Positions 1-60,997 of a stretch of DNA of 60,997 nt are shown here, piece after piece. The notes under the pieces were generated by a model that was not told where the DNA came from, ran no database searches, and saw only the letters and a program-made list of their open reading frames with translations. The DNA is taken from the NCBI GenBank assembly GCA_029941135.1, contig JAPYRI010000005.1:1-60997 (forward strand). Reading direction: 5' to 3'. Origin of the DNA: Alphaproteobacteria bacterium (GTDB taxonomy: Bacteria; Pseudomonadota; Alphaproteobacteria; JAPYRI01). Both the position numbers and the translations under genes were made by a program. Position 1 is the stretch's first letter. Each line of letters opens with the position of its first letter.

Positions 1-780
1 GGCGACAAGTCCGTAGGCCATAGCCTGACTACCCACGACCGATCGGTAAAGGCCCGGCAATATTTTTGCTTTATCAACTTGATAAGGAACAATATTGATC
101 GGCAACTCGGACGTTTCACCATATATGTGGCCGGCATTCAAAGCGGCAATATTCGCTTCGACCACAATCGGTTTTTTCGCAAATTTTACATGGAGCCAAT
201 CCAAAACCGGTCCCCTCTTGCGGCCAAAAAGCCACAGGACCAATCCCAGCGCCCACATATTTTTGCAGCGCAATGCATCTTTGTTGCTGAGCTCAAGGTC
301 CTCGACAGCCTTGATTGTCAAGTCCGAGATCGCAATGTCGAACACTCGATAATTATCAAGCGATCCGTCTTCAAACGGACTTACTTCGTAACCGGCTTTG
401 CGTAGGTTGGCGGGCTTGAATGCTGACGTGTTAACAATAATCAGTCCGCCCGGCTCGATATCACTGATATTTACTTTCAATGCGGCCGGATTTAGAGCTA
501 CCAATACGTCGGGTGCGTCGCCGGCTGTTAGAATTTGGCGCGACCCAAAATTAATTTGAAATGCGGATACACCAAATGTCGTGCCGACCGGCGCCCTAAT
601 TTCCGCTGGGAAATCCGGGAACGTGGCATAATCATTACCCATAAGAGCAGCGGCTACGGTGAACTGGTCACCTGTGATCTGCATTCCATCGCCGGAATCT
701 CCAGCAAATCGAACGACAACAGATTCAACTTTCTCTCGCTGCGGTTCGACCGAGGGCTGAGCCTCGACACTAGCGTTCAT
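1..780 (-). CDS. korA: 2-oxoacid:ferredoxin oxidoreductase alpha subunit, 5' part (runs off left edge)
   Basis: The minus-strand frame is open from the window edge to an ATG at 778-780, giving the first 260 residues. They begin with the gamma-type domain of the 2-oxoglutarate:acceptor oxidoreductase family, with GDSGDGMQITGDQ near residues 28-40 and TFPDFPAEIRAP shortly after, as in KorA/OorA proteins that fuse gamma and alpha domains. In the family this enzyme oxidatively decarboxylates 2-oxoglutarate to succinyl-CoA and reduces ferredoxin. A GAGGA Shine-Dalgarno sequence sits about 7 bases before the ATG. The rest of korA and any korB partner lie outside the window. The 203 bases between this start and the next gene should hold its promoter, but I see no convincing -35/-10 pair there. 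Confidence 0.9.
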   Translation of the reverse strand, partial: MNASVEAQPSVEPQREKVESVVVRFAGDSGDGMQITGDQFTVAAALMGNDYATFPDFPAEIRAPVGTTFGVSAFQINFGSRQILTAGDAPDVLVALNPAALKVNISDIEPGGLIIVNTSAFKPANLRKAGYEVSPFEDGSLDNYRVFDIAISDLTIKAVEDLELSNKDALRCKNMWALGLVLWLFGRKRGPVLDWLHVKFAKKPIVVEANIAALNAGHIYGETSELPINIVPYQVDKAKILPGLYRSVVGSQAMAYGLVA

Positions 781-983
781 CTTAAATCCTCAGGTAGCTT
801 GAGCCCGGTTGAAGTACAATTTACTTTCCAGCGCTCTATGCGTAACTCCAAACTGGAACATACCCCCCGGCACGGCAGGTCAACAACAACATTTACCTGA
901 ATTTTGTCAAAATGTGGCATTTTTGCCGACAAGTTCTGGACAAGGCGGCAGACCACACCGGTAATCCGTATTGGAGCGTCTTT

Positions 984-2147
984 TTACGACCCCCAATCCT
1001 GAAGGCGACGCACCGCCTCCCGCAATTCCTCGGTCGCTCCAGCATAGGATATTCGCAAGCTCGTATGCCCGGACACGAGGTCAAAATCCGTCCCTGGCGT
1101 GAAAGCAACACCTGTCTCCGCCATCACACGGCGGCAGAATTCCTCGCTGTCTTGGGTCAAGTCGCTGACGTCGGCATACAAGTAAAAAGCGCCATCGGAC
1201 GGGGCGAAACGCTGAAAGCCTGCTTTCGGCAATTCTTTCAACAATAGATCCCGATTCACTTGATACCGGGTAACGTGTTCGTCGAGCTCATCCATTCCAT
1301 CAAAAGCCGCCAATGCCGCGTGCTGGGATAATGTTGGCGGCGAAATAAACAAATTTTGAGCGAGCCTCTCCATGGGCCGAACCAGCACCTCCGGCACGAT
1401 CACCCAGCCCAATCGCCATCCCGTCATACTAAAATACTTGGAAAAACTGTTAATCACGATGGCGTCGTCTGAAAATGACAGGGCCGTGTCCGCTCTGCGG
1501 TCATAGGTGATGCCATGATAAATTTCATCGGAAACAAACCAAATATTTCTTGCAGAGCACCAATTGATCAGCTCGCGAAAATCATCGGTCGACATCATGG
1601 TGCCGGTCGGATTTGCCGGACTTGCGACCAAAAGCCCGTTCAAGTCGGCAGCAACCGGTTCGAGCAGTTCTGGAGCCGGCTGATATCGGGTTTCTTCACC
1701 GGCGGTCAGTGAAACCGGTACGAGCCCGAGCGCTTTCATAATATTGCGATAAGCGGGATAGCCGGGTTCGGCTAACGCAATTCGGTCCCCTGCATCAAAT
1801 GCCGCGAGAAACGACATGACAAATGCGCCAGAAGATCCTGCCGTTATTATAATCCGTCCAGGGTCAACATTGACCCTGTAATACTCATTGTAGTGACGGG
1901 CAAGTCGGTCCCGAAGCTGCGAAATGCCGTGCGCCTCGGTGTAACCAATTTTGTCGGATGCCAAAGCTTTTTGAGCCGCTTTAAGAACAGTGACAGGCGC
2001 ACTGGTACTCGGTTGGCCAACTTCCAAGTGAACTATATTGTCCCCCTTGGCTTCACGCTCATTCGCCAATTTCATTACATCCATGGCGATGAATGACGCG
2101 ATGTCACTGCGCGATGACGGGCCAAGTTTCGTATTTTTCGATTTCAT
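984..2147 (-). CDS. Class I/II PLP-dependent aminotransferase
   Basis: A fold-type I aminotransferase of the aspartate aminotransferase superfamily, about 387 residues from the chosen start. Visible hallmarks are the substrate/cofactor segments VGQPSTSAP, ASPANPTGTM (NPTG loop), SDEIYHGI and SFSKYFSMTGWRLGW, which contains the Schiff-base lysine in the S-x-x-K context, followed by a C-terminal SLRISYA with the carboxylate-binding Arg. The amino donor and acceptor cannot be predicted. The frame can start 69 bases upstream at 2216, but those residues are atypical, so I prefer the ATG at 2145-2147 (MKSKNTK). It lies downstream of nothing obvious on its strand and upstream of korA, and may be co-transcribed with korA across the 203-base gap. 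Confidence 0.88.
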   Translation of the reverse strand: MKSKNTKLGPSSRSDIASFIAMDVMKLANEREAKGDNIVHLEVGQPSTSAPVTVLKAAQKALASDKIGYTEAHGISQLRDRLARHYNEYYRVNVDPGRIIITAGSSGAFVMSFLAAFDAGDRIALAEPGYPAYRNIMKALGLVPVSLTAGEETRYQPAPELLEPVAADLNGLLVASPANPTGTMMSTDDFRELINWCSARNIWFVSDEIYHGITYDRRADTALSFSDDAIVINSFSKYFSMTGWRLGWVIVPEVLVRPMERLAQNLFISPPTLSQHAALAAFDGMDELDEHVTRYQVNRDLLLKELPKAGFQRFAPSDGAFYLYADVSDLTQDSEEFCRRVMAETGVAFTPGTDFDLVSGHTSLRISYAGATEELREAVRRLQDWGS

Positions 2148-2289
2148 CTTTCTGCCCGTTACTGACGCATTAGAGGGAACGCGACCGCAGAATAAGCCCA
2201 GCTTGCTGACATGCAACGAAAATCATGGGATGGTGTTCAAAGAGGGTCTTAATTGATTGGGATGTTTAATCCGACGCAGGAATATTGCC

Positions 2290-2697
2290 ATGTTTAATAT
2301 TTTGGGAATCGATCACATTGTGCTCCGTACCAAGGATGTGAATGGCATGCTGGCGTTTTATACCGAAGTTCTCGGATGCCCCTTGGAGCGTCAATTGACG
2401 GAATTTGGTCTTTTTCAACTCAGAGCCGGGAAATCGCTGATCGATTTGGTGGATGTCGATGGACCAATCGGAAAATCGGCTGGGGAGGCGCCTGGCAACG
2501 AGGCGCGGAACGTAGATCATTTTTGTCTTCGTATCGATCCCTTTGAGCCCACTGCGATATTCCGGCATTTAGACCAGCACAAAGTGACCCACAGTGAGGC
2601 TGAGGAAAGGTACGGGGCCGAAGGTAATGGGCTTTCGATTTATATCTCAGACCCGGAAGGCAATACGGTTGAATTAAAAGGACCAGCCTCAAATTGA
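2290..2697 (+). CDS. VOC (glyoxalase/dioxygenase fold) family protein
   Basis: A 135-residue protein made of a pair of beta-alpha-beta-beta-beta modules. The first opens with GIDHIVLRTKDV and ends around SLIDLVDVDG. The second has VDHFCLRID and finishes with ISDPEGNTVELKG, the classic VOC ending with the metal-ligand glutamate. His residues in DHIV and DHFC fit the other metal ligands. Family members include lactoylglutathione lyases, fosfomycin-resistance enzymes and dioxygenases, so substrate is open. I chose the ATG at 2290 because AGGA lies 9 bases upstream. The frame extends back to 2257 without typical sequence. It is a lone plus-strand gene between two minus-strand units. Confidence 0.85.
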   Translation: MFNILGIDHIVLRTKDVNGMLAFYTEVLGCPLERQLTEFGLFQLRAGKSLIDLVDVDGPIGKSAGEAPGNEARNVDHFCLRIDPFEPTAIFRHLDQHKVTHSEAEERYGAEGNGLSIYISDPEGNTVELKGPASN

Positions 2698-2705
2698 ATC
2701 CAAAT

Positions 2706-3968
2706 TTATGACGTCCGGTTTATATGTTGAAGTAGCAAATCTAACCATTGTTCAGCTCCGCGCTTGGTCTTTTGTTCCAGGGCGGCATGAACAAACGCAT
2801 CTCGCGCTTCTTCATTATTGCCAAGATGAAACTGAGCAATACCGAGTGCAAAGCTGAGTTCTCCAATCCTGTCGCACTCAATTTTCTGAAGCCCTGTCTC
2901 AGCCACCCGAACAACATCTCGCCATCGTTCTTTTCCCAGATACATTTGTGCAAGTCGGACTCGCAGAGCACTGCCAGCCGTTAAGTCGACAGCGTGTTCC
3001 AACGCAAGAGCGGCGGCGTTTTGGTTTTCCGCTGCTACCAAAGCTTCCGCCAGCAACTTCCAATTCTCTGATGTTCCGTCAATAATCCGGTCGTCCAAAC
3101 CTTGACGAACGACACGTGCTGCGCGGTCAGGTAACCCTTCGTGCAAATACAATTGGACAAGGCGCAATAGCTGCTTTTCCTCGATCAACACACCTTGTTT
3201 TTTGGCCATTTCCAGCACGGCGCGCGCTTCAGCCGGTTCTTCCAAACTTTCATAAGCCCAGGCAAGACGGTCCCAATGACGACCTTGTTGAGGCCAATAA
3301 GTGACCATTGTTCTCAAAATAGCGGCCATGCTGGCCACATCACCTACCTCATAATGGAGAACTGACACAAAATGATACCAATCTTCGCGTGGCCGCTTGG
3401 AAAGGCGTACGGCCGAGATTGCCGGAGGCAGTGCCTTGGCGTATTCCGCTAGTTGCGCGTTTACCTGAGCCAGCAGCATGAACGCGGCTGAACTGGGCTT
3501 TTCGGCTTCTTCAAACCAGGCTTTTAAGAGGACGAGCCCAGCGTCTAAATCACCCGCCACCACATAAAGATGGGCCAAATTATATCGAGTTGAACGCGCC
3601 AAAATCTTGTCAAACGCATTCAATGACAGAGCCTCCTCCAGTACCCGAGCCGCTGCCAAATAATCTCCCTGGGCAGCTTTGGTCTGTGACAATATTTGAA
3701 GAGTGATGGCCTTCTCATAAGAGCCTATGTAATTTTCAGCGAGAGTTGCCTCGGCCAAAGTACGCGACTGATTATGGTCGCCGGTCTCGAGAACATTTTG
3801 AAGTTTGGAAATACGCGCATACGCCGCCGGACTCAACATATCACTCGCCGGCACTTCAATCGGCACGGCGATCAATAACCCCCAAATCGAAAACGCGCGA
3901 AAAGCGCGCAAGACCGCCCGATACCAACTCTCAAAAGTGCTTTCATTTTGCCACTGCACAGTGATCAT
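2706..3968 (-). CDS. TPR-repeat protein of the TonB2/TtpC operon
   Basis: A 420-residue protein with an N-terminal hydrophobic segment (about residues 22-40, a signal anchor or signal peptide) followed by a long array of degenerate tetratricopeptide repeats. Helix pairs carry A-x-x-x-L-E-x-A patterns, for example AARVLEEALSLN and AQLAEYAKALPPA. It is probably periplasmic. TPR proteins of this size close the TonB2 operons of Vibrio and many marine proteobacteria, where one has been linked to outer-membrane function of the TonB2 system; that role is transferred here from gene order. Its ATG overlaps the tonB stop codon (ATGA), so translation is coupled. It is the last gene of the operon. Confidence 0.85.
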   Translation of the reverse strand: MITVQWQNESTFESWYRAVLRAFRAFSIWGLLIAVPIEVPASDMLSPAAYARISKLQNVLETGDHNQSRTLAEATLAENYIGSYEKAITLQILSQTKAAQGDYLAAARVLEEALSLNAFDKILARSTRYNLAHLYVVAGDLDAGLVLLKAWFEEAEKPSSAAFMLLAQVNAQLAEYAKALPPAISAVRLSKRPREDWYHFVSVLHYEVGDVASMAAILRTMVTYWPQQGRHWDRLAWAYESLEEPAEARAVLEMAKKQGVLIEEKQLLRLVQLYLHEGLPDRAARVVRQGLDDRIIDGTSENWKLLAEALVAAENQNAAALALEHAVDLTAGSALRVRLAQMYLGKERWRDVVRVAETGLQKIECDRIGELSFALGIAQFHLGNNEEARDAFVHAALEQKTKRGAEQWLDLLLQHINRTS

Positions 3969-4582
3969 TCGTCCTGCAGTTCAAACCAAATGCGTACGGT
4001 AAGACCTTCTCGCTCTACCGCCATGCCTTGATCAAATTTAGGGCGATACCGCCATTTTATCACCGCCGCTCGTGCGGCTTGATCAAATACGCCCAGCGGA
4101 TCTGCTCTTAGGACCACAGGTTCAACCACCCTGCCGCTTTTGGAGATTGAAAATTCAAGATCAACCCATCCCTCCAAACCGCGCCTTTTCGCGTGAAGAG
4201 GATATTGCGGGGGAATCCTGTACAAAGGCACTGTATCCATATCCTCACCGGGAAAGAGGAATAGTGGAGGCCCAACAAATCCCAATTCGGAGCTTAACGG
4301 CGGCTGCATAATTGCTGATAAAGATTTTGGTGCCGGTACATATTTATCGGTCAACATCGGCATAGAGGATGGTGCTTTAAGCCGTGTTGGCCGATCTGGG
4401 AGTGCCCGCTTTTTTAGAGTCAGTTGCGGATCCCGTTGTAAACGAATGAAATCTATCGGCAAGCCACGAACAGCGATTAATTCAGTCGGGTCGCCCGGCA
4501 CGATCATTTGCTGAATCATAAAAAATAGGGCAAAAGTCACCAGACCGCCCAATAGAAATGAAATGGGTAGCCGAATGTTCAC
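3965..4582 (-). CDS. tonB: TonB2-like energy transducer
   Basis: A 205-residue protein with one N-terminal transmembrane segment (about residues 8-28, LPISFLLGGLVTFALFFMIQ), a proline-containing periplasmic spacer and a C-terminal TonB domain (about residues 118-203). The domain carries the PPQYP motif, the GWVDLEFSISKSGRV strand and a final WRYRPKF, all typical. The spacer is short compared with E. coli TonB, as is usual for TonB2. TonB transmits the proton-motive force harvested by ExbB/ExbD to outer-membrane receptors for iron chelates, vitamin B12 or carbohydrates. The start overlaps the exbD stop by 4 bases. No receptor gene is present in the window, so the cargo is unknown. Confidence 0.9.
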   Translation of the reverse strand: MNIRLPISFLLGGLVTFALFFMIQQMIVPGDPTELIAVRGLPIDFIRLQRDPQLTLKKRALPDRPTRLKAPSSMPMLTDKYVPAPKSLSAIMQPPLSSELGFVGPPLFLFPGEDMDTVPLYRIPPQYPLHAKRRGLEGWVDLEFSISKSGRVVEPVVLRADPLGVFDQAARAAVIKWRYRPKFDQGMAVEREGLTVRIWFELQDE

Positions 4583-4986
4583 GGTCTCTTTTCGGCAGCA
4601 ATTGAAACGTTTTCGACCCCCGCCAACCGAACCTGATCCATGACTTCGACCAAAGTGCCGGTTCGCGATCCTTTATCCGCTTGAATGATGACGGACCCCT
4701 GTGGATTATCCGCATGCAAGCGCTCAATGTTGGCGCGGACCGCGCGCACATCAATAACTCGATTCTGAACCCAGATTTGATTATCCGCAGCGATGCCAAT
4801 CAAAATATTTCCGCGCACTGACTTAACCGCTGTTTGAGCATGAGGGCGGTCAACCTCGATCCCCGACTCTTTCACGAATGACGCCGTTACAATGAAAAAA
4901 ATCAACATGATGAAAACCACGTCCAACATGGGTGTAAGATCTATAACCGAATCGTCATTGTCGGGGATCGCATGCCTGCGTCGCAT
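4579..4986 (-). CDS. exbD: ExbD-type biopolymer transport protein
   Basis: A 135-residue ExbD/TolR family protein. It has a short cytoplasmic N-terminus, one transmembrane helix (about residues 20-40, DVVFIMLIFFIVTASF) carrying the essential membrane aspartate Asp22 in the TPMLD motif, and a periplasmic domain with the QADKGSRTG segment typical of ExbD2 proteins. Together with ExbB it forms the proton channel that energises TonB. It lies 14 bases after exbB and overlaps tonB by 4 bases, consistent with one polycistronic message. Its length and order match ExbD2 of Vibrio-type TonB2 systems. Confidence 0.92.
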   Translation of the reverse strand: MRRRHAIPDNDDSVIDLTPMLDVVFIMLIFFIVTASFVKESGIEVDRPHAQTAVKSVRGNILIGIAADNQIWVQNRVIDVRAVRANIERLHADNPQGSVIIQADKGSRTGTLVEVMDQVRLAGVENVSIAAEKRP

Positions 4987-5000
4987 GGTATTTTCCGCCT

Positions 5001-5528
5001 TTACAAGGTGACTGTGAGACGATTAGCGAAGGTTTGTATTTCTGCCGCCGCCGATCTTCTCAGACGAACATTCAAGCAATATCCGGATAGCGCGACGACC
5101 ATTCCGGCCAAGGTTGGGATGGTCGCCTTGGAAACGCCTGCGGCCATGGCGCGAGGATTACCGGACCCCAAATTTGCCATGACGTCGAATACTTCGATCA
5201 TACCGGTCACAGTGCCTAAAAGCCCGAGCAATGGACAAATGGTAACCAACGACCCAATCAACCCTAGTGAGCGGTTTAATTTTACCGCCAATTCCGAAAT
5301 CAGAGCGTATCGAATACTCTGAGCCGACCATGATTTGCGCTCCACTCGGCATTGCCAATGCTTGATGACCCGCTTTGCTTCCCTCTGATGGCCAATTTTG
5401 AGGTACCAAGCACGCTCTATGATGAGGCTCCACATGACGAGCGTGACCCCCATGATAACAAGAATTATTGGACCGCCGCGGTCAATGAGATCGCTAAATC
5501 CCGCCCAAATGGTTCCAATATCACTCAT
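5001..5528 (-). CDS. exbB: ExbB2-type MotA/TolQ/ExbB proton channel protein
   Basis: A 175-residue member of the MotA/TolQ/ExbB family. Three hydrophobic segments are visible: residues about 15-38 (GPIILVIMGVTLVMWSLIIE), about 95-115 within LIGSLVTICPLLGLLGTVTGM, and about 135-155 (ATIPTLAGMVVALSGYCLNV). The PLLGLLGTVTGMIEVF signature is diagnostic. It is shorter than E. coli ExbB, as TonB2-system ExbB proteins usually are. The function is inner-membrane proton conduction with ExbD. The coding sequence overlaps the preceding ttpC-like gene by 8 bases. Confidence 0.92.
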   Translation of the reverse strand: MSDIGTIWAGFSDLIDRGGPIILVIMGVTLVMWSLIIERAWYLKIGHQREAKRVIKHWQCRVERKSWSAQSIRYALISELAVKLNRSLGLIGSLVTICPLLGLLGTVTGMIEVFDVMANLGSGNPRAMAAGVSKATIPTLAGMVVALSGYCLNVRLRRSAAAEIQTFANRLTVTL

Positions 5529-6891
5529 TTGATTTGTGCGCGGATTCTGCCCTTAAGGCAACGATTCCCGCACTCTGCTCTTCCAATATATGAATAAGCC
5601 GACTGCTGCGGGCGCGAACGGCGGTGTACATCAAAACCAGGGGAATCGCCGTTATGAGTCCGAGCGCCGTCGTCACCAAGGCCTGCGAGATGCCGCCTGC
5701 CATGAATTTTGGGTCACCAGTTCCAAACAATGTAATCGACTGAAAAGTTTCAATCATTCCGATAACTGTGCCCAACAATCCCAACAAAGGCGCCACTGCC
5801 GCCAAAACACGTATGGTTGGCAGGCCTCTTTCCAGTTTCGGAATTCCATGAAGAACCGCCTCATCCAACTTTAATTCAAGTGTTGCTATATCCACATTTC
5901 GATGATTTTCGTAGGCCGCGATCACATGACCGAGTGGATTGTCCGGACGAGCTTTGTCGCTTGCAAGCTGCATACGTATTCGTCTGTCCATAACGAACAA
6001 ATATAGGGTTCTCTCAAGAACGACACCCAATCCCACGAGAGCAACACAAATAATGACAATCCCGATAATACCCCCTTGGGCAATCCGCTCCCACAAGTTG
6101 GGTGTTTGCAGCAGTAATGCGAGCAATGCGCCGCGTGTCGGGTCAATGGCGACGGCCGTAATATTGTCGCTCGCGGCTTCAAATTCTTCGGCAAGGTCCA
6201 AATACCGCGCAGCGGGTTGTTTGCTCAGCTCGGCCAAACGACCGACGCTCGGCAGGTAAGTTAAATATTGGCCATTGGACAAAGCATTAAAGGCGCCCAC
6301 TCTGACGACATCTCGCAGTTCCTCTTCACCATTCGCCAGGACGACAGGGGCACGAAAACGGGATACTTTCCCATTCTCCGTCATTTCTTTTTGAAGACTG
6401 AACCAAAGACTTCGCAATTCTTCGGTTGACGGTAATTCCCGATTGTCAACAATTTTGGATAATTCTTCCGCGCGCCCCGGAAACTGCGCTGACACGATCG
6501 AAGCCTCGAGAATGTTGCTGGTGTCACCAGCCACAAGCCGCACAACCCCAACCAGTTCCCCCAAATTGCCAAGCCGCGCGGTTAACCTGTTCTCCAGATC
6601 TCCAATGCGTAATTCGTTCTGTTCAAATTTTCCTTCCAGCGCCTCACTTAGTTTTTCTTCCCGTGCAAGTTCTGTTTCGGCTTGCTTGAGCAAAGCAGCT
6701 TGATCTTCTTTATGGGCGAGAAACTCAGCTTCACGTTTGGCGTTTATCTCTTTTTCAGCAGTGCGCCCATTTCTAACCTGCTCCAACAAATGATCTAAAG
6801 TATCGGCCTGCTCTCCCTTCATATTAGCCGAATGAGCAGGCAGACTGCCGAGCACAGCCAGCACGTTAAAAATTGCCCATAATCGCTTCAT
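5521..6891 (-). CDS. ttpC: TtpC-like long MotA/TolQ/ExbB protein of the TonB2 complex
   Basis: A 456-residue protein with a signal peptide (about residues 1-22), a long charged periplasmic region predicted to be coiled coil (about 30-110), a globular region and a C-terminal ExbB-like membrane domain (about residues 275-440). The membrane domain has segments GGIIGIVIICVALVGLGVVLE and VAPLLGLLGTVIGMIETF. This arrangement is that of TtpC, the fourth component required by Vibrio TonB2 systems but absent from TonB1. It sits between the DUF3450 gene and exbB, exactly as in those loci. Overlaps of 4 bases upstream and 8 bases downstream support one operon. Assignment of the name is by architecture and gene order. 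Confidence 0.88.
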   Translation of the reverse strand: MKRLWAIFNVLAVLGSLPAHSANMKGEQADTLDHLLEQVRNGRTAEKEINAKREAEFLAHKEDQAALLKQAETELAREEKLSEALEGKFEQNELRIGDLENRLTARLGNLGELVGVVRLVAGDTSNILEASIVSAQFPGRAEELSKIVDNRELPSTEELRSLWFSLQKEMTENGKVSRFRAPVVLANGEEELRDVVRVGAFNALSNGQYLTYLPSVGRLAELSKQPAARYLDLAEEFEAASDNITAVAIDPTRGALLALLLQTPNLWERIAQGGIIGIVIICVALVGLGVVLERTLYLFVMDRRIRMQLASDKARPDNPLGHVIAAYENHRNVDIATLELKLDEAVLHGIPKLERGLPTIRVLAAVAPLLGLLGTVIGMIETFQSITLFGTGDPKFMAGGISQALVTTALGLITAIPLVLMYTAVRARSSRLIHILEEQSAGIVALRAESAHKSNE

Positions 6892-7706
6892 TGGGACACC
6901 TGACGCATTGCCGCACGCACGGGCAATTCGAGCAAATCCGGCGCCGCTTGTTTGCGGGCAATCATAATTCCGCGACGCAGAGCAGCATCATACTCGTCTG
7001 GCAATGATTGCCATTTATTCGATTCTTGGTCCCAAAAACCCGCAATATTTCCCTCAAGTCCGCGGTAGAGCAAAGCAATTCGCCCTACTCGCAAAACATC
7101 GACGATTCGTTGTCCAGCTTCCAATTCTATGGACGCCCGGTAGGCCTCAATGGTTCGACCGTACTCACTTTCTATTTGGTATGCCTCTATGATCCGCCGG
7201 TACTTTTCGGCGGTCGCCACATCGGACCGGCTCTTCAACTCATTTAGCATTCTCAGTCGCAATGTACGTTCATCAGGCAGGAAAGGGAGGTCTAGGTCGA
7301 CAAATTTTCCCAAGGTGTCGACCATTTCCGTCATGAGTGGAACAATTTCCCTTTCCATCCCCGACGCCCGACCGATTTGATGCTCAATCGAGCTCATTTC
7401 AGCCTTCTGGGCTTCAATCAATTTTTGAATTTCCTGATTATAAGACCGCAAACTGGAGATCTGATGCCGTGTTGCGCGATACGCCTCCAAATATTTTTGG
7501 GTTGCCGCACTCAGTTCCGAAACAATTTTTTGAGAATGTGCTCCTTCAATAGCAACTTGTTTTTCCAATTCAATAATCGGCGATAGTTCTTGCTCACCCC
7601 ATGACTCCGTTAAAGAGAGCATGACTAATGCCCCCACAATGATAATGAGCGCAGGAATTCTCGGCCTAATTGCGGGATGGCAAATAGAATTGAAATATCG
7701 ACTCAT
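6888..7706 (-). CDS. DUF3450 family protein of the TonB2 operon
   Basis: A 272-residue secreted protein with an N-terminal hydrophobic segment (about residues 18-35, IIIVGALVMLSLTESWG), then a long alpha-helical, probably coiled-coil region (about 45-125). A conserved C-terminal region follows with RRIIEAYQIESEYGRTIEAY, GRIALLYRGLEGN and the ending that fits DUF3450. DUF3450 genes regularly lead TonB2/TtpC operons in marine Proteobacteria; the molecular role is unknown. It is the first gene of the six-gene minus-strand operon. Its ATG at 7704-7706 follows an intergenic region with a TATAAT-like hexamer on the minus strand at 7742-7747, but no good -35 element. Confidence 0.85.
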   Translation of the reverse strand: MSRYFNSICHPAIRPRIPALIIIVGALVMLSLTESWGEQELSPIIELEKQVAIEGAHSQKIVSELSAATQKYLEAYRATRHQISSLRSYNQEIQKLIEAQKAEMSSIEHQIGRASGMEREIVPLMTEMVDTLGKFVDLDLPFLPDERTLRLRMLNELKSRSDVATAEKYRRIIEAYQIESEYGRTIEAYRASIELEAGQRIVDVLRVGRIALLYRGLEGNIAGFWDQESNKWQSLPDEYDAALRRGIMIARKQAAPDLLELPVRAAMRQVSQ

Positions 7707-8136
7707 TCTGTCTCCAATAATCGAAATACTAGCGATTCAGTATTATAATTATCTCGTCGAAATCCATATTGATCTTCGGTTGTTCTTGTATTCCAATTAA
7801 TTGTAGATCGTTCGCCATAAAACTGGTCAAATTGACCCAAATTTGATAAACATTAGTGATATCAAATAGTTGTACTACTATTCGTAGAACACGTCTTGAA
7901 TTTGGGACATGGGGTGTCATCGAATAGCATGTCTACCACTGGTCACGAAAGCGCCGACTCTCTTAGTCGGTGTACAGAGTTTAATTCCAGTGCCGTTGGT
8001 ACCTATGCGTGGACAAGAGTTTGGTAGCAACGGTCATACGGACGCAAAAAAAATGTAGCACCGAACTCTATTGCCCGGCATCGCTAACTTTTAGACATAC
8101 TAAATGGCGTGAAGATGTTGGTTGGGAGGCAGACAC
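7707..8136. other. 430-base intergenic region between TonB2 operon and response regulator
   Basis: AT-rich divergent spacer that must hold the promoters of the DUF3450-led operon (minus) and the response regulator (plus). A TATAAT hexamer reads on the minus strand at 7742-7747, about 36 bases before the DUF3450 start, without a clear -35 partner. A hairpin lies at 7952-7972. A short minus-strand frame at 7729-7920 has no recognisable protein features and no Shine-Dalgarno sequence, so I do not call it. Confidence 0.5.
7952..7972. other. Hairpin in intergenic region
   Basis: CCGACT (7954-7959) pairs with AGTCGG (7965-7970) around a CTCTT loop, and a G-T and a C-G pair extend the stem. No T-run follows on either strand, so it is not a standard intrinsic terminator. 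It could be an mRNA structure or a protein site. Confidence 0.4.
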
Positions 8137-8565
8137 GTGGCGCAAACACTGAACAGGATACTCTCGGTCGAAGATGACCCCGACATCCAAGAGGTCACCC
8201 GACTATCACTCGAAAACGTGGGCGGCTTTACTGTTGAAGTGTGCAGCAGTGGAATGGAAGCACTGAGAGTCGCTCCGGTGTTCAAACCCGACTTGATATT
8301 GTTGGATGCCATAATGCCAGGAATGGACGGGCCTGAAACGCTGCAGGCGCTTCGACGACTGCCAGAAATTGAAACCACTCCAATCGTGTTTATGACTGCT
8401 AAAGTCATGCGCAGCGAAATCGAAAGATTTAAAAAGCTTACGACTCAAGATGTCATTTCAAAACCATTTGACCCGCTCGCACTGCCTGACAAAATCAGGG
8501 AAATTTGGGCCGACCAGAAACCTGGTTACAACTTATGCGGAGTATCGACTGCTTCGGCCAATTAG
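8137..8565 (+). CDS. Single-domain (CheY-like) response regulator
   Basis: A 142-residue receiver domain without an output domain. It keeps the acidic pair Glu12/Asp13-Asp14 (SVEDDPD), the phosphoacceptor Asp57 in LILLDAIMPGMDG, the threonine of VFMTAK and the lysine of SKPFDP. The start is a GTG at 8137 because GGGAGG lies 8 bases upstream; this start also places the phosphorylated Asp at the canonical position 57. Stand-alone receivers act in chemotaxis, phosphorelays or stress signalling. No histidine kinase is encoded in the window, so its partner is elsewhere. Confidence 0.88.
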   Translation: MAQTLNRILSVEDDPDIQEVTRLSLENVGGFTVEVCSSGMEALRVAPVFKPDLILLDAIMPGMDGPETLQALRRLPEIETTPIVFMTAKVMRSEIERFKKLTTQDVISKPFDPLALPDKIREIWADQKPGYNLCGVSTASAN

Positions 8566-8630
8566 CAGCGCCTAAAATTAATCAATACTGACCTGCATGA
8601 ATAGAGCGAGAGCCTTATTTTGAAACTCTG

Positions 8631-8659
8631 TTGAATAATATGTGTATATTACATATATT
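8631..8659 (+). promoter_or_regulatory. Candidate emrAB-marR promoter with palindromic operator
   Basis: TTGAAT (8631-8636) and TATATT (8654-8659) are separated by 17 bases. The inverted repeat ATATGT-N7-ACATAT (8638-8656) fills the spacer and reaches into the -10 element. A palindrome of this size and position suits a dimeric MarR-type repressor, and a marR gene ends the operon. The site is about 90 bases before the emrA ATG. The assignment is inferred from sequence pattern only. Confidence 0.5.
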
Positions 8660-8745
8660 GTAATTCACATGCATATGCAGACGCAGTACCTAGCCTGGAG
8701 ACCTACCTCAATACCCTTGAGAGTGAAATTGAGTTTGCCGTCGCC

Positions 8746-9855
8746 ATGACACCATCCAGAAAACCGATATTGGTAGCAGTTCTTTTAATTGTCACTGCAG
8801 TTGCTGGCATTGCCGTTGCGCAATGGTGGATGGAAGTACGCTTTCACGAGTCCACGAATAACGCTTATATATCTGGCGACATAACCGCATTTAGTCCCAA
8901 AGTATCCGGGTATGTGAAAGAAGTTTTGGTCAGCGATAATCAACTTGTGCAGAAGGGTGATGTGCTGGTGATTATCGAGGACTTGGAGTATGCGGCAAAA
9001 GTTGAACGGGCACAGGCCGCGGTCACGAGGGCACAAGCTGGTCTGGTCAATATTGAGCAAAGGCGCTTGTTGCAAGCTGCCTTGATCGATGAAGCAGAAG
9101 CGTATACCGACGCCCATCAGGCGGATTTAGAGCGAACCACAAAGGACTTGGATCGAGCCAGACAACTGGTTTCCGACGGGTGGGTCAGTAAGCAAGGTGA
9201 GGATTACGCGACAACGGATGAGTTGAGGGCGCGAGCAACTTTGGCGAGCTCTCAAGCGGCTACGTCTGCAGCAAAGCAGAGGCTCGTTGTCCTTGACTCC
9301 GAGAAGCATCAATTACTCGCGGAAGTTTCCCAAGCCGAGGCCGACTTAAGGCTGGCAAAGATTGATTTACGTTCGACAGTAATGAGAGCCCCAACCTCTG
9401 GAACCGTTGGAAATCGTCGCGTACGGGCAGGCGAATATGTACGTCCAGGCACTCGTTTGCTTGCCCTGGTTCCTCTCCAGAGCGTTTGGGTCGTGGCAAA
9501 TTTCAAAGAAACACAACTGACACATATGCGACCGGGTAACATCGCCGAAGTAACCGTTGATACATTTCTTAGCAAACCCTTCCGCGGTATTGTTGACAGC
9601 ATTTCGCCCGCTAGTGGTGCGGAATTTAGTTTGTTGCCACCTGAAAACGCGACTGGGAATTTTACTAAAGTTGTTCAACGGATACCGGTCAAAATAGTTT
9701 TGCCGGCAGACAATCCGCTGATCGGCCGGCTGGCCCCCGGCATGTCGGTCTATGTCACGGTAGATACTCATTCAGGTGACGCGTCGGCAGCCGACTCCAG
9801 CCGAAAGGCGATAAAACACAATGCGACTAAGTACAATTTGAGCGAGATCCGGTAG
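8746..9855 (+). CDS. emrA: EmrA/HlyD-type membrane fusion protein
   Basis: A 369-residue periplasmic adaptor of a tripartite efflux pump. It has one N-terminal transmembrane helix (about residues 7-28), a lipoyl-like half domain (FSPKVSGYVKEVLVSDNQLV, about 45-70), a long alpha-helical hairpin (about 85-205), the returning lipoyl half (TVMRAPTSGTVGNRRVRAGE) and a beta-barrel domain ending in GMSVYVTVDT. These features match EmrA rather than RND adaptors, because an inner-membrane anchor replaces the lipid signal. It is followed after 7 bases by an EmrB-like transporter. An outer-membrane TolC partner is not in the window. Confidence 0.9.
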   Translation: MTPSRKPILVAVLLIVTAVAGIAVAQWWMEVRFHESTNNAYISGDITAFSPKVSGYVKEVLVSDNQLVQKGDVLVIIEDLEYAAKVERAQAAVTRAQAGLVNIEQRRLLQAALIDEAEAYTDAHQADLERTTKDLDRARQLVSDGWVSKQGEDYATTDELRARATLASSQAATSAAKQRLVVLDSEKHQLLAEVSQAEADLRLAKIDLRSTVMRAPTSGTVGNRRVRAGEYVRPGTRLLALVPLQSVWVVANFKETQLTHMRPGNIAEVTVDTFLSKPFRGIVDSISPASGAEFSLLPPENATGNFTKVVQRIPVKIVLPADNPLIGRLAPGMSVYVTVDTHSGDASAADSSRKAIKHNATKYNLSEIR

Positions 9856-9862
9856 GCCGAAG

Positions 9863-11461
9863 ATGGCCGACCCTTCGAGCACACAATTCACTCCTCGAGT
9901 CAGCACTGCGGACACTGATCGGGTCTCGATCAGAACTTGGATTGCCGTCCTTTCCGGCGTTCTGGGCGGGTTCATGGCCGTGCTTAACATCATGATCACG
10001 AATGCTTCCCTAAAGGATATTCAAGGGGCAATGTCAGCCACCTTGGAAGAGGGCTCGTGGATTTCGACTTCATTTTTAGCCGCAGAAATTGTGATCATTC
10101 CGTTGTCAGGCTGGCTGTGCCAGGTCCTTTCACTACGACGCTACATCATCGGAACCACAATCGCTTTTCTCTTGCTGTCGGTGCTGACCGCTTTTGCCTG
10201 GGACATCTATTCAATGATTGTGATCCGCGCTTTGAGCGGGCTGGCCGGCGGCGCGTTGATACCCGTATCATTCAGCATCATTCTTACAATGTTGCCAGCC
10301 TCCAAGCAGACGATAGGCCTGGCTATTTGGAGTCTCACTGCCACCCAGGCACCGTCACTTGGACCAACATTAGGCGGGTGGATAACCGAAAGCTTCGGCT
10401 GGGAATACATATTTTATCTTCAACTCATCCCGGGCACGGTGATGATACTTGGTCTGTGGTATGGCTTGCCACGTGACAGGATGAGGTTGTCACTATTAAA
10501 GGACGGTGACTGGCTCGGCATTTTTCTGATGGCGGTAGGGCTGGCGGCGCTTACGATCGTCCTTGAAGAAGGCAATCGTAAGGATTGGTTTGAGTCGGCA
10601 CTTATTGTACGCGGCACGATCATCGGCATCGTGGCAACGTCATTGTTTGTGATTGTCGAACTAAATCACCGCCAGCCGATCATAAACCTGAGACTTCTAA
10701 GTCAGCGAAATTTTGGCACCGCTAATCTAGTCAATATTATTTTTGGCATGGGTCTGTTCGGTTCAATTTACTTGGTGCCGCTCTATTTCGCTCAAATCCA
10801 GGATTACAATTCATTTCAAATCGGCACCGTCATCATGTGGACCGGTTTTCCACAAATTATTTTACTGCCGCTGGTCATCAAATTGATGGAAATCATCGAT
10901 CCCCGAAAGCTTGTAGCCTTTGGTATTGCAGTATTTGGGGCGAGCTATTTTATGAACGTGTTTATCACCCATGATTCGGCTTACGATCAATTCATGTGGG
11001 CCAATATTGTACGGGCCATAGGTCAGCCATTTATCATGGTTTGTCTTTCAGTCGTCGCCACCACGGGCCTCGATAAGGACCACGCCGGATCAGCCTCCGG
11101 ATTGTTCAACGGCATGCGCAGTCTTGGCGGAGCAATCGGCATTGCCGCCTTATCAACGTTTGTTGCGCGCCGGCAACACTTTCACTCAAATCACGTGATG
11201 CAGAATTTGTCTTCTTACGACCCCGAGACTGTCGACAAGATAGCTCTACTACTACAACACTTTCTCGATTTTACTGGAGACCCCGATCTCGCTCGAACCC
11301 AAGCCCTCGCGTCGCTTCGCTATACTGCCCGCCAAGAGACGCTCGTTATGGCCTATAGCGACGCATTTTTCATACTGGGTTGTGCGTTTGCCCTCACCAT
11401 TCCAATTATATTCTTTATGGTGCCTGCAGAATTACCCGCAAAAAAATCAAGTGGAGACTAA
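9863..11461 (+). CDS. emrB: EmrB/QacA-type (DHA2) MFS efflux transporter
   Basis: A 532-residue major facilitator protein of the 14-helix drug:proton antiporter family. Diagnostic pieces include LEEGSWISTSFLAAEIVIIPLSGWL in helices 1-2, the RALSGLAGGALIPVSFS segment, and LGPTLGGWITESFGWEYIFY, the antiporter motif C that marks proton-coupled exporters. It should pump lipophilic compounds out of the cytoplasm through EmrA and an outer-membrane channel. It starts 7 bases after emrA and is followed 4 bases later by marR, so the three genes form one operon. Substrate is unknown. Confidence 0.9.
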   Translation: MADPSSTQFTPRVSTADTDRVSIRTWIAVLSGVLGGFMAVLNIMITNASLKDIQGAMSATLEEGSWISTSFLAAEIVIIPLSGWLCQVLSLRRYIIGTTIAFLLLSVLTAFAWDIYSMIVIRALSGLAGGALIPVSFSIILTMLPASKQTIGLAIWSLTATQAPSLGPTLGGWITESFGWEYIFYLQLIPGTVMILGLWYGLPRDRMRLSLLKDGDWLGIFLMAVGLAALTIVLEEGNRKDWFESALIVRGTIIGIVATSLFVIVELNHRQPIINLRLLSQRNFGTANLVNIIFGMGLFGSIYLVPLYFAQIQDYNSFQIGTVIMWTGFPQIILLPLVIKLMEIIDPRKLVAFGIAVFGASYFMNVFITHDSAYDQFMWANIVRAIGQPFIMVCLSVVATTGLDKDHAGSASGLFNGMRSLGGAIGIAALSTFVARRQHFHSNHVMQNLSSYDPETVDKIALLLQHFLDFTGDPDLARTQALASLRYTARQETLVMAYSDAFFILGCAFALTIPIIFFMVPAELPAKKSSGD

Positions 11462-11465
11462 TAGT

Positions 11466-11960
11466 ATGAAAGCCAAATCAGCAAAAACTGATGGCAAAAA
11501 ATTGCCGAAAAATCTAAAGACGTTCGACATCGATAGTTCGCTTGGATTTATTGTCAACCGAACTGCTTATGTACTTCGACAGCGTTTGCAAGAAGCTTTT
11601 CGCTGGCACAACCATACGACAACACCAGAAGAATTTGCTGTATTGCGGGTGTTGTGGAAGCAAGATGGCCGACGCCAAGGAGAGCTCGCCAATTATTCTT
11701 TTAAAGACAGGACAACAATCACACGCTTAATTGACGGTCTTATGCGCAAGAAATTTGTCGAAAGGAAAGCCGATGCTACTGACCGGCGCGTAATATGTAC
11801 GTGGTTAACTAAAAACGGCAAAGACCTTGAGGCTGAACTAGTTCCAATTGCGCATGCACTTGCCACACAGGCGACACAAAATATTTCCGAGAACGACCTA
11901 GAAGCAACGTTGCGTACATTGAAGACGGTCCAGAAAAATGCAGCCGGAATTTTGCACTAA
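11466..11960 (+). CDS. MarR-family transcriptional regulator
   Basis: A 164-residue winged-helix regulator. The N-terminus is basic; the DNA-binding part lies at about residues 65-120 with FAVLRVLWKQDGRRQGELANY, TTITRLIDGLMRKKFVER (recognition helix) and the wing KADATDRRVICTWLTKNGK, matching the MarR D-x-R-D/R-x-x-x-x-x-LT pattern. A GGAG sequence precedes the ATG at 11466. It probably represses the emrAB-marR operon and is released by a small lipophilic ligand; the palindrome at 8638-8656 is the best operator candidate. Confidence 0.9.
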   Translation: MKAKSAKTDGKKLPKNLKTFDIDSSLGFIVNRTAYVLRQRLQEAFRWHNHTTTPEEFAVLRVLWKQDGRRQGELANYSFKDRTTITRLIDGLMRKKFVERKADATDRRVICTWLTKNGKDLEAELVPIAHALATQATQNISENDLEATLRTLKTVQKNAAGILH

Positions 11961-11997
11961 ATCATGGCAGAACCAGTAGCAAGTAGTCATGCAGCAT

Positions 11998-12612
11998 CTA
12001 GATGGGCGGAAGTTCTTCGCCTGCCGGCACGGCTACTTTAATGGTGTTTAGGGTCATAGAGACCATCGTATAAAAGCCGATTAATCCTATAAGTTCGACA
12101 ATTCCCTGTTCTCCCAGCAACGCTATTCCGTCTTGATAGGTCTTGTCAGAGACCTGGTGGTCAACGTGCAATTGCTGGCAAAAAGTGTATATCGTTTCAT
12201 CATCCGCACGGGTAAAATCGGGTCGTCTATTTTCCTTTATGGCTTGAATAATTTCCTCTTCCACACCAGCCATGGCGGCGAATTTCGCGTGGGCATACCA
12301 TTCATATTGAGCTGTCCAAAACCGTGCCGTTACGATGATCGCCAGTTCAACTTGGCGGGGCGACAGGCTGGACTCAAACCTTAAAAATTTGGCCATATCT
12401 GTCGTACGAACGGCAAATTCCGGACTTTGCAAAAATGCCGTGAAGGGTCCGCCCAGATTGAACTTTTGTTCAGTTGTACCCAGAATGTTTTTGTAGGTTT
12501 CGGCTTGTGCGTCGGTCACAGTGCCCGGCGACCGACTTGCAACAATAATATCAAATGCTTTGCGCTGAGCAGCCGTCAGGTTTTCGAGTGCTAAATTGGG
12601 GATGCGGGTCAT
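11998..12612 (-). CDS. Carboxymuconolactone decarboxylase family protein
   Basis: A 204-residue all-helical CMD-superfamily protein. The core helix pair LSPRQVELAIIVTARFWTAQYEWYAHAKFAA-type segment (about residues 83-115) is recognisable by its E...W..QYEW..H pattern. The redox Cys-x-x-Cys of AhpD-type members is absent, which places it with the CMD/peroxidase-like branch lacking an alkylhydroperoxidase CxxC. The typical role is unclear: lactone decarboxylation, peroxide handling or, often, no tested activity. It is convergent with marR and is read in the same direction as the lipoprotein gene upstream of it (12660-13046). Confidence 0.85.
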   Translation of the reverse strand: MTRIPNLALENLTAAQRKAFDIIVASRSPGTVTDAQAETYKNILGTTEQKFNLGGPFTAFLQSPEFAVRTTDMAKFLRFESSLSPRQVELAIIVTARFWTAQYEWYAHAKFAAMAGVEEEIIQAIKENRRPDFTRADDETIYTFCQQLHVDHQVSDKTYQDGIALLGEQGIVELIGLIGFYTMVSMTLNTIKVAVPAGEELPPI

Positions 12613-12659
12613 AGTAAATTCCTGCCTGTCGATGGGTTAAAAGCCAGTGAGAGCTGCGA

Positions 12660-13046
12660 TCATTGTTCTTGCGCGCAATCCGGCGCGACCGGATGGGTGT
12701 TGCCAAAAGTCTCTTCTTCACAGTGGGCTAATTCGTGATACAGCAGCCGCAAGAATTTATGGTCGCCCTCTCCTTTTGGCGGCCGCATCCAGACATCGCA
12801 AGACCCGTTATCTTGTCGGACAGCAAACGCCGGTACATCTGTTTCACCGCCACACTGCTTCCACAGTTGATCGATCACATTATCTGATCTGAAATGTAAC
12901 GCGATATCTCTGTGGCCCACATCGCCGTCATAAGAATGGAACGTTCCACACCCTGGAAGAACAATAACGAACCAACTGAAAAATAGTATCGCAACGCGGT
13001 ACTTCAACTTCGTCTCCAGTGACACCCGATAAACGCCAAGGTTCAT
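12660..13046 (-). CDS. Small putative lipoprotein with a zincin-like HExxH motif
   Basis: About 128 residues from the ATG at 13044-13046. The frame can extend to a TTG at 13079. The N-terminus is basic then hydrophobic (VAILFFSWFVIVLPGC), ending in a lipobox LPGC, so export and lipidation are likely. The C-terminal half has LRLLYHELAHCEEETFG, containing the HExxH motif of zinc metallopeptidases, and extra Cys residues that could form disulfides. I do not recognise the family. It is too small for a standard zincin, so it may be a minimal metalloprotease-like domain or a metal-binding protein. Confidence 0.65.
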   Translation of the reverse strand: MNLGVYRVSLETKLKYRVAILFFSWFVIVLPGCGTFHSYDGDVGHRDIALHFRSDNVIDQLWKQCGGETDVPAFAVRQDNGSCDVWMRPPKGEGDHKFLRLLYHELAHCEEETFGNTHPVAPDCAQEQ

Positions 13047-13138
13047 ACCATAGCGTTCAGTCGTTGCCAGGACAGACAAATTAAATACTACGCAGGCCTA
13101 TTTCGCCGGTCATTTAGAAACGCGCAGAAGTTTTTTTA

Positions 13139-13384
13139 TCAGACCAGTTCTTCGGCTTTTGCTTTTTCTTCTTCAGGATCAAGCATCCTGTGTAAATGGA
13201 CGATGAAATACTTGGTGTGGGTATCGTCAACGGTCAACGAGGATTTCTCTCGCCAAACTTTGTAGGCCTCTTGGTAATTGCCGTAGATGCCCACCAGATC
13301 AAGTTCTGACAAATCGACAAAGTCGGTTTCGGACGGGTCTTTCAGCTGACCGCCAAACACCAAATGCGGCAGTTGTTTTGTCAT
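13139..13384 (-). CDS. DUF4170 family protein
   Basis: An 81-residue acidic protein that fits DUF4170, a small family largely confined to Alphaproteobacteria. Typical pieces are HLVFGGQLKDP near the start, LDLVGIYGNYQEAYKVWR in the middle and TKYFIVHLHRMLDPEE near the end. The function is unknown. It lies 17 bases after the MscS gene on the same strand and is likely co-transcribed with it. The gene supports an alphaproteobacterial host. Confidence 0.85.
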   Translation of the reverse strand: MTKQLPHLVFGGQLKDPSETDFVDLSELDLVGIYGNYQEAYKVWREKSSLTVDDTHTKYFIVHLHRMLDPEEEKAKAEELV

Positions 13385-13401
13385 ATTGCGTCCTTCAGTA
13401 A

Positions 13402-14532
13402 TCAGTCAGAGGGCGGAACAAATATTTCAGGCTGGTCGGCCGGTAATGTCTCTATGTAAAGGGACTGACTGGGGAAAGCGAAACCGGTTCCCGCGCCCTC
13501 AACAATCTCCTTAATCCGGTAGGCCAAATCCTCTTTGATCTCCAGCCAATCGCCCCAATCGGTCGTTCTGGTGAAGCAATACAACATGATATCGATGGAG
13601 GAATCGTTAAAAGCATCGATTCTCACGAAAGTAGAGACTTCCGGAGGGTGGGCGAAGTCATCGCTGCCAAGCACAAAGGCTTCAATTTGATCGCGAATCA
13701 ATCTTAGCTGGTTTACAGTAGTTCTATATTCTACTCCTAATTTCCAATAGATACGGCGATGGGTCATGCGACTGAAGTTTGTCACCGCATTATCCGCTAA
13801 GTTCGTATTCGGGACATGGACCGGGGCTTTGTCGAAACGCCGGATAAGTGTTGAGCGGAAGCCGATACTTTCGACTGTGCCCTCAACAACACCTTCAACT
13901 TTTATCCAATCTCCTTTCAGAAACCGGCGCTCTGAAAGCACTAAAATTCCAGCGATCAAGTTCTTGAACAAATCCTGAGCGCCCAAAGCGACCGCAATGC
14001 CGAACAGCCCGAGGCCGGCGATCAAGGGGGCTACCTTAATGCCCCAAATTTCAAGCACCGTGGCAGCGCCTACTAACATCACGAAGATTTTGATGGTCTT
14101 GATCAACCACTCGAGCAGAGAATGCGTAAGCACTTCTTCCAGGCGCTGAAACAACAAAGACACGGGTTTTATGGCGTTGTACAGAGCCCAAAATATTGCG
14201 ATCGCAATCAGCGACCGTTCAAAATTTGTGGCGATCACCTGCAGTAATTCCGTTGGCTCCAGATACTCAAGCGAAAAGAAAACACCCATAACCACCGGAA
14301 TGAAGCGGATTGGCTTCTCCAGAGCGTCGATTGCATGATCGTCAAACTCAGTCTCGGTACCTTTGGTCCAATTCTTGATCCGATTAATTACAAAGCGGCT
14401 AAATACTTGGCGGATTATGAGAAATCCGACAAAAATCGCCAGTGCGACAACAATTTTACCAATATCGATGCCAAATAGGCCTTGACGCCAAACGTCGACG
14501 ACGAGAAGCCAAAATTCGTGAAGCATTTCCAT
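13402..14532 (-). CDS. MscS-family mechanosensitive channel
   Basis: A 376-residue small-conductance mechanosensitive channel homologue with about four to five transmembrane helices. The pore-lining helix is in LIAGLGLFGIAVALGAQDLF (about residues 165-190), with the AxxGxxGxAxGxxxQ pattern of MscS. The beta domain follows (LKGDWIKVEGVVEGTVESIG), then a soluble C-terminal alpha/beta domain. It should act as a pressure-relief valve during hypo-osmotic shock. The region of conserved FxPSQSLY near the C-terminus is also typical. The next gene on the strand is the DUF4170 gene. Confidence 0.9.
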   Translation of the reverse strand: MEMLHEFWLLVVDVWRQGLFGIDIGKIVVALAIFVGFLIIRQVFSRFVINRIKNWTKGTETEFDDHAIDALEKPIRFIPVVMGVFFSLEYLEPTELLQVIATNFERSLIAIAIFWALYNAIKPVSLLFQRLEEVLTHSLLEWLIKTIKIFVMLVGAATVLEIWGIKVAPLIAGLGLFGIAVALGAQDLFKNLIAGILVLSERRFLKGDWIKVEGVVEGTVESIGFRSTLIRRFDKAPVHVPNTNLADNAVTNFSRMTHRRIYWKLGVEYRTTVNQLRLIRDQIEAFVLGSDDFAHPPEVSTFVRIDAFNDSSIDIMLYCFTRTTDWGDWLEIKEDLAYRIKEIVEGAGTGFAFPSQSLYIETLPADQPEIFVPPSD

Positions 14533-14833
14533 AATTCCCTGGCCTTTGCGTCCCTTGAAAATGAATTGGTGAAAACATACATGGGCTTAAGGCCGGGGGA
14601 AAGTGCGGCAAGTGCGCGGCGCTGCCATTTTACGCACCTTCCACGAAATTATAACTTTCGCTAAAATGTCGGCGCGACGGGTTGAAAGGGAGATCTTATT
14701 TTCTAAAAGTCGGCTGGAACCGGCACTTTTCGCCATCAAATTCTGGGTAGGGTCGAGGTAATTTTCTTACTGATCCGAGCGTGCTAGTTTTGTTCGTTAA
14801 ACAGACGATCTCAACTGATAGGCGGCCGGCCGC
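14533..14833. other. 301-base divergent intergenic region upstream of glpK
   Basis: The spacer separates the minus-strand MscS gene from plus-strand glpK. It holds an interrupted inverted repeat (AAAAGT 14705-14710 with ACTTTT 14725-14730 around a GC-rich inner stem) and a perfect 12-base palindrome, GCGGCCGGCCGC (14822-14833), that abuts the glpK GTG. I see no strong sigma-70 promoter pair and no clear Shine-Dalgarno sequence for glpK. Confidence 0.5.
14705..14730 (+). other. Interrupted inverted repeat, terminator-like
   Basis: AAAAGT (14705-14710) pairs with ACTTTT (14725-14730); inside, GCTG and CGGC form a second short stem beyond a two-base bulge. The four T at the end give it a weak terminator look on the plus strand, but no plus-strand gene ends here. 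It could also be an operator for glpK. Confidence 0.35.
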
Positions 14834-16330
14834 GTGACTTCAGACGACGTTCTCATTCTTTCAATCGATCAGGGAACGACGAGTACTCGGGCAATTGTCT
14901 TCGATACTGCGGGGTCACCTATCGCAAGCGCTCAGCGGGAGCTGCGCCAGATTTATCCGAAACCCGGATGGGTCGAACACGATCCAGAAGAGATTTGGGA
15001 CTCTACTCTACTGGTTTGCAGAGAAGTTTTAGAAAAAGCAGAGCGAAAGAGCAGAAAAGTCGTTGCAATTGGTATCACCAATCAGCGGGAAACGACCCTT
15101 ATATGGGACCGGAAAACCGGCACCCCGGTGGCGAACGCAATTGTTTGGCAAGACCGTCGCACGACAGAGTTGTGTGCCCACCTCAAAGCGCAGGGTCATG
15201 AAGAATATGTAACTGCGACAACCGGCCTAGTGCTCGATCCATACTTTTCCGCAACCAAAATAAATTGGATTCTGGATAATCATCCTGGCGTGCGCGAAAG
15301 GGCTAATCGAGGTGAACTGGCGTTTGGCACTATCGACAGTTTTCTGCTCTGGCGATTGACCGGCGGTAACGTCCACGCCACAGACGCAACAAATGCTGCA
15401 CGGACCATGCTGTACGATATCCATAATAATTGCTGGGATCAGAATCTTCTGCAGTTGTTCAACGTACCAGCCGAAATCCTGCCGAAGGTAAAAGACAGTT
15501 CTGCAAATTTCGGAGCAACCACACCTAATTTGTTCGGTCGGACAATACCAATCACAGGATTGGCCGGTGATCAACAGGCGGCAACTGTGGGTCAGGCATG
15601 TTTTCAACCGGGCATGATCAAATGCACATACGGCACCGGTTGTTTTGCCTTACTGAACACCGGTCCTGACGCGATCCCTTCGACAAACCGTTTGCTCACT
15701 ACAATTGCTTATCGGTTAGATGGCAAAACTACTTATGCGTTGGAAGGCAGTATTTTTGCCGCCGGAGCAGCCGTTCAATGGCTGCGTGATGGATTGGGAG
15801 TGATCGACGAAACTTCCGACACAGAAAAACTGGCTCGAGGAATTGAAGATACTGGTGGACTTTATGTAGTCCCGGCGTTTACCGGACTGGGGGCACCTTA
15901 TTGGGATCCTGATGCACGGGGCGCAATTACCGGTCTCACTTTTCAAAGTGGCGTGCCACAAATCGCCCGGGCGACGCTGGAGGCAGTCTGCTACCAAACA
16001 TACGATCTCTTGACTTCGATGACAGCAGACGGCGCAGCCAAATCCGATACGTTGCGCGTTGACGGAGGAATGATTGAAAACGATTGGCTGATGCAATTTC
16101 TTGCGGACATACTTGAGATCGCTGTGGACCGTCCCAAGATTGGCGAATCCACGGCGCTGGGCGCCGCCTTCCTCGCTGGGCTGCATATGAGCATATATGG
16201 CTCACTTGAGGACATCGCCCGCAAGCGGCAGGCACGAGACAAATTCCTGCCCGCCATGCGTGCTGAACGCCGGGTTGCTCTCCTCACAGGATGGAATTCT
16301 GCGGTTCGACAAGTTGCCACCCGTTCTTAA
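14834..16330 (+). CDS. glpK: Glycerol kinase
   Basis: A 498-residue FGGY-family sugar kinase of standard GlpK length. The N-terminal phosphate-binding loop LSIDQGTTSTRAIVFD and the C-terminal LRVDGGMIENDWLMQFLADI are clear. TGLGAPYWDPDARGAITGLT is the characteristic GlpK segment, and IVWQDRRT is the glycerol-binding region. The enzyme phosphorylates glycerol to sn-glycerol 3-phosphate in the cytoplasm. The start is GTG at 14834, directly after a GC palindrome. No glpD, glpF or glpR lies next to it, so the gene stands alone, and the downstream MDR gene begins 81 bases later. Confidence 0.93.
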   Translation: MTSDDVLILSIDQGTTSTRAIVFDTAGSPIASAQRELRQIYPKPGWVEHDPEEIWDSTLLVCREVLEKAERKSRKVVAIGITNQRETTLIWDRKTGTPVANAIVWQDRRTTELCAHLKAQGHEEYVTATTGLVLDPYFSATKINWILDNHPGVRERANRGELAFGTIDSFLLWRLTGGNVHATDATNAARTMLYDIHNNCWDQNLLQLFNVPAEILPKVKDSSANFGATTPNLFGRTIPITGLAGDQQAATVGQACFQPGMIKCTYGTGCFALLNTGPDAIPSTNRLLTTIAYRLDGKTTYALEGSIFAAGAAVQWLRDGLGVIDETSDTEKLARGIEDTGGLYVVPAFTGLGAPYWDPDARGAITGLTFQSGVPQIARATLEAVCYQTYDLLTSMTADGAAKSDTLRVDGGMIENDWLMQFLADILEIAVDRPKIGESTALGAAFLAGLHMSIYGSLEDIARKRQARDKFLPAMRAERRVALLTGWNSAVRQVATRS

Positions 16331-16411
16331 TCACCTACTCAGGTAACGAGACAGTTGTCAGATGACGATGGTTGTGCGACCTAGGCGCATATATTTCTGA
16401 GAACCCAAATT

Positions 16412-17440
16412 ATGAGCGCCATCGTCAGCCATGAAGTGCATCTCGCCTCCCGCCCCACTGGGGTACCGACTCGGGATAATTTCGATTTTGTCGAGACCAC
16501 GGTCGGCGAACCCGGCGACAGTGAATTATTGGTCAAAAACCTTTGGATGTCGGTCGATCCGGCGATGCGCCCCAGGATGATCGATCGTAAAAGCTATGTG
16601 ACCCCTTATGAAATCGGAAAAGTCCTTGAGGGCCGGGCGATTGGTGTGGTCGTACGGTCTAATAATAGCAACTTCGAAGTGGGAGACTACGTTTTCGGAA
16701 CCAATGGTTGGCGACAATATTATCTGAGCGCCGGTGAGGGACTATCAAAGATAGAGCCTGGCGATGCGCCCTTGGAAGCTTATTTGGGAGCTCTCGGAAT
16801 GACTGGCTTGACCGCCTACGCAGGATTGTTGCGGATCGGTGAAATCAAAGCTGGTGATACCGTGTTTGTGTCGGCGGCGGCAGGAGCGGTCGGTTCCATT
16901 GCCTGCCAGATTGCGAAGAATAAGGACTGCCGGGTGGTGGCAAGTGCGGGCTCTGACGAGAAAGTAGCTTGGCTAAAGGAAGTTGCTCGTGTTGATGGCG
17001 CGTTTAACTACAAAACAGTATCCGACATAAAGGCTGAGATTGCCCACCTTTGCCCGGAGGGTATTGATGTCAATTTCGAAAATGTTGGAGGGGATCATTT
17101 CGAGGGGGCCCTCGCCCAAATGAACGAATTTGGCCGCATTGTTTTGTGCGGATTGATCAGCACTTACAATGACGCGGAATCGGAGCCCGGACCGCGAGGC
17201 ATGTTTATTGCCATTATGCGGCGGCTCAAAATTCAAGGATACGTTGTCATTGATCACTTGGACATGCTTGAGGATTTCCGTGCTGAAATGGCGGCCTGGA
17301 TACGAGACGGAAAAATGCACTGGAAGGAAACCGTATTCGATGGTCTCGAAAACGCACCGGATGCACTCATTGGTCTCTTCCGAGGCGACAATTTCGGCAA
17401 AATGCTGGTGAAAATTGGATCTGATCAAGATACAGATTAG
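16412..17440 (+). CDS. NADP-dependent medium-chain oxidoreductase (CurA/YncB-like)
   Basis: A 342-residue zinc-independent MDR-family enzyme. The N-terminal GroES-like domain is followed by a Rossmann fold with VSAAAGAVGSIACQIAK (about residues 152-168), the AxxGxxG nucleotide loop used by NADPH-dependent members. YLGALGMTGLTAYAGLL is the family hallmark, as is MFIAIMRRLKIQGYVVIDH in the C-terminal third. Relatives reduce the double bond of enones and of curcumin. The physiological substrate is unknown. The next gene start overlaps or closely follows this stop, so they may be co-transcribed. Confidence 0.88.
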   Translation: MSAIVSHEVHLASRPTGVPTRDNFDFVETTVGEPGDSELLVKNLWMSVDPAMRPRMIDRKSYVTPYEIGKVLEGRAIGVVVRSNNSNFEVGDYVFGTNGWRQYYLSAGEGLSKIEPGDAPLEAYLGALGMTGLTAYAGLLRIGEIKAGDTVFVSAAAGAVGSIACQIAKNKDCRVVASAGSDEKVAWLKEVARVDGAFNYKTVSDIKAEIAHLCPEGIDVNFENVGGDHFEGALAQMNEFGRIVLCGLISTYNDAESEPGPRGMFIAIMRRLKIQGYVVIDHLDMLEDFRAEMAAWIRDGKMHWKETVFDGLENAPDALIGLFRGDNFGKMLVKIGSDQDTD

Positions 17441-17486
17441 GTCGAGGTGGCAATTTACTCACCAATTGTATGGCGGTCCGGGAAAA

Positions 17487-18509
17487 ATGGTGACACGCTT
17501 CTTTCGCGCTTTAACAAGCCAGTTCATTCTTTGGTCAATCCTTTCGGTGGCGCCAAGCAAGGCAGATCAGCCCGCAATTTCGCCTTGGACGTCGGCGCTT
17601 CTTTCCGAATACGCTTACCGGAAAGATGTGAACGCCTATTGTCTAGCTGTAGTCGCGCAAATCGCGCAAAAACCCGCAAACTTCGGCAAGGTAGTCATGG
17701 AAGCGGTCAATCGAGCGCCGGAATTTCGCGAAGCTATACTCGCCGCTACCTCGCAGGCCTTTCCCGGGTTCGCCGACAACATTGACTTCGTGTTGCGCGG
17801 AGGCCTACCCTCCCCTGCTCCGTCGCAACAATTCAGCACCGCTACAAACATCAAATCAAATGGTCTTTCCCTGTGGTCTGGGGAAGTCGAGCTTGGCGGC
17901 AGTCGCTCCACCGGCAACACAGATCGAGACCAAGCCAGTGGCGCTTTCAAACTCAAACATCAGTACGGCTCCTGGCTCAATGAAGCGAAACTGCATTTTG
18001 ATTACGCGCGAAAAGATGACGAAACCAGCGCCCGGCGTTTTGCGAGTAGTCTGCAATCACGTTTTGGAGCATCGAAAGGTTTATATGCGTTTCTGTTCGT
18101 TCAGTACCAAGACGATCAATTCAGTGGTTTCGATTTTGAGGTCACCGAAAGCGGCGGCGCAGGCTATCATATAGTCGACTCCGAGCGGGTAACTTGGAGA
18201 TTGGAGCTGGGACCAGGTGGACGCCAAAGTGTCGTCAGTGAGAGCCACAAGACCGAGAGTGAATTTGTCGGCCGAGCGAGCTCCGAGTTTGTCTGGCGCC
18301 TTTCTGAAAGCGCAAAAATAACTAATGATACTTCCGTTGTGACCGGTAGTGATCGGACCACAACCGAAAATACAATCGCTTTGTCGACAACCATCATTGG
18401 TCAACTATTGGGCCGTGCGTCGTTTCAAGTTCGGCACAGCTCGTCTCCTGTCACTGAAACCAAAGCGACAGACACTCTCAGCAAATTCTCTCTCGCGTAT
18501 CAGTTTTGA
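17487..18509 (+). CDS. DUF481 (YdiY-like) outer-membrane protein
   Basis: About 340 residues from the ATG at 17487. A signal peptide is visible (FFRALTSQFILWSILSVAPSKA). Residues about 45-105 form a short helical region; the rest matches DUF481, starting with GEVELGGSRSTGNTDRDQA and running through alternating amphipathic strands to a C-terminal aromatic ending (SLAYQF), as in outer-membrane beta barrels. YdiY of E. coli is salt- or acid-induced and of unknown mechanism. The frame is open upstream to 17415 inside the previous gene, but the signal peptide favours 17487. Confidence 0.8.
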   Translation: MVTRFFRALTSQFILWSILSVAPSKADQPAISPWTSALLSEYAYRKDVNAYCLAVVAQIAQKPANFGKVVMEAVNRAPEFREAILAATSQAFPGFADNIDFVLRGGLPSPAPSQQFSTATNIKSNGLSLWSGEVELGGSRSTGNTDRDQASGAFKLKHQYGSWLNEAKLHFDYARKDDETSARRFASSLQSRFGASKGLYAFLFVQYQDDQFSGFDFEVTESGGAGYHIVDSERVTWRLELGPGGRQSVVSESHKTESEFVGRASSEFVWRLSESAKITNDTSVVTGSDRTTTENTIALSTTIIGQLLGRASFQVRHSSSPVTETKATDTLSKFSLAYQF

Positions 18510-18563
18510 GCGTCGCACCGCATACCCGTGATAAAGCAATGACTTGTGTTACGGTCGCCAACC

Positions 18564-19214
18564 ATGGCCATGTGCGAGATTAAGTTTGCGCCCCGACTGA
18601 CGCTGATTGCTTTGCTAAGCGGTTTTCTGACTGTCACTTGCACAGGTATTAAGCACGTGAATACAAACCAAACGGTTTTGGTCAAAACCCCGGGCGCTGC
18701 CGGGTCTTCGTGCGCGCTGAATAACACCAAAGGCTCATGGCAAATAGATAAAACGCCTGGTACTGCCGAGATTGCGCGGAGTCCGGATAGTTTGCATATT
18801 CTCTGCACCAAAATTGGATTTACTGCTGGCGCCGCAACCGTTGAACCCAAGGCCAATGGAATGCCCTGGCAAAACATTGTAAGCGGCGGTTTCTTCGGAC
18901 AGCGTGCCAATGACGCGTCCGACACTGCTTATGAGTATCCTGTTTTGGTTTCGGTTCAGCTCGAACGCGACACCCGTACGCTGGTGGTGAGCATACCTGC
19001 TCCCGAGCCGAGTTCATTACCAGCCGAAACCGCATTACCTTTATCTTCTGAAGAGACACAGAGAGCAGAAGCTAACAATCAAGCAATCCCCAACATCGCC
19101 GAAGCCGCACTGAAAGTCTTGAAACCTAAATTTTTTGATCAGAAAGTTGCCGGCTTCAAAGCCGCCGTCCTCCGCCACAGCCAATCTGTTGGGCATGCGC
19201 GTCGGGCAACATGA
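18564..19214 (+). CDS. Putative lipoprotein, N-terminal part of a possibly frameshifted gene
   Basis: About 216 residues from the ATG at 18564; a GTG at 18546 is an alternative and no strong Shine-Dalgarno sequence separates them. A hydrophobic segment (LTLIALLSGFLTVTC) ends in a cysteine, suggesting a lipoprotein signal. Residues about 35-130 resemble a recurring family of small bacterial lipoproteins with TPGAAGSSCALNNTKGSW, DSLHILCTKIGF and GMPWQNIVSGGFFG. From about residue 185 the sequence stops looking like protein, while the next frame becomes AMIN-like. The switch point lies at a run of six T (19131-19136), so this may be the front half of one broken or slipping gene. Confidence 0.6.
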   Translation: MAMCEIKFAPRLTLIALLSGFLTVTCTGIKHVNTNQTVLVKTPGAAGSSCALNNTKGSWQIDKTPGTAEIARSPDSLHILCTKIGFTAGAATVEPKANGMPWQNIVSGGFFGQRANDASDTAYEYPVLVSVQLERDTRTLVVSIPAPEPSSLPAETALPLSSEETQRAEANNQAIPNIAEAALKVLKPKFFDQKVAGFKAAVLRHSQSVGHARRAT

Positions 19215-19521
19215 CAATTTCGTTCGTGTCGTCTTGGATTTCAACCACCGGACCGAATACAGCAGCGGCTTTGACCCTGACGGCCGCATGATTTTGCGCC
19301 TTCTTTCGGCCAAGGCAGTGCCCAAAAGACGCCGCCTCGGTGCGGATAATACGCCAATATCCCGGATCGAAATCACAGCTTCTCCTGATGGCAATGGGTC
19401 GATTGTCGCCATCGAATCCGACGGCCCAATTTCCAACAAAGTATTCGCATTAACGCCGGACGAAATTGGCAGTCACCGGATTGTCATTGAACTTGCGCCG
19501 TTGCCGTCATTGAACGACTAG
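19195..19521 (+). CDS. AMIN-like domain protein or C-terminal half of frameshifted lipoprotein
   Basis: An ATG at 19195 gives 108 residues that overlap the previous frame by 20 bases. The start MRVGQHDNFVRVVLDFNH resembles the first strands of AMIN domains, which bind peptidoglycan or target periplasmic proteins. There is no signal peptide, which is odd for a domain that works outside the cytoplasm. In the same frame the sequence is open back to 19123, and the stretch 19137-19194 encodes a Pro/Ser/Ala-rich linker that would join smoothly to the upstream lipoprotein. I favour a single gene interrupted by a frameshift, or a sequencing error. Confidence 0.55.
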   Translation: MRVGQHDNFVRVVLDFNHRTEYSSGFDPDGRMILRLLSAKAVPKRRRLGADNTPISRIEITASPDGNGSIVAIESDGPISNKVFALTPDEIGSHRIVIELAPLPSLND

Positions 19522-19609
19522 GAGTAGTCTCATCAAAAAATATTCCGTTGGCGGGCCCCCACCAATCAGCCGTACTTTTACTTAGACTTGAAAGGCGGAG
19601 AACGGCGCG

Positions 19610-21181
19610 GTGACAACATTTGATCTAACAGACGACACCGTGGTGGTGGTCATCGGCTCGGGCGCAGGGGGTGGGACACTGTCAAATGAATTGGCCCAGA
19701 AAGGGGTCAAAGTCGTTTGCCTCGAAGCCGGTCAGTGGCTCGACTACACTGAAGACTTCGTCAATGACGAATGGACCATGTTCGGGCGTCTGACTTGGCA
19801 GGACAAACGGACTTCGTCTGGCACATGGCAGGTCGCCAAAGATTTTCCTGAACTACCTGCGTGGATCTGTAAGACAGTGGGTGGCACTACAACCCATTGG
19901 GCGGGCGTCAGTATACGGTTTCAAGAACACGAGTTCCGCACAAAGACCGTTTACGGCAACATCCCGGGCGCCAATCTTTTAGATTGGCCCCTCGGCCTCA
20001 ATGACCTGGCACCTTTTTACGATAGAGCCGAAGACAAACTGGGAGTCACGCGCACTCACGGCATACCTGGCCTTCCCGGCAACAATAATTTTAAGGTTAT
20101 GGAAGCTGGCGCGCGCAAACTCGGCTACAAGTCCGTGCATACCGGCTATATGGCAATTAATTCCGAGCCACGGAACGGTCGTACATCATGCCGCCAACTG
20201 GGATTTTGCCTCCAAGGCTGTCGGATGGGCGCTAAATGGTCCACTCTTCACACGGAAATTCCCGAAGCGGAAGCGACCAGTAATTTTGAACTGCGGCCCA
20301 ATGCCCAAGTCTTGAAGATCGAACACAGTCTGACAGGCAAGATCACGGCCGTTGTTTACGACGATGGCAATGGTAATCTGCAACGCCAAAAAGCGCGGGT
20401 CGTATGCGTTGCCGGAAACTCAATCGAAAGTCCCAGATTACTTCTGAATTCAGCGAGCAATCTATTTCCGGATGGACTCGCTAATTCATCCGGGCAAGTC
20501 GGCCAAAACTATATGCGCCATACATCGGGAGCAGTGTTTGGCGTGTTTGAAAAACCAGTCAATATGTATCGGGGCACAACGATGGCTGGCATTATTGAAG
20601 ATGAAGCCACCCACGACCCTTCCCGCGGGTTTGTTGGCGGCTATGAGTTGGAAACCGTTTCCCTGGGTCTACCGTTTTATATTTCGTTTTTGGATCCGAG
20701 TAATTGGGGTAAAGAAGTATCATGGTTTATTGATCGCTTTGACTGCACAGCTGCAATGTCGATTATTGGCGAAGACATGCCGCAGATGAGTAACCGCATC
20801 AGCTTGCACCCCAAACATAAGGATCAGTTTGGACTGCCGGTGCCGAATGTTCACTATGATGACCATGAAAATGATAGTGCCATGCGTGAACACGCATACA
20901 AACAAGGCGCTCGAATATACGAAGCAATTGGTGCTATTAAGGTCAAAAGGGCAGCACCATTGCCGGCGACTCACAACATGGGCACCAATCGGATGAGTGC
21001 ACAGCCACAAGAAGGCGTCGTCAACAAATGGGGGCAATGTCACGATGTTGACAATTTGTTTGTGTCGGATGGTAGCCAGTTCACCACCGGTGGCACTGAA
21101 AACCCCACTTTGACGATCGTCGCTTTAGCCATCCGTCAAGCCGAGTATTTGTCTAATCAGTTGAAAAAGAATAATATTTAG
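19610..21181 (+). CDS. GMC-family FAD oxidoreductase (gluconate/glucose dehydrogenase large-subunit type)
   Basis: A 523-residue flavoprotein starting with GTG. The dinucleotide loop VVVVIGSGAGGGTLSNELA (about residues 10-28) is followed by the acidic end of strand two (CLEAG). The C-terminal third has LPATHNMGTNRM, carrying the catalytic-base His region, and GGTENPTLTIVALAIRQAEYL. A cysteine cluster SCRQLGFCLQGCRMGAK near residue 193-209 lies where membrane-bound FAD dehydrogenases keep iron-sulfur or disulfide cysteines. Members oxidise alcohol or sugar hydroxyls and pass electrons to a cytochrome. The usual small gamma subunit and cytochrome c genes are not adjacent, so electron acceptor and substrate are unknown. 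Confidence 0.88.
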   Translation: MTTFDLTDDTVVVVIGSGAGGGTLSNELAQKGVKVVCLEAGQWLDYTEDFVNDEWTMFGRLTWQDKRTSSGTWQVAKDFPELPAWICKTVGGTTTHWAGVSIRFQEHEFRTKTVYGNIPGANLLDWPLGLNDLAPFYDRAEDKLGVTRTHGIPGLPGNNNFKVMEAGARKLGYKSVHTGYMAINSEPRNGRTSCRQLGFCLQGCRMGAKWSTLHTEIPEAEATSNFELRPNAQVLKIEHSLTGKITAVVYDDGNGNLQRQKARVVCVAGNSIESPRLLLNSASNLFPDGLANSSGQVGQNYMRHTSGAVFGVFEKPVNMYRGTTMAGIIEDEATHDPSRGFVGGYELETVSLGLPFYISFLDPSNWGKEVSWFIDRFDCTAAMSIIGEDMPQMSNRISLHPKHKDQFGLPVPNVHYDDHENDSAMREHAYKQGARIYEAIGAIKVKRAAPLPATHNMGTNRMSAQPQEGVVNKWGQCHDVDNLFVSDGSQFTTGGTENPTLTIVALAIRQAEYLSNQLKKNNI

Positions 21182-21214
21182 AGCGAAATCGTAGTTTTAG
21201 TATAGCCGTGAGAC

Positions 21215-21231
21215 CGGTTTAACAGAAACCG
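21215..21231 (+). terminator. Possible hairpin after GMC gene
   Basis: CGGTTT (21215-21220) and AAACCG (21226-21231) pair around AACAG, 34 bases after the GMC stop codon. No T-run follows, so termination would have to be imperfect or Rho-assisted. Confidence 0.35.
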
Positions 21232-21373
21232 AGGGCCCGACGGAGCTTCGATAAATGTTAACTTATGTCCTCTAAATACCCGCTTCGTGAATTATCAAAT
21301 CGATGCCCAGGCATTATTGTTCCGGGCGCGTTTCAATTAATTCAAAGTATAATTGTGTTGAAAGGCGAATGTA

Positions 21374-21658
21374 ATGAGTAATGCCTCACACCAAGACAAT
21401 ATAGAAGTCGGTGACCGATATTATAAAGTAGGTCATTGGGAAGTGATCTGGCTTGTGAAGCGCATATTCGTGCCGAACGGCAAAGAAATTACCCATGTTG
21501 TGCTTGAACGCGAAGACTGGACCGGAGATTTCAACGTGATCTCGAGATCTGTTCTTGAAGACCAAAAAGATTACCGGTCTGATCGGCGCAACAAGAACTC
21601 GGTCAACTTAGAAGATAATCGCCGCCGCCGCGATGATCAGCCGCGAAATCCGCGATAA
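21374..21658 (+). CDS. Small hypothetical protein with charged tail
   Basis: A 94-residue protein I do not recognise. Residues about 10-60 look folded, with alternating strands (VGDRYYKVGHWEVIWLVKRI and ITHVVLEREDW), followed by a highly charged, probably disordered tail rich in Arg, Asp and Asn. The pattern of a small beta-rich domain with Tyr and Trp could bind nucleic acid or another protein. The AAGG-containing upstream sequence (AAAGGCGAATGTA) gives a plausible ribosome-binding site. It converges on the halohydrin dehalogenase-like gene with only 3 bases between stop codons. Confidence 0.6.
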   Translation: MSNASHQDNIEVGDRYYKVGHWEVIWLVKRIFVPNGKEITHVVLEREDWTGDFNVISRSVLEDQKDYRSDRRNKNSVNLEDNRRRRDDQPRNPR

Positions 21659-21661
21659 TAT

Positions 21662-22390
21662 TTATGCCCAACCACCGGCGAACGGCATGACGTTTCCGGT
21701 AATAAAATCACTGTCACTTGACGCGTAAAACGCAATCAAAGCACCCATTTCTTGTGGCTTACCTAAGCGCCTGAGCGGTATGTTGCGCGTGATTTTAGCC
21801 ATCGCTTCAGTATTTTCGCGTAAGGATTGCGGGAAATAATCAGGGCTCTCGACATAATTGGGAGCAATCGCATTTACTTGAATATTGTGAGGTCCCAACT
21901 CCTTGGCTAGTGACACCACCATCGAATTGGTCGCCCCGCGTGCGGTCACGTACATGGTGTAGTTAGGAAGCCCATGAAAAGGTGCAGCCGACGTGATGAA
22001 TATTAATTTACCCGACTTTCGCTCTTTCATTTGGGGGACCGCGGCGCCCGCCAAGATAAAGGGCCATACAACCATATCCTCAAGTCCGTTCCTCATATCT
22101 TGAGGATTGGCCTCATCGACTGGTGCCCGAATGGCCGGGAATGCATCATTACTCACCACTACATCAATGCGGCCGATTTTATCGGTCACAGCAGCCATCA
22201 ATTTTGCCGGGTCCTGTTCCCACATAACGTGCCGCTTCGGGTGGCCATCGGCATATTCTAGACGCGCTTTCTCGTCGCTAAAGCTCTTATCGTGGCAAAC
22301 GACAATCGCCCCGCGCGCAGCCAATTCTGCAGCCGCGGGCGGACCCGCGAAATGCTCCACATTTGTAATGAGAACCACCCGGTCTTTCAT
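21662..22390 (-). CDS. Putative halohydrin dehalogenase (SDR-derived, NAD-independent)
   Basis: A 242-residue SDR-fold protein starting at the ATG 22388-22390, preceded by AGAGAGGTG. It lacks the TGxxxGxG nucleotide loop. In its place is TNVEHFAG (Thr9-x4-Phe14-x-Gly16), the motif that marks halide-binding halohydrin dehalogenases such as HheC. The catalytic spacing Ser134-x12-Tyr147-x3-Arg151 is kept exactly; ordinary SDRs have Tyr-x3-Lys. Further HheC-like pieces are CHDKSF, VVVSNDAFP, MKERKSGKLIFITSA and a C-terminal FAGGW. The family releases halide from vicinal haloalcohols to give epoxides and opens epoxides with small nucleophiles. It is divergent from a methyltransferase gene. Confidence 0.82.
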   Translation of the reverse strand: MKDRVVLITNVEHFAGPPAAAELAARGAIVVCHDKSFSDEKARLEYADGHPKRHVMWEQDPAKLMAAVTDKIGRIDVVVSNDAFPAIRAPVDEANPQDMRNGLEDMVVWPFILAGAAVPQMKERKSGKLIFITSAAPFHGLPNYTMYVTARGATNSMVVSLAKELGPHNIQVNAIAPNYVESPDYFPQSLRENTEAMAKITRNIPLRRLGKPQEMGALIAFYASSDSDFITGNVMPFAGGWA

Positions 22391-22458
22391 AGTCACCTCT
22401 CTCGGCATATATTTGAATGCACAAACTAGCACCGACCAACTCGGGGAAAAAGCAGACC

Positions 22459-23289
22459 ATGTCAACAAAACCGGACATTGATTCGGAAACATTTCGTGAG
22501 TTTGAGCTTACCGGATGGCGAAAAGTGTCTGCCGAGTATCAAGAGTATTATTCGCGGGTCACGCGTCAAACAGTTGAGCCGCTGCTTGATGCGGTGGGCG
22601 CGGGTCAGGGTATGCGCATACTCGACGTTGCTACCGGGCCTGGCTACGTGGCCGCAGCAGCAACAACGCGTGGCGCTGTAGGAGTGGGCATCGATTTTTC
22701 GGAACCGCAAATCGAACTCGCCCGACAGCAGTTTGCCGGTAGTGAATTTCATGTGAGTGATGCGGAGGATCTGCCTTTTCCAGACCAAGACTTCGATGGC
22801 GTCGTCATAAACTTTGGGGTTCTGCATTTTCCGCAGCCGGAAGTAGCGATTTCAGAAGCTTTCCGCGTCCTCAGAAAAGGGGGCCGTCTTGCGTTTACTG
22901 TGTGGGCAGCATCTGAGGTTTCGAAAGCCTTTGATATCGTCGAGCGCGCTCTAAAAACACACGGGAACCTCGATTTGCCCCTGCCGAAAGGTCCGTACCT
23001 CTATCGCTTTAGTGATCCCGAAGAATGCAGCCGGGTGCTGTTGGCAGCTGGATTTGACAACCCGACATCTACATTGGTCAACAGCGTTTGGCGCTTTCCG
23101 GCACCTGAAACTTTATTCGAGGCGGTTAGCTCGGCGGGGGTGCGCATGACTTCGGTACTCAACTTGCAAACCCCGGCAGCGCTCGAAAACATTCGAGCAC
23201 AAATGCGCAACGATTGTGCGAAGTACGTTAGTGGCGACATGATCGAATTGCCGATGGGGGCTATTCTTTCAACGGCTAATAAGACTTAA
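22459..23289 (+). CDS. Class I SAM-dependent methyltransferase (UbiE/Methyltransf_11 type)
   Basis: A 276-residue methyltransferase from the ATG at 22459. SAM-binding motif I reads RILDVATGPGYVAAAA (about residues 54-69), the acidic loop is GIDFSEPQIELAR, motif II has DAEDLPFPDQDFDGVVINFGVLHF and motif IV LRKGGRLAFTVW. The C-terminal region differs from UbiE, so the acceptor is not predictable; it is probably a small molecule. The gene is divergent from the halohydrin dehalogenase-like gene (68 bases apart) and is followed 18 bases later by an ATC-hydrolase-like gene, suggesting a two-gene operon. Confidence 0.85.
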   Translation: MSTKPDIDSETFREFELTGWRKVSAEYQEYYSRVTRQTVEPLLDAVGAGQGMRILDVATGPGYVAAAATTRGAVGVGIDFSEPQIELARQQFAGSEFHVSDAEDLPFPDQDFDGVVINFGVLHFPQPEVAISEAFRVLRKGGRLAFTVWAASEVSKAFDIVERALKTHGNLDLPLPKGPYLYRFSDPEECSRVLLAAGFDNPTSTLVNSVWRFPAPETLFEAVSSAGVRMTSVLNLQTPAALENIRAQMRNDCAKYVSGDMIELPMGAILSTANKT

Positions 23290-23307
23290 ACAGAGAGGAC
23301 AAAGCCA

Positions 23308-23772
23308 ATGTCTGAAGATAACCCTATTAGCCTTTATAGCCGCATCACAATCATGGCGGAGAGTCTTGTGCCTGTTGTGCGTACTTTACGTAAAGAGATC
23401 GGCATACAGCGCGCGGACGAGATTATCGCCGGCGCACTTGAGGAAATTGGCCGGGGCTGGGGCGCGGCCATTAACGAAATCGAAGGTGATGGCTTGGCGG
23501 AGCGTTTGGCCAAGGGACTCACCGGATTTGAAGAAGACAACGCCCTTGACTATTCAGTGCTGCGCCAAGAAGACGAGGCTTTTGATTTCAACGTGACGCG
23601 CTGCCGGTATGCTGAGTTTATGGAGGGCATTGGCGCCCAAGACTTGGGACCGTTGTTGATTTGCAACTTGGATCACGCTATGGCCGACGAAATCGGCATG
23701 ACGCTTACGCGGGAGCAAACAATTATGACCGGTAAGTCATCCTGCAGTTTCCGCTTCCGCGCCAAAAATTAA
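23308..23772 (+). CDS. L-2-amino-thiazoline-4-carboxylate hydrolase-like protein
   Basis: A 154-residue protein that fits the ATC hydrolase family (Pfam ATC_hydrolase). Its C-terminal half shows the conserved pattern NVTRCRYAEFMEGIG, LLICNLDHAMADEIG and a final TGKSSCSFRF with the Cys, Asp/His and Cys residues of the family. The founding enzyme of Pseudomonas opens the thiazoline ring during L-cysteine synthesis from ATC, but most family members are untested and can be small alpha-helical proteins beside methyltransferases or regulators. An AGAGAGGA Shine-Dalgarno sequence precedes the ATG. It lies 18 bases after the methyltransferase. Confidence 0.75.
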   Translation: MSEDNPISLYSRITIMAESLVPVVRTLRKEIGIQRADEIIAGALEEIGRGWGAAINEIEGDGLAERLAKGLTGFEEDNALDYSVLRQEDEAFDFNVTRCRYAEFMEGIGAQDLGPLLICNLDHAMADEIGMTLTREQTIMTGKSSCSFRFRAKN

Positions 23773-23784
23773 TAATTTTGTCAG

Positions 23785-24504
23785 TTATCGAATATCTGCG
23801 TCTTCGAGCAGAATACGCACCACACCTTCCGGGTCGCTAACCATGGCGTCATGCCCCGTGTGCAGAACATGGTGACGCCAAGTGCATTCAGTCTGATAAC
23901 GCTCAGAAAACTGACCGAAGGGCCCCATGGCAGGATCATCGCAGTAAACGAAGCTACGCGGCAGGCTGGCTGCTAGATGATCAGGTAAATTTAATGGCAT
24001 ATCGAACGTATTGTCCGGCTGCGGCACAATGTGATCACGCACCCAAGTTGCATCGGCTGGATCCAACACCCCAAATGCCGACGGATCGGGTGCCGAATTA
24101 CCGTCGCGCGATGGGCCATCTACCAATGCCTGTTCAAGAATCGGCATAAAATCCGGCGGTATATAGTCGAACAGGCATTTGCCGTCCTCAGGCACAAACG
24201 CATCCAAGTAAATCAGCCGCCCAATTCGCTCCGCAGCTTGCTCCGCTACGCCGGTGATCACCATACCGCCGTAGGAATGTCCGACCAGAACAACATCCGT
24301 TAGGTCGCGCCATTCAAGGACTGCAGCCACATCCGTGATATGGGTATCGAGACTTTTGCAAGCGCCACGTAAATGATAACGATCCCCAAGTCCAGTCAAG
24401 GTAATCGTGTGAACTTCATGGCCGGCGCGACGCAGGACCGGTTCTACTCGTGACCAGCACCATGCCCCATGCCATGCCCCGTGAACCAATACAAATGTTG
24501 CCAT
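23785..24504 (-). CDS. Alpha/beta-fold hydrolase (salicylate/pyrethroid esterase-like)
   Basis: A 239-residue hydrolase of the plant methylesterase/EstC branch. It begins ATFVLVHGAWHGAWCWSRV, with the oxyanion HG motif, and has the nucleophile elbow VGHSYGGMV. The catalytic histidine is in HVLHTGHDAMV, where the family usually has a similar TGHDxM motif, and an aspartate lies between (FVYCDDPAMGP). Relatives cleave small carboxylic esters, including methyl esters and pyrethroids. It is 29 bases downstream of the AGXT-like aminotransferase on the same strand, so both are likely co-transcribed. Confidence 0.87.
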   Translation of the reverse strand: MATFVLVHGAWHGAWCWSRVEPVLRRAGHEVHTITLTGLGDRYHLRGACKSLDTHITDVAAVLEWRDLTDVVLVGHSYGGMVITGVAEQAAERIGRLIYLDAFVPEDGKCLFDYIPPDFMPILEQALVDGPSRDGNSAPDPSAFGVLDPADATWVRDHIVPQPDNTFDMPLNLPDHLAASLPRSFVYCDDPAMGPFGQFSERYQTECTWRHHVLHTGHDAMVSDPEGVVRILLEDADIR

Positions 24505-24533
24505 GTTGATTTCCTGACCTTGACTTCTAAATC

Positions 24534-25709
24534 TTATCCGAGAGCTTCATGTGCGGCTGCAATTGCTACACCTTTATTCACGTTAGCTTGCATGTCGACT
24601 AAGATGGTCTCAAGCGCGCTGAGGCAAAGCAGGACATTATTTGTGCACGCACTTTGCCCCATTAAGCCAATGCGCCAGATCTTTCCAGCAAGCCCGCCAA
24701 GGCCCGCGCCCACTTCCAAATCATAATCCGCGAGGCACCTTCGGCGGACTTCAGCCTCGTCAACGCCCTCCGGTACTTTTACTGCATTTAACTGAGGCAA
24801 TCGATGTTGGGGATCGACTTGGAACGCGAGTCCCATGGCCTCGAGGCCCGCACGCAATGCTGCATGCATTTTCGCATGCCGGGCCCAGGCATTTTCCAGC
24901 CCCTCTTCCTCGACCATCAGCAACGCTTCGTGCAACCCATAAAGCGCATTGATCGGCGCCGTATGATGATAGGCGCGGCCGCCATCGCCATCCCAATAAC
25001 CCATCACCAAATTGAGATCGAGAAACCAGCTCGAAACCTTACTGGTTCGCGCACGTATCGCTTCCACTGCCCGGTCGCTTAGGGTAATCGGCGACAACCC
25101 TGGCGGACACGAGAGACATTTTTGGGTACCGCTATAAACCGCATCTGCCCCCCAGGCATCGACTTCTACAGGTATGCCCGCGACCGACGTCACCGCATCC
25201 ACAATCGACAAACAATCATGCGTCCGCGCAAGTTCGCACAATGCTGCCGCATCCGATTGCACACCAGTTGACGTTTCGGCATGGACAAAAGCCAGTGCCT
25301 TGGCGCCGGGGTGCTTTTTTAGAGCCGCTTCGACCGCCTCCAATTCAATGGCTTCACCCCAGGCGTTTTCGACCATGACCAGCGTGCCGCCGCAGCGCTC
25401 AACGTTTTCTTTCATGCGGCCGCCAAAGGCCCCGTTTTGGCATACAACAACGGTATCGCCCGGCTCCACTAAATTGACGAAACATGTTTCCATGCCCGCC
25501 GAACCTGGTGCCGAAATTGGGATGGTCAATTTGTTTTGGGTTCTAAAGACATAGCGGAGAAGACGTTTGACATCTTCCATCATATCGACAAAAGCCGGAT
25601 CCAGATGACCAATGGTCGGGCGCGCCAAGGCGGACAGAACCCGCGGGTGAACGTCCGAGGGACCAGGACCCATGAGCGTTCGCCGGGGCGGCATGAATGA
25701 ATTCGTCAC
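24534..25709 (-). CDS. AGXT-family alanine/serine-glyoxylate aminotransferase
   Basis: A 391-residue fold-type I PLP enzyme of the class V aminotransferase group. It opens with the typical LMGPGPSDVHPRVLSAL and TIGHLDPAF. The cofactor lysine lies in YSGTQKCLSCPPGLSP, and VDAVTSVAGIPVEVDAWG holds the PLP-binding aspartate. Relatives transfer amino groups between Ala or Ser and glyoxylate, or between pyruvate and other amino donors. It is divergent from qhpA by 185 bases, so it might handle products or nitrogen from amine oxidation, but that link is only positional. Confidence 0.88.
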   Translation of the reverse strand: MTNSFMPPRRTLMGPGPSDVHPRVLSALARPTIGHLDPAFVDMMEDVKRLLRYVFRTQNKLTIPISAPGSAGMETCFVNLVEPGDTVVVCQNGAFGGRMKENVERCGGTLVMVENAWGEAIELEAVEAALKKHPGAKALAFVHAETSTGVQSDAAALCELARTHDCLSIVDAVTSVAGIPVEVDAWGADAVYSGTQKCLSCPPGLSPITLSDRAVEAIRARTSKVSSWFLDLNLVMGYWDGDGGRAYHHTAPINALYGLHEALLMVEEEGLENAWARHAKMHAALRAGLEAMGLAFQVDPQHRLPQLNAVKVPEGVDEAEVRRRCLADYDLEVGAGLGGLAGKIWRIGLMGQSACTNNVLLCLSALETILVDMQANVNKGVAIAAAHEALG

Positions 25710-25772
25710 AAAATGTCCTCCAAAACGTGCACTGGTGCATAAAGTGGCGGGAAGTTACCACAATTTTGCGGA

Positions 25773-25790
25773 ACTGGATTGAATTCCAGT
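25773..25790. promoter_or_regulatory. Palindrome in the qhpA upstream region
   Basis: ACTGGA-TTGAAT-TCCAGT is a perfect 6-6-6 inverted repeat, 41 bases before the -35 element of the qhpA promoter and 63 bases before the divergent aminotransferase start. A shorter repeat, TGCAC-TG-GTGCA, lies about 40 bases closer to the aminotransferase. Either could bind an activator or repressor. In Paracoccus an AraC-type regulator QhpR controls qhp genes, but no such gene is seen here. Confidence 0.45.
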
Positions 25791-25830
25791 GTAAATTCCA
25801 CGGACGATTGCGCAGTGAGACAATGATTCC

Positions 25831-25859
25831 TTGACGGTTACGCGAGAGGTTTTTCTAAT
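25831..25859 (+). promoter_or_regulatory. Probable sigma-70 promoter of qhpADCBFE
   Basis: TTGACG (25831-25836) and TCTAAT (25854-25859) are separated by 17 bases; each differs from consensus at one position. Transcription would start near 25866, leaving a short leader before the qhpA ATG at 25895, which has an AAGGGGGAGAA ribosome-binding site. Confidence 0.6.
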
Positions 25860-25894
25860 GGTCCAAACTGTGTCCGAATAAAAAGGGGGAGAAC

Positions 25895-27496
25895 ATGAAA
25901 CTGGGTGCAGGTGCTTGCTGGAAAATTGCCGTACTGGGATTGACGGCTGGATGGCTGACCACGCCGGAGGCGGGCACTGCGCAGGAACTGGATCCCCGGA
26001 ACATATTGGAAGAGCGATGCTCCAGCTGTCACACCCCGCGCGCCGGCGGCGGCCTTGAACGCATTAGCGACAATCGTAAGACGCCCGAAGGTTGGGAAAT
26101 GACCATTGTTCGCATGGGCATCTGGCATGGTGTCGAAGTCCCTGAAGACGAACTCGCGGTGTTGGTTCGACATTTGTCGAACACTCAGGGCCTCGCACCT
26201 GCAGAAACCGCAGGTCAGCGTTTCATCTTAGAACGTCAGCCAAACGTCGTAGAAAATATCCCCAATGCCGAACTCAATGTCATGTGCGCGCGCTGCCACA
26301 GCTTTGCCCGCGTTGCTCTTCAGCGCCAGGACGAAGACGAATGGCGCAAGCAATCCCACGCTCATCTGGGCCAGTATCCGACAACCGAATATCAATCTTT
26401 GGGACGCGATCGGGATTGGTGGGGCATCGCGCGCGACAAAATGCCAAAGCTGCTTGGCGAGATGTTTCCCCTGAAGACCGACACTTGGGATGATTGGCGA
26501 AAGAGCGCTAAAGCCGACATATCGGGCTCATGGCGGGTGCACGGCGAACGGCCCGGCGTCGGGCGATACGTGGGCTCAGCTGAGATCACAGCAACTGATT
26601 GGGATGAATACGAAGTTACTTACGCATTGCGCTACGCAAATGGGTCCGAAGTTACGGGTCAGGGTGCAGCGATCGTCTACACAGGCTTTGAATGGCGCGG
26701 ATCAGCTACCCTTGGTGACGAAGAAGTGCGCGAAGTATTCGCCTTAAGTGAAGACGGAAATTCGCTGTCGGGTCGTTGGTTCTTGGCCAACGCGGATGAA
26801 GTCGGTGCCCATTTCAATGCCGTGCGGGTCCGAGAGGGAGCCTCAACGATCATTGCTGTAGAGCCCCAAATGTTGCGCGCGGGCGAAAGTACGAACATCA
26901 CCATTCACGGTTTTGGTCTGAAAGGTAACGTCTCCTTGGGCGATGGGGTGACGATATCTGAATTTGTTACTGCCGATGCCAACTCAATAACCGTTGTCGC
27001 TACCGCGGCAACCGACATTGAAGGTGGCAATCGCAGTGTGTCCATTGGCAGTACGATTGCGACTGATTTATTTTCGGTATACAGCCAAATCGATAGACTG
27101 GTAGTCGAGCCACCCTTCGCCATAGCGCGGGTGGGTGGTGGCACAACCCCAGCCGTTGTCGCCCAGTTCACCGCCGTTGCCTATTTGAACGGCCCCGATG
27201 GTGAAGCCGGAACAAATGACGATGTGCGTCTGGGCAGCGTCCCCGCTGAATGGTCAATCGAAAATTTCAGCGAAGAAGCCGAACAGATGGAAGACGCCAA
27301 GTATGTCGGCACCATCGATCAAAATGGAACGTTTATGCCGGCAGGCGCGGGGCCAAACCCGGAGCGTAAATACAAAACCAATAACGCCGGTCGAGTGACG
27401 GTAAAGGCAAATGCTGCAAATGGCGAAAGTCAGATCGCCGGTGACGCCGAAATGGTCGTGACGGTACAACGCTGGAACTCACCACCCATTTTATAA
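25895..27496 (+). CDS. qhpA: Quinohemoprotein amine dehydrogenase alpha subunit
   Basis: A 533-residue periplasmic diheme subunit. After a signal peptide cleaved near residue 30 (TAQ), two c-type heme motifs are present: CSSCH at residues 42-46 and CARCH at 131-135. The rest contains the beta-rich domains of the family, including GSWRVHGERPGVGRYVGSAE and immunoglobulin-like regions near the end. The subunit carries electrons from the quinone cofactor of the gamma subunit to an external cytochrome or azurin. It leads the operon qhpA-D-C-B-F-E in the order known from Paracoccus and Pseudomonas. A strong Shine-Dalgarno sequence precedes the ATG. Confidence 0.94.
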   Translation: MKLGAGACWKIAVLGLTAGWLTTPEAGTAQELDPRNILEERCSSCHTPRAGGGLERISDNRKTPEGWEMTIVRMGIWHGVEVPEDELAVLVRHLSNTQGLAPAETAGQRFILERQPNVVENIPNAELNVMCARCHSFARVALQRQDEDEWRKQSHAHLGQYPTTEYQSLGRDRDWWGIARDKMPKLLGEMFPLKTDTWDDWRKSAKADISGSWRVHGERPGVGRYVGSAEITATDWDEYEVTYALRYANGSEVTGQGAAIVYTGFEWRGSATLGDEEVREVFALSEDGNSLSGRWFLANADEVGAHFNAVRVREGASTIIAVEPQMLRAGESTNITIHGFGLKGNVSLGDGVTISEFVTADANSITVVATAATDIEGGNRSVSIGSTIATDLFSVYSQIDRLVVEPPFAIARVGGGTTPAVVAQFTAVAYLNGPDGEAGTNDDVRLGSVPAEWSIENFSEEAEQMEDAKYVGTIDQNGTFMPAGAGPNPERKYKTNNAGRVTVKANAANGESQIAGDAEMVVTVQRWNSPPIL

Positions 27497-27526
27497 CCCC
27501 TTGAACACCTAGAACTGTAGGGTCCA

Positions 27527-28951
27527 ATGACGATACAATTGATTGAGCATAATCTTCACGAAATCGCGGTCGAAGGCCGTCGTGTACTCTTTCACATTCC
27601 GACCAGCGCTTTATTTGAACTTGACCCGGTTGGAGAAGCAGTCATCGACGCTTTGCGCGGGCATCAAACACTTGAAAGCGACGACCTAAATAGCGTGCTG
27701 GCCAAGCACTTCGACACCAACCAAGTCAGCGATACGCTGGATGAATTCCGTCAATTGAATATCATCATTGGCGGGCCTGAAACAACGGCGCGCGCGCCTG
27801 CTGAGATCACAGGTGAAGGTCTGACAACGCTCGTCCTCAACGTCAACACCGGCTGCAATTTGTCGTGTACCTATTGTTACAAGGAAGATCTGACGACACC
27901 TGCTAAGGGCGACTTGATGGACATTGGAACCGCACAACGTTCCGTTGATATGTTGATCAAGCAAGCCGGGCCGGGGGCCAGAGTAAATCTAGTGTTTTTA
28001 GGTGGTGAGCCTTTGACCAATATGAAGCTCATTCGAAGCACGGTCGCTTATGCCGAAGAACAAGCCATCGTTGCGGATGTGAAAGTCGATTTCACCCTCA
28101 CCACCAACGCGACTTTGTTGACCAATGAAATTATCGATTATCTGGACAGTCACCGCTTTGGTCTCACCGTCAGCATGGACGGCCCCAAGGCACTTCATGA
28201 TCGCAACCGCAAAACCATCGGCGGCAAGGGGACCTATGACGTGGTGGCAAAAAATGTCCGGCGCCTGTTGTCCCGGTACCGCTCACGGCCAGTAGGCGCA
28301 CGTGTCACCTTGACCCCTGGGGTTACGGACGTGCATGCCATTCATGATCATTTGGTGGGCGACCTTGGCTTTCATGAAGTTGGTTTTTCGCCCGCAACCG
28401 CCGGCGACAACGATATATTCAACTTAAATGGGCAAGAATTGGCCGACGTATTCGCCGGCATGAAAGCACTGGGGCGACTTTATATGGAAGGCGCCTTGCG
28501 CGGTCTCAATATCGGCTTCTCGAACATGCATCAATTGATGACCGATCTTCATGAAGGGACCCGCAAGTTGATCCCCTGCGGTGCCGGTGTCGGTATGTTG
28601 GCCGTCGATAAGGACGGCAAGTTTAATTTGTGTCACCGATTTACCGGGTCAGAGTTGCCTACTTTCGGCGACGTGGACAGCGGCCTCGACAAAGCTGCAT
28701 TGAGCAAATTCGTCAATGATGCTCAGGATCGCACTAATACCGACTGCGCCACTTGCCGCATCCGTAATTTGTGCTCAGGTGGTTGCTATCATGAATCTTA
28801 CGCGCGTTACGGCGACCCTTTACACCCGACCTACCATTACTGTGATCTGATGCGAGATTGGGTGGACTTCGGCCTGGAAGTGTACACCCGCATCACGACT
28901 GAAAAACCGGAATTTTTTGCGCACCACATCGAGCCCCGGAGGGCGACCTAA
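27527..28951 (+). CDS. qhpD: Radical SAM maturase of quinohemoprotein amine dehydrogenase
   Basis: A 474-residue radical SAM/SPASM enzyme. The cluster-binding motif CNLSCTYC has Cys110, Cys114 and Cys117; GGEPLTN is the SAM-binding GGEP. The C-terminal SPASM region has the cysteines in [25 protein letters not shown] and YHYCDLM that bind auxiliary clusters. In the family QhpD forms the three Cys-to-Asp/Glu thioether cross-links inside the gamma subunit while it is still in the cytoplasm. Its stop codon overlaps the qhpC start (TAATG), so synthesis of enzyme and substrate is coupled. Confidence 0.95.
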
Positions 28952-29271
28952 TGAAACACCTGAAGCCGCTCAACAATAAGGCGGAACTGCTGGAAAAAGC
29001 GGTAAAAGAAGGCAAGACCGAAGAGGTTTTTCAGATGACCATAGTCGCCGGCTGTACCGCGACTTTGGATCCGGGGTGGGAAGTAGACGTGTTCGGCGGC
29101 GTCGCCGCGTTATGCCAACCTATGGAGGCTGACCTCTATGGCTGCACTGACCCGTGCTGGTGGCCGGCACAAACCGCCGACACCATTAATACCAACCCGG
29201 ATTGGACCGATGGCGCACCCTCCGCTCAAAGGGATTGGCGAGCTCTGCAAACGATATATCCAAAGCGATAG
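28951..29271 (+). CDS. qhpC: Quinohemoprotein amine dehydrogenase gamma subunit (CTQ-bearing)
   Basis: A 106-residue peptide substrate with a leader of about 28 residues. If numbered after the leader, every modified residue of the Paracoccus denitrificans subunit is conserved: Cys7-Glu16 (Cys35, Glu44), Cys27-Asp33 (Cys55, Asp61), Cys41-Asp49 (Cys69, Asp77) for the thioether bridges, and Cys37-Trp43 (Cys65, Trp71) for the cysteine tryptophylquinone. [15 protein letters not shown] is the diagnostic segment. The subunit oxidises primary amines to aldehydes in the periplasm. It has no Sec signal, as expected for a protein moved by QhpF after cross-linking. Confidence 0.96.
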
Positions 29272-29303
29272 CGGCGAGCAGTCCAGATAAAGGGAGATTG
29301 GTA

Positions 29304-30410
29304 ATGCGGGCATACGGAAAATTCACGGCCATGGCGGCAGTCGCCGTTATTGCGTCAGTGAGCCTTCTGGGGTGCGACAATGAGCTTGGCAAAAAAGAGT
29401 ATTTAGTCACCGCCAATAAGCCCAACAACCTGCACTTAATCGATACCGAAACTCATGAGGTTGCCAAAACGTTTCTTATCCCGGGTGATGGCGCACCGGG
29501 GACGGTTTCCGTTTCGCCTGATGGCCAAGTGGCGTATGTGATCACCAATCACATGGAAAGTCTCGTCGGTATAAATCTGGATTCTGGCGAAGAGGTGTTC
29601 CGAGCCGATGCGTCTTACGACAACATCCGTTCAAAACATATGTTCGCGATGACCGTTAGTCGTGACGGCAAGGAAATATATTCGTTCCAGACCCCTGTGC
29701 GAATTTTGCCCGGCGAATATCAGGTTTTGGATACTCAAATTGCGGTCTACAAGACCGACGCCGGGTTGGATGCAAAACCCGTGCGCGTATTTCCCGCGCC
29801 ACGGCAGATCAGTGTTCTGGCGCCCTCGGTCGATGGCAAAACCATTTATGGACTCGGTCCATCAATTTTCGGCTTTAACGCTAAAACTGGCGAGATCGAG
29901 TCGTCTCATCCGTTGCGCGAATGGGGACGTCCTGATTACGGTGTGCCTGACATCTTGGCCGCTTGGCCAACTTTTGAAGTCTCCAATATTTTGACCGCGC
30001 CCTATTTTGTGCCACGTACAGACAAAGCCCCTGACGCGCCTGACGCAATGAAAACCGGATTGGTTTCTCTCAACCTTAAAACCGGGGAAGTCACTACAGA
30101 AGACTTCGAAAACACGTCGGTGTTGATATTTTCGACGGTCCAAAGTCCGATAAATCCGAACGAAGCCTATGGGGTCTATACCCAATTGACCAAGATTGAT
30201 CAGAAAGCCCATGTTGTTTCTAATCGCATCGACATGGACCATACCTTCTATGCGATCAACGTGTCCCATGACGGCAAAACACTTTACATGGGTGGCACCA
30301 TGGATGATGTCGTCGCTTACGATGCTGCAACTCTGGAGCCCAAATGGGCCGTCAAACTGCCCGGCGGTGGCGATCAGGGTCTCGCGTCCCTTAGGGTCGT
30401 CAGACGGTGA
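29304..30410 (+). CDS. qhpB: Quinohemoprotein amine dehydrogenase beta subunit
   Basis: A 368-residue beta-propeller subunit from the ATG at 29304, preceded by AGGGAGA. Repeats of the YVTN type are visible (EYLVTANKPNNLHLIDTET, TVSVSPDGQVAYVITNH, LYMGGTMDDVVAYDAATLE). It packs against the gamma subunit and helps form the amine-binding site. The signal peptide ends in SLLGC, a lipobox, so this copy may be a lipoprotein rather than a soluble periplasmic protein. The frame is open upstream to 29202 inside qhpC, but the signal peptide and ribosome-binding site fix the start. Confidence 0.93.
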   Translation: MRAYGKFTAMAAVAVIASVSLLGCDNELGKKEYLVTANKPNNLHLIDTETHEVAKTFLIPGDGAPGTVSVSPDGQVAYVITNHMESLVGINLDSGEEVFRADASYDNIRSKHMFAMTVSRDGKEIYSFQTPVRILPGEYQVLDTQIAVYKTDAGLDAKPVRVFPAPRQISVLAPSVDGKTIYGLGPSIFGFNAKTGEIESSHPLREWGRPDYGVPDILAAWPTFEVSNILTAPYFVPRTDKAPDAPDAMKTGLVSLNLKTGEVTTEDFENTSVLIFSTVQSPINPNEAYGVYTQLTKIDQKAHVVSNRIDMDHTFYAINVSHDGKTLYMGGTMDDVVAYDAATLEPKWAVKLPGGGDQGLASLRVVRR

Positions 30411-30413
30411 CTT

Positions 30414-32162
30414 GTGGCTTCGGAAAATAGCGGACACTTTCACGAAGGCCAAAGTAACCCCTCTACCGAAGCAGTCGGCACAATTTCGTTTAAGTGGGTG
30501 TTTGAGTTCGTTCGCCCGCATGTACTTGCGCTGTCCGGCGTCGCCGCGCTTTCAATTGTGGCAACCGGCATTGGTCTCGCCCAGCCCTACCTGACAAAAT
30601 TTTTAATCGACGATGGCTTGATCGCGCGCGACAGCCAAATGCTCGCCACATATTGCGGCCTATTGTTTGCCGCTGCAATTATGTCAACCGCACTCGGGGG
30701 AGCCAATCGTTGGTATTACTTAAAAGTGTCGGCGCGGGTTTTATTCGCCATCCGCGAAGCAGTGTATGAGCATATGCAACGGTTATCCCCGCGCTGGTAT
30801 GCGCGCAAAAGTCGCGGCGATCTGATGGCCCGCATTGACGGAGATGTGGCCGAGGTTCAGCGCTTTGCGATTGACCCATTGCTTGCGCTTTCCAATAGCG
30901 CTATCGCGCTCGCCGGATCACTTGCGCTCATGATTTCTCTCAGCGGTGAATTGTCCCTGCTCGCCTTTGTATTGCTACCGCTGCAAGTCATTTACCTGCG
31001 TAAATTACGGCCGACAGTCGAACGGCGCACGCGGATTGTGCGCGAGCGCACTGGCGATATCACCGGGTTTTTCCTCGACCGACTGCAAACCATGAAGCTG
31101 ATCCAATCTTCGGGGGCAGAGGATCGGGAGTTGGACAAATTGGGACAGCTCAATCAAACATACCTCAAGGATTTGCTCTCGCTTCAAATTACAAATTTCT
31201 TTGCCAGCGCTGGGCCGGGCCTCATGACCGCCTTGATGACCACGATTGTATTTCTCACCGGTGGGATGATGGTCATCTATGAGGCGATGTCGTTGGGCAC
31301 CTTGATTGCGTTCTCGGCTTATCTCGCGCGCGCGACTGGACCCGTTAACACGCTTCTAGGCCTCTATGTCGGACTGCAACGGGCCCGTGTCAGTCTCGAC
31401 CGGGTGCGCGAATTGATGGATGCCATTCCCGAAGTGTCGTCTCCTGCGACGCCAATCTCTCTTCCAAGAGAAGCGAACGGAACCGTCGAATTGAAAACAA
31501 TCACGTTCGCCTTCACTGCTTCGGGAGCCAAGGTATTCGATGGCGCAACGCTTAATATACAGGGCGGCCACAAGATTGGGATCACCGGACCCTCCGGCGT
31601 AGGGAAAACCACTTTGATCGACTTACTTCTGCGTCACTATGACCCTGATCATGGGAGCCTTCATTTGGACGGCGTTAATTTGACCGACCTAGATCTCCTC
31701 GAGCTCAGAAGTCGGGTTGTCGTCGTCGCGCAAGACACGGTGATTGTCGCGGGCACAATCGCGGAAAACATCGCCTACGCCTGTCGTGAGGCCACTGACG
31801 AACAGATCGTCCAAGCAGCTAAGTCCGCTCAGATCGATAACGACATCCAGGCTTTCACCGATGGATACCAAACCATGCTTCAGACCGGCGGCGAAACCTT
31901 ATCTGGTGGCCAAAAGCAACGACTAGCCATTGCCCGCGCCCTACTCCAGAACCCTTTGGTACTCATCCTTGATGAAGCTACGGCGTCGGTCGACGAAGAT
32001 ACCGCCGCCGAAATTACACGCTCGGTGGATGCTTTATTTGGTGATCGCACCCGCATTGTCATTAGCCATCACCCGGTAGCGCTTGCGGGCGCAGATCAAA
32101 TAGTAGAGCTGGTCGACGGCGGATTTGTTCGCGCACGAATCGGGCAGCAAGGCCCTCAATGA
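30414..32162 (+). CDS. qhpF: ABC exporter of the qhp locus (fused permease and ATPase)
   Basis: A 582-residue ABC transporter half with six transmembrane helices (about residues 25-310) and a C-terminal nucleotide-binding domain. Walker A is GPSGVGKTT, the signature is LSGGQKQ, and Walker B is LVLILDEATASVD. It starts with GTG 4 bases after qhpB. In Paracoccus, QhpF is needed for periplasmic delivery of the cross-linked gamma subunit, which lacks a Sec signal. The stop codon overlaps the qhpE start by 4 bases. Homologues also export lipids or peptides, but the context makes the qhp role likely. Confidence 0.92.
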   Translation: MASENSGHFHEGQSNPSTEAVGTISFKWVFEFVRPHVLALSGVAALSIVATGIGLAQPYLTKFLIDDGLIARDSQMLATYCGLLFAAAIMSTALGGANRWYYLKVSARVLFAIREAVYEHMQRLSPRWYARKSRGDLMARIDGDVAEVQRFAIDPLLALSNSAIALAGSLALMISLSGELSLLAFVLLPLQVIYLRKLRPTVERRTRIVRERTGDITGFFLDRLQTMKLIQSSGAEDRELDKLGQLNQTYLKDLLSLQITNFFASAGPGLMTALMTTIVFLTGGMMVIYEAMSLGTLIAFSAYLARATGPVNTLLGLYVGLQRARVSLDRVRELMDAIPEVSSPATPISLPREANGTVELKTITFAFTASGAKVFDGATLNIQGGHKIGITGPSGVGKTTLIDLLLRHYDPDHGSLHLDGVNLTDLDLLELRSRVVVVAQDTVIVAGTIAENIAYACREATDEQIVQAAKSAQIDNDIQAFTDGYQTMLQTGGETLSGGQKQRLAIARALLQNPLVLILDEATASVDEDTAAEITRSVDALFGDRTRIVISHHPVALAGADQIVELVDGGFVRARIGQQGPQ

Positions 32163-32845
32163 CTTTACTTGTCGGAATTTTGGATAGCGGACTTGATGAT
32201 CAGTTGATCAACCGCGCGGCCGGCAGTGCGGCCTTTCAAATGGATGGCTCGTACAACGTCAAACAAGTGCCCGCTGTAAGCGTCCGAACGGGTCATGGCT
32301 CTCGTCTAGCCCGCGTTGTCCTGTCGTCGATCGATGAAATCGAATTCCTCAATGCCCAGGTTTTTACTGACTTGGGATCAAGCAGCCCGGTGGTGATCGC
32401 GACCGGCCTTGATTGGTTGATGGATGCTGGGGCCAAAATCATCAATATGAGTTTCGGGCTCAACGCCGACAGATCCGTATTGCGGGACGCCTGCGTCCGG
32501 GCGTTGGCTGCCGGCATCATACTTGTCGCGTCGTCACCACCACGCGGAAGCCCGGTCTATCCCGCCGCCTATGAAGGTGTGATATCGGTAACCGGTGATG
32601 CCCGGTGTGCGCCAGGTGAAACCTCCTTCCTAAATACGCCGACCGTTCAGTTCGGTGCTTGTGTCCATCCGCGTGGAGATCATCCAGGACAACCGGGTGT
32701 CAGCGGATCCAGCATCGCAGCGGCTCATTTGACGGGATCCATCGCCAAAATCCTCGGTTCTCAGCCGGAATTCTCTCCGGCCCTTGTCATTCAGTCCGTC
32801 GTCGAACAGTGCAGTTATCTCGGAGTTGAGCGGCGGACACAGTGA
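32159..32845 (+). CDS. qhpE: Subtilisin-like leader peptidase of the gamma subunit
   Basis: A 228-residue compact S8-family serine protease. The catalytic triad is visible: Asp9 in LVGILDSGLD, His46 in RTGHGSRLA and Ser185 in GVSGSSIAAAHLTG. It lacks a signal peptide and pro-region, which fits the cytoplasmic QhpE of Paracoccus that removes the 28-residue leader of QhpC after cross-linking. It overlaps qhpF by 4 bases. Its last 59 bases overlap the 3' end of the convergent qhpG gene, an unusually long tail-to-tail overlap. Confidence 0.92.
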   Translation: MTLLVGILDSGLDDQLINRAAGSAAFQMDGSYNVKQVPAVSVRTGHGSRLARVVLSSIDEIEFLNAQVFTDLGSSSPVVIATGLDWLMDAGAKIINMSFGLNADRSVLRDACVRALAAGIILVASSPPRGSPVYPAAYEGVISVTGDARCAPGETSFLNTPTVQFGACVHPRGDHPGQPGVSGSSIAAAHLTGSIAKILGSQPEFSPALVIQSVVEQCSYLGVERRTQ

Positions 32846-34145
32846 GTCCGTCCGGCCCCATTATGTGCTGTGCCCGCAGCCAATTGAGCGCCATCCCTTC
32901 TTTGACATCCACAGATTCTTGACCATCGATCAGATCTATTAGCGGCACCAAAGGCGTGCCTTCAATAAACCTCACGCCGCGGGGTTGATTGGCCGTAACA
33001 ACGACTTCCCGGCGCTCAATAAAGCCGTTCTCGATAACGGCCGTTCTTTGGATACGGGGAACTTGACCTGCTGGCACAGCATGCGCGGGTACCTCGTCCG
33101 GCCAGTCACGTCGGGTCTGCCAATATGACAGATCTGACCAGCGTTGCTCGGATCGATAAAAATCCCGCCCCACCCGGGCGTGCCGCAGAAACGCCTCACG
33201 TGCGCGGGTTCGATAGAAGTCGCGCGCCAACTCCGCAACTCTGGGTCTTTGCAATATCGTATGCACCACGGGTGCCGCCGCCATCCCGGCGCCGACCGCT
33301 TCAAACATGCCATGCCCTGACAATGGGTCAATTCCAAACGCTGCATCACCCACCCGAATAACTCCCTCTGAAATTGGCTTCTCGTGCAAATAGGGGGTCG
33401 ATTCGCGCACCAAAACTGGACTGATCGCACGAGCATTTTTGCCGAGGCACTGCTGAATTTCCGGAATTTGATCAATCAGCGCATCGAACAAAGGCGTCAA
33501 ATTTGAGTGTCGCGCCCACGATCCTCGTGCGCCATCTACGATGATTTGCAAACTGCCGCCAGACTCGTCATCGCCCGCGAACCACGCCCACCCTTTGGGA
33601 AAACTCGCGATCCAGGTGCCCGCGTGCGAGATCGCACAGTTTTCGAAACGGCGGGACAACGCCAAACCAGGGCACCCACGCGTGGCGACCGCGCGCGACC
33701 GCGGGGCACGGCGTCCCCGGGCCTCAACCAGAAAATGACCGCGCATTTCACTGTACGCACCGCCAAGCCTGACAAACTGAACCCGGCATTCCTCAGCCGT
33801 AGACCGAACGTTTACTATTCGGCCTTCGGTGACGGCAACGCCACTTGCTTGAGCATCGGCCAGGAGGGCTGCGTCGAATTCGCGACGGCTAAGCAGCTGC
33901 TCCGTGTTGGCATCGCTTGTTGCACCATTCCAGCTCGCAGTGCGTGGCACAGGATCGCCCAGAAGGGCGACGGCACGCACGCATCCCGCATTCTTCAGAC
34001 CCTCTAGCACACGGATTGAAAGTCCTTCGATTATGACAGATGTCCGATGTTGAGCGATCAAGTGAACTTGATACCCAAGCCGGCTTAAGTGAAGGGCAGA
34101 CACGCATCCAGCAGGACCACCACCGAGGACAATAACATTTTCCAT
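32787..34145 (-). CDS. qhpG: Flavoprotein monooxygenase for CTQ formation
   Basis: A 452-residue FAD-dependent protein with the N-terminal dinucleotide loop VIVLGGGPAGCVSALHLSRLG and a second FAD motif IRVGDAAFGIDPLSGHGMFEAV (GD motif). QhpG has been shown in Paracoccus to dihydroxylate the tryptophan of the gamma subunit before quinone formation. Here the gene is on the opposite strand from the other qhp genes, converging on qhpE and overlapping it by 59 bases. The ending after the FAD domain (RRLGVRFIEGTPLVPLIDLI region) is a C-terminal domain specific to this group. Divergent regulation from the main operon is possible. Confidence 0.88.
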   Translation of the reverse strand: MENVIVLGGGPAGCVSALHLSRLGYQVHLIAQHRTSVIIEGLSIRVLEGLKNAGCVRAVALLGDPVPRTASWNGATSDANTEQLLSRREFDAALLADAQASGVAVTEGRIVNVRSTAEECRVQFVRLGGAYSEMRGHFLVEARGRRAPRSRAVATRGCPGLALSRRFENCAISHAGTWIASFPKGWAWFAGDDESGGSLQIIVDGARGSWARHSNLTPLFDALIDQIPEIQQCLGKNARAISPVLVRESTPYLHEKPISEGVIRVGDAAFGIDPLSGHGMFEAVGAGMAAAPVVHTILQRPRVAELARDFYRTRAREAFLRHARVGRDFYRSEQRWSDLSYWQTRRDWPDEVPAHAVPAGQVPRIQRTAVIENGFIERREVVVTANQPRGVRFIEGTPLVPLIDLIDGQESVDVKEGMALNWLRAQHIMGPDGLTVSAAQLRDNCTVRRRTE

Positions 34146-34172
34146 GTCCGTTTACGCTCGATCTTGTGTCGG

Positions 34173-35375
34173 CTACGTGCCGGAGGCCACTCCACGCTGA
34201 GCTGTCAAATGAAAGGCGAGCGCCAGAGACCCACCAAGAGTCATTGCGATTGCCATCGGCCAGGCCGAATCCACTATGAAAAGGCCGATCATGTAAGACA
34301 TGGCTGCGCCCACCATCATTTGAAGGCAACCAGATAGTCCGGCTGCTGCGCCAGCACGGGAAGTATCAACGCTGACAACCCCGGCCAGGGAGTTGGGTGC
34401 GCTCATCCCGTTGCCCAACCCGACGCCCATCATCGGCAAGAATAAGGTTAAAGGGCTTAGCCATTGAAACAACAAAACCAGACTAAAACTAGCCCCCGCC
34501 AGGAGGGTAGTAAGCGTTCCCAGCGTGATCATGAGATTAATTCCCACTTTGGGCGACAGTTTACCCGCAATAAAGTTACCCACGATAAACATCGCAGCAA
34601 CTCCGATAAAATAGCGCCCATAGTCGCTCGCCGATTGTCCCAATAACTCCATCATCACGTAGGGCGCACCGCCAACAAACGCGAAAAATGTTCCAACTGA
34701 AAATGCCCCTTGAAAGGCATAACCGCGAAATACTGGCATCCTCAGCAAATGAGCAAAACTTGCGAATGAGCTCGCGAAGCTAATGGCTTCACCGCCCATA
34801 GGCTTCATGGTTTCATGCAATATTCGCCAAGCCCCCGCAGTTACCAGAGCGCCCAAAGCCAATATCAAAGCAAAAATTGAGCGCCACCCCAACCACTCGT
34901 CCAGATAGCCCCCAACTAGGGGCGCCAGCATCGGCGCAACCACCATCCCCATGTTGACATACGCTAGCCGACTTGCCGTTTGTTCGCGATCAAACAGGTC
35001 GCGAACGATCGTGCGTCCCAATACTAATCCGGCACCTCCGCCCAAGGCTTGAATAACACGGCCAAAAACCAATACTTCGATCGATTGAGCGACCAAGCAA
35101 ATTACTGTTCCGATGAGGAACAGAAATAGCCCGACGAACAGCATCGGACGCCGTCCAAAAATGTCGGATAACGGGCCATAAATTAACTGGGCGATTGCAA
35201 GCCCCACCAAAAACAAAGTCAATACGAGCTGGATGGTTTCGTAATCGGTATCGAAAACGCCGACCAAATCCGGCATTGACGGCAGAAAAATGTTCAGAGT
35301 CAGAGGTCCGAGCGCAATAATCGCGGTCACGGCCACCATGAAGATCAGAGGAACTTTTGGCGCCGCACTGGTCAT
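34173..35375 (-). CDS. Bcr/CflA-family drug efflux transporter (MFS)
   Basis: A 400-residue 12-helix major facilitator. The N-terminal TLNIFLPSMPDLVGVFDTDY, LVLTLFLVGLAIAQLIYGPL and LSDIFGRRPMLFVGL (motif A) are typical of the Bcr/CflA group, as is QALGGGAGLVLGRTIVRDLF. The family exports antibiotics such as bicyclomycin and chloramphenicol, or dipeptides and cysteine. It is on the same strand as qhpG and 28 bases upstream of its start, so qhpG may be expressed from the transporter promoter. Substrate is unknown. Confidence 0.88.
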   Translation of the reverse strand: MTSAAPKVPLIFMVAVTAIIALGPLTLNIFLPSMPDLVGVFDTDYETIQLVLTLFLVGLAIAQLIYGPLSDIFGRRPMLFVGLFLFLIGTVICLVAQSIEVLVFGRVIQALGGGAGLVLGRTIVRDLFDREQTASRLAYVNMGMVVAPMLAPLVGGYLDEWLGWRSIFALILALGALVTAGAWRILHETMKPMGGEAISFASSFASFAHLLRMPVFRGYAFQGAFSVGTFFAFVGGAPYVMMELLGQSASDYGRYFIGVAAMFIVGNFIAGKLSPKVGINLMITLGTLTTLLAGASFSLVLLFQWLSPLTLFLPMMGVGLGNGMSAPNSLAGVVSVDTSRAGAAAGLSGCLQMMVGAAMSYMIGLFIVDSAWPMAIAMTLGGSLALAFHLTAQRGVASGT

Positions 35376-35451
35376 ACGCAGAAACGCGCTCCCTACAGGT
35401 TACTGGATTGCGGGTTTACGGCGCCCGCTGAGCCGACGTGCAAACGAACAA

Positions 35452-37857
35452 TTATTCTGCGGCTTGCCGATTCTGTTGAATCAGTTTCCAGATGACATTG
35501 GGACGCAGGGGCAGTTCCGTGATTTCGACACCCAAGGGTTCAAGAGCATCAGTGACCGCATTGGACAATGCACCCGGGACCGGTCCCGGAACACCTTCAC
35601 CGATACCACGGCTGCCCAAGGGCGTATAGGGACAGGGGGTCGGCGCATGGGTGACTTCAACATGCGGCACGTCAGCCGCCGTCGCCAATTTGTAGTTTTC
35701 CAGTGTGCTGGTCAATTGCTGACCTGTGTCATCGTAGACAAATTCCTCAAAAATGCAGTTTGAGATGCCTTGAACGACACCACCGGTAATTTGACCATCG
35801 ACAATCTGCGGGTTTATCACCCGGCCCATATCTTCCGATGTCATATAGCGCTTAATCTCGAATTGTCCTGTCGTTGCATCAACTTCAACAATCGCTGCAT
35901 GCGCGGCAAAACAGATCATTGGCATCGCCGCTTCAAAATAAGCCGTGTGCTCAAGACCGGCTTCCTCACCCTCGGGCAAATCCAGTGGTGTCATAACAAT
36001 ACGATAGGCAAGTTCAGCGAAAGTAGTTCGAATGTTTGTGTCTTTCCGATAAATAATTTCGCCATCGATGAAATCGAAATCTTCCGGTTTGGCACTCACC
36101 GAAAAATCATGCGCCGCAATCCGGCTCATCTTTTCCTTGATGTGACGGCACGCTTGGGCCACCGCACTCAATTTGTAGGAACCTGCGCGCGCGCCAATGG
36201 TGCCGCAGCCAAACGGCGTGTTATCCGTATCGCCTTGGCTGTGTTTCACATCGTCCGGAGAAATTCCCATCTCGTGCGCAACCACCTGAGCGACCGTGGT
36301 TTCATGGCCCTGCCCTTGCGAGCAATCGCCGTCGCACACTTGAACTTTTCCCCTCGGATCGACTCGCACCATCGCCGCGCCATAACCGGGTTGATTTTCC
36401 ATTTGAACCAAAACTTCGGACGCCATCCCCGACGCTTCCGCGCCTAGCCCGAAACCAATGCCCAAATAACGACCCTGCTTTCGCGCCTCTTCTTGCTCCC
36501 GGCGAAAACCGGTGAGGTCAATTTTTTCAACCAGATTGTCCAATACCTTTATAAAATTGCCGCTGTCGTAGTTAAAGCCGGTGGCCGTGGTGTACGGAAA
36601 TTCGGTGACTAAGTTCATACGTTGGACCGCCGTCGGCTCCAGACCGAGCTCGCGCGCCACTGTGTGCATTGCGCGCTCCATGGCAAATCGCGCAGGATAA
36701 GATCCGAACGACCGCGCCGGCGACAACACTGCCTTATTGGTAAAGGCCACTTTCAACTTTATGTCGCAATTGGGAATGTCATAGCCGCTGGGCAACAGCA
36801 CCGCGCCCAAAAACGGCATCAGGTAACCCCAATAAACCCCTTCACAGCCATCGCCGCCATCGGCGATTATGCGATCGCGCAATGCCAAGATGCGGCCATC
36901 CGAGCGGGCGGCAATTTCCAGATCATGTATTTGATCCCGCTCCTGGCTGATCGACATGAGATGTTCTTCACGGCTTTCGATCCAGCGTACTGGCCGGCCA
37001 AGTTTTCTCGCCATGTGGCAAATCAATATGGGTTCGCGATAGAACGGCGCTTTGGTGCCGAAGGCGCCTCCTTGGTCGCGCGGCGCCATAACGCGCACTT
37101 GCTCAGCCGGAATACTGAGAATGTCGGATAGCGCAAGCCGATCAATGTGCGGGCGCTGTGTCGTAATCCAGGCACTAAGTCCTTCGGCATGATCCCAATC
37201 GGCGACCACCCCCCGCGGCTCCATGGGCGTGACCCCGCAACGGTGACAACGGTACCGACGTTTAACCACCAAGTCGGCTTCTTCGAATATTTTTGCCACG
37301 CGGACGTCGTTGGCCTCTTGATCGGCAATTTCCTCGCCACCGGTAAGCGATGATTCGTATTGAATATTATCGTCAAACTGTTCGTGCACGCGGGTGGCGT
37401 CGGGGGCCAGTGCCGCTTCCATGTCTCCCACATAGGGCAGCATTTCATAGTCCACCATGACAAGTTCAGCGGCGTCTTCGGCTACGTATTTATCCCTGGC
37501 GACAATTGCCGCGACTGGTTCCCCATGAAATTTGACTTTGCCGATGGCCAAGGGGCCGAAAGTGGGGTGATTGGCCGGAATGTTGGGCACCACGATCGGC
37601 TGGGGCATGAGCAAAATTTCTTCCGCCAATTGCTTGCCCGCGATTACAGCGACAACGCCCTTGAGCTCTTCGGCTGCTGACGTGTCAATGTTTACTATTT
37701 TTGCGTGGGCATGCAGGCTGCGGACAAACACCAAATGAAGCATGCCGGGCAGTTGAATGTCGCCGATGAAATTGCCTTTGCCCGTGGTCAAACGATAATC
37801 TTCCTTACGCTTTAGCTTGCGTCCCAGCCACCCTTTGCCCGCCTCGGTATCGGTCAT
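35452..37857 (-). CDS. Molybdenum hydroxylase large subunit (xanthine dehydrogenase/CO dehydrogenase family)
   Basis: An 801-residue molybdopterin-binding subunit. It has the a/b hammerhead domain (about residues 20-135), the QGGAFGTKAPFYREP Moco segment, and the C-terminal GSRGIGEGVPGPVPGALSNAV with the catalytic glutamate of the family. The loop that in CO dehydrogenase reads AYxCSFR is absent; here it is PARSFGSYPAR, closer to the RGFG loop of hydroxylases. So CO oxidation is unlikely and a carbon hydroxylation of an aromatic or CoA-linked substrate is more plausible. Its ATG overlaps the small subunit stop by 4 bases. Gene order is medium, small, large. Confidence 0.88.
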   Translation of the reverse strand: MTDTEAGKGWLGRKLKRKEDYRLTTGKGNFIGDIQLPGMLHLVFVRSLHAHAKIVNIDTSAAEELKGVVAVIAGKQLAEEILLMPQPIVVPNIPANHPTFGPLAIGKVKFHGEPVAAIVARDKYVAEDAAELVMVDYEMLPYVGDMEAALAPDATRVHEQFDDNIQYESSLTGGEEIADQEANDVRVAKIFEEADLVVKRRYRCHRCGVTPMEPRGVVADWDHAEGLSAWITTQRPHIDRLALSDILSIPAEQVRVMAPRDQGGAFGTKAPFYREPILICHMARKLGRPVRWIESREEHLMSISQERDQIHDLEIAARSDGRILALRDRIIADGGDGCEGVYWGYLMPFLGAVLLPSGYDIPNCDIKLKVAFTNKAVLSPARSFGSYPARFAMERAMHTVARELGLEPTAVQRMNLVTEFPYTTATGFNYDSGNFIKVLDNLVEKIDLTGFRREQEEARKQGRYLGIGFGLGAEASGMASEVLVQMENQPGYGAAMVRVDPRGKVQVCDGDCSQGQGHETTVAQVVAHEMGISPDDVKHSQGDTDNTPFGCGTIGARAGSYKLSAVAQACRHIKEKMSRIAAHDFSVSAKPEDFDFIDGEIIYRKDTNIRTTFAELAYRIVMTPLDLPEGEEAGLEHTAYFEAAMPMICFAAHAAIVEVDATTGQFEIKRYMTSEDMGRVINPQIVDGQITGGVVQGISNCIFEEFVYDDTGQQLTSTLENYKLATAADVPHVEVTHAPTPCPYTPLGSRGIGEGVPGPVPGALSNAVTDALEPLGVEITELPLRPNVIWKLIQQNRQAAE

Positions 37858-38324
37858 GCCATTTTCTCCGCCGCGCTTTTAATCGCTGTAACAATATTTA
37901 CGTAGCCCGTGCATCGGCACAGATTTCCAATCAAAGCTTCGCGTATTTCATCTTCCGACGGATCTGGATTTTCCTTCAAAAACTCTTCCGCATTCATCAA
38001 AATTCCGGGGGTGCAATAGCCGCACTGAAGGGCGTGGTGCTCGTTAAACTCTTCCTGCAGGGGATGCAATTTGCCGTCCTGCGCCAATCCTTCGACCGTG
38101 GCCACCTCATGGCCATCTGCTTGGACAGCGAGCATCAGGCATGATTTAACCGCTTCGCTGTCGATCTGTATGGTGCAGGCGCCACATACACCCTCATACG
38201 TACACCCGACATGTGTGCCAGTGAGGCCGGCCACGTCGCGAATAAAATCCACCAGTAACAAGCGCACCGGAATGTGTTCTTGATACTCTTCACCATTAAT
38301 GGTGATGGTTACATCTTTGTACAT
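37854..38324 (-). CDS. Molybdenum hydroxylase small [2Fe-2S] subunit
   Basis: A 156-residue iron-sulfur subunit. The plant-ferredoxin-type cluster is held by cysteines in HVGCTYEGVCGACTIQID, and the second cluster in the helical domain by CGYCTPGILMNAEEFL and LCRCTGYVNIV. These are the standard motifs of CoxS/XdhA-type subunits. It passes electrons from the molybdenum centre to the FAD of the medium subunit. It starts 28 bases after the medium subunit and overlaps the large subunit by 4 bases. Confidence 0.93.
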   Translation of the reverse strand: MYKDVTITINGEEYQEHIPVRLLLVDFIRDVAGLTGTHVGCTYEGVCGACTIQIDSEAVKSCLMLAVQADGHEVATVEGLAQDGKLHPLQEEFNEHHALQCGYCTPGILMNAEEFLKENPDPSEDEIREALIGNLCRCTGYVNIVTAIKSAAEKMA

Positions 38325-38352
38325 CTAACTTAAATTTCCCCCAGTTACCGCA

Positions 38353-39237
38353 CTAACTCCCGGTTTCCGCGCGATTGAACGCCGTGGCTGTTACTTCCTT
38401 GCCCAATTCCCGCATGAGCAAGCGGCGATAGTCTTCGTCAGCCCACATGTCAGCTTGAACTTCTAGTTCTGCGGCCGCCGCCTCGAACGCTTCACCGATT
38501 TTGCTGGTTTCGTCTGCCCTTGCACCAATCAAAACTTGCTCCGCTGCCGCCGATCGGCAGGGCCCATCACCTAAGCCACTGAAGGCAACGCGCGCCCGCA
38601 GGCAAATACCGGCCGCATCGGTCTGCACCAACACGGCGACCCCGACCACCGGCAAGGCGTCCGCCACCAATCCCCACTTTTTGTAGGCGCTCCCCGTATT
38701 TGGTTCGGGTGTCGGCAAAGTCACCGCCACCAAGATCTCATTGTCTTCACGCGCAGTCTCCAAGGGTGATCCCAGAAAATCATCCGCAACCAAAGTTCTT
38801 TTCGCACCCGTGCGCGAGACCAGTTCGACGCTTGCGCCTATGCCCAGACAAGCCGCTGGCGTGCACGCGGCAATGTAATTCCAACAAAGACTGCCACCAA
38901 TTGTTCCGCGATTGCGGACTTGCCGGTCACCAACATGGGCCGCCGCGTCAACAAGGGCTCCATAGGCGCCACGTAGTTTGTCGGCATTGGCCATCTCACG
39001 GTAGCGGGTCATGGCGCCAATGCGCAGACCCGTATCATCACTGGAAATGCCCTTAATTTCAGATACATCCTGCAAATCGACCAGGCAGGATGGTGACACC
39101 AGTCGCGACTTTATGGCTTGCATCAAACTCATGCCGCCGGCAATAAACATCGCGTCTTCGCCCCCGTCGACGATGGCTGCAATTGCTTCATCGACAGATT
39201 TTGGCCGAACGTAGTTATCAATGACGGAGGGGTACAT
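38353..39237 (-). CDS. Molybdenum hydroxylase FAD-binding (medium) subunit
   Basis: A 294-residue FAD subunit of the CoxM/XdhB family. It has the FAD-binding AMFIAGGMSLMQAIK (about residues 29-43), and VRNRGTIGGSLCWN, the second flavin-contact motif, then a CO dehydrogenase flavoprotein C-terminal domain (about 175-285). It is the first gene of a three-gene minus-strand operon and is divergent from the acyl-CoA dehydrogenase gene by 180 bases. Electron flow would be from the molybdenum centre through two clusters to FAD and then to a quinone, NAD or cytochrome. Confidence 0.92.
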   Translation of the reverse strand: MYPSVIDNYVRPKSVDEAIAAIVDGGEDAMFIAGGMSLMQAIKSRLVSPSCLVDLQDVSEIKGISSDDTGLRIGAMTRYREMANADKLRGAYGALVDAAAHVGDRQVRNRGTIGGSLCWNYIAACTPAACLGIGASVELVSRTGAKRTLVADDFLGSPLETAREDNEILVAVTLPTPEPNTGSAYKKWGLVADALPVVGVAVLVQTDAAGICLRARVAFSGLGDGPCRSAAAEQVLIGARADETSKIGEAFEAAAAELEVQADMWADEDYRRLLMRELGKEVTATAFNRAETGS

Positions 39238-39417
39238 GGGAGTTTCCCGAAATGGTAATTATCTTGAGGCCATCATTATCCTATTCGAGGATCGCATAAA
39301 GCAAGGGCCTGTGCCCTATTCTGATCAATGAATTTGTGTTTTATTCGATCCTCCAGAATATCGTCACTCGGGCACCCCTTGAACCGAGTAAGAGATTGCA
39401 TGCGAGAGTAAAATGAG

Positions 39418-40620
39418 ATGACCGTAGACACTGTCCTTCCGAATACTCAAATCCCGAGTTACGAACTGTCTACCGATCAGATAGAAATTCGCGATCAGGC
39501 GCTCAAATTTTTCATGTCTGAATTCCACCCCTTGCAAGAGCGGATGGATAACGAGGACTGGTGGCCCGAGCATGCCATCCCGAAGTTGGGAGAAATGGGT
39601 TACTTGGGTCAAACAGTTGGCGAAGAATACGGCGGCGCGGGTCTCGATTACTTGACGTCAAGTGTCATAGCGGAAGTCATGACTTACGCCAATCCGGCCA
39701 TTGCCTTCAGTTGGCTTGGTCATGACAACCTGTGCCTCAACAATATTTATCGCAGCGGCAATGAAGATCAACGCAATCGTTATGTCCCAAAAATGTGTTC
39801 GGGCGAGTGGATTGGCGCATTGGGAATGACTGAGCCGGGAGCGGGATCGGATGCATTGGGGTCCATGCGAACGCGGGCGCGGCGTGAGGGCGATCATTAC
39901 GTCTTGAACGGTACCAAGATATTCATCACCAATGGACCGATCGCCGACGTGCTTTTGGTCTACGCCAAAACCGATATGGAAAAAGGCACGCGGGGTATCT
40001 CCGCCTTTATCGTTGAAAAGGGCTTCGAAGGTTTCCGGGTCGCGCAAAAACTGGACAAAATGGGATTTCGCGGCAGTCCCCTGGGCGAATTGGTGTTCGA
40101 CGACTGCATAGTACCGGTCGAAAACCTGGTCGGTGAAGAAAATCAGGGAGCGCGCATTATGATGACGGGCCTCGACATCGAACGCGCGATGGCGGTTCCT
40201 TTTGCCATTGGCATTGGCCAACGGGCTCTCGACCTCGCGCTTGATTACGCTCAAACTAGAGAACAATTTGGCAAAACGATCTCAAACTTTCAGATGATTC
40301 AGTCGAAGCTTGCAGAAATGTATATTAGGCTGGAAGCCGCCCGCTCTTTTGCTTACCGGGCAATTAGGGCGTGTGATAATATGCCCCATGGTGAAACCGG
40401 CCGTGGTGATATCCACAAATTGACCGCCGCGGCCCTATTTCATTCGGCGGAAGCGGCAACGTTTATCGCCGATGAGGCCGTTCAAATCCACGGTGGGATG
40501 GGGTATATGCGGGAAACCGAGGTCAATCGCTTGTACCGTTGTACAAAGGTCCTCGAGATCGCCGCTGGCACACAAGAAGTTCGCAAAATGATTATTGCCG
40601 GTGAAATGCTGAAAGGCTAA
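39418..40620 (+). CDS. Acyl-CoA dehydrogenase, isovaleryl-CoA-dehydrogenase-like
   Basis: A 400-residue acyl-CoA dehydrogenase of standard length. FAD and substrate segments include GALGMTEPGAGSD, KIFITNGPIADVLLVYAKT and HGGMGYMRETEVNRLYR. The usual catalytic Glu in the YEGT motif is replaced: here the motif is EIAAGTQEVRKM. A glutamate is instead present at residue 255 (GLDIERAM), where isovaleryl-CoA dehydrogenase carries its base. This makes a branched-chain substrate likely. The gene faces away from the molybdenum hydroxylase operon and is followed 37 bases later by a thiolase. Confidence 0.9.
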   Translation: MTVDTVLPNTQIPSYELSTDQIEIRDQALKFFMSEFHPLQERMDNEDWWPEHAIPKLGEMGYLGQTVGEEYGGAGLDYLTSSVIAEVMTYANPAIAFSWLGHDNLCLNNIYRSGNEDQRNRYVPKMCSGEWIGALGMTEPGAGSDALGSMRTRARREGDHYVLNGTKIFITNGPIADVLLVYAKTDMEKGTRGISAFIVEKGFEGFRVAQKLDKMGFRGSPLGELVFDDCIVPVENLVGEENQGARIMMTGLDIERAMAVPFAIGIGQRALDLALDYAQTREQFGKTISNFQMIQSKLAEMYIRLEAARSFAYRAIRACDNMPHGETGRGDIHKLTAAALFHSAEAATFIADEAVQIHGGMGYMRETEVNRLYRCTKVLEIAAGTQEVRKMIIAGEMLKG

Positions 40621-40657
40621 AGACCCCGCAAAACCAACTTTTTAAGGTCACAAAGCT

Positions 40658-41911
40658 ATGGAAGACGTTTACATCATTGGCGCCTCATCAACTCGTTTTC
40701 AGAAATGGCCGGAAAAATCGTACAAAGAACTGACCCGCGAAGCTTATCTGGCGGCCCTGGAAGATGCCGGGATGGCAGAGGGCGGCCCGATCCAAAGCGC
40801 ATGGTTTGGTAATTGCGGCATGTGGACGGAGAAACAGGGCTCAATACGCGGCCAGGTATGCTTCACCCCCCTCGTCCGCGAAGGTTTGTTTCCCGAACGG
40901 GTCCCAATGATCAATGTAGAAAGCGGGTGCGCAACTGCCTCAATGGCGTTGAACGGCGCCTGGAAGGACATTGTCAGCGGCCAATCCAACATGGCCATCG
41001 CCATGGGTGTTGAAAAAACCTACTTCCCTGACGCGCCGGAAAACACGGCAGCCCTCTACAATGGCGGCATAGATCAGTTCAACCCGGAAGAATGGCAAGC
41101 TTATTATGCTGCTGCCGGCGACACTGCCGGCAAGCCTTTTGAACCCGGTTCGGACCGCACCATATTCATGGACACCTACGCCATGCAGGCATGCTTCCAC
41201 ATGAAAAAATATGGCACAACCCAGCGACAAATTGCCGCGAGCGCAGCAAAAAACCATCGCAACGGGGTGGATAACCCCAAAGCGCAATACAGTTTTAATC
41301 TAACCATCGACAAAGTATTGGAAGACCGGCCGGTCACCTATCCGCTCACCCGATCCATGTGCGCGCCTACCGGCGACGGCGCTGCTGCGGCCATCGTCTG
41401 CTCGGGAAGCTATTTGAAGACATTGCCCAGCGAAGTTCAGGAGCGTGCGGTAAAGATCGCGGCAACCACATTAAGCGGCGGCAAATACAGAACGTTGGAC
41501 GAACCTGGTCTCAGCCGCACGGCTGCCGAAAAAGCATACAAAATGGCCGACTTGGCGCCTGATGATATGGATGTCGCCGAAGTGCACGACGCAACTTCGT
41601 TCTGCGAGATTTATCAGTGTGAAATGATGGGGTTCGCCGAAGAGGGCAAGGGCGGTCAGCTGGTTGAGAGCGGCGGCACTTCGAATGGCGGCAAGATACC
41701 CGTCAACATGTCGGGCGGCCTGGTCTCGAAAGGACATCCGGTGGGCGCAACCGGTCTTTCCATGATCGACGAGCTTACCACGCAATTGCGCGGCGAAGCC
41801 GGTGTACGACAAGTTGAAGGCGCACGCCGGGCTTTGGCCGAAAACGGGGGTGGGGTCATCGGATTTGACGAAGCCGCCTGCTCGGTGATTATTCTGGAAA
41901 AGACGACTTAG
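40658..41911 (+). CDS. SCP-x-type thiolase / acetyl-CoA acyltransferase
   Basis: A 417-residue thiolase-fold protein of the non-classical, sterol-carrier-protein-X-like branch. The acyl-enzyme cysteine is in NVESGCATASMALNG, the catalytic His in KGHPVGATGLSMIDEL, and EVHDATSFCEIYQCEMMGFAEEG is typical of this branch. The second cysteine motif near the C-terminus reads NGGGVIGFDEAACSVI, which departs from the classical thiolase CxGGG. Relatives cleave 3-oxoacyl-CoA thioesters with branched or bulky chains such as sterol side chains. It lies 37 bases after the acyl-CoA dehydrogenase. Confidence 0.87.
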   Translation: MEDVYIIGASSTRFQKWPEKSYKELTREAYLAALEDAGMAEGGPIQSAWFGNCGMWTEKQGSIRGQVCFTPLVREGLFPERVPMINVESGCATASMALNGAWKDIVSGQSNMAIAMGVEKTYFPDAPENTAALYNGGIDQFNPEEWQAYYAAAGDTAGKPFEPGSDRTIFMDTYAMQACFHMKKYGTTQRQIAASAAKNHRNGVDNPKAQYSFNLTIDKVLEDRPVTYPLTRSMCAPTGDGAAAAIVCSGSYLKTLPSEVQERAVKIAATTLSGGKYRTLDEPGLSRTAAEKAYKMADLAPDDMDVAEVHDATSFCEIYQCEMMGFAEEGKGGQLVESGGTSNGGKIPVNMSGGLVSKGHPVGATGLSMIDELTTQLRGEAGVRQVEGARRALAENGGGVIGFDEAACSVIILEKTT

Positions 41912-41929
41912 CTGACGAGAGGCCTCTCG

Positions 41930-43168
41930 TCACGTCGCATCAAACTCGACCGGTAGCGCCTTCACCCCGCGCAAAACGACCGAGTCCATAAATTTCAGGT
42001 CCTGTTCTGGTATCGCCAGATGCACATCTTTAAGTCGTTTTGACATCTCGCGGATGGCGATCTGACTTTCCAGTCGCGCCAGTGGTGCTCCCAAACAAAA
42101 GTGGATACCTTGACCAAACGTGAGGTGCCGGTTTCGTTTGCGCGTTATATCAACCGCATCTGGGTTGCTGAACCTTCGGTCGTCACGGTTACCGGAATTT
42201 ACAAAGGCAAATATCCGCTCCCCTTCGTTGAGTTTCTTGCCACCCATTTCTACATCGCGGGCGACAATACGTACTTGCGAACCGCTGGGCCCGTCGTACC
42301 GCAGCAGTTCTTCGATCGCGCTAGTGACCAGATCTGGCTGCCGATTGAGCAATTCCATCTGATCCCGGTGTTTCATCAACGCCAGCATGCCGTTGCCCAT
42401 GAGGTTTGTGGTGGTTTCGTGGCCGGCAAATAGCAGTAGAATGCAGTTGCTGATCAGTTCATCTTCACTCAATTTATCGCCGTCGTCCCCCGCCTCCAAC
42501 ATACCGGTGGTCAAATCGTCCTGGGGAGACTTTCGCCGTTCCTCAATCATCGACCGAAAATATCCTGCCATATCGTGGGTGGCGGCTTCGGCCTTGGCGT
42601 ACTTATCTTCGGCTGATTGTGCACTACCGATAAACAACGCGATGTCATCGGACCAACGTTTGATTTGATCCAATTCCGAACGCGGGACGCCCAATAAATC
42701 CATCATCACGGTCGCCGGCAGTGGATAGGCCAAGTCGGTAATGATATCCATTCGGCCAGTTTCCGACACACGGTCAATCATCCCTGTCACCAGATCTTCG
42801 ATCGACAGGCGCATTTTCTCAACGATGCGTGGGGTGAACGGTTGATTCATTAAATTGCGCAAGTGCGTGTGCTCGGGGGGGTCTTTAAATACGGCCCACT
42901 TTCCCAAATAATGAATGAGGCTCTGAATTTTATTCCGCTCCTCGCCGGTGACCCGCTTAAAAAAAGGAGTCATCCGGTCGGAAGACATATCGTCCCCCAC
43001 CAAAACTTCGCGCACGTCGTCATAACGGGTCAGCACCCAACCGCGCAGGTTTTGGGACCAATGAACTGGATCTTCATCCCGCAAACGCTTGAAAGTGGGA
43101 AAAGGGTTCGCCAAAAACCCAGGATCACGATGGTTGACGTCTAAACTCATGTCTTGCTCGGCGGCCAT
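41930..43168 (-). CDS. Cytochrome P450 (first of two)
   Basis: A soluble bacterial P450 of 412 residues from the ATG at 43166-43168, preceded by AGGG; the frame stays open to 43237 but without typical sequence. The I-helix has LLLFAGHETTTNLMGNG with the acid-alcohol pair for oxygen activation, the K-helix has AIEELLRYDGPSG, and the heme loop is TFGQGIHFCLGAPLARLE with the thiolate cysteine. It is divergent from the IclR gene across 110 bases with a palindrome. A close relative lies at 47590. No ferredoxin or reductase gene is visible, so redox partners are elsewhere. Confidence 0.9.
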   Translation of the reverse strand: MAAEQDMSLDVNHRDPGFLANPFPTFKRLRDEDPVHWSQNLRGWVLTRYDDVREVLVGDDMSSDRMTPFFKRVTGEERNKIQSLIHYLGKWAVFKDPPEHTHLRNLMNQPFTPRIVEKMRLSIEDLVTGMIDRVSETGRMDIITDLAYPLPATVMMDLLGVPRSELDQIKRWSDDIALFIGSAQSAEDKYAKAEAATHDMAGYFRSMIEERRKSPQDDLTTGMLEAGDDGDKLSEDELISNCILLLFAGHETTTNLMGNGMLALMKHRDQMELLNRQPDLVTSAIEELLRYDGPSGSQVRIVARDVEMGGKKLNEGERIFAFVNSGNRDDRRFSNPDAVDITRKRNRHLTFGQGIHFCLGAPLARLESQIAIREMSKRLKDVHLAIPEQDLKFMDSVVLRGVKALPVEFDAT

Positions 43169-43251
43169 TTCAGCCCTCATATTGAAAATTTGGACGTATC
43201 CTAACCCAAACGCCTGCGGGCAAACAGCCGCAGACAATCATTGACATTTAA

Positions 43252-43267
43252 GTTCGATATTACGAAC
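43252..43267. promoter_or_regulatory. Palindrome between P450 and IclR genes (candidate operator)
   Basis: GTTCG-ATATTA-CGAAC is a perfect inverted repeat only 11 bases before the iclR ATG and 84 bases before the P450 ATG. A TTGACA hexamer at 43241-43246 lies just upstream and could be the -35 of the iclR operon, so a bound regulator would cover the promoter. IclR proteins bind such palindromes and are often autoregulated. No good -10 element at the right spacing is visible. Confidence 0.5.
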
Positions 43268-43278
43268 ATATATTTGTA

Positions 43279-44022
43279 ATGTCGAATTCAAACGTAAAAG
43301 CCGCGCGCCGGACCCTCGACTTGCTGGAAGTATTCAGCTCCCGAAGAGAACCCATGTCCCTCACCGAACTGGCGACCGAAATTGGCGCCCCAAAAACCAG
43401 CTGTTTTGAGCTTCTTCAGACCTTAAAGGCACGCGGGTACTTGTATGCTTTAGGCCCCCGGCGCGGATACTATCCAACCCGGCGTTTTCTCGACCATGCG
43501 CAAGTCATAACCGAGAGCGACCCGGTGTTAAAACGTCTGGGATCAGCGCTCAAAAATCTGCGCGATGCAACCGGCGAAACGGTCATTCTGGGCAAGCAAC
43601 AGGGTAATGAAGTTGTCTATCTTCAGGTGATTGAGGGCCGTCAAAGCATTCGCTACTCGGCCCAGGCTGGCGACCAAAAACCCCTTCATTCCAGCGCCAT
43701 CGGAAAAGCATTTTTGGCTCAATTGAATGAAAGTGATCTCGACAATTTGCTCGCATCCCTGCCACTCAAGCAAATCACCTCGAAGACGTTCACCAACCAT
43801 GCTCGCCTTCAAGCCGACCTCGAGAGGGGCCGAAAACTGGGGTATTTTGTGACCCGGGGAGAAAACGTTGCAGACGTGACAGCCGTTGCAACGACCTTGT
43901 ATATTCATAGCGAGCCTTTTGGTGTTGCCGTCGCAGGACCGAGCGGACGTATGGATGCCGGTTTGGACACCGTATCCGCCAAACTGTTATCCCTAAAAGC
44001 GTCTGAGGAGAAAGCGCAGTGA
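43279..44022 (+). CDS. IclR-family transcriptional regulator
   Basis: A 247-residue regulator with an N-terminal winged helix-turn-helix (about residues 8-65, including MSLTELATEIGAPKTSCFEL and LQTLKARGYLY) and a C-terminal effector domain with LHSSAIGKAFLAQL and the FTNHARLQADLERGRKLGYFVTRGE segment typical of IclR. The family controls aromatic, ketone and short-acid catabolism. It starts 11 bases after a palindrome and its stop overlaps the next start (GTGA), so it is the first gene of the long catabolic operon. The effector is unknown. Confidence 0.92.
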   Translation: MSNSNVKAARRTLDLLEVFSSRREPMSLTELATEIGAPKTSCFELLQTLKARGYLYALGPRRGYYPTRRFLDHAQVITESDPVLKRLGSALKNLRDATGETVILGKQQGNEVVYLQVIEGRQSIRYSAQAGDQKPLHSSAIGKAFLAQLNESDLDNLLASLPLKQITSKTFTNHARLQADLERGRKLGYFVTRGENVADVTAVATTLYIHSEPFGVAVAGPSGRMDAGLDTVSAKLLSLKASEEKAQ

Positions 44023-44795
44023 GTAGCCACGACATCGTCGTATCGGTCGAAAATGACATCATCTTGCGGGTGACCGTCAACCGGTCTGAGAAGCGAAACG
44101 CTTTAAGCCGCAAAATTCTCAAATCGCTCGGCGAAATATTTGACGACTATTCGAGCCATGAAAATTTGCGGGTTGCTGTTTTGACCGGCGCGGGCGACAA
44201 AAGCTTTGCGGCAGGGGGTGATTTGAAGGATTTGAGTGTCTTACGCACACGGGAAGAGGCACGCGGTTTGGCGGATTTAGCCAAGAAGGCGCTTAACTCG
44301 GTGCGCAATTTTCCGGTGCCGGTGATCGCCGCACTGAATGGCAGTGCTATGGGCGGCGGCGCCGAATTGGCGATGGCGTGTGACTTTCGGGTTTCCACCA
44401 GGCACGCCCGCATTGGATTTGTGCAAGGGCGTCTCAATATTTCGACGGCATGGGGTGGCGGCGTAGACCTCATGAAATTGGTCGGTCCCAGCAAAGCCCT
44501 CGACCTGTTGTGCCGCAGCAGTATGCTTACCGCTGACGCTGCGTTGGCGATCGGGCTTATCGACCGGATTGCCGACGAGGACGAAGAGCTCGGTCATTGC
44601 GTAACCAATTTTCTGCAACCCTACCTACTGCAGGTGCCGCAAGTTTTGCGCGCGTTCAAGTCACTAACTATCGGCGCACGCCGCGGGTTACAACGAGCCG
44701 ATTTGGACGAAACTGAAACCGAGCAATTTGTCGGCACCTGGGTCCACGACGATCATTGGGCCGCAGCCGACAACGTACTCAGCAAGGGAAAATAG
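44019..44795 (+). CDS. Crotonase-fold protein, possibly a malonyl-type CoA decarboxylase (ECHDC1-like)
   Basis: A 258-residue enoyl-CoA hydratase/isomerase superfamily protein starting with GTG. The first oxyanion region reads GSAMGGGAELAMACDFRVST and keeps one acidic residue, but the second catalytic glutamate of hydratases (GQPEI context) is absent, replaced by FVQGRLNISTAWGGG. That WGG form and the GGGAEL..ACDFR segment recall ECHDC1-type ethylmalonyl- or methylmalonyl-CoA decarboxylases. A decarboxylase next to an acyl-CoA mutase and a biotin carboxylase would make sense, for proofreading or product removal. It overlaps iclR by 4 bases. Confidence 0.8.
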   Translation: MSSHDIVVSVENDIILRVTVNRSEKRNALSRKILKSLGEIFDDYSSHENLRVAVLTGAGDKSFAAGGDLKDLSVLRTREEARGLADLAKKALNSVRNFPVPVIAALNGSAMGGGAELAMACDFRVSTRHARIGFVQGRLNISTAWGGGVDLMKLVGPSKALDLLCRSSMLTADAALAIGLIDRIADEDEELGHCVTNFLQPYLLQVPQVLRAFKSLTIGARRGLQRADLDETETEQFVGTWVHDDHWAAADNVLSKGK

Positions 44796-44798
44796 GTG

Positions 44799-46424
44799 AT
44801 GACACCGCCCAGCAAAGCAGCTTCCACTAGTTCTGCGGCTACGAAAGAACTCCGGCGCACACCTTCAGGCATTGAAATTCCGCTGATCGCGACCCCGAAC
44901 ATGCGGCAGGGCACTCTGGAAACTCCAGGAGAGGCGCCCTTTACCCGTGGTATTTTTCCCGACGGGTACCGGGGACGCATGTGGACCATGCGCCAGTATT
45001 CGGGATTTGGGACCGCCGAAGAATCGAACGAACGCTACCAATTTCTGATGGAACAAGGTCAAACCGGTTTGTCGGTCGCCCTCGACTTGCCGACACAATG
45101 CGGCTACGACCCAACCGACCCCATGGCGTCGGCAGAGGTCGGCAAAGTCGGGGTATCGCTTTCTAACCTGCGCGAGTTCGAGATACTGTTCAACAACATC
45201 GAACTGGACCGGGTATCCACGTCATTTACCATCAACGGCACGGCAGCAATCGTCTATGCCATGTACGTGGCCGCCGCCGATAAGGCGGGCATTCCGCGCG
45301 ATAAACTAACCGGCACAATCCAAAACGACATCCTCAAGGAATATGTCGCGCGGGGCACCTGGATTTTCCCGGTTCGGCCCTCGATGCGCCTCATCGCCGA
45401 CAGTGTTTTGTTCGCCAACAAAGAAACGCCGCGTTTCAATCCCATCTCCATCGCCGGCGCCCATGTGCGTGACGCGGGTTGCAATGCGGCTGAAGAAATG
45501 GGCTACACCCTGGCCAACGGCGTCGCCTATGTGGAAGAACTTTTGCGGCGCGGTGGCGACGTCAACAAGTTCGCCAAACGGCTAAGTTTTTTCTTCTATG
45601 TCCACATGGATTTCTTTGAAGAAATATCAAAGTTCCGCGCGGCGCGCCGTGTATGGGCCAACATTATGAAAGATAAGTTTGGCGCCACAGACCCCAAGGC
45701 CCTGATGTTCCGGTTTGGCGTCGTGTGTGGCGGATCGTCGCTCACCGCCGCGCAACCGCTGAACAATGTGGTCCGGGTAGGCATCGAAAATATGGCGGCG
45801 GTTCTGGGTGGCGCTCAATCCATCTTCACCTGCGCGTTTGACGAAGCTTTTCAGATCCCGACTGAACAAAGTGCCGAGCTCGCCCTGCGCACACAACAAA
45901 TCGTGGCGCATGAAAGCGGCATCGCCGACTCGGTCGACCCCTTGGGTGGCAGTTATTTTGTCGAGCACATGACCGACCAGATGGAAGCGGAAATCCTCAA
46001 AGTCATGGCGGATATCGACGAATATGGAGGCGTCGAAAAAGCGATTGAGGAAGGCTACATCCAAATGAAGATCGCCCAACGTGCCCGCGAGCGAAAAGAA
46101 AAAGTCGATAACGGGGAACGAATTGTCGTTGGCGTAAACAAGTATCAGCGGGACGAAACTGACCAGGGGTTTGGCGAAGTGTTTGAATTGGACCCTTCCG
46201 CGCGTGACCGAATACTCGATAAGTATCAAATGGTTATGGATACCCGTGACAATACGGAAGCGCAGAAACTTCTGCAACGGCTGGGCACCGCCGCCGCCGC
46301 CGAGGGGGAAAATCTTTTGCCGTATATTGTCGATTGTTGTCATGGCTATGTGACGGTTGGGGAAATGGTCGGTGAGCTAAAAAGTCACTGGGGTGAATTT
46401 CAAGAACCGGTTCGCCTGACATAG
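44799..46424 (+). CDS. B12-dependent acyl-CoA mutase large subunit
   Basis: A 541-residue catalytic subunit without the cobalamin domain, as in split mutases. The family N-terminus TMRQYSGFGTAEESNERYQ keeps Tyr67 (equivalent of Tyr89 in methylmalonyl-CoA mutase) and PSMR keeps Arg197. However the conserved segment SISGYH has Ala221 before His222, and the RFHTQT segment reads RFGVVC (residues 305-310). Several substrate-pocket residues thus differ from methylmalonyl-, isobutyryl- and hydroxyisobutyryl-CoA mutases. The reaction is a carbon-skeleton rearrangement of an unknown acyl-CoA. It lies 3 bases after the crotonase stop, with a GTG at 44796 as alternative start. Confidence 0.85.
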   Translation: MTPPSKAASTSSAATKELRRTPSGIEIPLIATPNMRQGTLETPGEAPFTRGIFPDGYRGRMWTMRQYSGFGTAEESNERYQFLMEQGQTGLSVALDLPTQCGYDPTDPMASAEVGKVGVSLSNLREFEILFNNIELDRVSTSFTINGTAAIVYAMYVAAADKAGIPRDKLTGTIQNDILKEYVARGTWIFPVRPSMRLIADSVLFANKETPRFNPISIAGAHVRDAGCNAAEEMGYTLANGVAYVEELLRRGGDVNKFAKRLSFFFYVHMDFFEEISKFRAARRVWANIMKDKFGATDPKALMFRFGVVCGGSSLTAAQPLNNVVRVGIENMAAVLGGAQSIFTCAFDEAFQIPTEQSAELALRTQQIVAHESGIADSVDPLGGSYFVEHMTDQMEAEILKVMADIDEYGGVEKAIEEGYIQMKIAQRARERKEKVDNGERIVVGVNKYQRDETDQGFGEVFELDPSARDRILDKYQMVMDTRDNTEAQKLLQRLGTAAAAEGENLLPYIVDCCHGYVTVGEMVGELKSHWGEFQEPVRLT

Positions 46425-46438
46425 GGGAGAAACATGAC

Positions 46439-46834
46439 GTGTCGCTAAAAGGAAAACGAATATTGATCGCAAAGCCCGGTTTGGACGGTCACGACGTGGG
46501 CGCAAAGATCATTGCCCTCGCCTTGCGGGACGCAGGTGCGGACGTCATCTACACTGGTCTCAGAAAATCACCTGAATACATTGCGCGCATAGCGGTCGAT
46601 GAAGATGTGGACGCGGTGGGACTAAGTATCCTCTCAGGTTCTCACAATGAATTGGTCGCGGAAACCATAAAACTGCTCCGCGAGATGGATGCAGATGATG
46701 TCAAAATTTTTGTCGGGGGCACCGTTTCCGGCGACGACGTGCAAAAACTTAAAGTCGCTGGTGTGGCCGGTGTATTCACCAGCGAAATGAAAATCGAAGA
46801 TACCCTAGCTGAACTTTCCGACGTTCTAGGCTGA
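46439..46834 (+). CDS. B12-binding small subunit of the acyl-CoA mutase
   Basis: A 131-residue cobalamin-binding domain. The DxHxxG signature is Asp16-x-His18-x-x-Gly21 (GLDGHDVGAK), with the lower axial ligand His18, followed by GLSILSGSHNEL and FVGGTVSGDD. It pairs with the large subunit to form the mutase. The GTG start at 46439 has GGGGAG 9 bases upstream. An out-of-frame ATG at 46434 with the same ribosome-binding site opens a four-codon reading frame (ATGACGTGTCGCTAA) that overlaps the start, which might lower or couple translation. No MeaB-type chaperone gene is present in the window. Confidence 0.92.
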   Translation: MSLKGKRILIAKPGLDGHDVGAKIIALALRDAGADVIYTGLRKSPEYIARIAVDEDVDAVGLSILSGSHNELVAETIKLLREMDADDVKIFVGGTVSGDDVQKLKVAGVAGVFTSEMKIEDTLAELSDVLG

Positions 46835-46838
46835 TCTG

Positions 46839-47546
46839 TTGCCGGGTGGATCTTCGCGCCGCCTTGCCGTTTGGATGCTGGCGGCTCTCGCCACTGCAAT
46901 TGCCGCCTTCATTGTTTACCTCATGATCCGATTTCCTGAGGCCTTATCGGATCGGGATTCTAAAATTGGCCTCACCCATCAACTGTTGTGGCTTCTTTTA
47001 TTGGTCAGCAGTTTTGCCGTTCGCTGGCGTACTTCACCTGGCGAAACCTTGCGCAACATTGCCATTTGGGTTGCCGTTGCCGCGACCATCGGCGCTGGTT
47101 ACAGTTTCCGCCATGAATTTGAAGCGGTTGGCAACCGCATGATGTTCGAACTTGTGCCTCATCGCGGTCAAGTGGCGAATAATCGCATTACTTTTCGCGC
47201 GCGAACTAGTGGACATTTTGTTGTCGAGGCGCTTGTTGACGGCACAGCTCTCAGGTTTCTCGTTGACACCGGTGCAACCGACGTGGTTCTCAGCCCCTCA
47301 GACGCTCAACTCTTGGGCTTTGATCTGAAGTCGCTCAAGTTTACGCGCGTTTACCACACGGCAAATGGAACAGTGCGAGGCGCACCTGTGCGTCTGCGGC
47401 AGATTACGTTAGGACCGATCGCAATGCGCGACGTCCGCGCATCCGTCAACGAAGCACCCATGACTTCTTCGCTGCTGGGCATGAGTTTTCTGAGCAGACT
47501 GTCCAGTTACAAGGTCAGTAAAGATACTCTCACCCTTACCCCTTAA
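46839..47546 (+). CDS. Retropepsin-like aspartic protease (TIGR02281-type)
   Basis: About 235 residues from a TTG at 46839, or about 223 from the ATG at 46875. Two to three hydrophobic segments at the N-terminus (about residues 8-30 and 45-85) anchor it in the membrane. The protease domain starts near residue 125 with FVVEALVDGTALRFLVDTGATDVV-type sequence; the DTGA motif carries the active-site Asp and a single domain implies a homodimer. LLGMSFLSRLSSYKV near the end is the conserved closing segment. It belongs to a family found mainly in Alphaproteobacteria, of unclear role, and seems unrelated to the catabolic genes around it. Confidence 0.85.
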   Translation: MPGGSSRRLAVWMLAALATAIAAFIVYLMIRFPEALSDRDSKIGLTHQLLWLLLLVSSFAVRWRTSPGETLRNIAIWVAVAATIGAGYSFRHEFEAVGNRMMFELVPHRGQVANNRITFRARTSGHFVVEALVDGTALRFLVDTGATDVVLSPSDAQLLGFDLKSLKFTRVYHTANGTVRGAPVRLRQITLGPIAMRDVRASVNEAPMTSSLLGMSFLSRLSSYKVSKDTLTLTP

Positions 47547-47589
47547 GCTATTGATGTGACCTCTTTCTGCGACACATAATGCGATTACC

Positions 47590-48831
47590 ATGGGAGATCC
47601 GGTAGTAAATCAAAATGTAAGCGCCGTTGAAGGTGAAAATGTGCGTGCGTTCGACCTCAACAATCTGTCTCCGGCGTTCCTGGACGACCCCTTCCCGACA
47701 TACCATTTGCTGCGCCGGCTTGACCCGGTCCATCGCAATCCGGACAACTCCTATTTTCTCACGCGCTACGACGATGTGGCGGCAATCTATCGGGACCCGC
47801 GATTTAGTTCGGACAAACAAGCCGCGTTCAAGCCAAAGTTCGGCGACGGAGCCCTCTTTGGCCATCACACAACCAGCCTCGTGTTCCGGGATCCGCCGGA
47901 TCACACGCGTTTGCGCAAACTTATCGCGCCCGCGTTCATGCCCCGCCCGTTGGCGGCGTTGGCACCCAAAATCGATAGCGTGGTAGATCAGTTGCTTGAT
48001 CATGCCGAAGAGATGGGCGAAATGGACTTGATCACTGATTTGGCCGGGGCGTTGCCGATCGAAGTTGTGGGTGACATGCTGGGGGTGCCGCTCGAGGACA
48101 GAGGTCCCTTGCGCGGCTGGTCTCTTGCGATATTGGGGGCGTTGGAGCCCAATATTTCGCCGGAGACTCTGGCGATTGGCAACCGGGCGGTCGAGGAATT
48201 TACGGAATATTTGCGCAGCTTAATTGCCCACCGACGACAGCACCCTAATGACGATCCGAGCGATATTTTGGGTGATCTCATTGCCGCATTGGACGGCGAT
48301 GACAAAATCAGCGAATACGAACTGCTGCAAAACTGCATTTTCTTGCTGAACGCGGGGCACGAAACGACGACCAACCTGGTCGGCAATGGCATCGCCTGTT
48401 TGCTTGAGAATCCGGGCGAAATGCAACGATTGCGCGAAGAACCCACCCTCATTAAAACAGCCGTTGAAGAATTTCTGCGCTTTGAGAGCTCAAACCAAAT
48501 TGGCAATCGAGTGACCCTTGATACCGCGACCATCGGTGATGTTGAAATACCCCTGGGTACGCAAGTGGCGTTATCCATTGGTGGCGCCAACCGGGATCCT
48601 GCACAATTTCCCGATCCGGATCGGCTCGATATTGGCCGCACACCAAACCGCCATCTCGCCTTTGCTGGCGGCATTCATGCCTGTGCCGGCATGACCCTTG
48701 CCCGCATGGAAGGGCAATCCGCCATCAATCGCCTGCTCGCGCGCTTTCCCAACTTGCGCCGTGACGGTGACTTTGTTCGCGGCGGCCGTGCCCGGTTCCG
48801 GGGCTACGCTTCCTTTCCAGTCGCCCTGTAA
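47590..48831 (+). CDS. Cytochrome P450 (second of two)
   Basis: A 413-residue soluble P450. The I-helix is FLLNAGHETTTNLVGNG, the K-helix AVEEFLRFESSNQ and the heme loop AFAGGIHACAGMTLARME with the thiolate cysteine. Its N-terminal part, LDDPFPTYHLLRRLDPVHRN, resembles that of the first P450 at 41930, so the two are paralogues within one locus. Substrate is unknown, but neighbouring LLM monooxygenase and carboxylase genes suggest oxidation of a hydrophobic compound before CoA-dependent breakdown. No ferredoxin gene is next to it. A 144-base gap separates it from the LLM gene. Confidence 0.91.
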   Translation: MGDPVVNQNVSAVEGENVRAFDLNNLSPAFLDDPFPTYHLLRRLDPVHRNPDNSYFLTRYDDVAAIYRDPRFSSDKQAAFKPKFGDGALFGHHTTSLVFRDPPDHTRLRKLIAPAFMPRPLAALAPKIDSVVDQLLDHAEEMGEMDLITDLAGALPIEVVGDMLGVPLEDRGPLRGWSLAILGALEPNISPETLAIGNRAVEEFTEYLRSLIAHRRQHPNDDPSDILGDLIAALDGDDKISEYELLQNCIFLLNAGHETTTNLVGNGIACLLENPGEMQRLREEPTLIKTAVEEFLRFESSNQIGNRVTLDTATIGDVEIPLGTQVALSIGGANRDPAQFPDPDRLDIGRTPNRHLAFAGGIHACAGMTLARMEGQSAINRLLARFPNLRRDGDFVRGGRARFRGYASFPVAL

Positions 48832-48975
48832 AGTCTGCCGCGAACACTCAGGAAATTGTTGGTCAGACCGGCGCCATCCGCTACCTTGTGCCGCTGACAG
48901 GGAGGTGGCATCGGCAAGGAGGCGTTTCGTGCCTGTTTCATGCCCAATAGAGGGCGCCACCAAGGGAGGACTAGC

Positions 48976-50055
48976 ATGAAATTCGGCGCAATGGTCGCGA
49001 CCAAAATTGACAACTGGCAATTGCTCAAAGAAGCGGAGGACCTGGGCTACGACCACGCTTGGGTGCCCGATTCTCAAATGATCTGGTCTGACTGCTACGC
49101 GACGCTGGCATTGCTTGCCGAGCATACGTCACGCATCAAAATCGGCACTGGAGTTGCGATTACCGGCACGCGCGCGGCGCCCGTAACCGCGCACTCAATC
49201 GCCACCATCAATCGCTTGGCGCCGGGGAGGACGTTTCTCGGTATTGGCACCGGCCACACCGCCATGCGGGTGATGGGCATGAACCCCACAAAACCGAAGG
49301 CATTTCGCGAATATTTGCGAGTGGTACGCGCGTTGCTGGCGGGCGAAGAAGTTGAATACACCCTGGATGGGCAAACCCAGGCGATCAAGTTCCTCCATCT
49401 CGACCGCAATTTCATCGATATCGCGCATGAAATACCCATTTACGTGGCAGCAAACGGGCCAACCGCGCTCAAATCAGCCGGCGCCTACGGGGATGGTCGG
49501 ATCTCGGCCCTCAGCGAACCCGCCGATATGACCGCCGCGAGCTTGGATCAGGTAAAAGTTGGCGCTGACGAAATTGGGCGCGAATTTCCCTCTGATTTTC
49601 ATACGGCCGCCCTAACCACGGCGACTGTCCTAAAACCTGGCGAGACTCTCAAGACCGATCGGATCATTGACGAATGTGGCTCTCAAGTGATGGCCGCATT
49701 TCACTATGTGTACGAAGTATTCAAGTTGACCCAGGACGAAAGCATCGTACCGCCTTCAATCGAAAACGATTGGGAAGCTTATTGCCAACGAGTAGCCCAA
49801 ATGGAAACACCGGAAGAAAAACGCTATTTGGAACTACACGAAGGTCATTGCTCTTATCTCGTGCCGGAAGAGCGGCGGTTTGTCACGCCGGACGCGATTA
49901 GAACTTTCTGCCTGGCTGGAGAACCCGATGAAATCATTGATGAATTGCGCGAGCGGGAGAGATCCGGCCTGAAGGAAATAACACTACTGCCACCCATGGA
50001 CTACGCACGCAATGTGCTGCGCGATTTCTCGGAATTGGTCATGGCAAAGTACTAA
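48976..50055 (+). CDS. LLM-class flavin-dependent oxidoreductase
   Basis: A 359-residue luciferase-like TIM-barrel protein from the ATG at 48976, preceded by GGGAGGA. The beginning KFGAMVATKIDNWQLLKEAE, the RIKIGTGVAITGTRAAP segment and FLGIGTGHTAMRVMG (phosphate-binding loop) are standard for bacterial luciferase-like and F420-dependent enzymes. Both FMN-dependent monooxygenases and F420-dependent dehydrogenases have this fold; an alphaproteobacterial host favours FMN. It could oxidise a ketone or aldehyde. It is 28 bases upstream of the swivel-domain gene and opens the tightest part of the operon. Confidence 0.88.
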   Translation: MKFGAMVATKIDNWQLLKEAEDLGYDHAWVPDSQMIWSDCYATLALLAEHTSRIKIGTGVAITGTRAAPVTAHSIATINRLAPGRTFLGIGTGHTAMRVMGMNPTKPKAFREYLRVVRALLAGEEVEYTLDGQTQAIKFLHLDRNFIDIAHEIPIYVAANGPTALKSAGAYGDGRISALSEPADMTAASLDQVKVGADEIGREFPSDFHTAALTTATVLKPGETLKTDRIIDECGSQVMAAFHYVYEVFKLTQDESIVPPSIENDWEAYCQRVAQMETPEEKRYLELHEGHCSYLVPEERRFVTPDAIRTFCLAGEPDEIIDELRERERSGLKEITLLPPMDYARNVLRDFSELVMAKY

Positions 50056-50083
50056 GTCCGGCAATCAACATTGGGAGCAAACC

Positions 50084-50794
50084 TTGGTAAAACCCTTTTT
50101 CGACACCGACAAATATACCCGCGAGCCGGCGTCCCCCACGGTGATTGCCTTTCATAAAGCGATCAAAGATCTGGTGCGCAGCCACATGGAAGCGGGCGGT
50201 AATTGGAACGCCTTTGTCTTTGGCGAGCAGGAAAACGTGGTCAACGCCGATGCCCTTCAAGCCATCGAAGATGCGTTTCTGAAAACCGGCTATCGGTATC
50301 AAGGCTCGGCAATGATTTCGATTGAGGAGGAGCCAGAAAAATACCAAATTTTGGCGACCGCCACCAACTCGGAAATTAAATTGCCGCCCCCGGATGCGAA
50401 CGGCCGCATCTTGTGCGGCACCGGCGACAATGTGGTCCAGTTTTCTGAAAATACCGTCGGGACAGCGCTATATGTGCGCACGAGCGAGCAGGTTCTTTCG
50501 CTGCTGGAAGACGGCGTGCCCGACAACACCATTGCCATCATTGACGACAGTGGTGGCACCTTGACTGCGCCCGTACTTGAGTACTTCAAAGGAGTTGTAT
50601 GCATGGGCGGCACGGTGCGCTCTCATTTGGGTATCCTGTGCCGGGAATACGGCATTCCATGTCTCATGAACTCTGGTGTTGCCGGCATCGAGGACGGCGA
50701 CGCGGTCGAGATGGAAACCTCCGCCGCCGCCAAAACTGCCGAGGCCTATCAGAAAAATATTGAGATGACCGCAAACATCTGGAAACAATGCTGA
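50084..50794 (+). CDS. Small phosphohistidine-swivel (PEP-utilising mobile domain) protein
   Basis: A 236-residue protein starting with TTG at 50084, with GGGAG about 9 bases upstream. The first 90 residues match nothing I know. The C-terminal half is a PEP-utilising-enzyme mobile domain: GGTVRSHLGILCREYGIPC contains His181, the residue phosphorylated in PEP synthase and pyruvate phosphate dikinase. The ATP-grasp and PEP domains are absent, so it must receive or pass phosphate with a partner. The dikinase-like protein two genes downstream is the obvious candidate. The arrangement recalls the separate subunits of phenylphosphate synthase. Confidence 0.82.
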   Translation: MVKPFFDTDKYTREPASPTVIAFHKAIKDLVRSHMEAGGNWNAFVFGEQENVVNADALQAIEDAFLKTGYRYQGSAMISIEEEPEKYQILATATNSEIKLPPPDANGRILCGTGDNVVQFSENTVGTALYVRTSEQVLSLLEDGVPDNTIAIIDDSGGTLTAPVLEYFKGVVCMGGTVRSHLGILCREYGIPCLMNSGVAGIEDGDAVEMETSAAAKTAEAYQKNIEMTANIWKQC

Positions 50795-50812
50795 CGAAAG
50801 GCTAATTGCCCC

Positions 50813-52966
50813 GTGACCCTTCCCATTACTTACGCCCAATTATTGGAGACCAACAATCTGGTTCAGGCGTGCAACGACGAATCCTATTGGCTGTGCGTCA
50901 CCCGCACGGTACAAGAATCGAAGTTGTTCCCCGTACCCGCCTATATGTTGCTGTCCTACCTGATGGTCTACTACCGGTATCCTGAGCTGCTGCGCAAAAT
51001 CGAAACCAGCATGCGGGCTGAAGACATCGGCGACCGGTCACGCAACATGGGAATCAAAACCCAAGCGTCCCATATTGCCTGGTGCATGCCCGGATTTTAC
51101 CTTCTTGCGCGCGAATATCTGATCAGCATGGGCCTTATCCGTCCTCAAGACGGGGTCGAAGACTTGGTTTACCTGATGGATTTTTGGAAGCGGCATCAAC
51201 TGTCGTGGCATCGGAACGATGGTCACATCTCCAATAAGGAGTTCGGCCACCGGAGCCAAATCCTGCCTGAACGCCTGCTTCAAATTTTTGAAGCTGATTT
51301 ATTCGAATGCCGTCAGGGCGATAGCCTCCACGAAGCAGCGATGAAGTTCACGGCAACCGTCTCCCAGTATATTTTTCTCATTCACTGCGAAAGTCGAATC
51401 GGCCTCGCCAACACCGGGCCGTACAAGTTTGGTGACAACCGGGAGCTATTGGTCCGTGATTTTATGGACCTCTCCGAGGGCGACTATCCATGGATGGACG
51501 GGGTTGCAACCGACGTCCCCTACAACAATTTGACCATTCCCATGGTGGTCGAGGATTGCCATTTCTATTTGGTGGATGACTGGGCGAGCTTTGAATCCGA
51601 GCCCGAATTCAAAGCCGAGAAAGTCGTGAGCGTTGGCCTCTACACGTCGGACACGTTGAGTGAAGGCTACATGCCGGTCGGCATGGATAGCGCGGAAGAA
51701 CTCGCCAAAACTTTCGTCGATCTGAACGAGACCGTCAAAGAAGCCAGCGCCAAGCTGTGGAAGCGAATTGCCGGCTGGTCCCGGGAAGAGATGATGGACG
51801 CGGGCGCCCTCACCTATTTTTCGGTGATAAAGGACTTAGCCCACGTTGCCGGGGTTTATGAGTTCGATGATTGGATGACCATCGATGCGCGTGCCGAACG
51901 CTTCCGGCCTATATTGAATGATGAGTATGGCCGTGATTGCCTGGGTGAACTGCTCGGCTCGATGACCAACCCCAATCAACAGATAAATGAATATTCAATG
52001 ATGCAGCATTCCAATTTGCCGCAGCGTATGTTCTCCCACGTTCCCTATTCGATATTAGCGGACGGCGACTTCACCGCCACTTGCGGTAGAACGCAGGCAG
52101 GTACCAGTCACATGAGCGCCAAAACCGGTAAGTACCGAACGACACGGGGCTTGCTTGACTTGGACGACTACAATCGGCTTGCGCGCGATTTCACACCCAA
52201 GGTGTGTTCTGACAAATTTCGTTTCCTCGACGAAAATTGGGTCAAATACAATTACGACACGCCGCTTGCCGACGAACTTTACAGGGCGGAGCAAGAATCA
52301 TCTCGCAATCTGCAGGGCAAAGGCGCAGGTCTGAAGCGGGTTGACCTGCCACCTTCTCCCCCGCCAAGCGGCGATTTGCTCGCACTCCACGGATTAGCGA
52401 TCAAAAAGATGAGCACAGCTGACGTGGTTGCAGACATTCTTGGACTCGAGGTCACAGATGTATCAACCGCACTGGAAGCCGCCGTCGCTGCTCAGCAAGT
52501 TGCTATCGTAAGAGACGCCTTTATGTTGAAGCCTGCGGGGCAAGCGGCGCTCGACGCAGCCTACCCAAAAATGTTCGCGGGTTTGCGGGCAAGCGAAGAT
52601 TTCGTTGCTGCTTACGAGCGATTCGAAGTTGTAAATAACGATTTGAAGCAGTTGATTACCGACTGGCAAACCCTGGAAATTGCAGGCTCGAGGGTGCCCA
52701 ATGATCACAGCAACAAAGACTACGATGACGGCATTATCGATCGCTTGGGTACCTTGCATGATCGTGCGGAAACTGTGCTGGATGTCTTAGCGTTGGCCGA
52801 AACCCGGCTCGGCCGCTACACCGACAAATTGCTGGTGGCGCTTGAGAAATCCGAAGATGGCGAAACAGATTTCGTGAGCGGGGCCCGGGTCGAGTCCTAT
52901 CACACGGTTTGGTTTGAGTTACACGAAGATTTGCTGCGGATTTTGGGCCAAGAGCGGGACGAGTAG
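50813..52966 (+). CDS. Large protein of unknown function in the swivel/dikinase operon
   Basis: A 717-residue, probably cytoplasmic protein that I do not recognise. The N-terminal 450 residues are mixed alpha/beta and rich in aromatic, His and Cys residues, for example QASHIAWCMPGFYLLARE, FLIHCESRIGLANTGPY, MVVEDCHFYLVDDW and TCGRTQAGTSHMSAK. A Pro-rich linker near residue 510 (PPSPPPSGD) separates a helical C-terminal region that may contain a small winged-helix-like part (about 520-570) and a long coiled coil. It begins 18 bases after the swivel gene and ends 6 bases before the dikinase-like gene, so it is probably part of the same enzyme, perhaps the substrate-binding subunit. Confidence 0.75.
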   Translation: MTLPITYAQLLETNNLVQACNDESYWLCVTRTVQESKLFPVPAYMLLSYLMVYYRYPELLRKIETSMRAEDIGDRSRNMGIKTQASHIAWCMPGFYLLAREYLISMGLIRPQDGVEDLVYLMDFWKRHQLSWHRNDGHISNKEFGHRSQILPERLLQIFEADLFECRQGDSLHEAAMKFTATVSQYIFLIHCESRIGLANTGPYKFGDNRELLVRDFMDLSEGDYPWMDGVATDVPYNNLTIPMVVEDCHFYLVDDWASFESEPEFKAEKVVSVGLYTSDTLSEGYMPVGMDSAEELAKTFVDLNETVKEASAKLWKRIAGWSREEMMDAGALTYFSVIKDLAHVAGVYEFDDWMTIDARAERFRPILNDEYGRDCLGELLGSMTNPNQQINEYSMMQHSNLPQRMFSHVPYSILADGDFTATCGRTQAGTSHMSAKTGKYRTTRGLLDLDDYNRLARDFTPKVCSDKFRFLDENWVKYNYDTPLADELYRAEQESSRNLQGKGAGLKRVDLPPSPPPSGDLLALHGLAIKKMSTADVVADILGLEVTDVSTALEAAVAAQQVAIVRDAFMLKPAGQAALDAAYPKMFAGLRASEDFVAAYERFEVVNNDLKQLITDWQTLEIAGSRVPNDHSNKDYDDGIIDRLGTLHDRAETVLDVLALAETRLGRYTDKLLVALEKSEDGETDFVSGARVESYHTVWFELHEDLLRILGQERDE

Positions 52967-52972
52967 TTCGGA

Positions 52973-54700
52973 ATGGAGTCGGCTGAGAACAAGAGGTCCG
53001 AGAACAAATGGGTAATGCGGCTCGACGGTGCGACCTTGCCCGACCGCGATCTGATCGGCGGTAAGGCGTGGAGCATAGCACGCCTGCGCAACCTGGGCTT
53101 GCCCACTTCACCCGCCGTTGCGGCTACCACCGAGGCATGCCGTGCCTTTATGAAAACTGGTGATCTCCCCGCTGGCCTGATGGACGAGCTTCGTGTCGGC
53201 ATTGAAGAGATTGAACACGAGACCGGACGAAAGTTTGGTGGCACTGAACATCCCTTGCTGGTCGCGGTCAGATCGGGTGCGCCGATCAGCATGCCAGGCA
53301 TGATGGACACAGTGCTCAATTTAGGCATGACAGATGCGGTCGAACTGGCACTGGCACAAGAAAGCGGCGATCCGGAATTTGCCGCCGACACCCGGCGTCG
53401 ATTTCTCGAACTTTACGACACCATTGTGCTCAAAAATTCCGGTGCCGAGGTGCCGGAAACTGCCGACGCGCAGTTGGCAGGTGCCGTACGCGCCGTGTTT
53501 GAGTCGTGGAATTCCCGGCGCGCTAAACGTTATCGCAAACACAACGGCATCCCCGACGACCTTGGTACAGCGGTTACAATTCAGGCCATGGTGTTCGGAA
53601 ACCTAGACGATCAGAGCGGCACTGGTGTTTTATTCAGCCGCAATCCCTTGACCGGCGACCCCGCACCCTACGGCGAATATCTCGCTTGTGCGCAAGGAGA
53701 AGACGTGGTGTCAGGCAAAGTGACGCCGCAGCCGCTTTCCGCCCTAGAGGCCGCCCAACCGGGCGCCCACAAAGAATTGTTGAAGGCGGCCGCCTTATTG
53801 GAGTGTGAAAGCGGCGACGTTCAGGATATCGAGTTCACCATCCAACAGGGCAAATTGTATTTGCTCCAATCGCGGTCGGCCAAAAGATCGCCCTCTGCGG
53901 CCGTTCGCTTTGCCATCGATTTCGTGCGCGAAGGAAAGATCGACAAAAGTGAAGCCTTGCGCCGGGTGACATCCGAACAAATACGCACTTTGCTTCGCCC
54001 GCGTCTTGAAGACGGAGCTGACAACCGCCCTAAGCCTGTCGCGGTAGGTGAAGCTGCTTGTCAGGGTGTTGGTGTTGGTGTTGTCGTGACCGCCGCGGAC
54101 AGCGCCGAGGCCGAAGCCGCAAAGGGCCACAAAGTTATACTTGCCCGCCCCACCACCAGCCCCGAAGACGTGCATGGCATGCTGGTTGCCGAAGCCGTCA
54201 TCACCGAACAAGGGGGGCCAACTTCCCATGCAGCGGTGGTCAGTCGGGCGTTGGGTTTACCCTGTGTGGTCGGATGCGGCGATGGTGCGTTGACCAACCT
54301 CGGTGGCCAGACTGTCACCGTGGATGGCGAAAAAGGGCACGTTTATGACGCGGTATTACCGGTAAAAGTGCCGGACGAAAGGGAAGAAGGCGGCCTCAGC
54401 GACCTCATTAATTGGGCTTCTGAGATTTCCCCCGTGGTGGTGTACAGCGCTTCTGACGCCCTACCTGAAAGTCTAGGTGATGCCGACATTGTTGATTTGG
54501 ATCACTTGACCGATGGTGAAGACTCCGATCATATCGCTCGCTTACTTAATGGTGCGATTGCTGCCCGGGGCAGCATCCTGAATTCGGACGCAGGCGTGTC
54601 CGCCGCGATAAGATCCGGTGTCAAAACCATCATTGTCCGCCACACCCTACCGGCCCTCCTGGCCGCGTGCGCGAATACGGATACCATTACAGAAACTTGA
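52973..54700 (+). CDS. Pyruvate-phosphate-dikinase-like protein lacking the PEP-binding barrel
   Basis: A 575-residue protein with the ATP-grasp domain of PPDK (about residues 20-330: LIGGKAWSIARLRNLGLP, AVRSGAPISMPGMMDTVLNLG, TGVLFSRNPLTGDP, QDIEFTIQQGKLYLLQSR) and the phosphohistidine domain (about 355-460) with His419 in EQGGPTSHAAVVSRALGLP. Complete PPDK continues with an alpha/beta barrel of over 300 residues that binds pyruvate; here only about 115 unrelated residues follow. It should therefore hydrolyse ATP and phosphorylate its histidine but hand the phosphate to a non-pyruvate acceptor. It follows the 717-residue gene by 6 bases. Confidence 0.88.
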   Translation: MESAENKRSENKWVMRLDGATLPDRDLIGGKAWSIARLRNLGLPTSPAVAATTEACRAFMKTGDLPAGLMDELRVGIEEIEHETGRKFGGTEHPLLVAVRSGAPISMPGMMDTVLNLGMTDAVELALAQESGDPEFAADTRRRFLELYDTIVLKNSGAEVPETADAQLAGAVRAVFESWNSRRAKRYRKHNGIPDDLGTAVTIQAMVFGNLDDQSGTGVLFSRNPLTGDPAPYGEYLACAQGEDVVSGKVTPQPLSALEAAQPGAHKELLKAAALLECESGDVQDIEFTIQQGKLYLLQSRSAKRSPSAAVRFAIDFVREGKIDKSEALRRVTSEQIRTLLRPRLEDGADNRPKPVAVGEAACQGVGVGVVVTAADSAEAEAAKGHKVILARPTTSPEDVHGMLVAEAVITEQGGPTSHAAVVSRALGLPCVVGCGDGALTNLGGQTVTVDGEKGHVYDAVLPVKVPDEREEGGLSDLINWASEISPVVVYSASDALPESLGDADIVDLDHLTDGEDSDHIARLLNGAIAARGSILNSDAGVSAAIRSGVKTIIVRHTLPALLAACANTDTITET

Positions 54701-54710
54701 GGATTGTGGC

Positions 54711-55193
54711 TTGGATCAAACAAAGAACAATATTCGTGCGCTAGTAAGATTGTTCGAGCAATCGGACTGGGATGAACTACGCGTTGAAACCAAAGACTTA
54801 AAGCTCGTAATTTCGAAAAATGCGAACGCACCTGGCCTGACGGTTTTAGAGAATGCACCACGCACACGATTGCCCAGTACCGCGGACGCCGAAATCACGG
54901 ATGCGACTGAACCCGCCGCCAAAAGCGAACCGGCTGAAATTCCTGAAGGATTGGTGGCGGTGCGGGCACCCAATTTGGGCACCTTTTGGCGCGCCCCCAA
55001 ACCTGGCGCCGCGCCCTATATCGAAGTTGGGCAAAAAGTAAATGCCGACACGATGGTGTGCTTGATCGAAGTGATGAAGTTGTTCACCCCAATAAATGCG
55101 GGAATTGCTGGCACCGTCGTCGAACTTGTCGCTGAGAACAGCGCCATGGTCGAATACGGCGATACCCTTGTCCTCATTGATCCCAGCACTTGA
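54711..55193 (+). CDS. Biotin carboxyl carrier protein
   Basis: A 160-residue AccB-like carrier from a TTG at 54711, with GAGGA 7 bases upstream. The N-terminal helix region (about residues 1-35, ALVRLFEQSDWDELRVETKD) resembles the AccB N-terminus, then an Ala/Glu-rich linker leads to the biotinyl domain (about 80-158). The biotinylated residue is Lys123 in LIEVMKLFTPI; Val replaces the more usual Ala in EAMK. It should swing carboxybiotin between the next two gene products. It starts 10 bases after the dikinase-like gene, tying both modules in one message. Confidence 0.92.
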   Translation: MDQTKNNIRALVRLFEQSDWDELRVETKDLKLVISKNANAPGLTVLENAPRTRLPSTADAEITDATEPAAKSEPAEIPEGLVAVRAPNLGTFWRAPKPGAAPYIEVGQKVNADTMVCLIEVMKLFTPINAGIAGTVVELVAENSAMVEYGDTLVLIDPST

Positions 55194-55214
55194 TCTGGAC
55201 GAGCACCTAATCTC

Positions 55215-56585
55215 ATGAACCTCTCGCGTGTATTTGTCGCCAATCGGGGAGAAATCGCGGTGCGAGTGCTGCGCGCTTGTCGCAAGCTTGAGCTCTCTTC
55301 AGTAATTGGCGTGTCGGAGGCCGACCAGGAAAGCACCGGGGCAATGATGGCTGATCGTGCAATTGTTATAGGCCCAGCTCCCTCAAAGGACAGCTACCTC
55401 AAGCCAGACCTCATCGTTTCGGCAGCGGTAAACAGCGGTTGCGATGCGCTTCATCCTGGCTATGGTTTCTTGTCTGAACGCGGTGAACTGGCCGAAATGT
55501 GTGCCGAAAACGGGATCGCTTTCGTTGGCCCCACAGCCGATACCATTCGTAAAGTGGGCGATAAAATTTCTGCCAGGGAACTAGCCCGCGCGGCCGGAGT
55601 TCCCCTGGTTCCCGGATCCGGCGAAGTGTCCACTGTGGAGCAGGCCAAATCAGCGGCAAGCGACGTGGGTTATCCTATCGTACTGAAAGCGACCGCCGGC
55701 GGCGGCGGGCGTGGTATGGCAGTCGCCCGGGCGGACGAAGACATTGCGAGAACTTTCGACGCCGCGTCCTTAGAAGCCGAAGAAGCGTTCGGCGACGGCA
55801 CTCTTTACGTGGAACGCTTTGTTGAGAACGCCCGCCATGTGGAAGTTCAGATATTGGGTGACGGCAAAGGCAACGTGCTTCATTTCGGCGACCGGGATTG
55901 TTCAGCCCAGCGGCGTTATCAAAAAGTCGTGGAAGAAGCCCCCGCAACTGCTGTGCCGGATGATATTCGCACGAACATGCGTGAAGCTGCCGTGCGCTTG
56001 GCCAAAAGTATCAATTACCGCAATGCGGGCACCGTCGAATTTCTCTACGATCAAAACCACAATGCGTTCTACTTCATCGAAGTGAATGCGCGCATCCAAG
56101 TCGAACATCCGGTCACCGAAGAGATTACCGGCGTTGATCTGGTGGTCGCGCAACTCAAAATCGCGGCCGGCGAACCCCTCGGGTTAACTCAAGACATGAT
56201 CGCACTCAGCGGACACGCCATCGAATGCCGGATCAACGCCGAAATGCCGCTGCGGGACTTCGCGCCATCGCCTGGACGAATTACCGCCTGGTTGCCACCC
56301 GAGGGCGACGGCGTACGTGTCGATAGTCATTGCGAGCAGGGCTACACGGTTCCGCCCTATTATGACAGCATGATTGGGAAGCTGATCGTCCACGGCGCGA
56401 CCCGCACGGAAGCCATATCGCGCATGCGTGGCGCGCTCGCCGATTTCCGCATCGATGGCATACATACCAATACCCACTTGCAAGCCTTTCTGGTGGGCCA
56501 TCGGGATTTCAAAGACAATAAAATTAACACCAAATGGCTGGAGACAACTCTCCTGCCCGCGTATTCAAGCGTAATGGGAGATTAG
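55215..56585 (+). CDS. Biotin carboxylase subunit
   Basis: A 456-residue ATP-grasp biotin carboxylase of AccC/PycA size. Standard motifs are VFVANRGEIAVRVLRAC, HPGYGFLSERGELAEMC, TAGGGGRGMAVA (ATP-binding glycine loop), HFGDRDCSAQRRYQKVVEEAP and IEVNARIQVEHPVTEEITG, where the catalytic loop has Ala for the common Thr. It carboxylates biotin on the carrier protein using ATP and bicarbonate. The subunit composition BCCP-BC-CT looks like a split pyruvate-carboxylase type enzyme rather than acetyl-CoA carboxylase. It lies 21 bases after the carrier gene and 6 bases before the carboxyltransferase-like gene. Confidence 0.94.
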   Translation: MNLSRVFVANRGEIAVRVLRACRKLELSSVIGVSEADQESTGAMMADRAIVIGPAPSKDSYLKPDLIVSAAVNSGCDALHPGYGFLSERGELAEMCAENGIAFVGPTADTIRKVGDKISARELARAAGVPLVPGSGEVSTVEQAKSAASDVGYPIVLKATAGGGGRGMAVARADEDIARTFDAASLEAEEAFGDGTLYVERFVENARHVEVQILGDGKGNVLHFGDRDCSAQRRYQKVVEEAPATAVPDDIRTNMREAAVRLAKSINYRNAGTVEFLYDQNHNAFYFIEVNARIQVEHPVTEEITGVDLVVAQLKIAAGEPLGLTQDMIALSGHAIECRINAEMPLRDFAPSPGRITAWLPPEGDGVRVDSHCEQGYTVPPYYDSMIGKLIVHGATRTEAISRMRGALADFRIDGIHTNTHLQAFLVGHRDFKDNKINTKWLETTLLPAYSSVMGD

Positions 56586-56591
56586 ATCGGA

Positions 56592-58061
56592 ATGGCGGTA
56601 ATTGAGTTTCTTGATGAGACCATGCGAGACGGGCAGCAAAGCCTGTGGGGCATGCGCATGCAGGCGGGCATGGCGCTGCCCATTACCCCCACCATCGACA
56701 AGGTTGGTTTTCGGGTCGTTGACCTCACCGGCAGCTCCATGTTCGAAGTGCTGATCCGCCATTGCCAGGAAAACCCCTGGGAGGGCCTCGATCTATTAGT
56801 CAGTTCCATGCCCAACAGCAAAATCCGTGCGGGTATGCGCAGTAACGCGGCAGTGACCTTTGGGGTGACCCCCGACGCTTTAATGGATGTGTGGATGCAT
56901 CAGCTCTGCCGTCACGGCATCAAGAGCATGTGGATTTATGACGTCCTGTTCAACATCGACAAGACCTACCGATTGGCAAAGATCGCCAAGGAATATGATG
57001 TCGAAGTGGCGGGCGCGATCATGTTCACCATGAGCCCCGTGCACACCGACGCACACTACGCAGACAAGGCGCAGAAGCTCGCTGCATGCGCGGATATCGA
57101 CACCCTGTTACTCTACGACACGGCTGGCGTTTTGGGCCCGGAGCGTTTGCGCACCCTGGTGCCGGCTCTCATTGAGCAGGCCAACGGTAAGCCGATCGAA
57201 TTTCACTCGAACAATATACTGGGCGCGTCAGCCATTGCTTATCTGGAGGCGGTCAAGTTGGGCGTCACCATTTTGCATACTGCAAGTCGTCCCATGGCCA
57301 ACGGCCCTTCGGTGCCATCGACCGAGATTATGGTGCGGAACATCGAATTGCTAGGACACAGCCATGGTCTAGATACGTCGTTGTTGCCGCCCATTGCCGA
57401 ACATTTCGAAAAAGTTGCCTCAGCCGCCGGTTTCCCAACAGGCGTGCCCAATGAGTATGATTTGTTTTCAATCGAGCATCAGATCCCCGGCGGCATGGTC
57501 GGCACCTTTAAGGCCCAACTCGATCAGCACAAAATGCCGGAAAAACTGGACGAAGTGCTGGCAGAATCTGCCATCGTCCGGCGCGAACTGGGTTACCCTG
57601 GCATGGCGACCCCGTTTTCGCAATTGGTGGGCACGTTGGCGGTGCTGAACGTGGTGACCGGCAAGCGCTATACAGTCATCCCGGACGAGGTGATCCAATA
57701 CGCCGCCGGATACTACGGTGACCCGGTTGCACCGATCGATCCGAACGTATTGGACATCATTATGGGCTCGGCTCGCGCCAAGGAAATTCTGACCTCTCCG
57801 CCAGCCCAGCCCAGTCTTGAGGACTTAAGAAAAGAGTTCGGCACCGGCGATGACGACGACGAGCTCATCTTGCGGGCTCTGGTTCCCGAAGCCGATCTGG
57901 ATAAAATGCGCGCAGCCGGGCCAGTCAAACAAACTTATCCTATGCTGTCATCGCCAGAGCTTGAATACGCGCGCAAACTGATGGCCAGCACCAGCGCCAA
58001 TTTTCTTGAAATCGAAACCACCGACCTGTCGCTGTCGTTGCGCCGAGGCCCAAACTCTTAG
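56592..58061 (+). CDS. Carboxyltransferase-like DRE-TIM subunit with altered metal site
   Basis: A 489-residue protein similar to the carboxyltransferase subunit of pyruvate carboxylase and oxaloacetate decarboxylase. The start FLDETMRDGQQSLWGMRM keeps Asp8, Arg12, Asp13 and Gln16. Later ATPFSQLVGTLAVLNVV and PGGMVGTFKAQLDQH match. But the lysine carbamylated in pyruvate carboxylase (KDMAG context) is Tyr175 in LLYDTAG, and the HxH metal ligands are His205-Ser-Asn207. The acceptor is therefore probably not pyruvate. The C-terminal 60 residues are a domain of unknown role. It ends a block with gaps of 6 to 28 bases. Confidence 0.85.
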   Translation: MAVIEFLDETMRDGQQSLWGMRMQAGMALPITPTIDKVGFRVVDLTGSSMFEVLIRHCQENPWEGLDLLVSSMPNSKIRAGMRSNAAVTFGVTPDALMDVWMHQLCRHGIKSMWIYDVLFNIDKTYRLAKIAKEYDVEVAGAIMFTMSPVHTDAHYADKAQKLAACADIDTLLLYDTAGVLGPERLRTLVPALIEQANGKPIEFHSNNILGASAIAYLEAVKLGVTILHTASRPMANGPSVPSTEIMVRNIELLGHSHGLDTSLLPPIAEHFEKVASAAGFPTGVPNEYDLFSIEHQIPGGMVGTFKAQLDQHKMPEKLDEVLAESAIVRRELGYPGMATPFSQLVGTLAVLNVVTGKRYTVIPDEVIQYAAGYYGDPVAPIDPNVLDIIMGSARAKEILTSPPAQPSLEDLRKEFGTGDDDDELILRALVPEADLDKMRAAGPVKQTYPMLSSPELEYARKLMASTSANFLEIETTDLSLSLRRGPNS

Positions 58062-58128
58062 AGGGTGATTGCCCGGCCCCCTCAAGACCGCTAGGCTGGA
58101 TGGGTAGGACGCCAACGGGAGGGAAATT

Positions 58129-59349
58129 ATGGCGAATCCGAGCAAGACTCTGTTTTCCGGGTTGCGAATCCTCGACTTGACCCGGGCCGTCGCCGGACCC
58201 ACATGCACGCGCATGTTCTCTGAGCTGGGGGCGGACGTGATTAAAGTGGAGGCTTTTCCGGAAGGTGATCTGACCCGTCAGGTATCCAAAATCAGAAACG
58301 AGCGAAGTCTGTACTTCGTTCAGCAAAATCTTGGCAAAAAAAGCCTATGCGTTGATCTGCGCAATCCGAAAGGTCTGCAATTGGTCAAGGATTTAGTGCC
58401 ATTGGTCGATGTCGTGGTGCAAAACTTCAAGCCCGGGGTGATGGCGTCAATGGGGATGGCCTACGACGATCTGAAGGAGCTAAAGCAAGACATTATCTTG
58501 TGCTCGATATCGTCGCTCGGTCAGACCGGCTCACTTGCTGAAAAGCCCGGCTACGACATGATCGCCCAATCTTACGCGGGCGTAACATCGATGGTCGGTG
58601 ACCCGGACGATGCACCTTGCTTTCCCCAATTGGCGATCGGCGACGTCAGCACCGGTGTCATGGGAGCTTTCTCAGTGCTCGCCGCCCTCTATCACCGGGA
58701 CCGTACCGGCGAAGGTCAACACTTGGACGTGAGCATTCTCGACACTTACTACCATAGCCACGAAGCAAGCGTTCATCAGTACAGCGGCAGCAACGGTAAG
58801 ATCGAACCCAACAGAACCGGTCGCCATATGAATTATTTGGCCCCAGCCGGCGTTTTTCGCGCCAATGGAGGCTATATCACGATCATGTCTTTCCTCCATC
58901 ACTGGAAGGATTTATGCGCGGCAATGGACCGCCCCGAATTGGCAGAAGACGAAAGATTAGGAAACGATGAAGGCCGCCTCGAGAATTTGGATGAAGTCAT
59001 TGAGTTGATCGAAAGCTGGCTCCAGAATTTTCCGGACCGGGATACCGCAATGGACAAACTTGACGAATTTGGTGTGCCGGCGGGCCCTGTCTTAACGATC
59101 GCCGAAACAGTCGCCCATCCTCACCTTCGAGAGCGAGGGACTGTGCGCACAATTGATGATCGGATTGCGGGAAAATTCGAGATCCCCGGCTTGCCGCCGA
59201 AGTTCTCAAAGTTCCCCGACTTGCCCGAGTTCGATGCGCCTACTTTGGGTGAGCACAACGAAGAGATTATAACCAATATCCTGGGTCGTTCAGACGACGA
59301 GCTTGCTGAGTTAAGGAATGCCGGGATCCTAAAAGAGAAAAATATTTGA
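58129..59349 (+). CDS. CaiB/BaiF family (class III) CoA transferase, first copy
   Basis: A 406-residue class III CoA transferase. The N-terminus SGLRILDLTRAVAGPTCTRM and ELGADVIKVEAFPEGDLTR bind CoA; QNLGKKSLCVDLRNPKG, VQNFKPGVMASMGM and GYDMIAQSYAGVTSMVG follow, and the acyl-enzyme aspartate is in QHLDVSILDTYY. The family moves CoA between carboxylic acids without ATP. Length and motifs are complete. It is 67 bases after the carboxyltransferase-like gene and has a GGGAGGG ribosome-binding site. It is closely similar to the next gene along its full length. Confidence 0.92.
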   Translation: MANPSKTLFSGLRILDLTRAVAGPTCTRMFSELGADVIKVEAFPEGDLTRQVSKIRNERSLYFVQQNLGKKSLCVDLRNPKGLQLVKDLVPLVDVVVQNFKPGVMASMGMAYDDLKELKQDIILCSISSLGQTGSLAEKPGYDMIAQSYAGVTSMVGDPDDAPCFPQLAIGDVSTGVMGAFSVLAALYHRDRTGEGQHLDVSILDTYYHSHEASVHQYSGSNGKIEPNRTGRHMNYLAPAGVFRANGGYITIMSFLHHWKDLCAAMDRPELAEDERLGNDEGRLENLDEVIELIESWLQNFPDRDTAMDKLDEFGVPAGPVLTIAETVAHPHLRERGTVRTIDDRIAGKFEIPGLPPKFSKFPDLPEFDAPTLGEHNEEIITNILGRSDDELAELRNAGILKEKNI

Positions 59350-59396
59350 ACGAATAGCGGTTAATCGAATTCAATATTTAGGGGGAAGAAATTATC

Positions 59397-60617
59397 ATGA
59401 CCGGCGCGACTGAACCACTTTTCGAGGGCCTCAAAATACTCGACTTTACACGCGCCCTCGCAGGCCCAACCTGTACCCGCATGTTTGCTGAAATGGGCGC
59501 CGATGTGATCAAGGTCGAGTCGGCGCCAAACGGCGATCTAACCCGTCAAATGTCTAAGATACGGAATGATCGCAGCCTTTATTACATTCAGCAAAATCTT
59601 GGCAAACAAAGTCTTTGTGTAAATTTACGTGACCCTCGCGGCATCGCTCTCATGAAAGAACTCGTTCCCCATATGGATGTGGTGGTTGAAAACTTTAAGC
59701 CGGGCCGGATGGCATCCATGGGACTGGATTATGAAGCGCTCAAAGAACTGAAAGAGGACATCATTCTGTGTTCAATTTCGGCCATGGGGCAAACTGGCCC
59801 GCTGGCAACAAAACCAGGTTACGATTACATCGCCCAAGCCTATACCGGCGTCACTTCCATGATCGGCGATCCTAATGACGCACCCTCTATCCCACTTTTG
59901 GGCATCGGCGATGTCGCCACGGGCGTGCATGGGGCGTTTGCTGTTTTGGCGGCAATTTATCACCGGGAAAGAACCGGTCGGGGGCAGCATTTGGATGTTG
60001 CCCTGGCCGATGTTTATTACCATTGTCACGAAGTGAACGTGCACCAGTACACGGGCAGCAATGGTGAGATTAAGCCGACCCGCGGCGGTCGCCACATGAG
60101 CTACGTGTGCCCGGCTGGGGTGTTTCGCGCCAATGGCGGCGACATCATGATCATGGCGTTTCTCCATCACTTTAAGGATTTATGCGCGGCCATGGACCGC
60201 CCGGAATTGGTCACTAAAGAAGGGTGGACAACCGACCAGGAACGCTTGGCCAGGTTGGATGAAGTTGTGGCACTGGTCGAAACTTGGCTTCAGACTTTTC
60301 CTAGCCACTGGGACGCGATTGCAAAGATGGAAGAGCACGGCGTTCCCGTGGCGCCCATTCTGACCGTAGAAGACACGATCACTCACCCACACTTGCTACA
60401 TCGGGGTACGATCCGCACAATTAACGACCGGCTCGCGGGCGAATTCGGCATTCCCGGGATGCCGATTAAGTTTTCCGAATTTCCTGAGGATTTGCCCTTG
60501 GAGGCTGACACCCTGGGCCAGCACAATGCGCATATAATCACCGAGGTTTTGAATCACAGCGAAGAAGAATTGGCCCAATTACGCGCCGATGGAATATTGA
60601 ACGAAGGGGAGTTCTAA
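59397..60617 (+). CDS. CaiB/BaiF family (class III) CoA transferase, second copy
   Basis: A 406-residue paralogue of the preceding gene, of identical length, with the same blocks: EGLKILDFTRALAGPTCTRM, MGADVIKVESAPNGDLTRQ, QNLGKQSLCVNLRDPRG, VENFKPGRMASMGLDY and QHLDVALADVYYHCHEVN, where Ala-Asp replaces the Leu-Asp of the first copy at the aspartate position. A tandem duplication is likely. The two may form a heterodimer or act on different acids, such as the carboxylated intermediate and a donor. It lies 47 bases after the first copy and has an AGGGGGAAG ribosome-binding site. Confidence 0.92.
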   Translation: MTGATEPLFEGLKILDFTRALAGPTCTRMFAEMGADVIKVESAPNGDLTRQMSKIRNDRSLYYIQQNLGKQSLCVNLRDPRGIALMKELVPHMDVVVENFKPGRMASMGLDYEALKELKEDIILCSISAMGQTGPLATKPGYDYIAQAYTGVTSMIGDPNDAPSIPLLGIGDVATGVHGAFAVLAAIYHRERTGRGQHLDVALADVYYHCHEVNVHQYTGSNGEIKPTRGGRHMSYVCPAGVFRANGGDIMIMAFLHHFKDLCAAMDRPELVTKEGWTTDQERLARLDEVVALVETWLQTFPSHWDAIAKMEEHGVPVAPILTVEDTITHPHLLHRGTIRTINDRLAGEFGIPGMPIKFSEFPEDLPLEADTLGQHNAHIITEVLNHSEEELAQLRADGILNEGEF

Positions 60618-60637
60618 TCGTCTCAATCGCCGTCCTC

Positions 60638-60985
60638 ATGATAAGGAAATCAGCCAGACTCTCGATGGGCATTCTATTGTGCGGTCTGGTTTGGCCACAA
60701 ATTTCCGAAGCCAATGACTTTCCAACTGAAGCGCGGGCAGAATATGTCATCGCCTGCATGTCCGGCACCGGAGAAAACGCCCGAAGTCTGAGACACTGTG
60801 CATGCGCCGTCGATCGCATTGCCGCTGAATTGAAGTACGATCAGTATGTTGCCGCTGAGACCGTTCTGCGCATGCGCAAAATGAACGGCGAAAAAGGATC
60901 GTTGTTTCGAGAGTCTGACAGTCTGACAAAAACCGTAAAAGCCTTGGATAGTGCAGTGACAGAAGCGAAGAAGGGATGCTTTTAA
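60638..60985 (+). CDS. Small secreted cysteine-containing protein
   Basis: A 115-residue protein with a signal peptide (LSMGILLCGLVWPQISEAND, about residues 8-27). The mature part has FPTEARAEYVIACMSGTG, RHCACAVDRIAAELKYDQYV and a closing KKGCF, giving four cysteines in the mature protein that could pair or bind a metal. I recall similar small proteins near periplasmic quinoprotein dehydrogenase genes, but I cannot name a family with certainty. It begins 20 bases after the second CoA transferase and may end the operon; nothing can be said of the region beyond the window. Confidence 0.7.
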   Translation: MIRKSARLSMGILLCGLVWPQISEANDFPTEARAEYVIACMSGTGENARSLRHCACAVDRIAAELKYDQYVAAETVLRMRKMNGEKGSLFRESDSLTKTVKALDSAVTEAKKGCF

Positions 60986-60997
60986 CGGGTAGAAATC

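Follow-up and report, generated by a model that had tools for sequence, protein, structure and literature searches.

A predicted multi-part phosphohistidine kinase encoded with a biotin-dependent carboxylase in an alphaproteobacterial operon

Which reaction would call for a pyruvate, phosphate dikinase (PPDK)-like protein and a biotin-dependent carboxylase encoded side by side? This question is raised by the window analysed here, a 60,997-nt stretch from Alphaproteobacteria bacterium (JAPYRI01; assembly GCA_029941135.1, contig JAPYRI010000005.1, positions 1–60,997). Six plus-strand genes (50084–58061) encode, in this order, a swivel protein, a 717-aa protein, a PPDK-like protein, a biotin carboxyl carrier protein (BCCP), a biotin carboxylase (BC) subunit, and a carboxyltransferase (CT), and they are separated by gaps of 18, 6, 10, 21, and 6 bases. 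The initial annotation had described such a tight operon, with this gene order and gaps of 6–21 bases, and its assignments of the swivel, barrel-less PPDK-like, BCCP, BC, and CT-like proteins were confirmed by Pfam and NCBIfam. It had also named no described system with this exact set. The idea that nothing similar is described was not supported, as the Hpe and Acv systems use a PEP-synthase-like dikinase to phosphorylate a hydroxy-ketone and a three-subunit biotin enzyme to carboxylate the product. In Rhodococcus rhodochrous GD02 (hpeHICBADEF), HpeHI phosphorylates 4-hydroxyacetophenone and acetovanillone, HpeCBA carboxylates the phosphorylated ketone only, and HpeD dephosphorylates (PMC9618137). 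For the acvABCDEF genes of Sphingobium SYK-6, a step order different from that of Hpe was proposed (PMC13101465). Our literature search for the exact gene set, which covered mainly openly accessible papers, found only the Hpe/Acv papers as related. 'Isophorone carboxylase', considered as a lead, yielded no paper.

The first gene (50084..50794, +), whose TTG start is supported by homologue alignment, encodes a free-standing phosphohistidine swivel protein of 236 aa (PF00391, E = 2.9e-7) with a conserved helical N-terminal extension. The PPDK-like protein of 575 aa (52973..54700, +; NCBIfam NF004531) consists of an ATP-grasp domain (PF01326, E = 4.8e-43) and its own swivel (PF00391, E = 1.8e-24) carrying His419. 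The two histidines named in the initial annotation proved real and invariant: His181 of the swivel protein was present in 30 of 30 relatives and His419 in 23 of 23. Going by the automatic annotations, 'pyruvate, phosphate dikinase' from NF004531 and 'pyruvate carboxylase subunit B', the operon would belong to ordinary PEP/pyruvate/oxaloacetate metabolism, in which a PPDK homologue works with an adjacent pyruvate carboxylase. We consider this very improbable: the Pfam search found no PF02896 in the PPDK-like protein, which is hence without the PEP/pyruvate barrel; the genome encodes a separate full-length PPDK (894-aa frame); the catalytic-site Lys of pyruvate-type CTs and one of their metal His residues are absent from the CT; and the genes are linked to those for CoA ligase, thiolase, phosphatase, and P450. 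The set is also rare, as only the window genome carried it in a phylum sample (1 of 398 genomes).

The 717-aa protein (50813..52966, +) had been called unknown, and no known family was indeed found for it; yet it is not a single protein in origin but a fusion. Its N module (residues 1 to ~513; 50813..52351, +) and C module (residues ~519–717; 52367..52963, +) are encoded by two separate genes in relatives. The N–C junction, SPPPSGDLLALHG, aligned with the beginning of the free C proteins, and a proline-rich linker joins the two modules in the window protein. Searches gave no credible Pfam/NCBIfam family and no PDB sequence match; a weak Pfam match to RdRP_4 (15 bits, under the cut-off) was discarded as noise. 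The AF2 model of the N module showed a pLDDT of 87 and a pTM of 0.90. When it was compared by Foldseek with the solved structures in the PDB, where RPH structures are public, the best E was 0.53 with TM ≤ 0.13, and RPH was absent among the hits shown. No homology of the N module to the HpeH/AcvA-type profile was detected (probability 0.1–0.2%), and the swivel protein was found to be homologous to the HpeH/AcvA-type swivel (profile match, probability 94.5%, E = 8e-8). From its place in the set and by exclusion, rather than by a fold match, N is predicted to be the substrate or phosphoacceptor module.

The AF2 model of the C module (pLDDT 96) comprised a winged helix followed by long helices, and it gave weak Foldseek matches to MarR. 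C carries the signature SxHTVWFExHEDxLxxxGRxR, in which Ser181, His183, Trp186, and His190 were invariant among 15 diverse relatives. On several plasmids C is annotated as a MarR-type transcription regulator. We rejected this as the main reading because C adjoins the PPDK gene nearly everywhere, because the window protein joins it to N, and because the invariant C-terminal signature sits outside the winged helix. On Rhodococcus, Streptomyces, and Mycobacterium plasmids (L031, L032, L033), a 500–550-aa 'pyruvate, phosphate dikinase' was observed beside a C-type gene; the name is probably wrong, because the proteins are too short for the barrel. On the Methylibium petroleiphilum PM1 plasmid (L030, 8436–17537), swivel and C-like genes adjoin a B12-dependent acyl-CoA mutase cluster.

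A genome scan with an N profile identified 80 named loci (130 relatives) in Alpha-, Beta-, and Gammaproteobacteria and Actinomycetota, and the parts were counted in the 47 loci with adequate flanks. The parts are conserved together, with all seven present in 41 of these loci, in agreement with the co-occurrence check proposed in the initial annotation. Since it is conserved across two phyla, the six-gene set is not due to chance, and the conserved set supports the earlier claim that a PEP-synthase/PPDK-type phosphotransferase is coupled with a biotin carboxylase. By family-level similarity thresholds applied to the fetched flanks only, CoA ligase and thiolase genes were found in 46 and 45 of the 47 loci, respectively; a SurE or PTP phosphatase was found in 34. 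Two gene orders recur and dominate. The usual one in Proteobacteria is swivel–N–AMP-binding CoA ligase–C–PPDK–BCCP–BC–CT–thiolase, and sphingomonads have N-BCCP-BC-CT and swivel-C-PPDK blocks with other genes between them. Besides the window's own genome, a close form occurred in 4 of 385 genomes of the class sample. At one locus (L067), the gene after the operon is biotin synthase-like. Metagenome-assembled records titled Klebsiella pneumoniae hold the operon or its parts at L040, L045, and L051; these titles look mislabelled.

We next consider the carboxylase. The BCCP gene (54711..55193, +; PF00364, E = 2.2e-15; TIGR00531 above cut-off) was set to start at TTG 54711; homologues align from around residue 32–38 of a longer ORF, which, from 54618, would overlap the preceding gene. 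It is followed by the genes for BC (55215..56585, +; PF00289, PF02786, and PF02785; NF006367 above cut-off) and for a CT of the pyruvate carboxylase type with an altered metal site (56592..58061, +; PF02436, E = 1.9e-26; PYC_OADA and HMGL-like). The CT was alignable with transcarboxylase 5S, OadA, and PycB over 446 residues, and has Tyr175 and Asn207 at the positions of K184 and H217 of 5S, which we take to be the carbamylated metal-ligand Lys and a metal His, respectively. Among 62 N-linked CTs, the K184 position was occupied by Tyr in 47, Glu in 15, and Lys in none, and H217 is replaced by Asn in the window clade. Acv-type, kinase-less, and OadA CTs retain the Lys and HxH, except for L029 (Glu), and so does the CT of a Rhodococcus JS3073 cluster that is Hpe-like gene for gene. 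In the tree, the N-linked CTs formed one clade (100/98), which includes the L029 CT from an unannotated stretch of an R. opacus plasmid and neighbours the Acv/Hpe-type CTs (97/91). As judged from the alignments, the N-linked CTs have lost the carbamylated metal-ligand Lys, and such an altered carboxylase site is undescribed; its chemistry may differ from that of Hpe. An argument from the loss of a catalytic Thr (PGGxxT to G) was dropped, the same change being present in one Acv-type CT.

Other CT operons were also observed. CT-BCCP-BC operons with a Lys-type CT and without a kinase occur at L037, L127, and L130; that of Cnuibacter (L037) lies beside 3-oxoacid CoA-transferase and thiolase genes and looks like one for direct biotin-dependent ketone carboxylation. 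In Sphingomonas bisphenolicum (L027) and Pseudomonas putida YC-AE1 (L034), Acv-like BCCP-BC-CT-HAD clusters have a gene for a Tm-1-like ATP-binding protein at the acvAB position, possibly a third kinase type serving the phosphorylate-carboxylate logic.

The kinase set thus comprises two distinct phosphohistidine swivels and a conserved winged-helix partner. Its parts are linked by fusions, N–C in the window and swivel–N at L024 (11475–13103). In the cluster of six actinobacterial genomes, three N genes occur per one PPDK gene, and on a Rhodococcus oxybenzonivorans plasmid each N has its own swivel where inspected, one of them fused. In one genome, that of Panacagrimonas perspica, a swivel-N pair lies ~357 kb from ligase-C-PPDK-BCCP-BC-CT. 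From these arrangements, PPDK and C would form the phosphate donor, and swivel and N a substrate-specific acceptor. Phosphate may be handed over from His419 to His181, or His181 may itself visit the ATP-grasp site. The multi-protein kinase class inside the operon is probably new. We further suggest, tentatively and with somewhat less than even confidence, that swivel, N, C, and the barrel-less PPDK together form a class of small-molecule kinase not described before. It would be a modular relay of phosphohistidines: a PPDK-like and C donor feeds several interchangeable swivel and N acceptors, with N as a new fold. This kinase would have been recruited alongside a biotin carboxylase with a CT that functions in the absence of the carbamate-lysine site and also, in a more distantly related branch, without any carboxylase. 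That distant branch without biotin carboxylase was observed at L019, L020, L023, L028, L121, and L124, and its parts are a small swivel, N, C, and a PPDK-like protein of ~840 aa; at L020, the next gene has a methane monooxygenase gamma domain.

The limits 50084–58061 given initially hold for the six genes, but the block extends beyond them on both sides. Upstream, the gene for a luciferase-like monooxygenase/oxidoreductase (LLM; 48976..50055, +; PF00296, E = 5.3e-47) ends 28 bases before the swivel gene and is likely on the operon's transcript, and a cytochrome P450 gene (47590..48831, +; PF00067) is likely part of the operon's catabolic island. Downstream lie genes for a class III CoA-transferase (58129..59349, +; PF02515, E = 4.5e-109) and, 47 bases after it, a second one (59397..60617, +), assigned to the family by similarity to the first. 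The CoA ligase of the relatives, encoded between the N and C genes, is missing in the window, and the window genome has no orthologue of it (best 37%) or of the classical thiolase (best 39%). The two CoA-transferases probably stand in for the lost ligase, and CoA activation via transferases would be the simplest reading for the window. The same island encodes, ~10 kb upstream, an SCP2-type thiolase (40658..41911, +) that shares 40.6% identity with its counterpart in the operon of Novosphingobium resinovorum. It also encodes methylmalonyl-CoA-mutase-like large and B12-binding small subunits (44796..46834, +; PF01642 and PF02310), in which the Tyr of RQY and the Arg of PSMR are present. These positions are presumably carboxylate-binding in methylmalonyl-CoA mutase, and the residues thus suggest a carboxylated acyl-CoA as the substrate.

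The window flanks hold P450s, the LLM oxidoreductase, and the mutase-like enzyme, and those of relatives hold thiolases, SDRs, GntR/FCD regulators, and acyl-CoA dehydrogenases. The gene content of the Sphingobium estronivorans flanks names no substrate, and no carboxylase or kinase of this kind is mentioned in a review of estrogen degradation from 2025. Elsewhere in the window (25895–34145), we observed an apparently complete quinohemoprotein amine dehydrogenase operon encoding an alpha subunit (four Qn_am_d domains), a radical SAM protein, a small ORF, an ABC exporter, a subtilisin-like protease, and an FAD-dependent protein.

The phosphatases bear on where the phosphate goes. In about 20 loci, a divergent SurE gene directly adjoins the swivel gene, and in 13 of 47 neither SurE nor PTP was found within the fetched flank. 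The window operon has no adjacent phosphatase gene. Its genome has no PTP of the relatives' family and a single SurE, probably the housekeeping copy because it is encoded beside the seryl-tRNA synthetase gene. Dedicated phosphatase genes accompany the operon in 34 of the 47 loci; the phosphate is therefore suggested to outlast the carboxylation step and to be taken off afterwards, as happens in Hpe. The initial annotation had tentatively named an enol or ketone as the phosphorylated substrate, with acetone carboxylase as a comparison. In a route close to this, the kinase would phosphorylate the enolised ketone, and the CT would carboxylate the resulting enol phosphate while the phosphate leaves; the ATP-dependent acetone and acetophenone carboxylases work in this way, but here biotin would be used. 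The altered CT metal site would suit an acceptor that can do without enolisation assisted by a metal, the classical thiolases of many operons fit a beta-keto acid product, and the two-ATP logic is known from acetone carboxylase (PMC5543143) and acetophenone carboxylase (PMC5214803). However, this route leaves the dedicated phosphatases without a task, and in the characterised analogue it is the phenol oxygen that carries the phosphate, which HpeD removes afterwards (PMC9618137). We therefore regard the enol-phosphate route as unlikely.

On balance, we favour, with moderate confidence, the reading that the operon phosphorylates a ketone-like compound via the multi-part kinase, then carboxylates it with biotin, dephosphorylates it, activates it with CoA, and cleaves it with a thiolase, as Hpe and Acv do but with an unrelated kinase substrate module. 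Here we infer in which order the steps run, where the phosphate is attached, how it is relayed, and to which class the substrate belongs; by analogy, the same step order as in Hpe, on another hydroxy-ketone, is the most likely. Phosphate would pass via the swivel histidines, His419 and/or His181, onto the substrate held by the N module, and the C module would assist PPDK and N, either structurally or in the relay. BC would load BCCP, and CT would move CO2 onto the phosphorylated ketone, next to the carbonyl. The phosphate would then be removed, in most relatives by the dedicated SurE or PTP phosphatase, and the CoA thioester would be made by the ligase (relatives) or the CoA-transferases (window) and cleaved by the thiolase.

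The kinase and the carboxylase could also belong to one pathway but have different intermediates as substrates or work in reverse order, with carboxylation first or another metabolite phosphorylated. The separate sphingomonad blocks, the distant swivel-N pair of Panacagrimonas, and the different order proposed for Acv of SYK-6 (PMC13101465) would fit such a pathway. Nevertheless, N, a kinase part, directly precedes BCCP-BC-CT in the sphingomonads, all parts co-occur with very few exceptions, and HpeCBA takes phosphorylated ketones only (PMC9618137). This arrangement thus seems quite unlikely compared with phosphorylation followed by carboxylation of the same ketone.

A 2022 report described ketone phosphorylation ahead of biotin carboxylation for lignin-derived acetophenones, and few bacteria were believed to use it. 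The occurrence of an unrelated kinase substrate module in Alpha-, Beta-, and Gammaproteobacteria and Actinomycetota points to more than one origin of the strategy, and phosphorylation-coupled carboxylation may be a general route to degrade compounds lacking a handle. The system also offers testable enzymology: the N family with no fold match or annotation, the two-swivel arrangement, the one donor with three acceptors, and the Lys-less CT of the pyruvate carboxylase type.

Among known systems, Hpe and Acv are the most similar. Both combine a kinase, BCCP, BC, and a pyruvate-type CT with a phosphatase, a CoA ligase, and C–C cleavage; their BC, BCCP, CT, and swivel are homologous to those of the window type, and the ATP-grasp domains are of one superfamily. 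In contrast, the kinase substrate module of the window type is not homologous to HpeH/AcvA, only the swivel being so; its swivel is free-standing, the PPDK-like protein carries a second one, and the C protein is extra. Hpe/Acv-type CTs keep the carbamate Lys that the window type lost. Hpe and Acv employ a HAD phosphatase and a beta-ketoacyl-CoA hydrolase, whereas the window's relatives have SurE/PTP and window-type loci a thiolase, and the window itself has CoA-transferases and no ligase.

The initial comparison with phenylphosphate synthase (PpsAB) was supported: HpeHI, CreHI, PpsAB, and RPH share with the window kinase an ATP-grasp domain and a swivel with an invariant His, and we infer that small-molecule phosphotransfer is common to them. 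The HpeH model was matched to RPH by its authors (PMC12167813), whereas N has neither a profile match nor a PDB fold match, and the window-type kinase consists of three to four proteins with two swivels. PPDK (NF004531, PRK05878 type) shares the ATP-grasp domain and the swivel with its catalytic His at a high score, but the window protein is without the PEP/pyruvate-binding barrel and has the C protein alongside. The CT belongs to the fold family of pyruvate carboxylase, oxaloacetate decarboxylase (OadA), and transcarboxylase 5S and aligns with them overall, but K184 of 5S is replaced by Tyr or Glu and, in the window clade, H217 by Asn. By these comparisons, the window kinase is outside the HpeHI/PpsAB/RPH family and not a PPDK, and its CT is without a defining metal ligand of the pyruvate carboxylase type. 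With the acetone and acetophenone carboxylases, the resemblance is one of comparison only, an ATP-costly carboxylation of ketones; Pfam found none of their hydantoinase-like subunits in the six proteins, and biotin subunits are present instead. The principle of phosphorylating and then carboxylating is thus already known from Hpe and Acv, whereas this kinase and the altered CT site are new.
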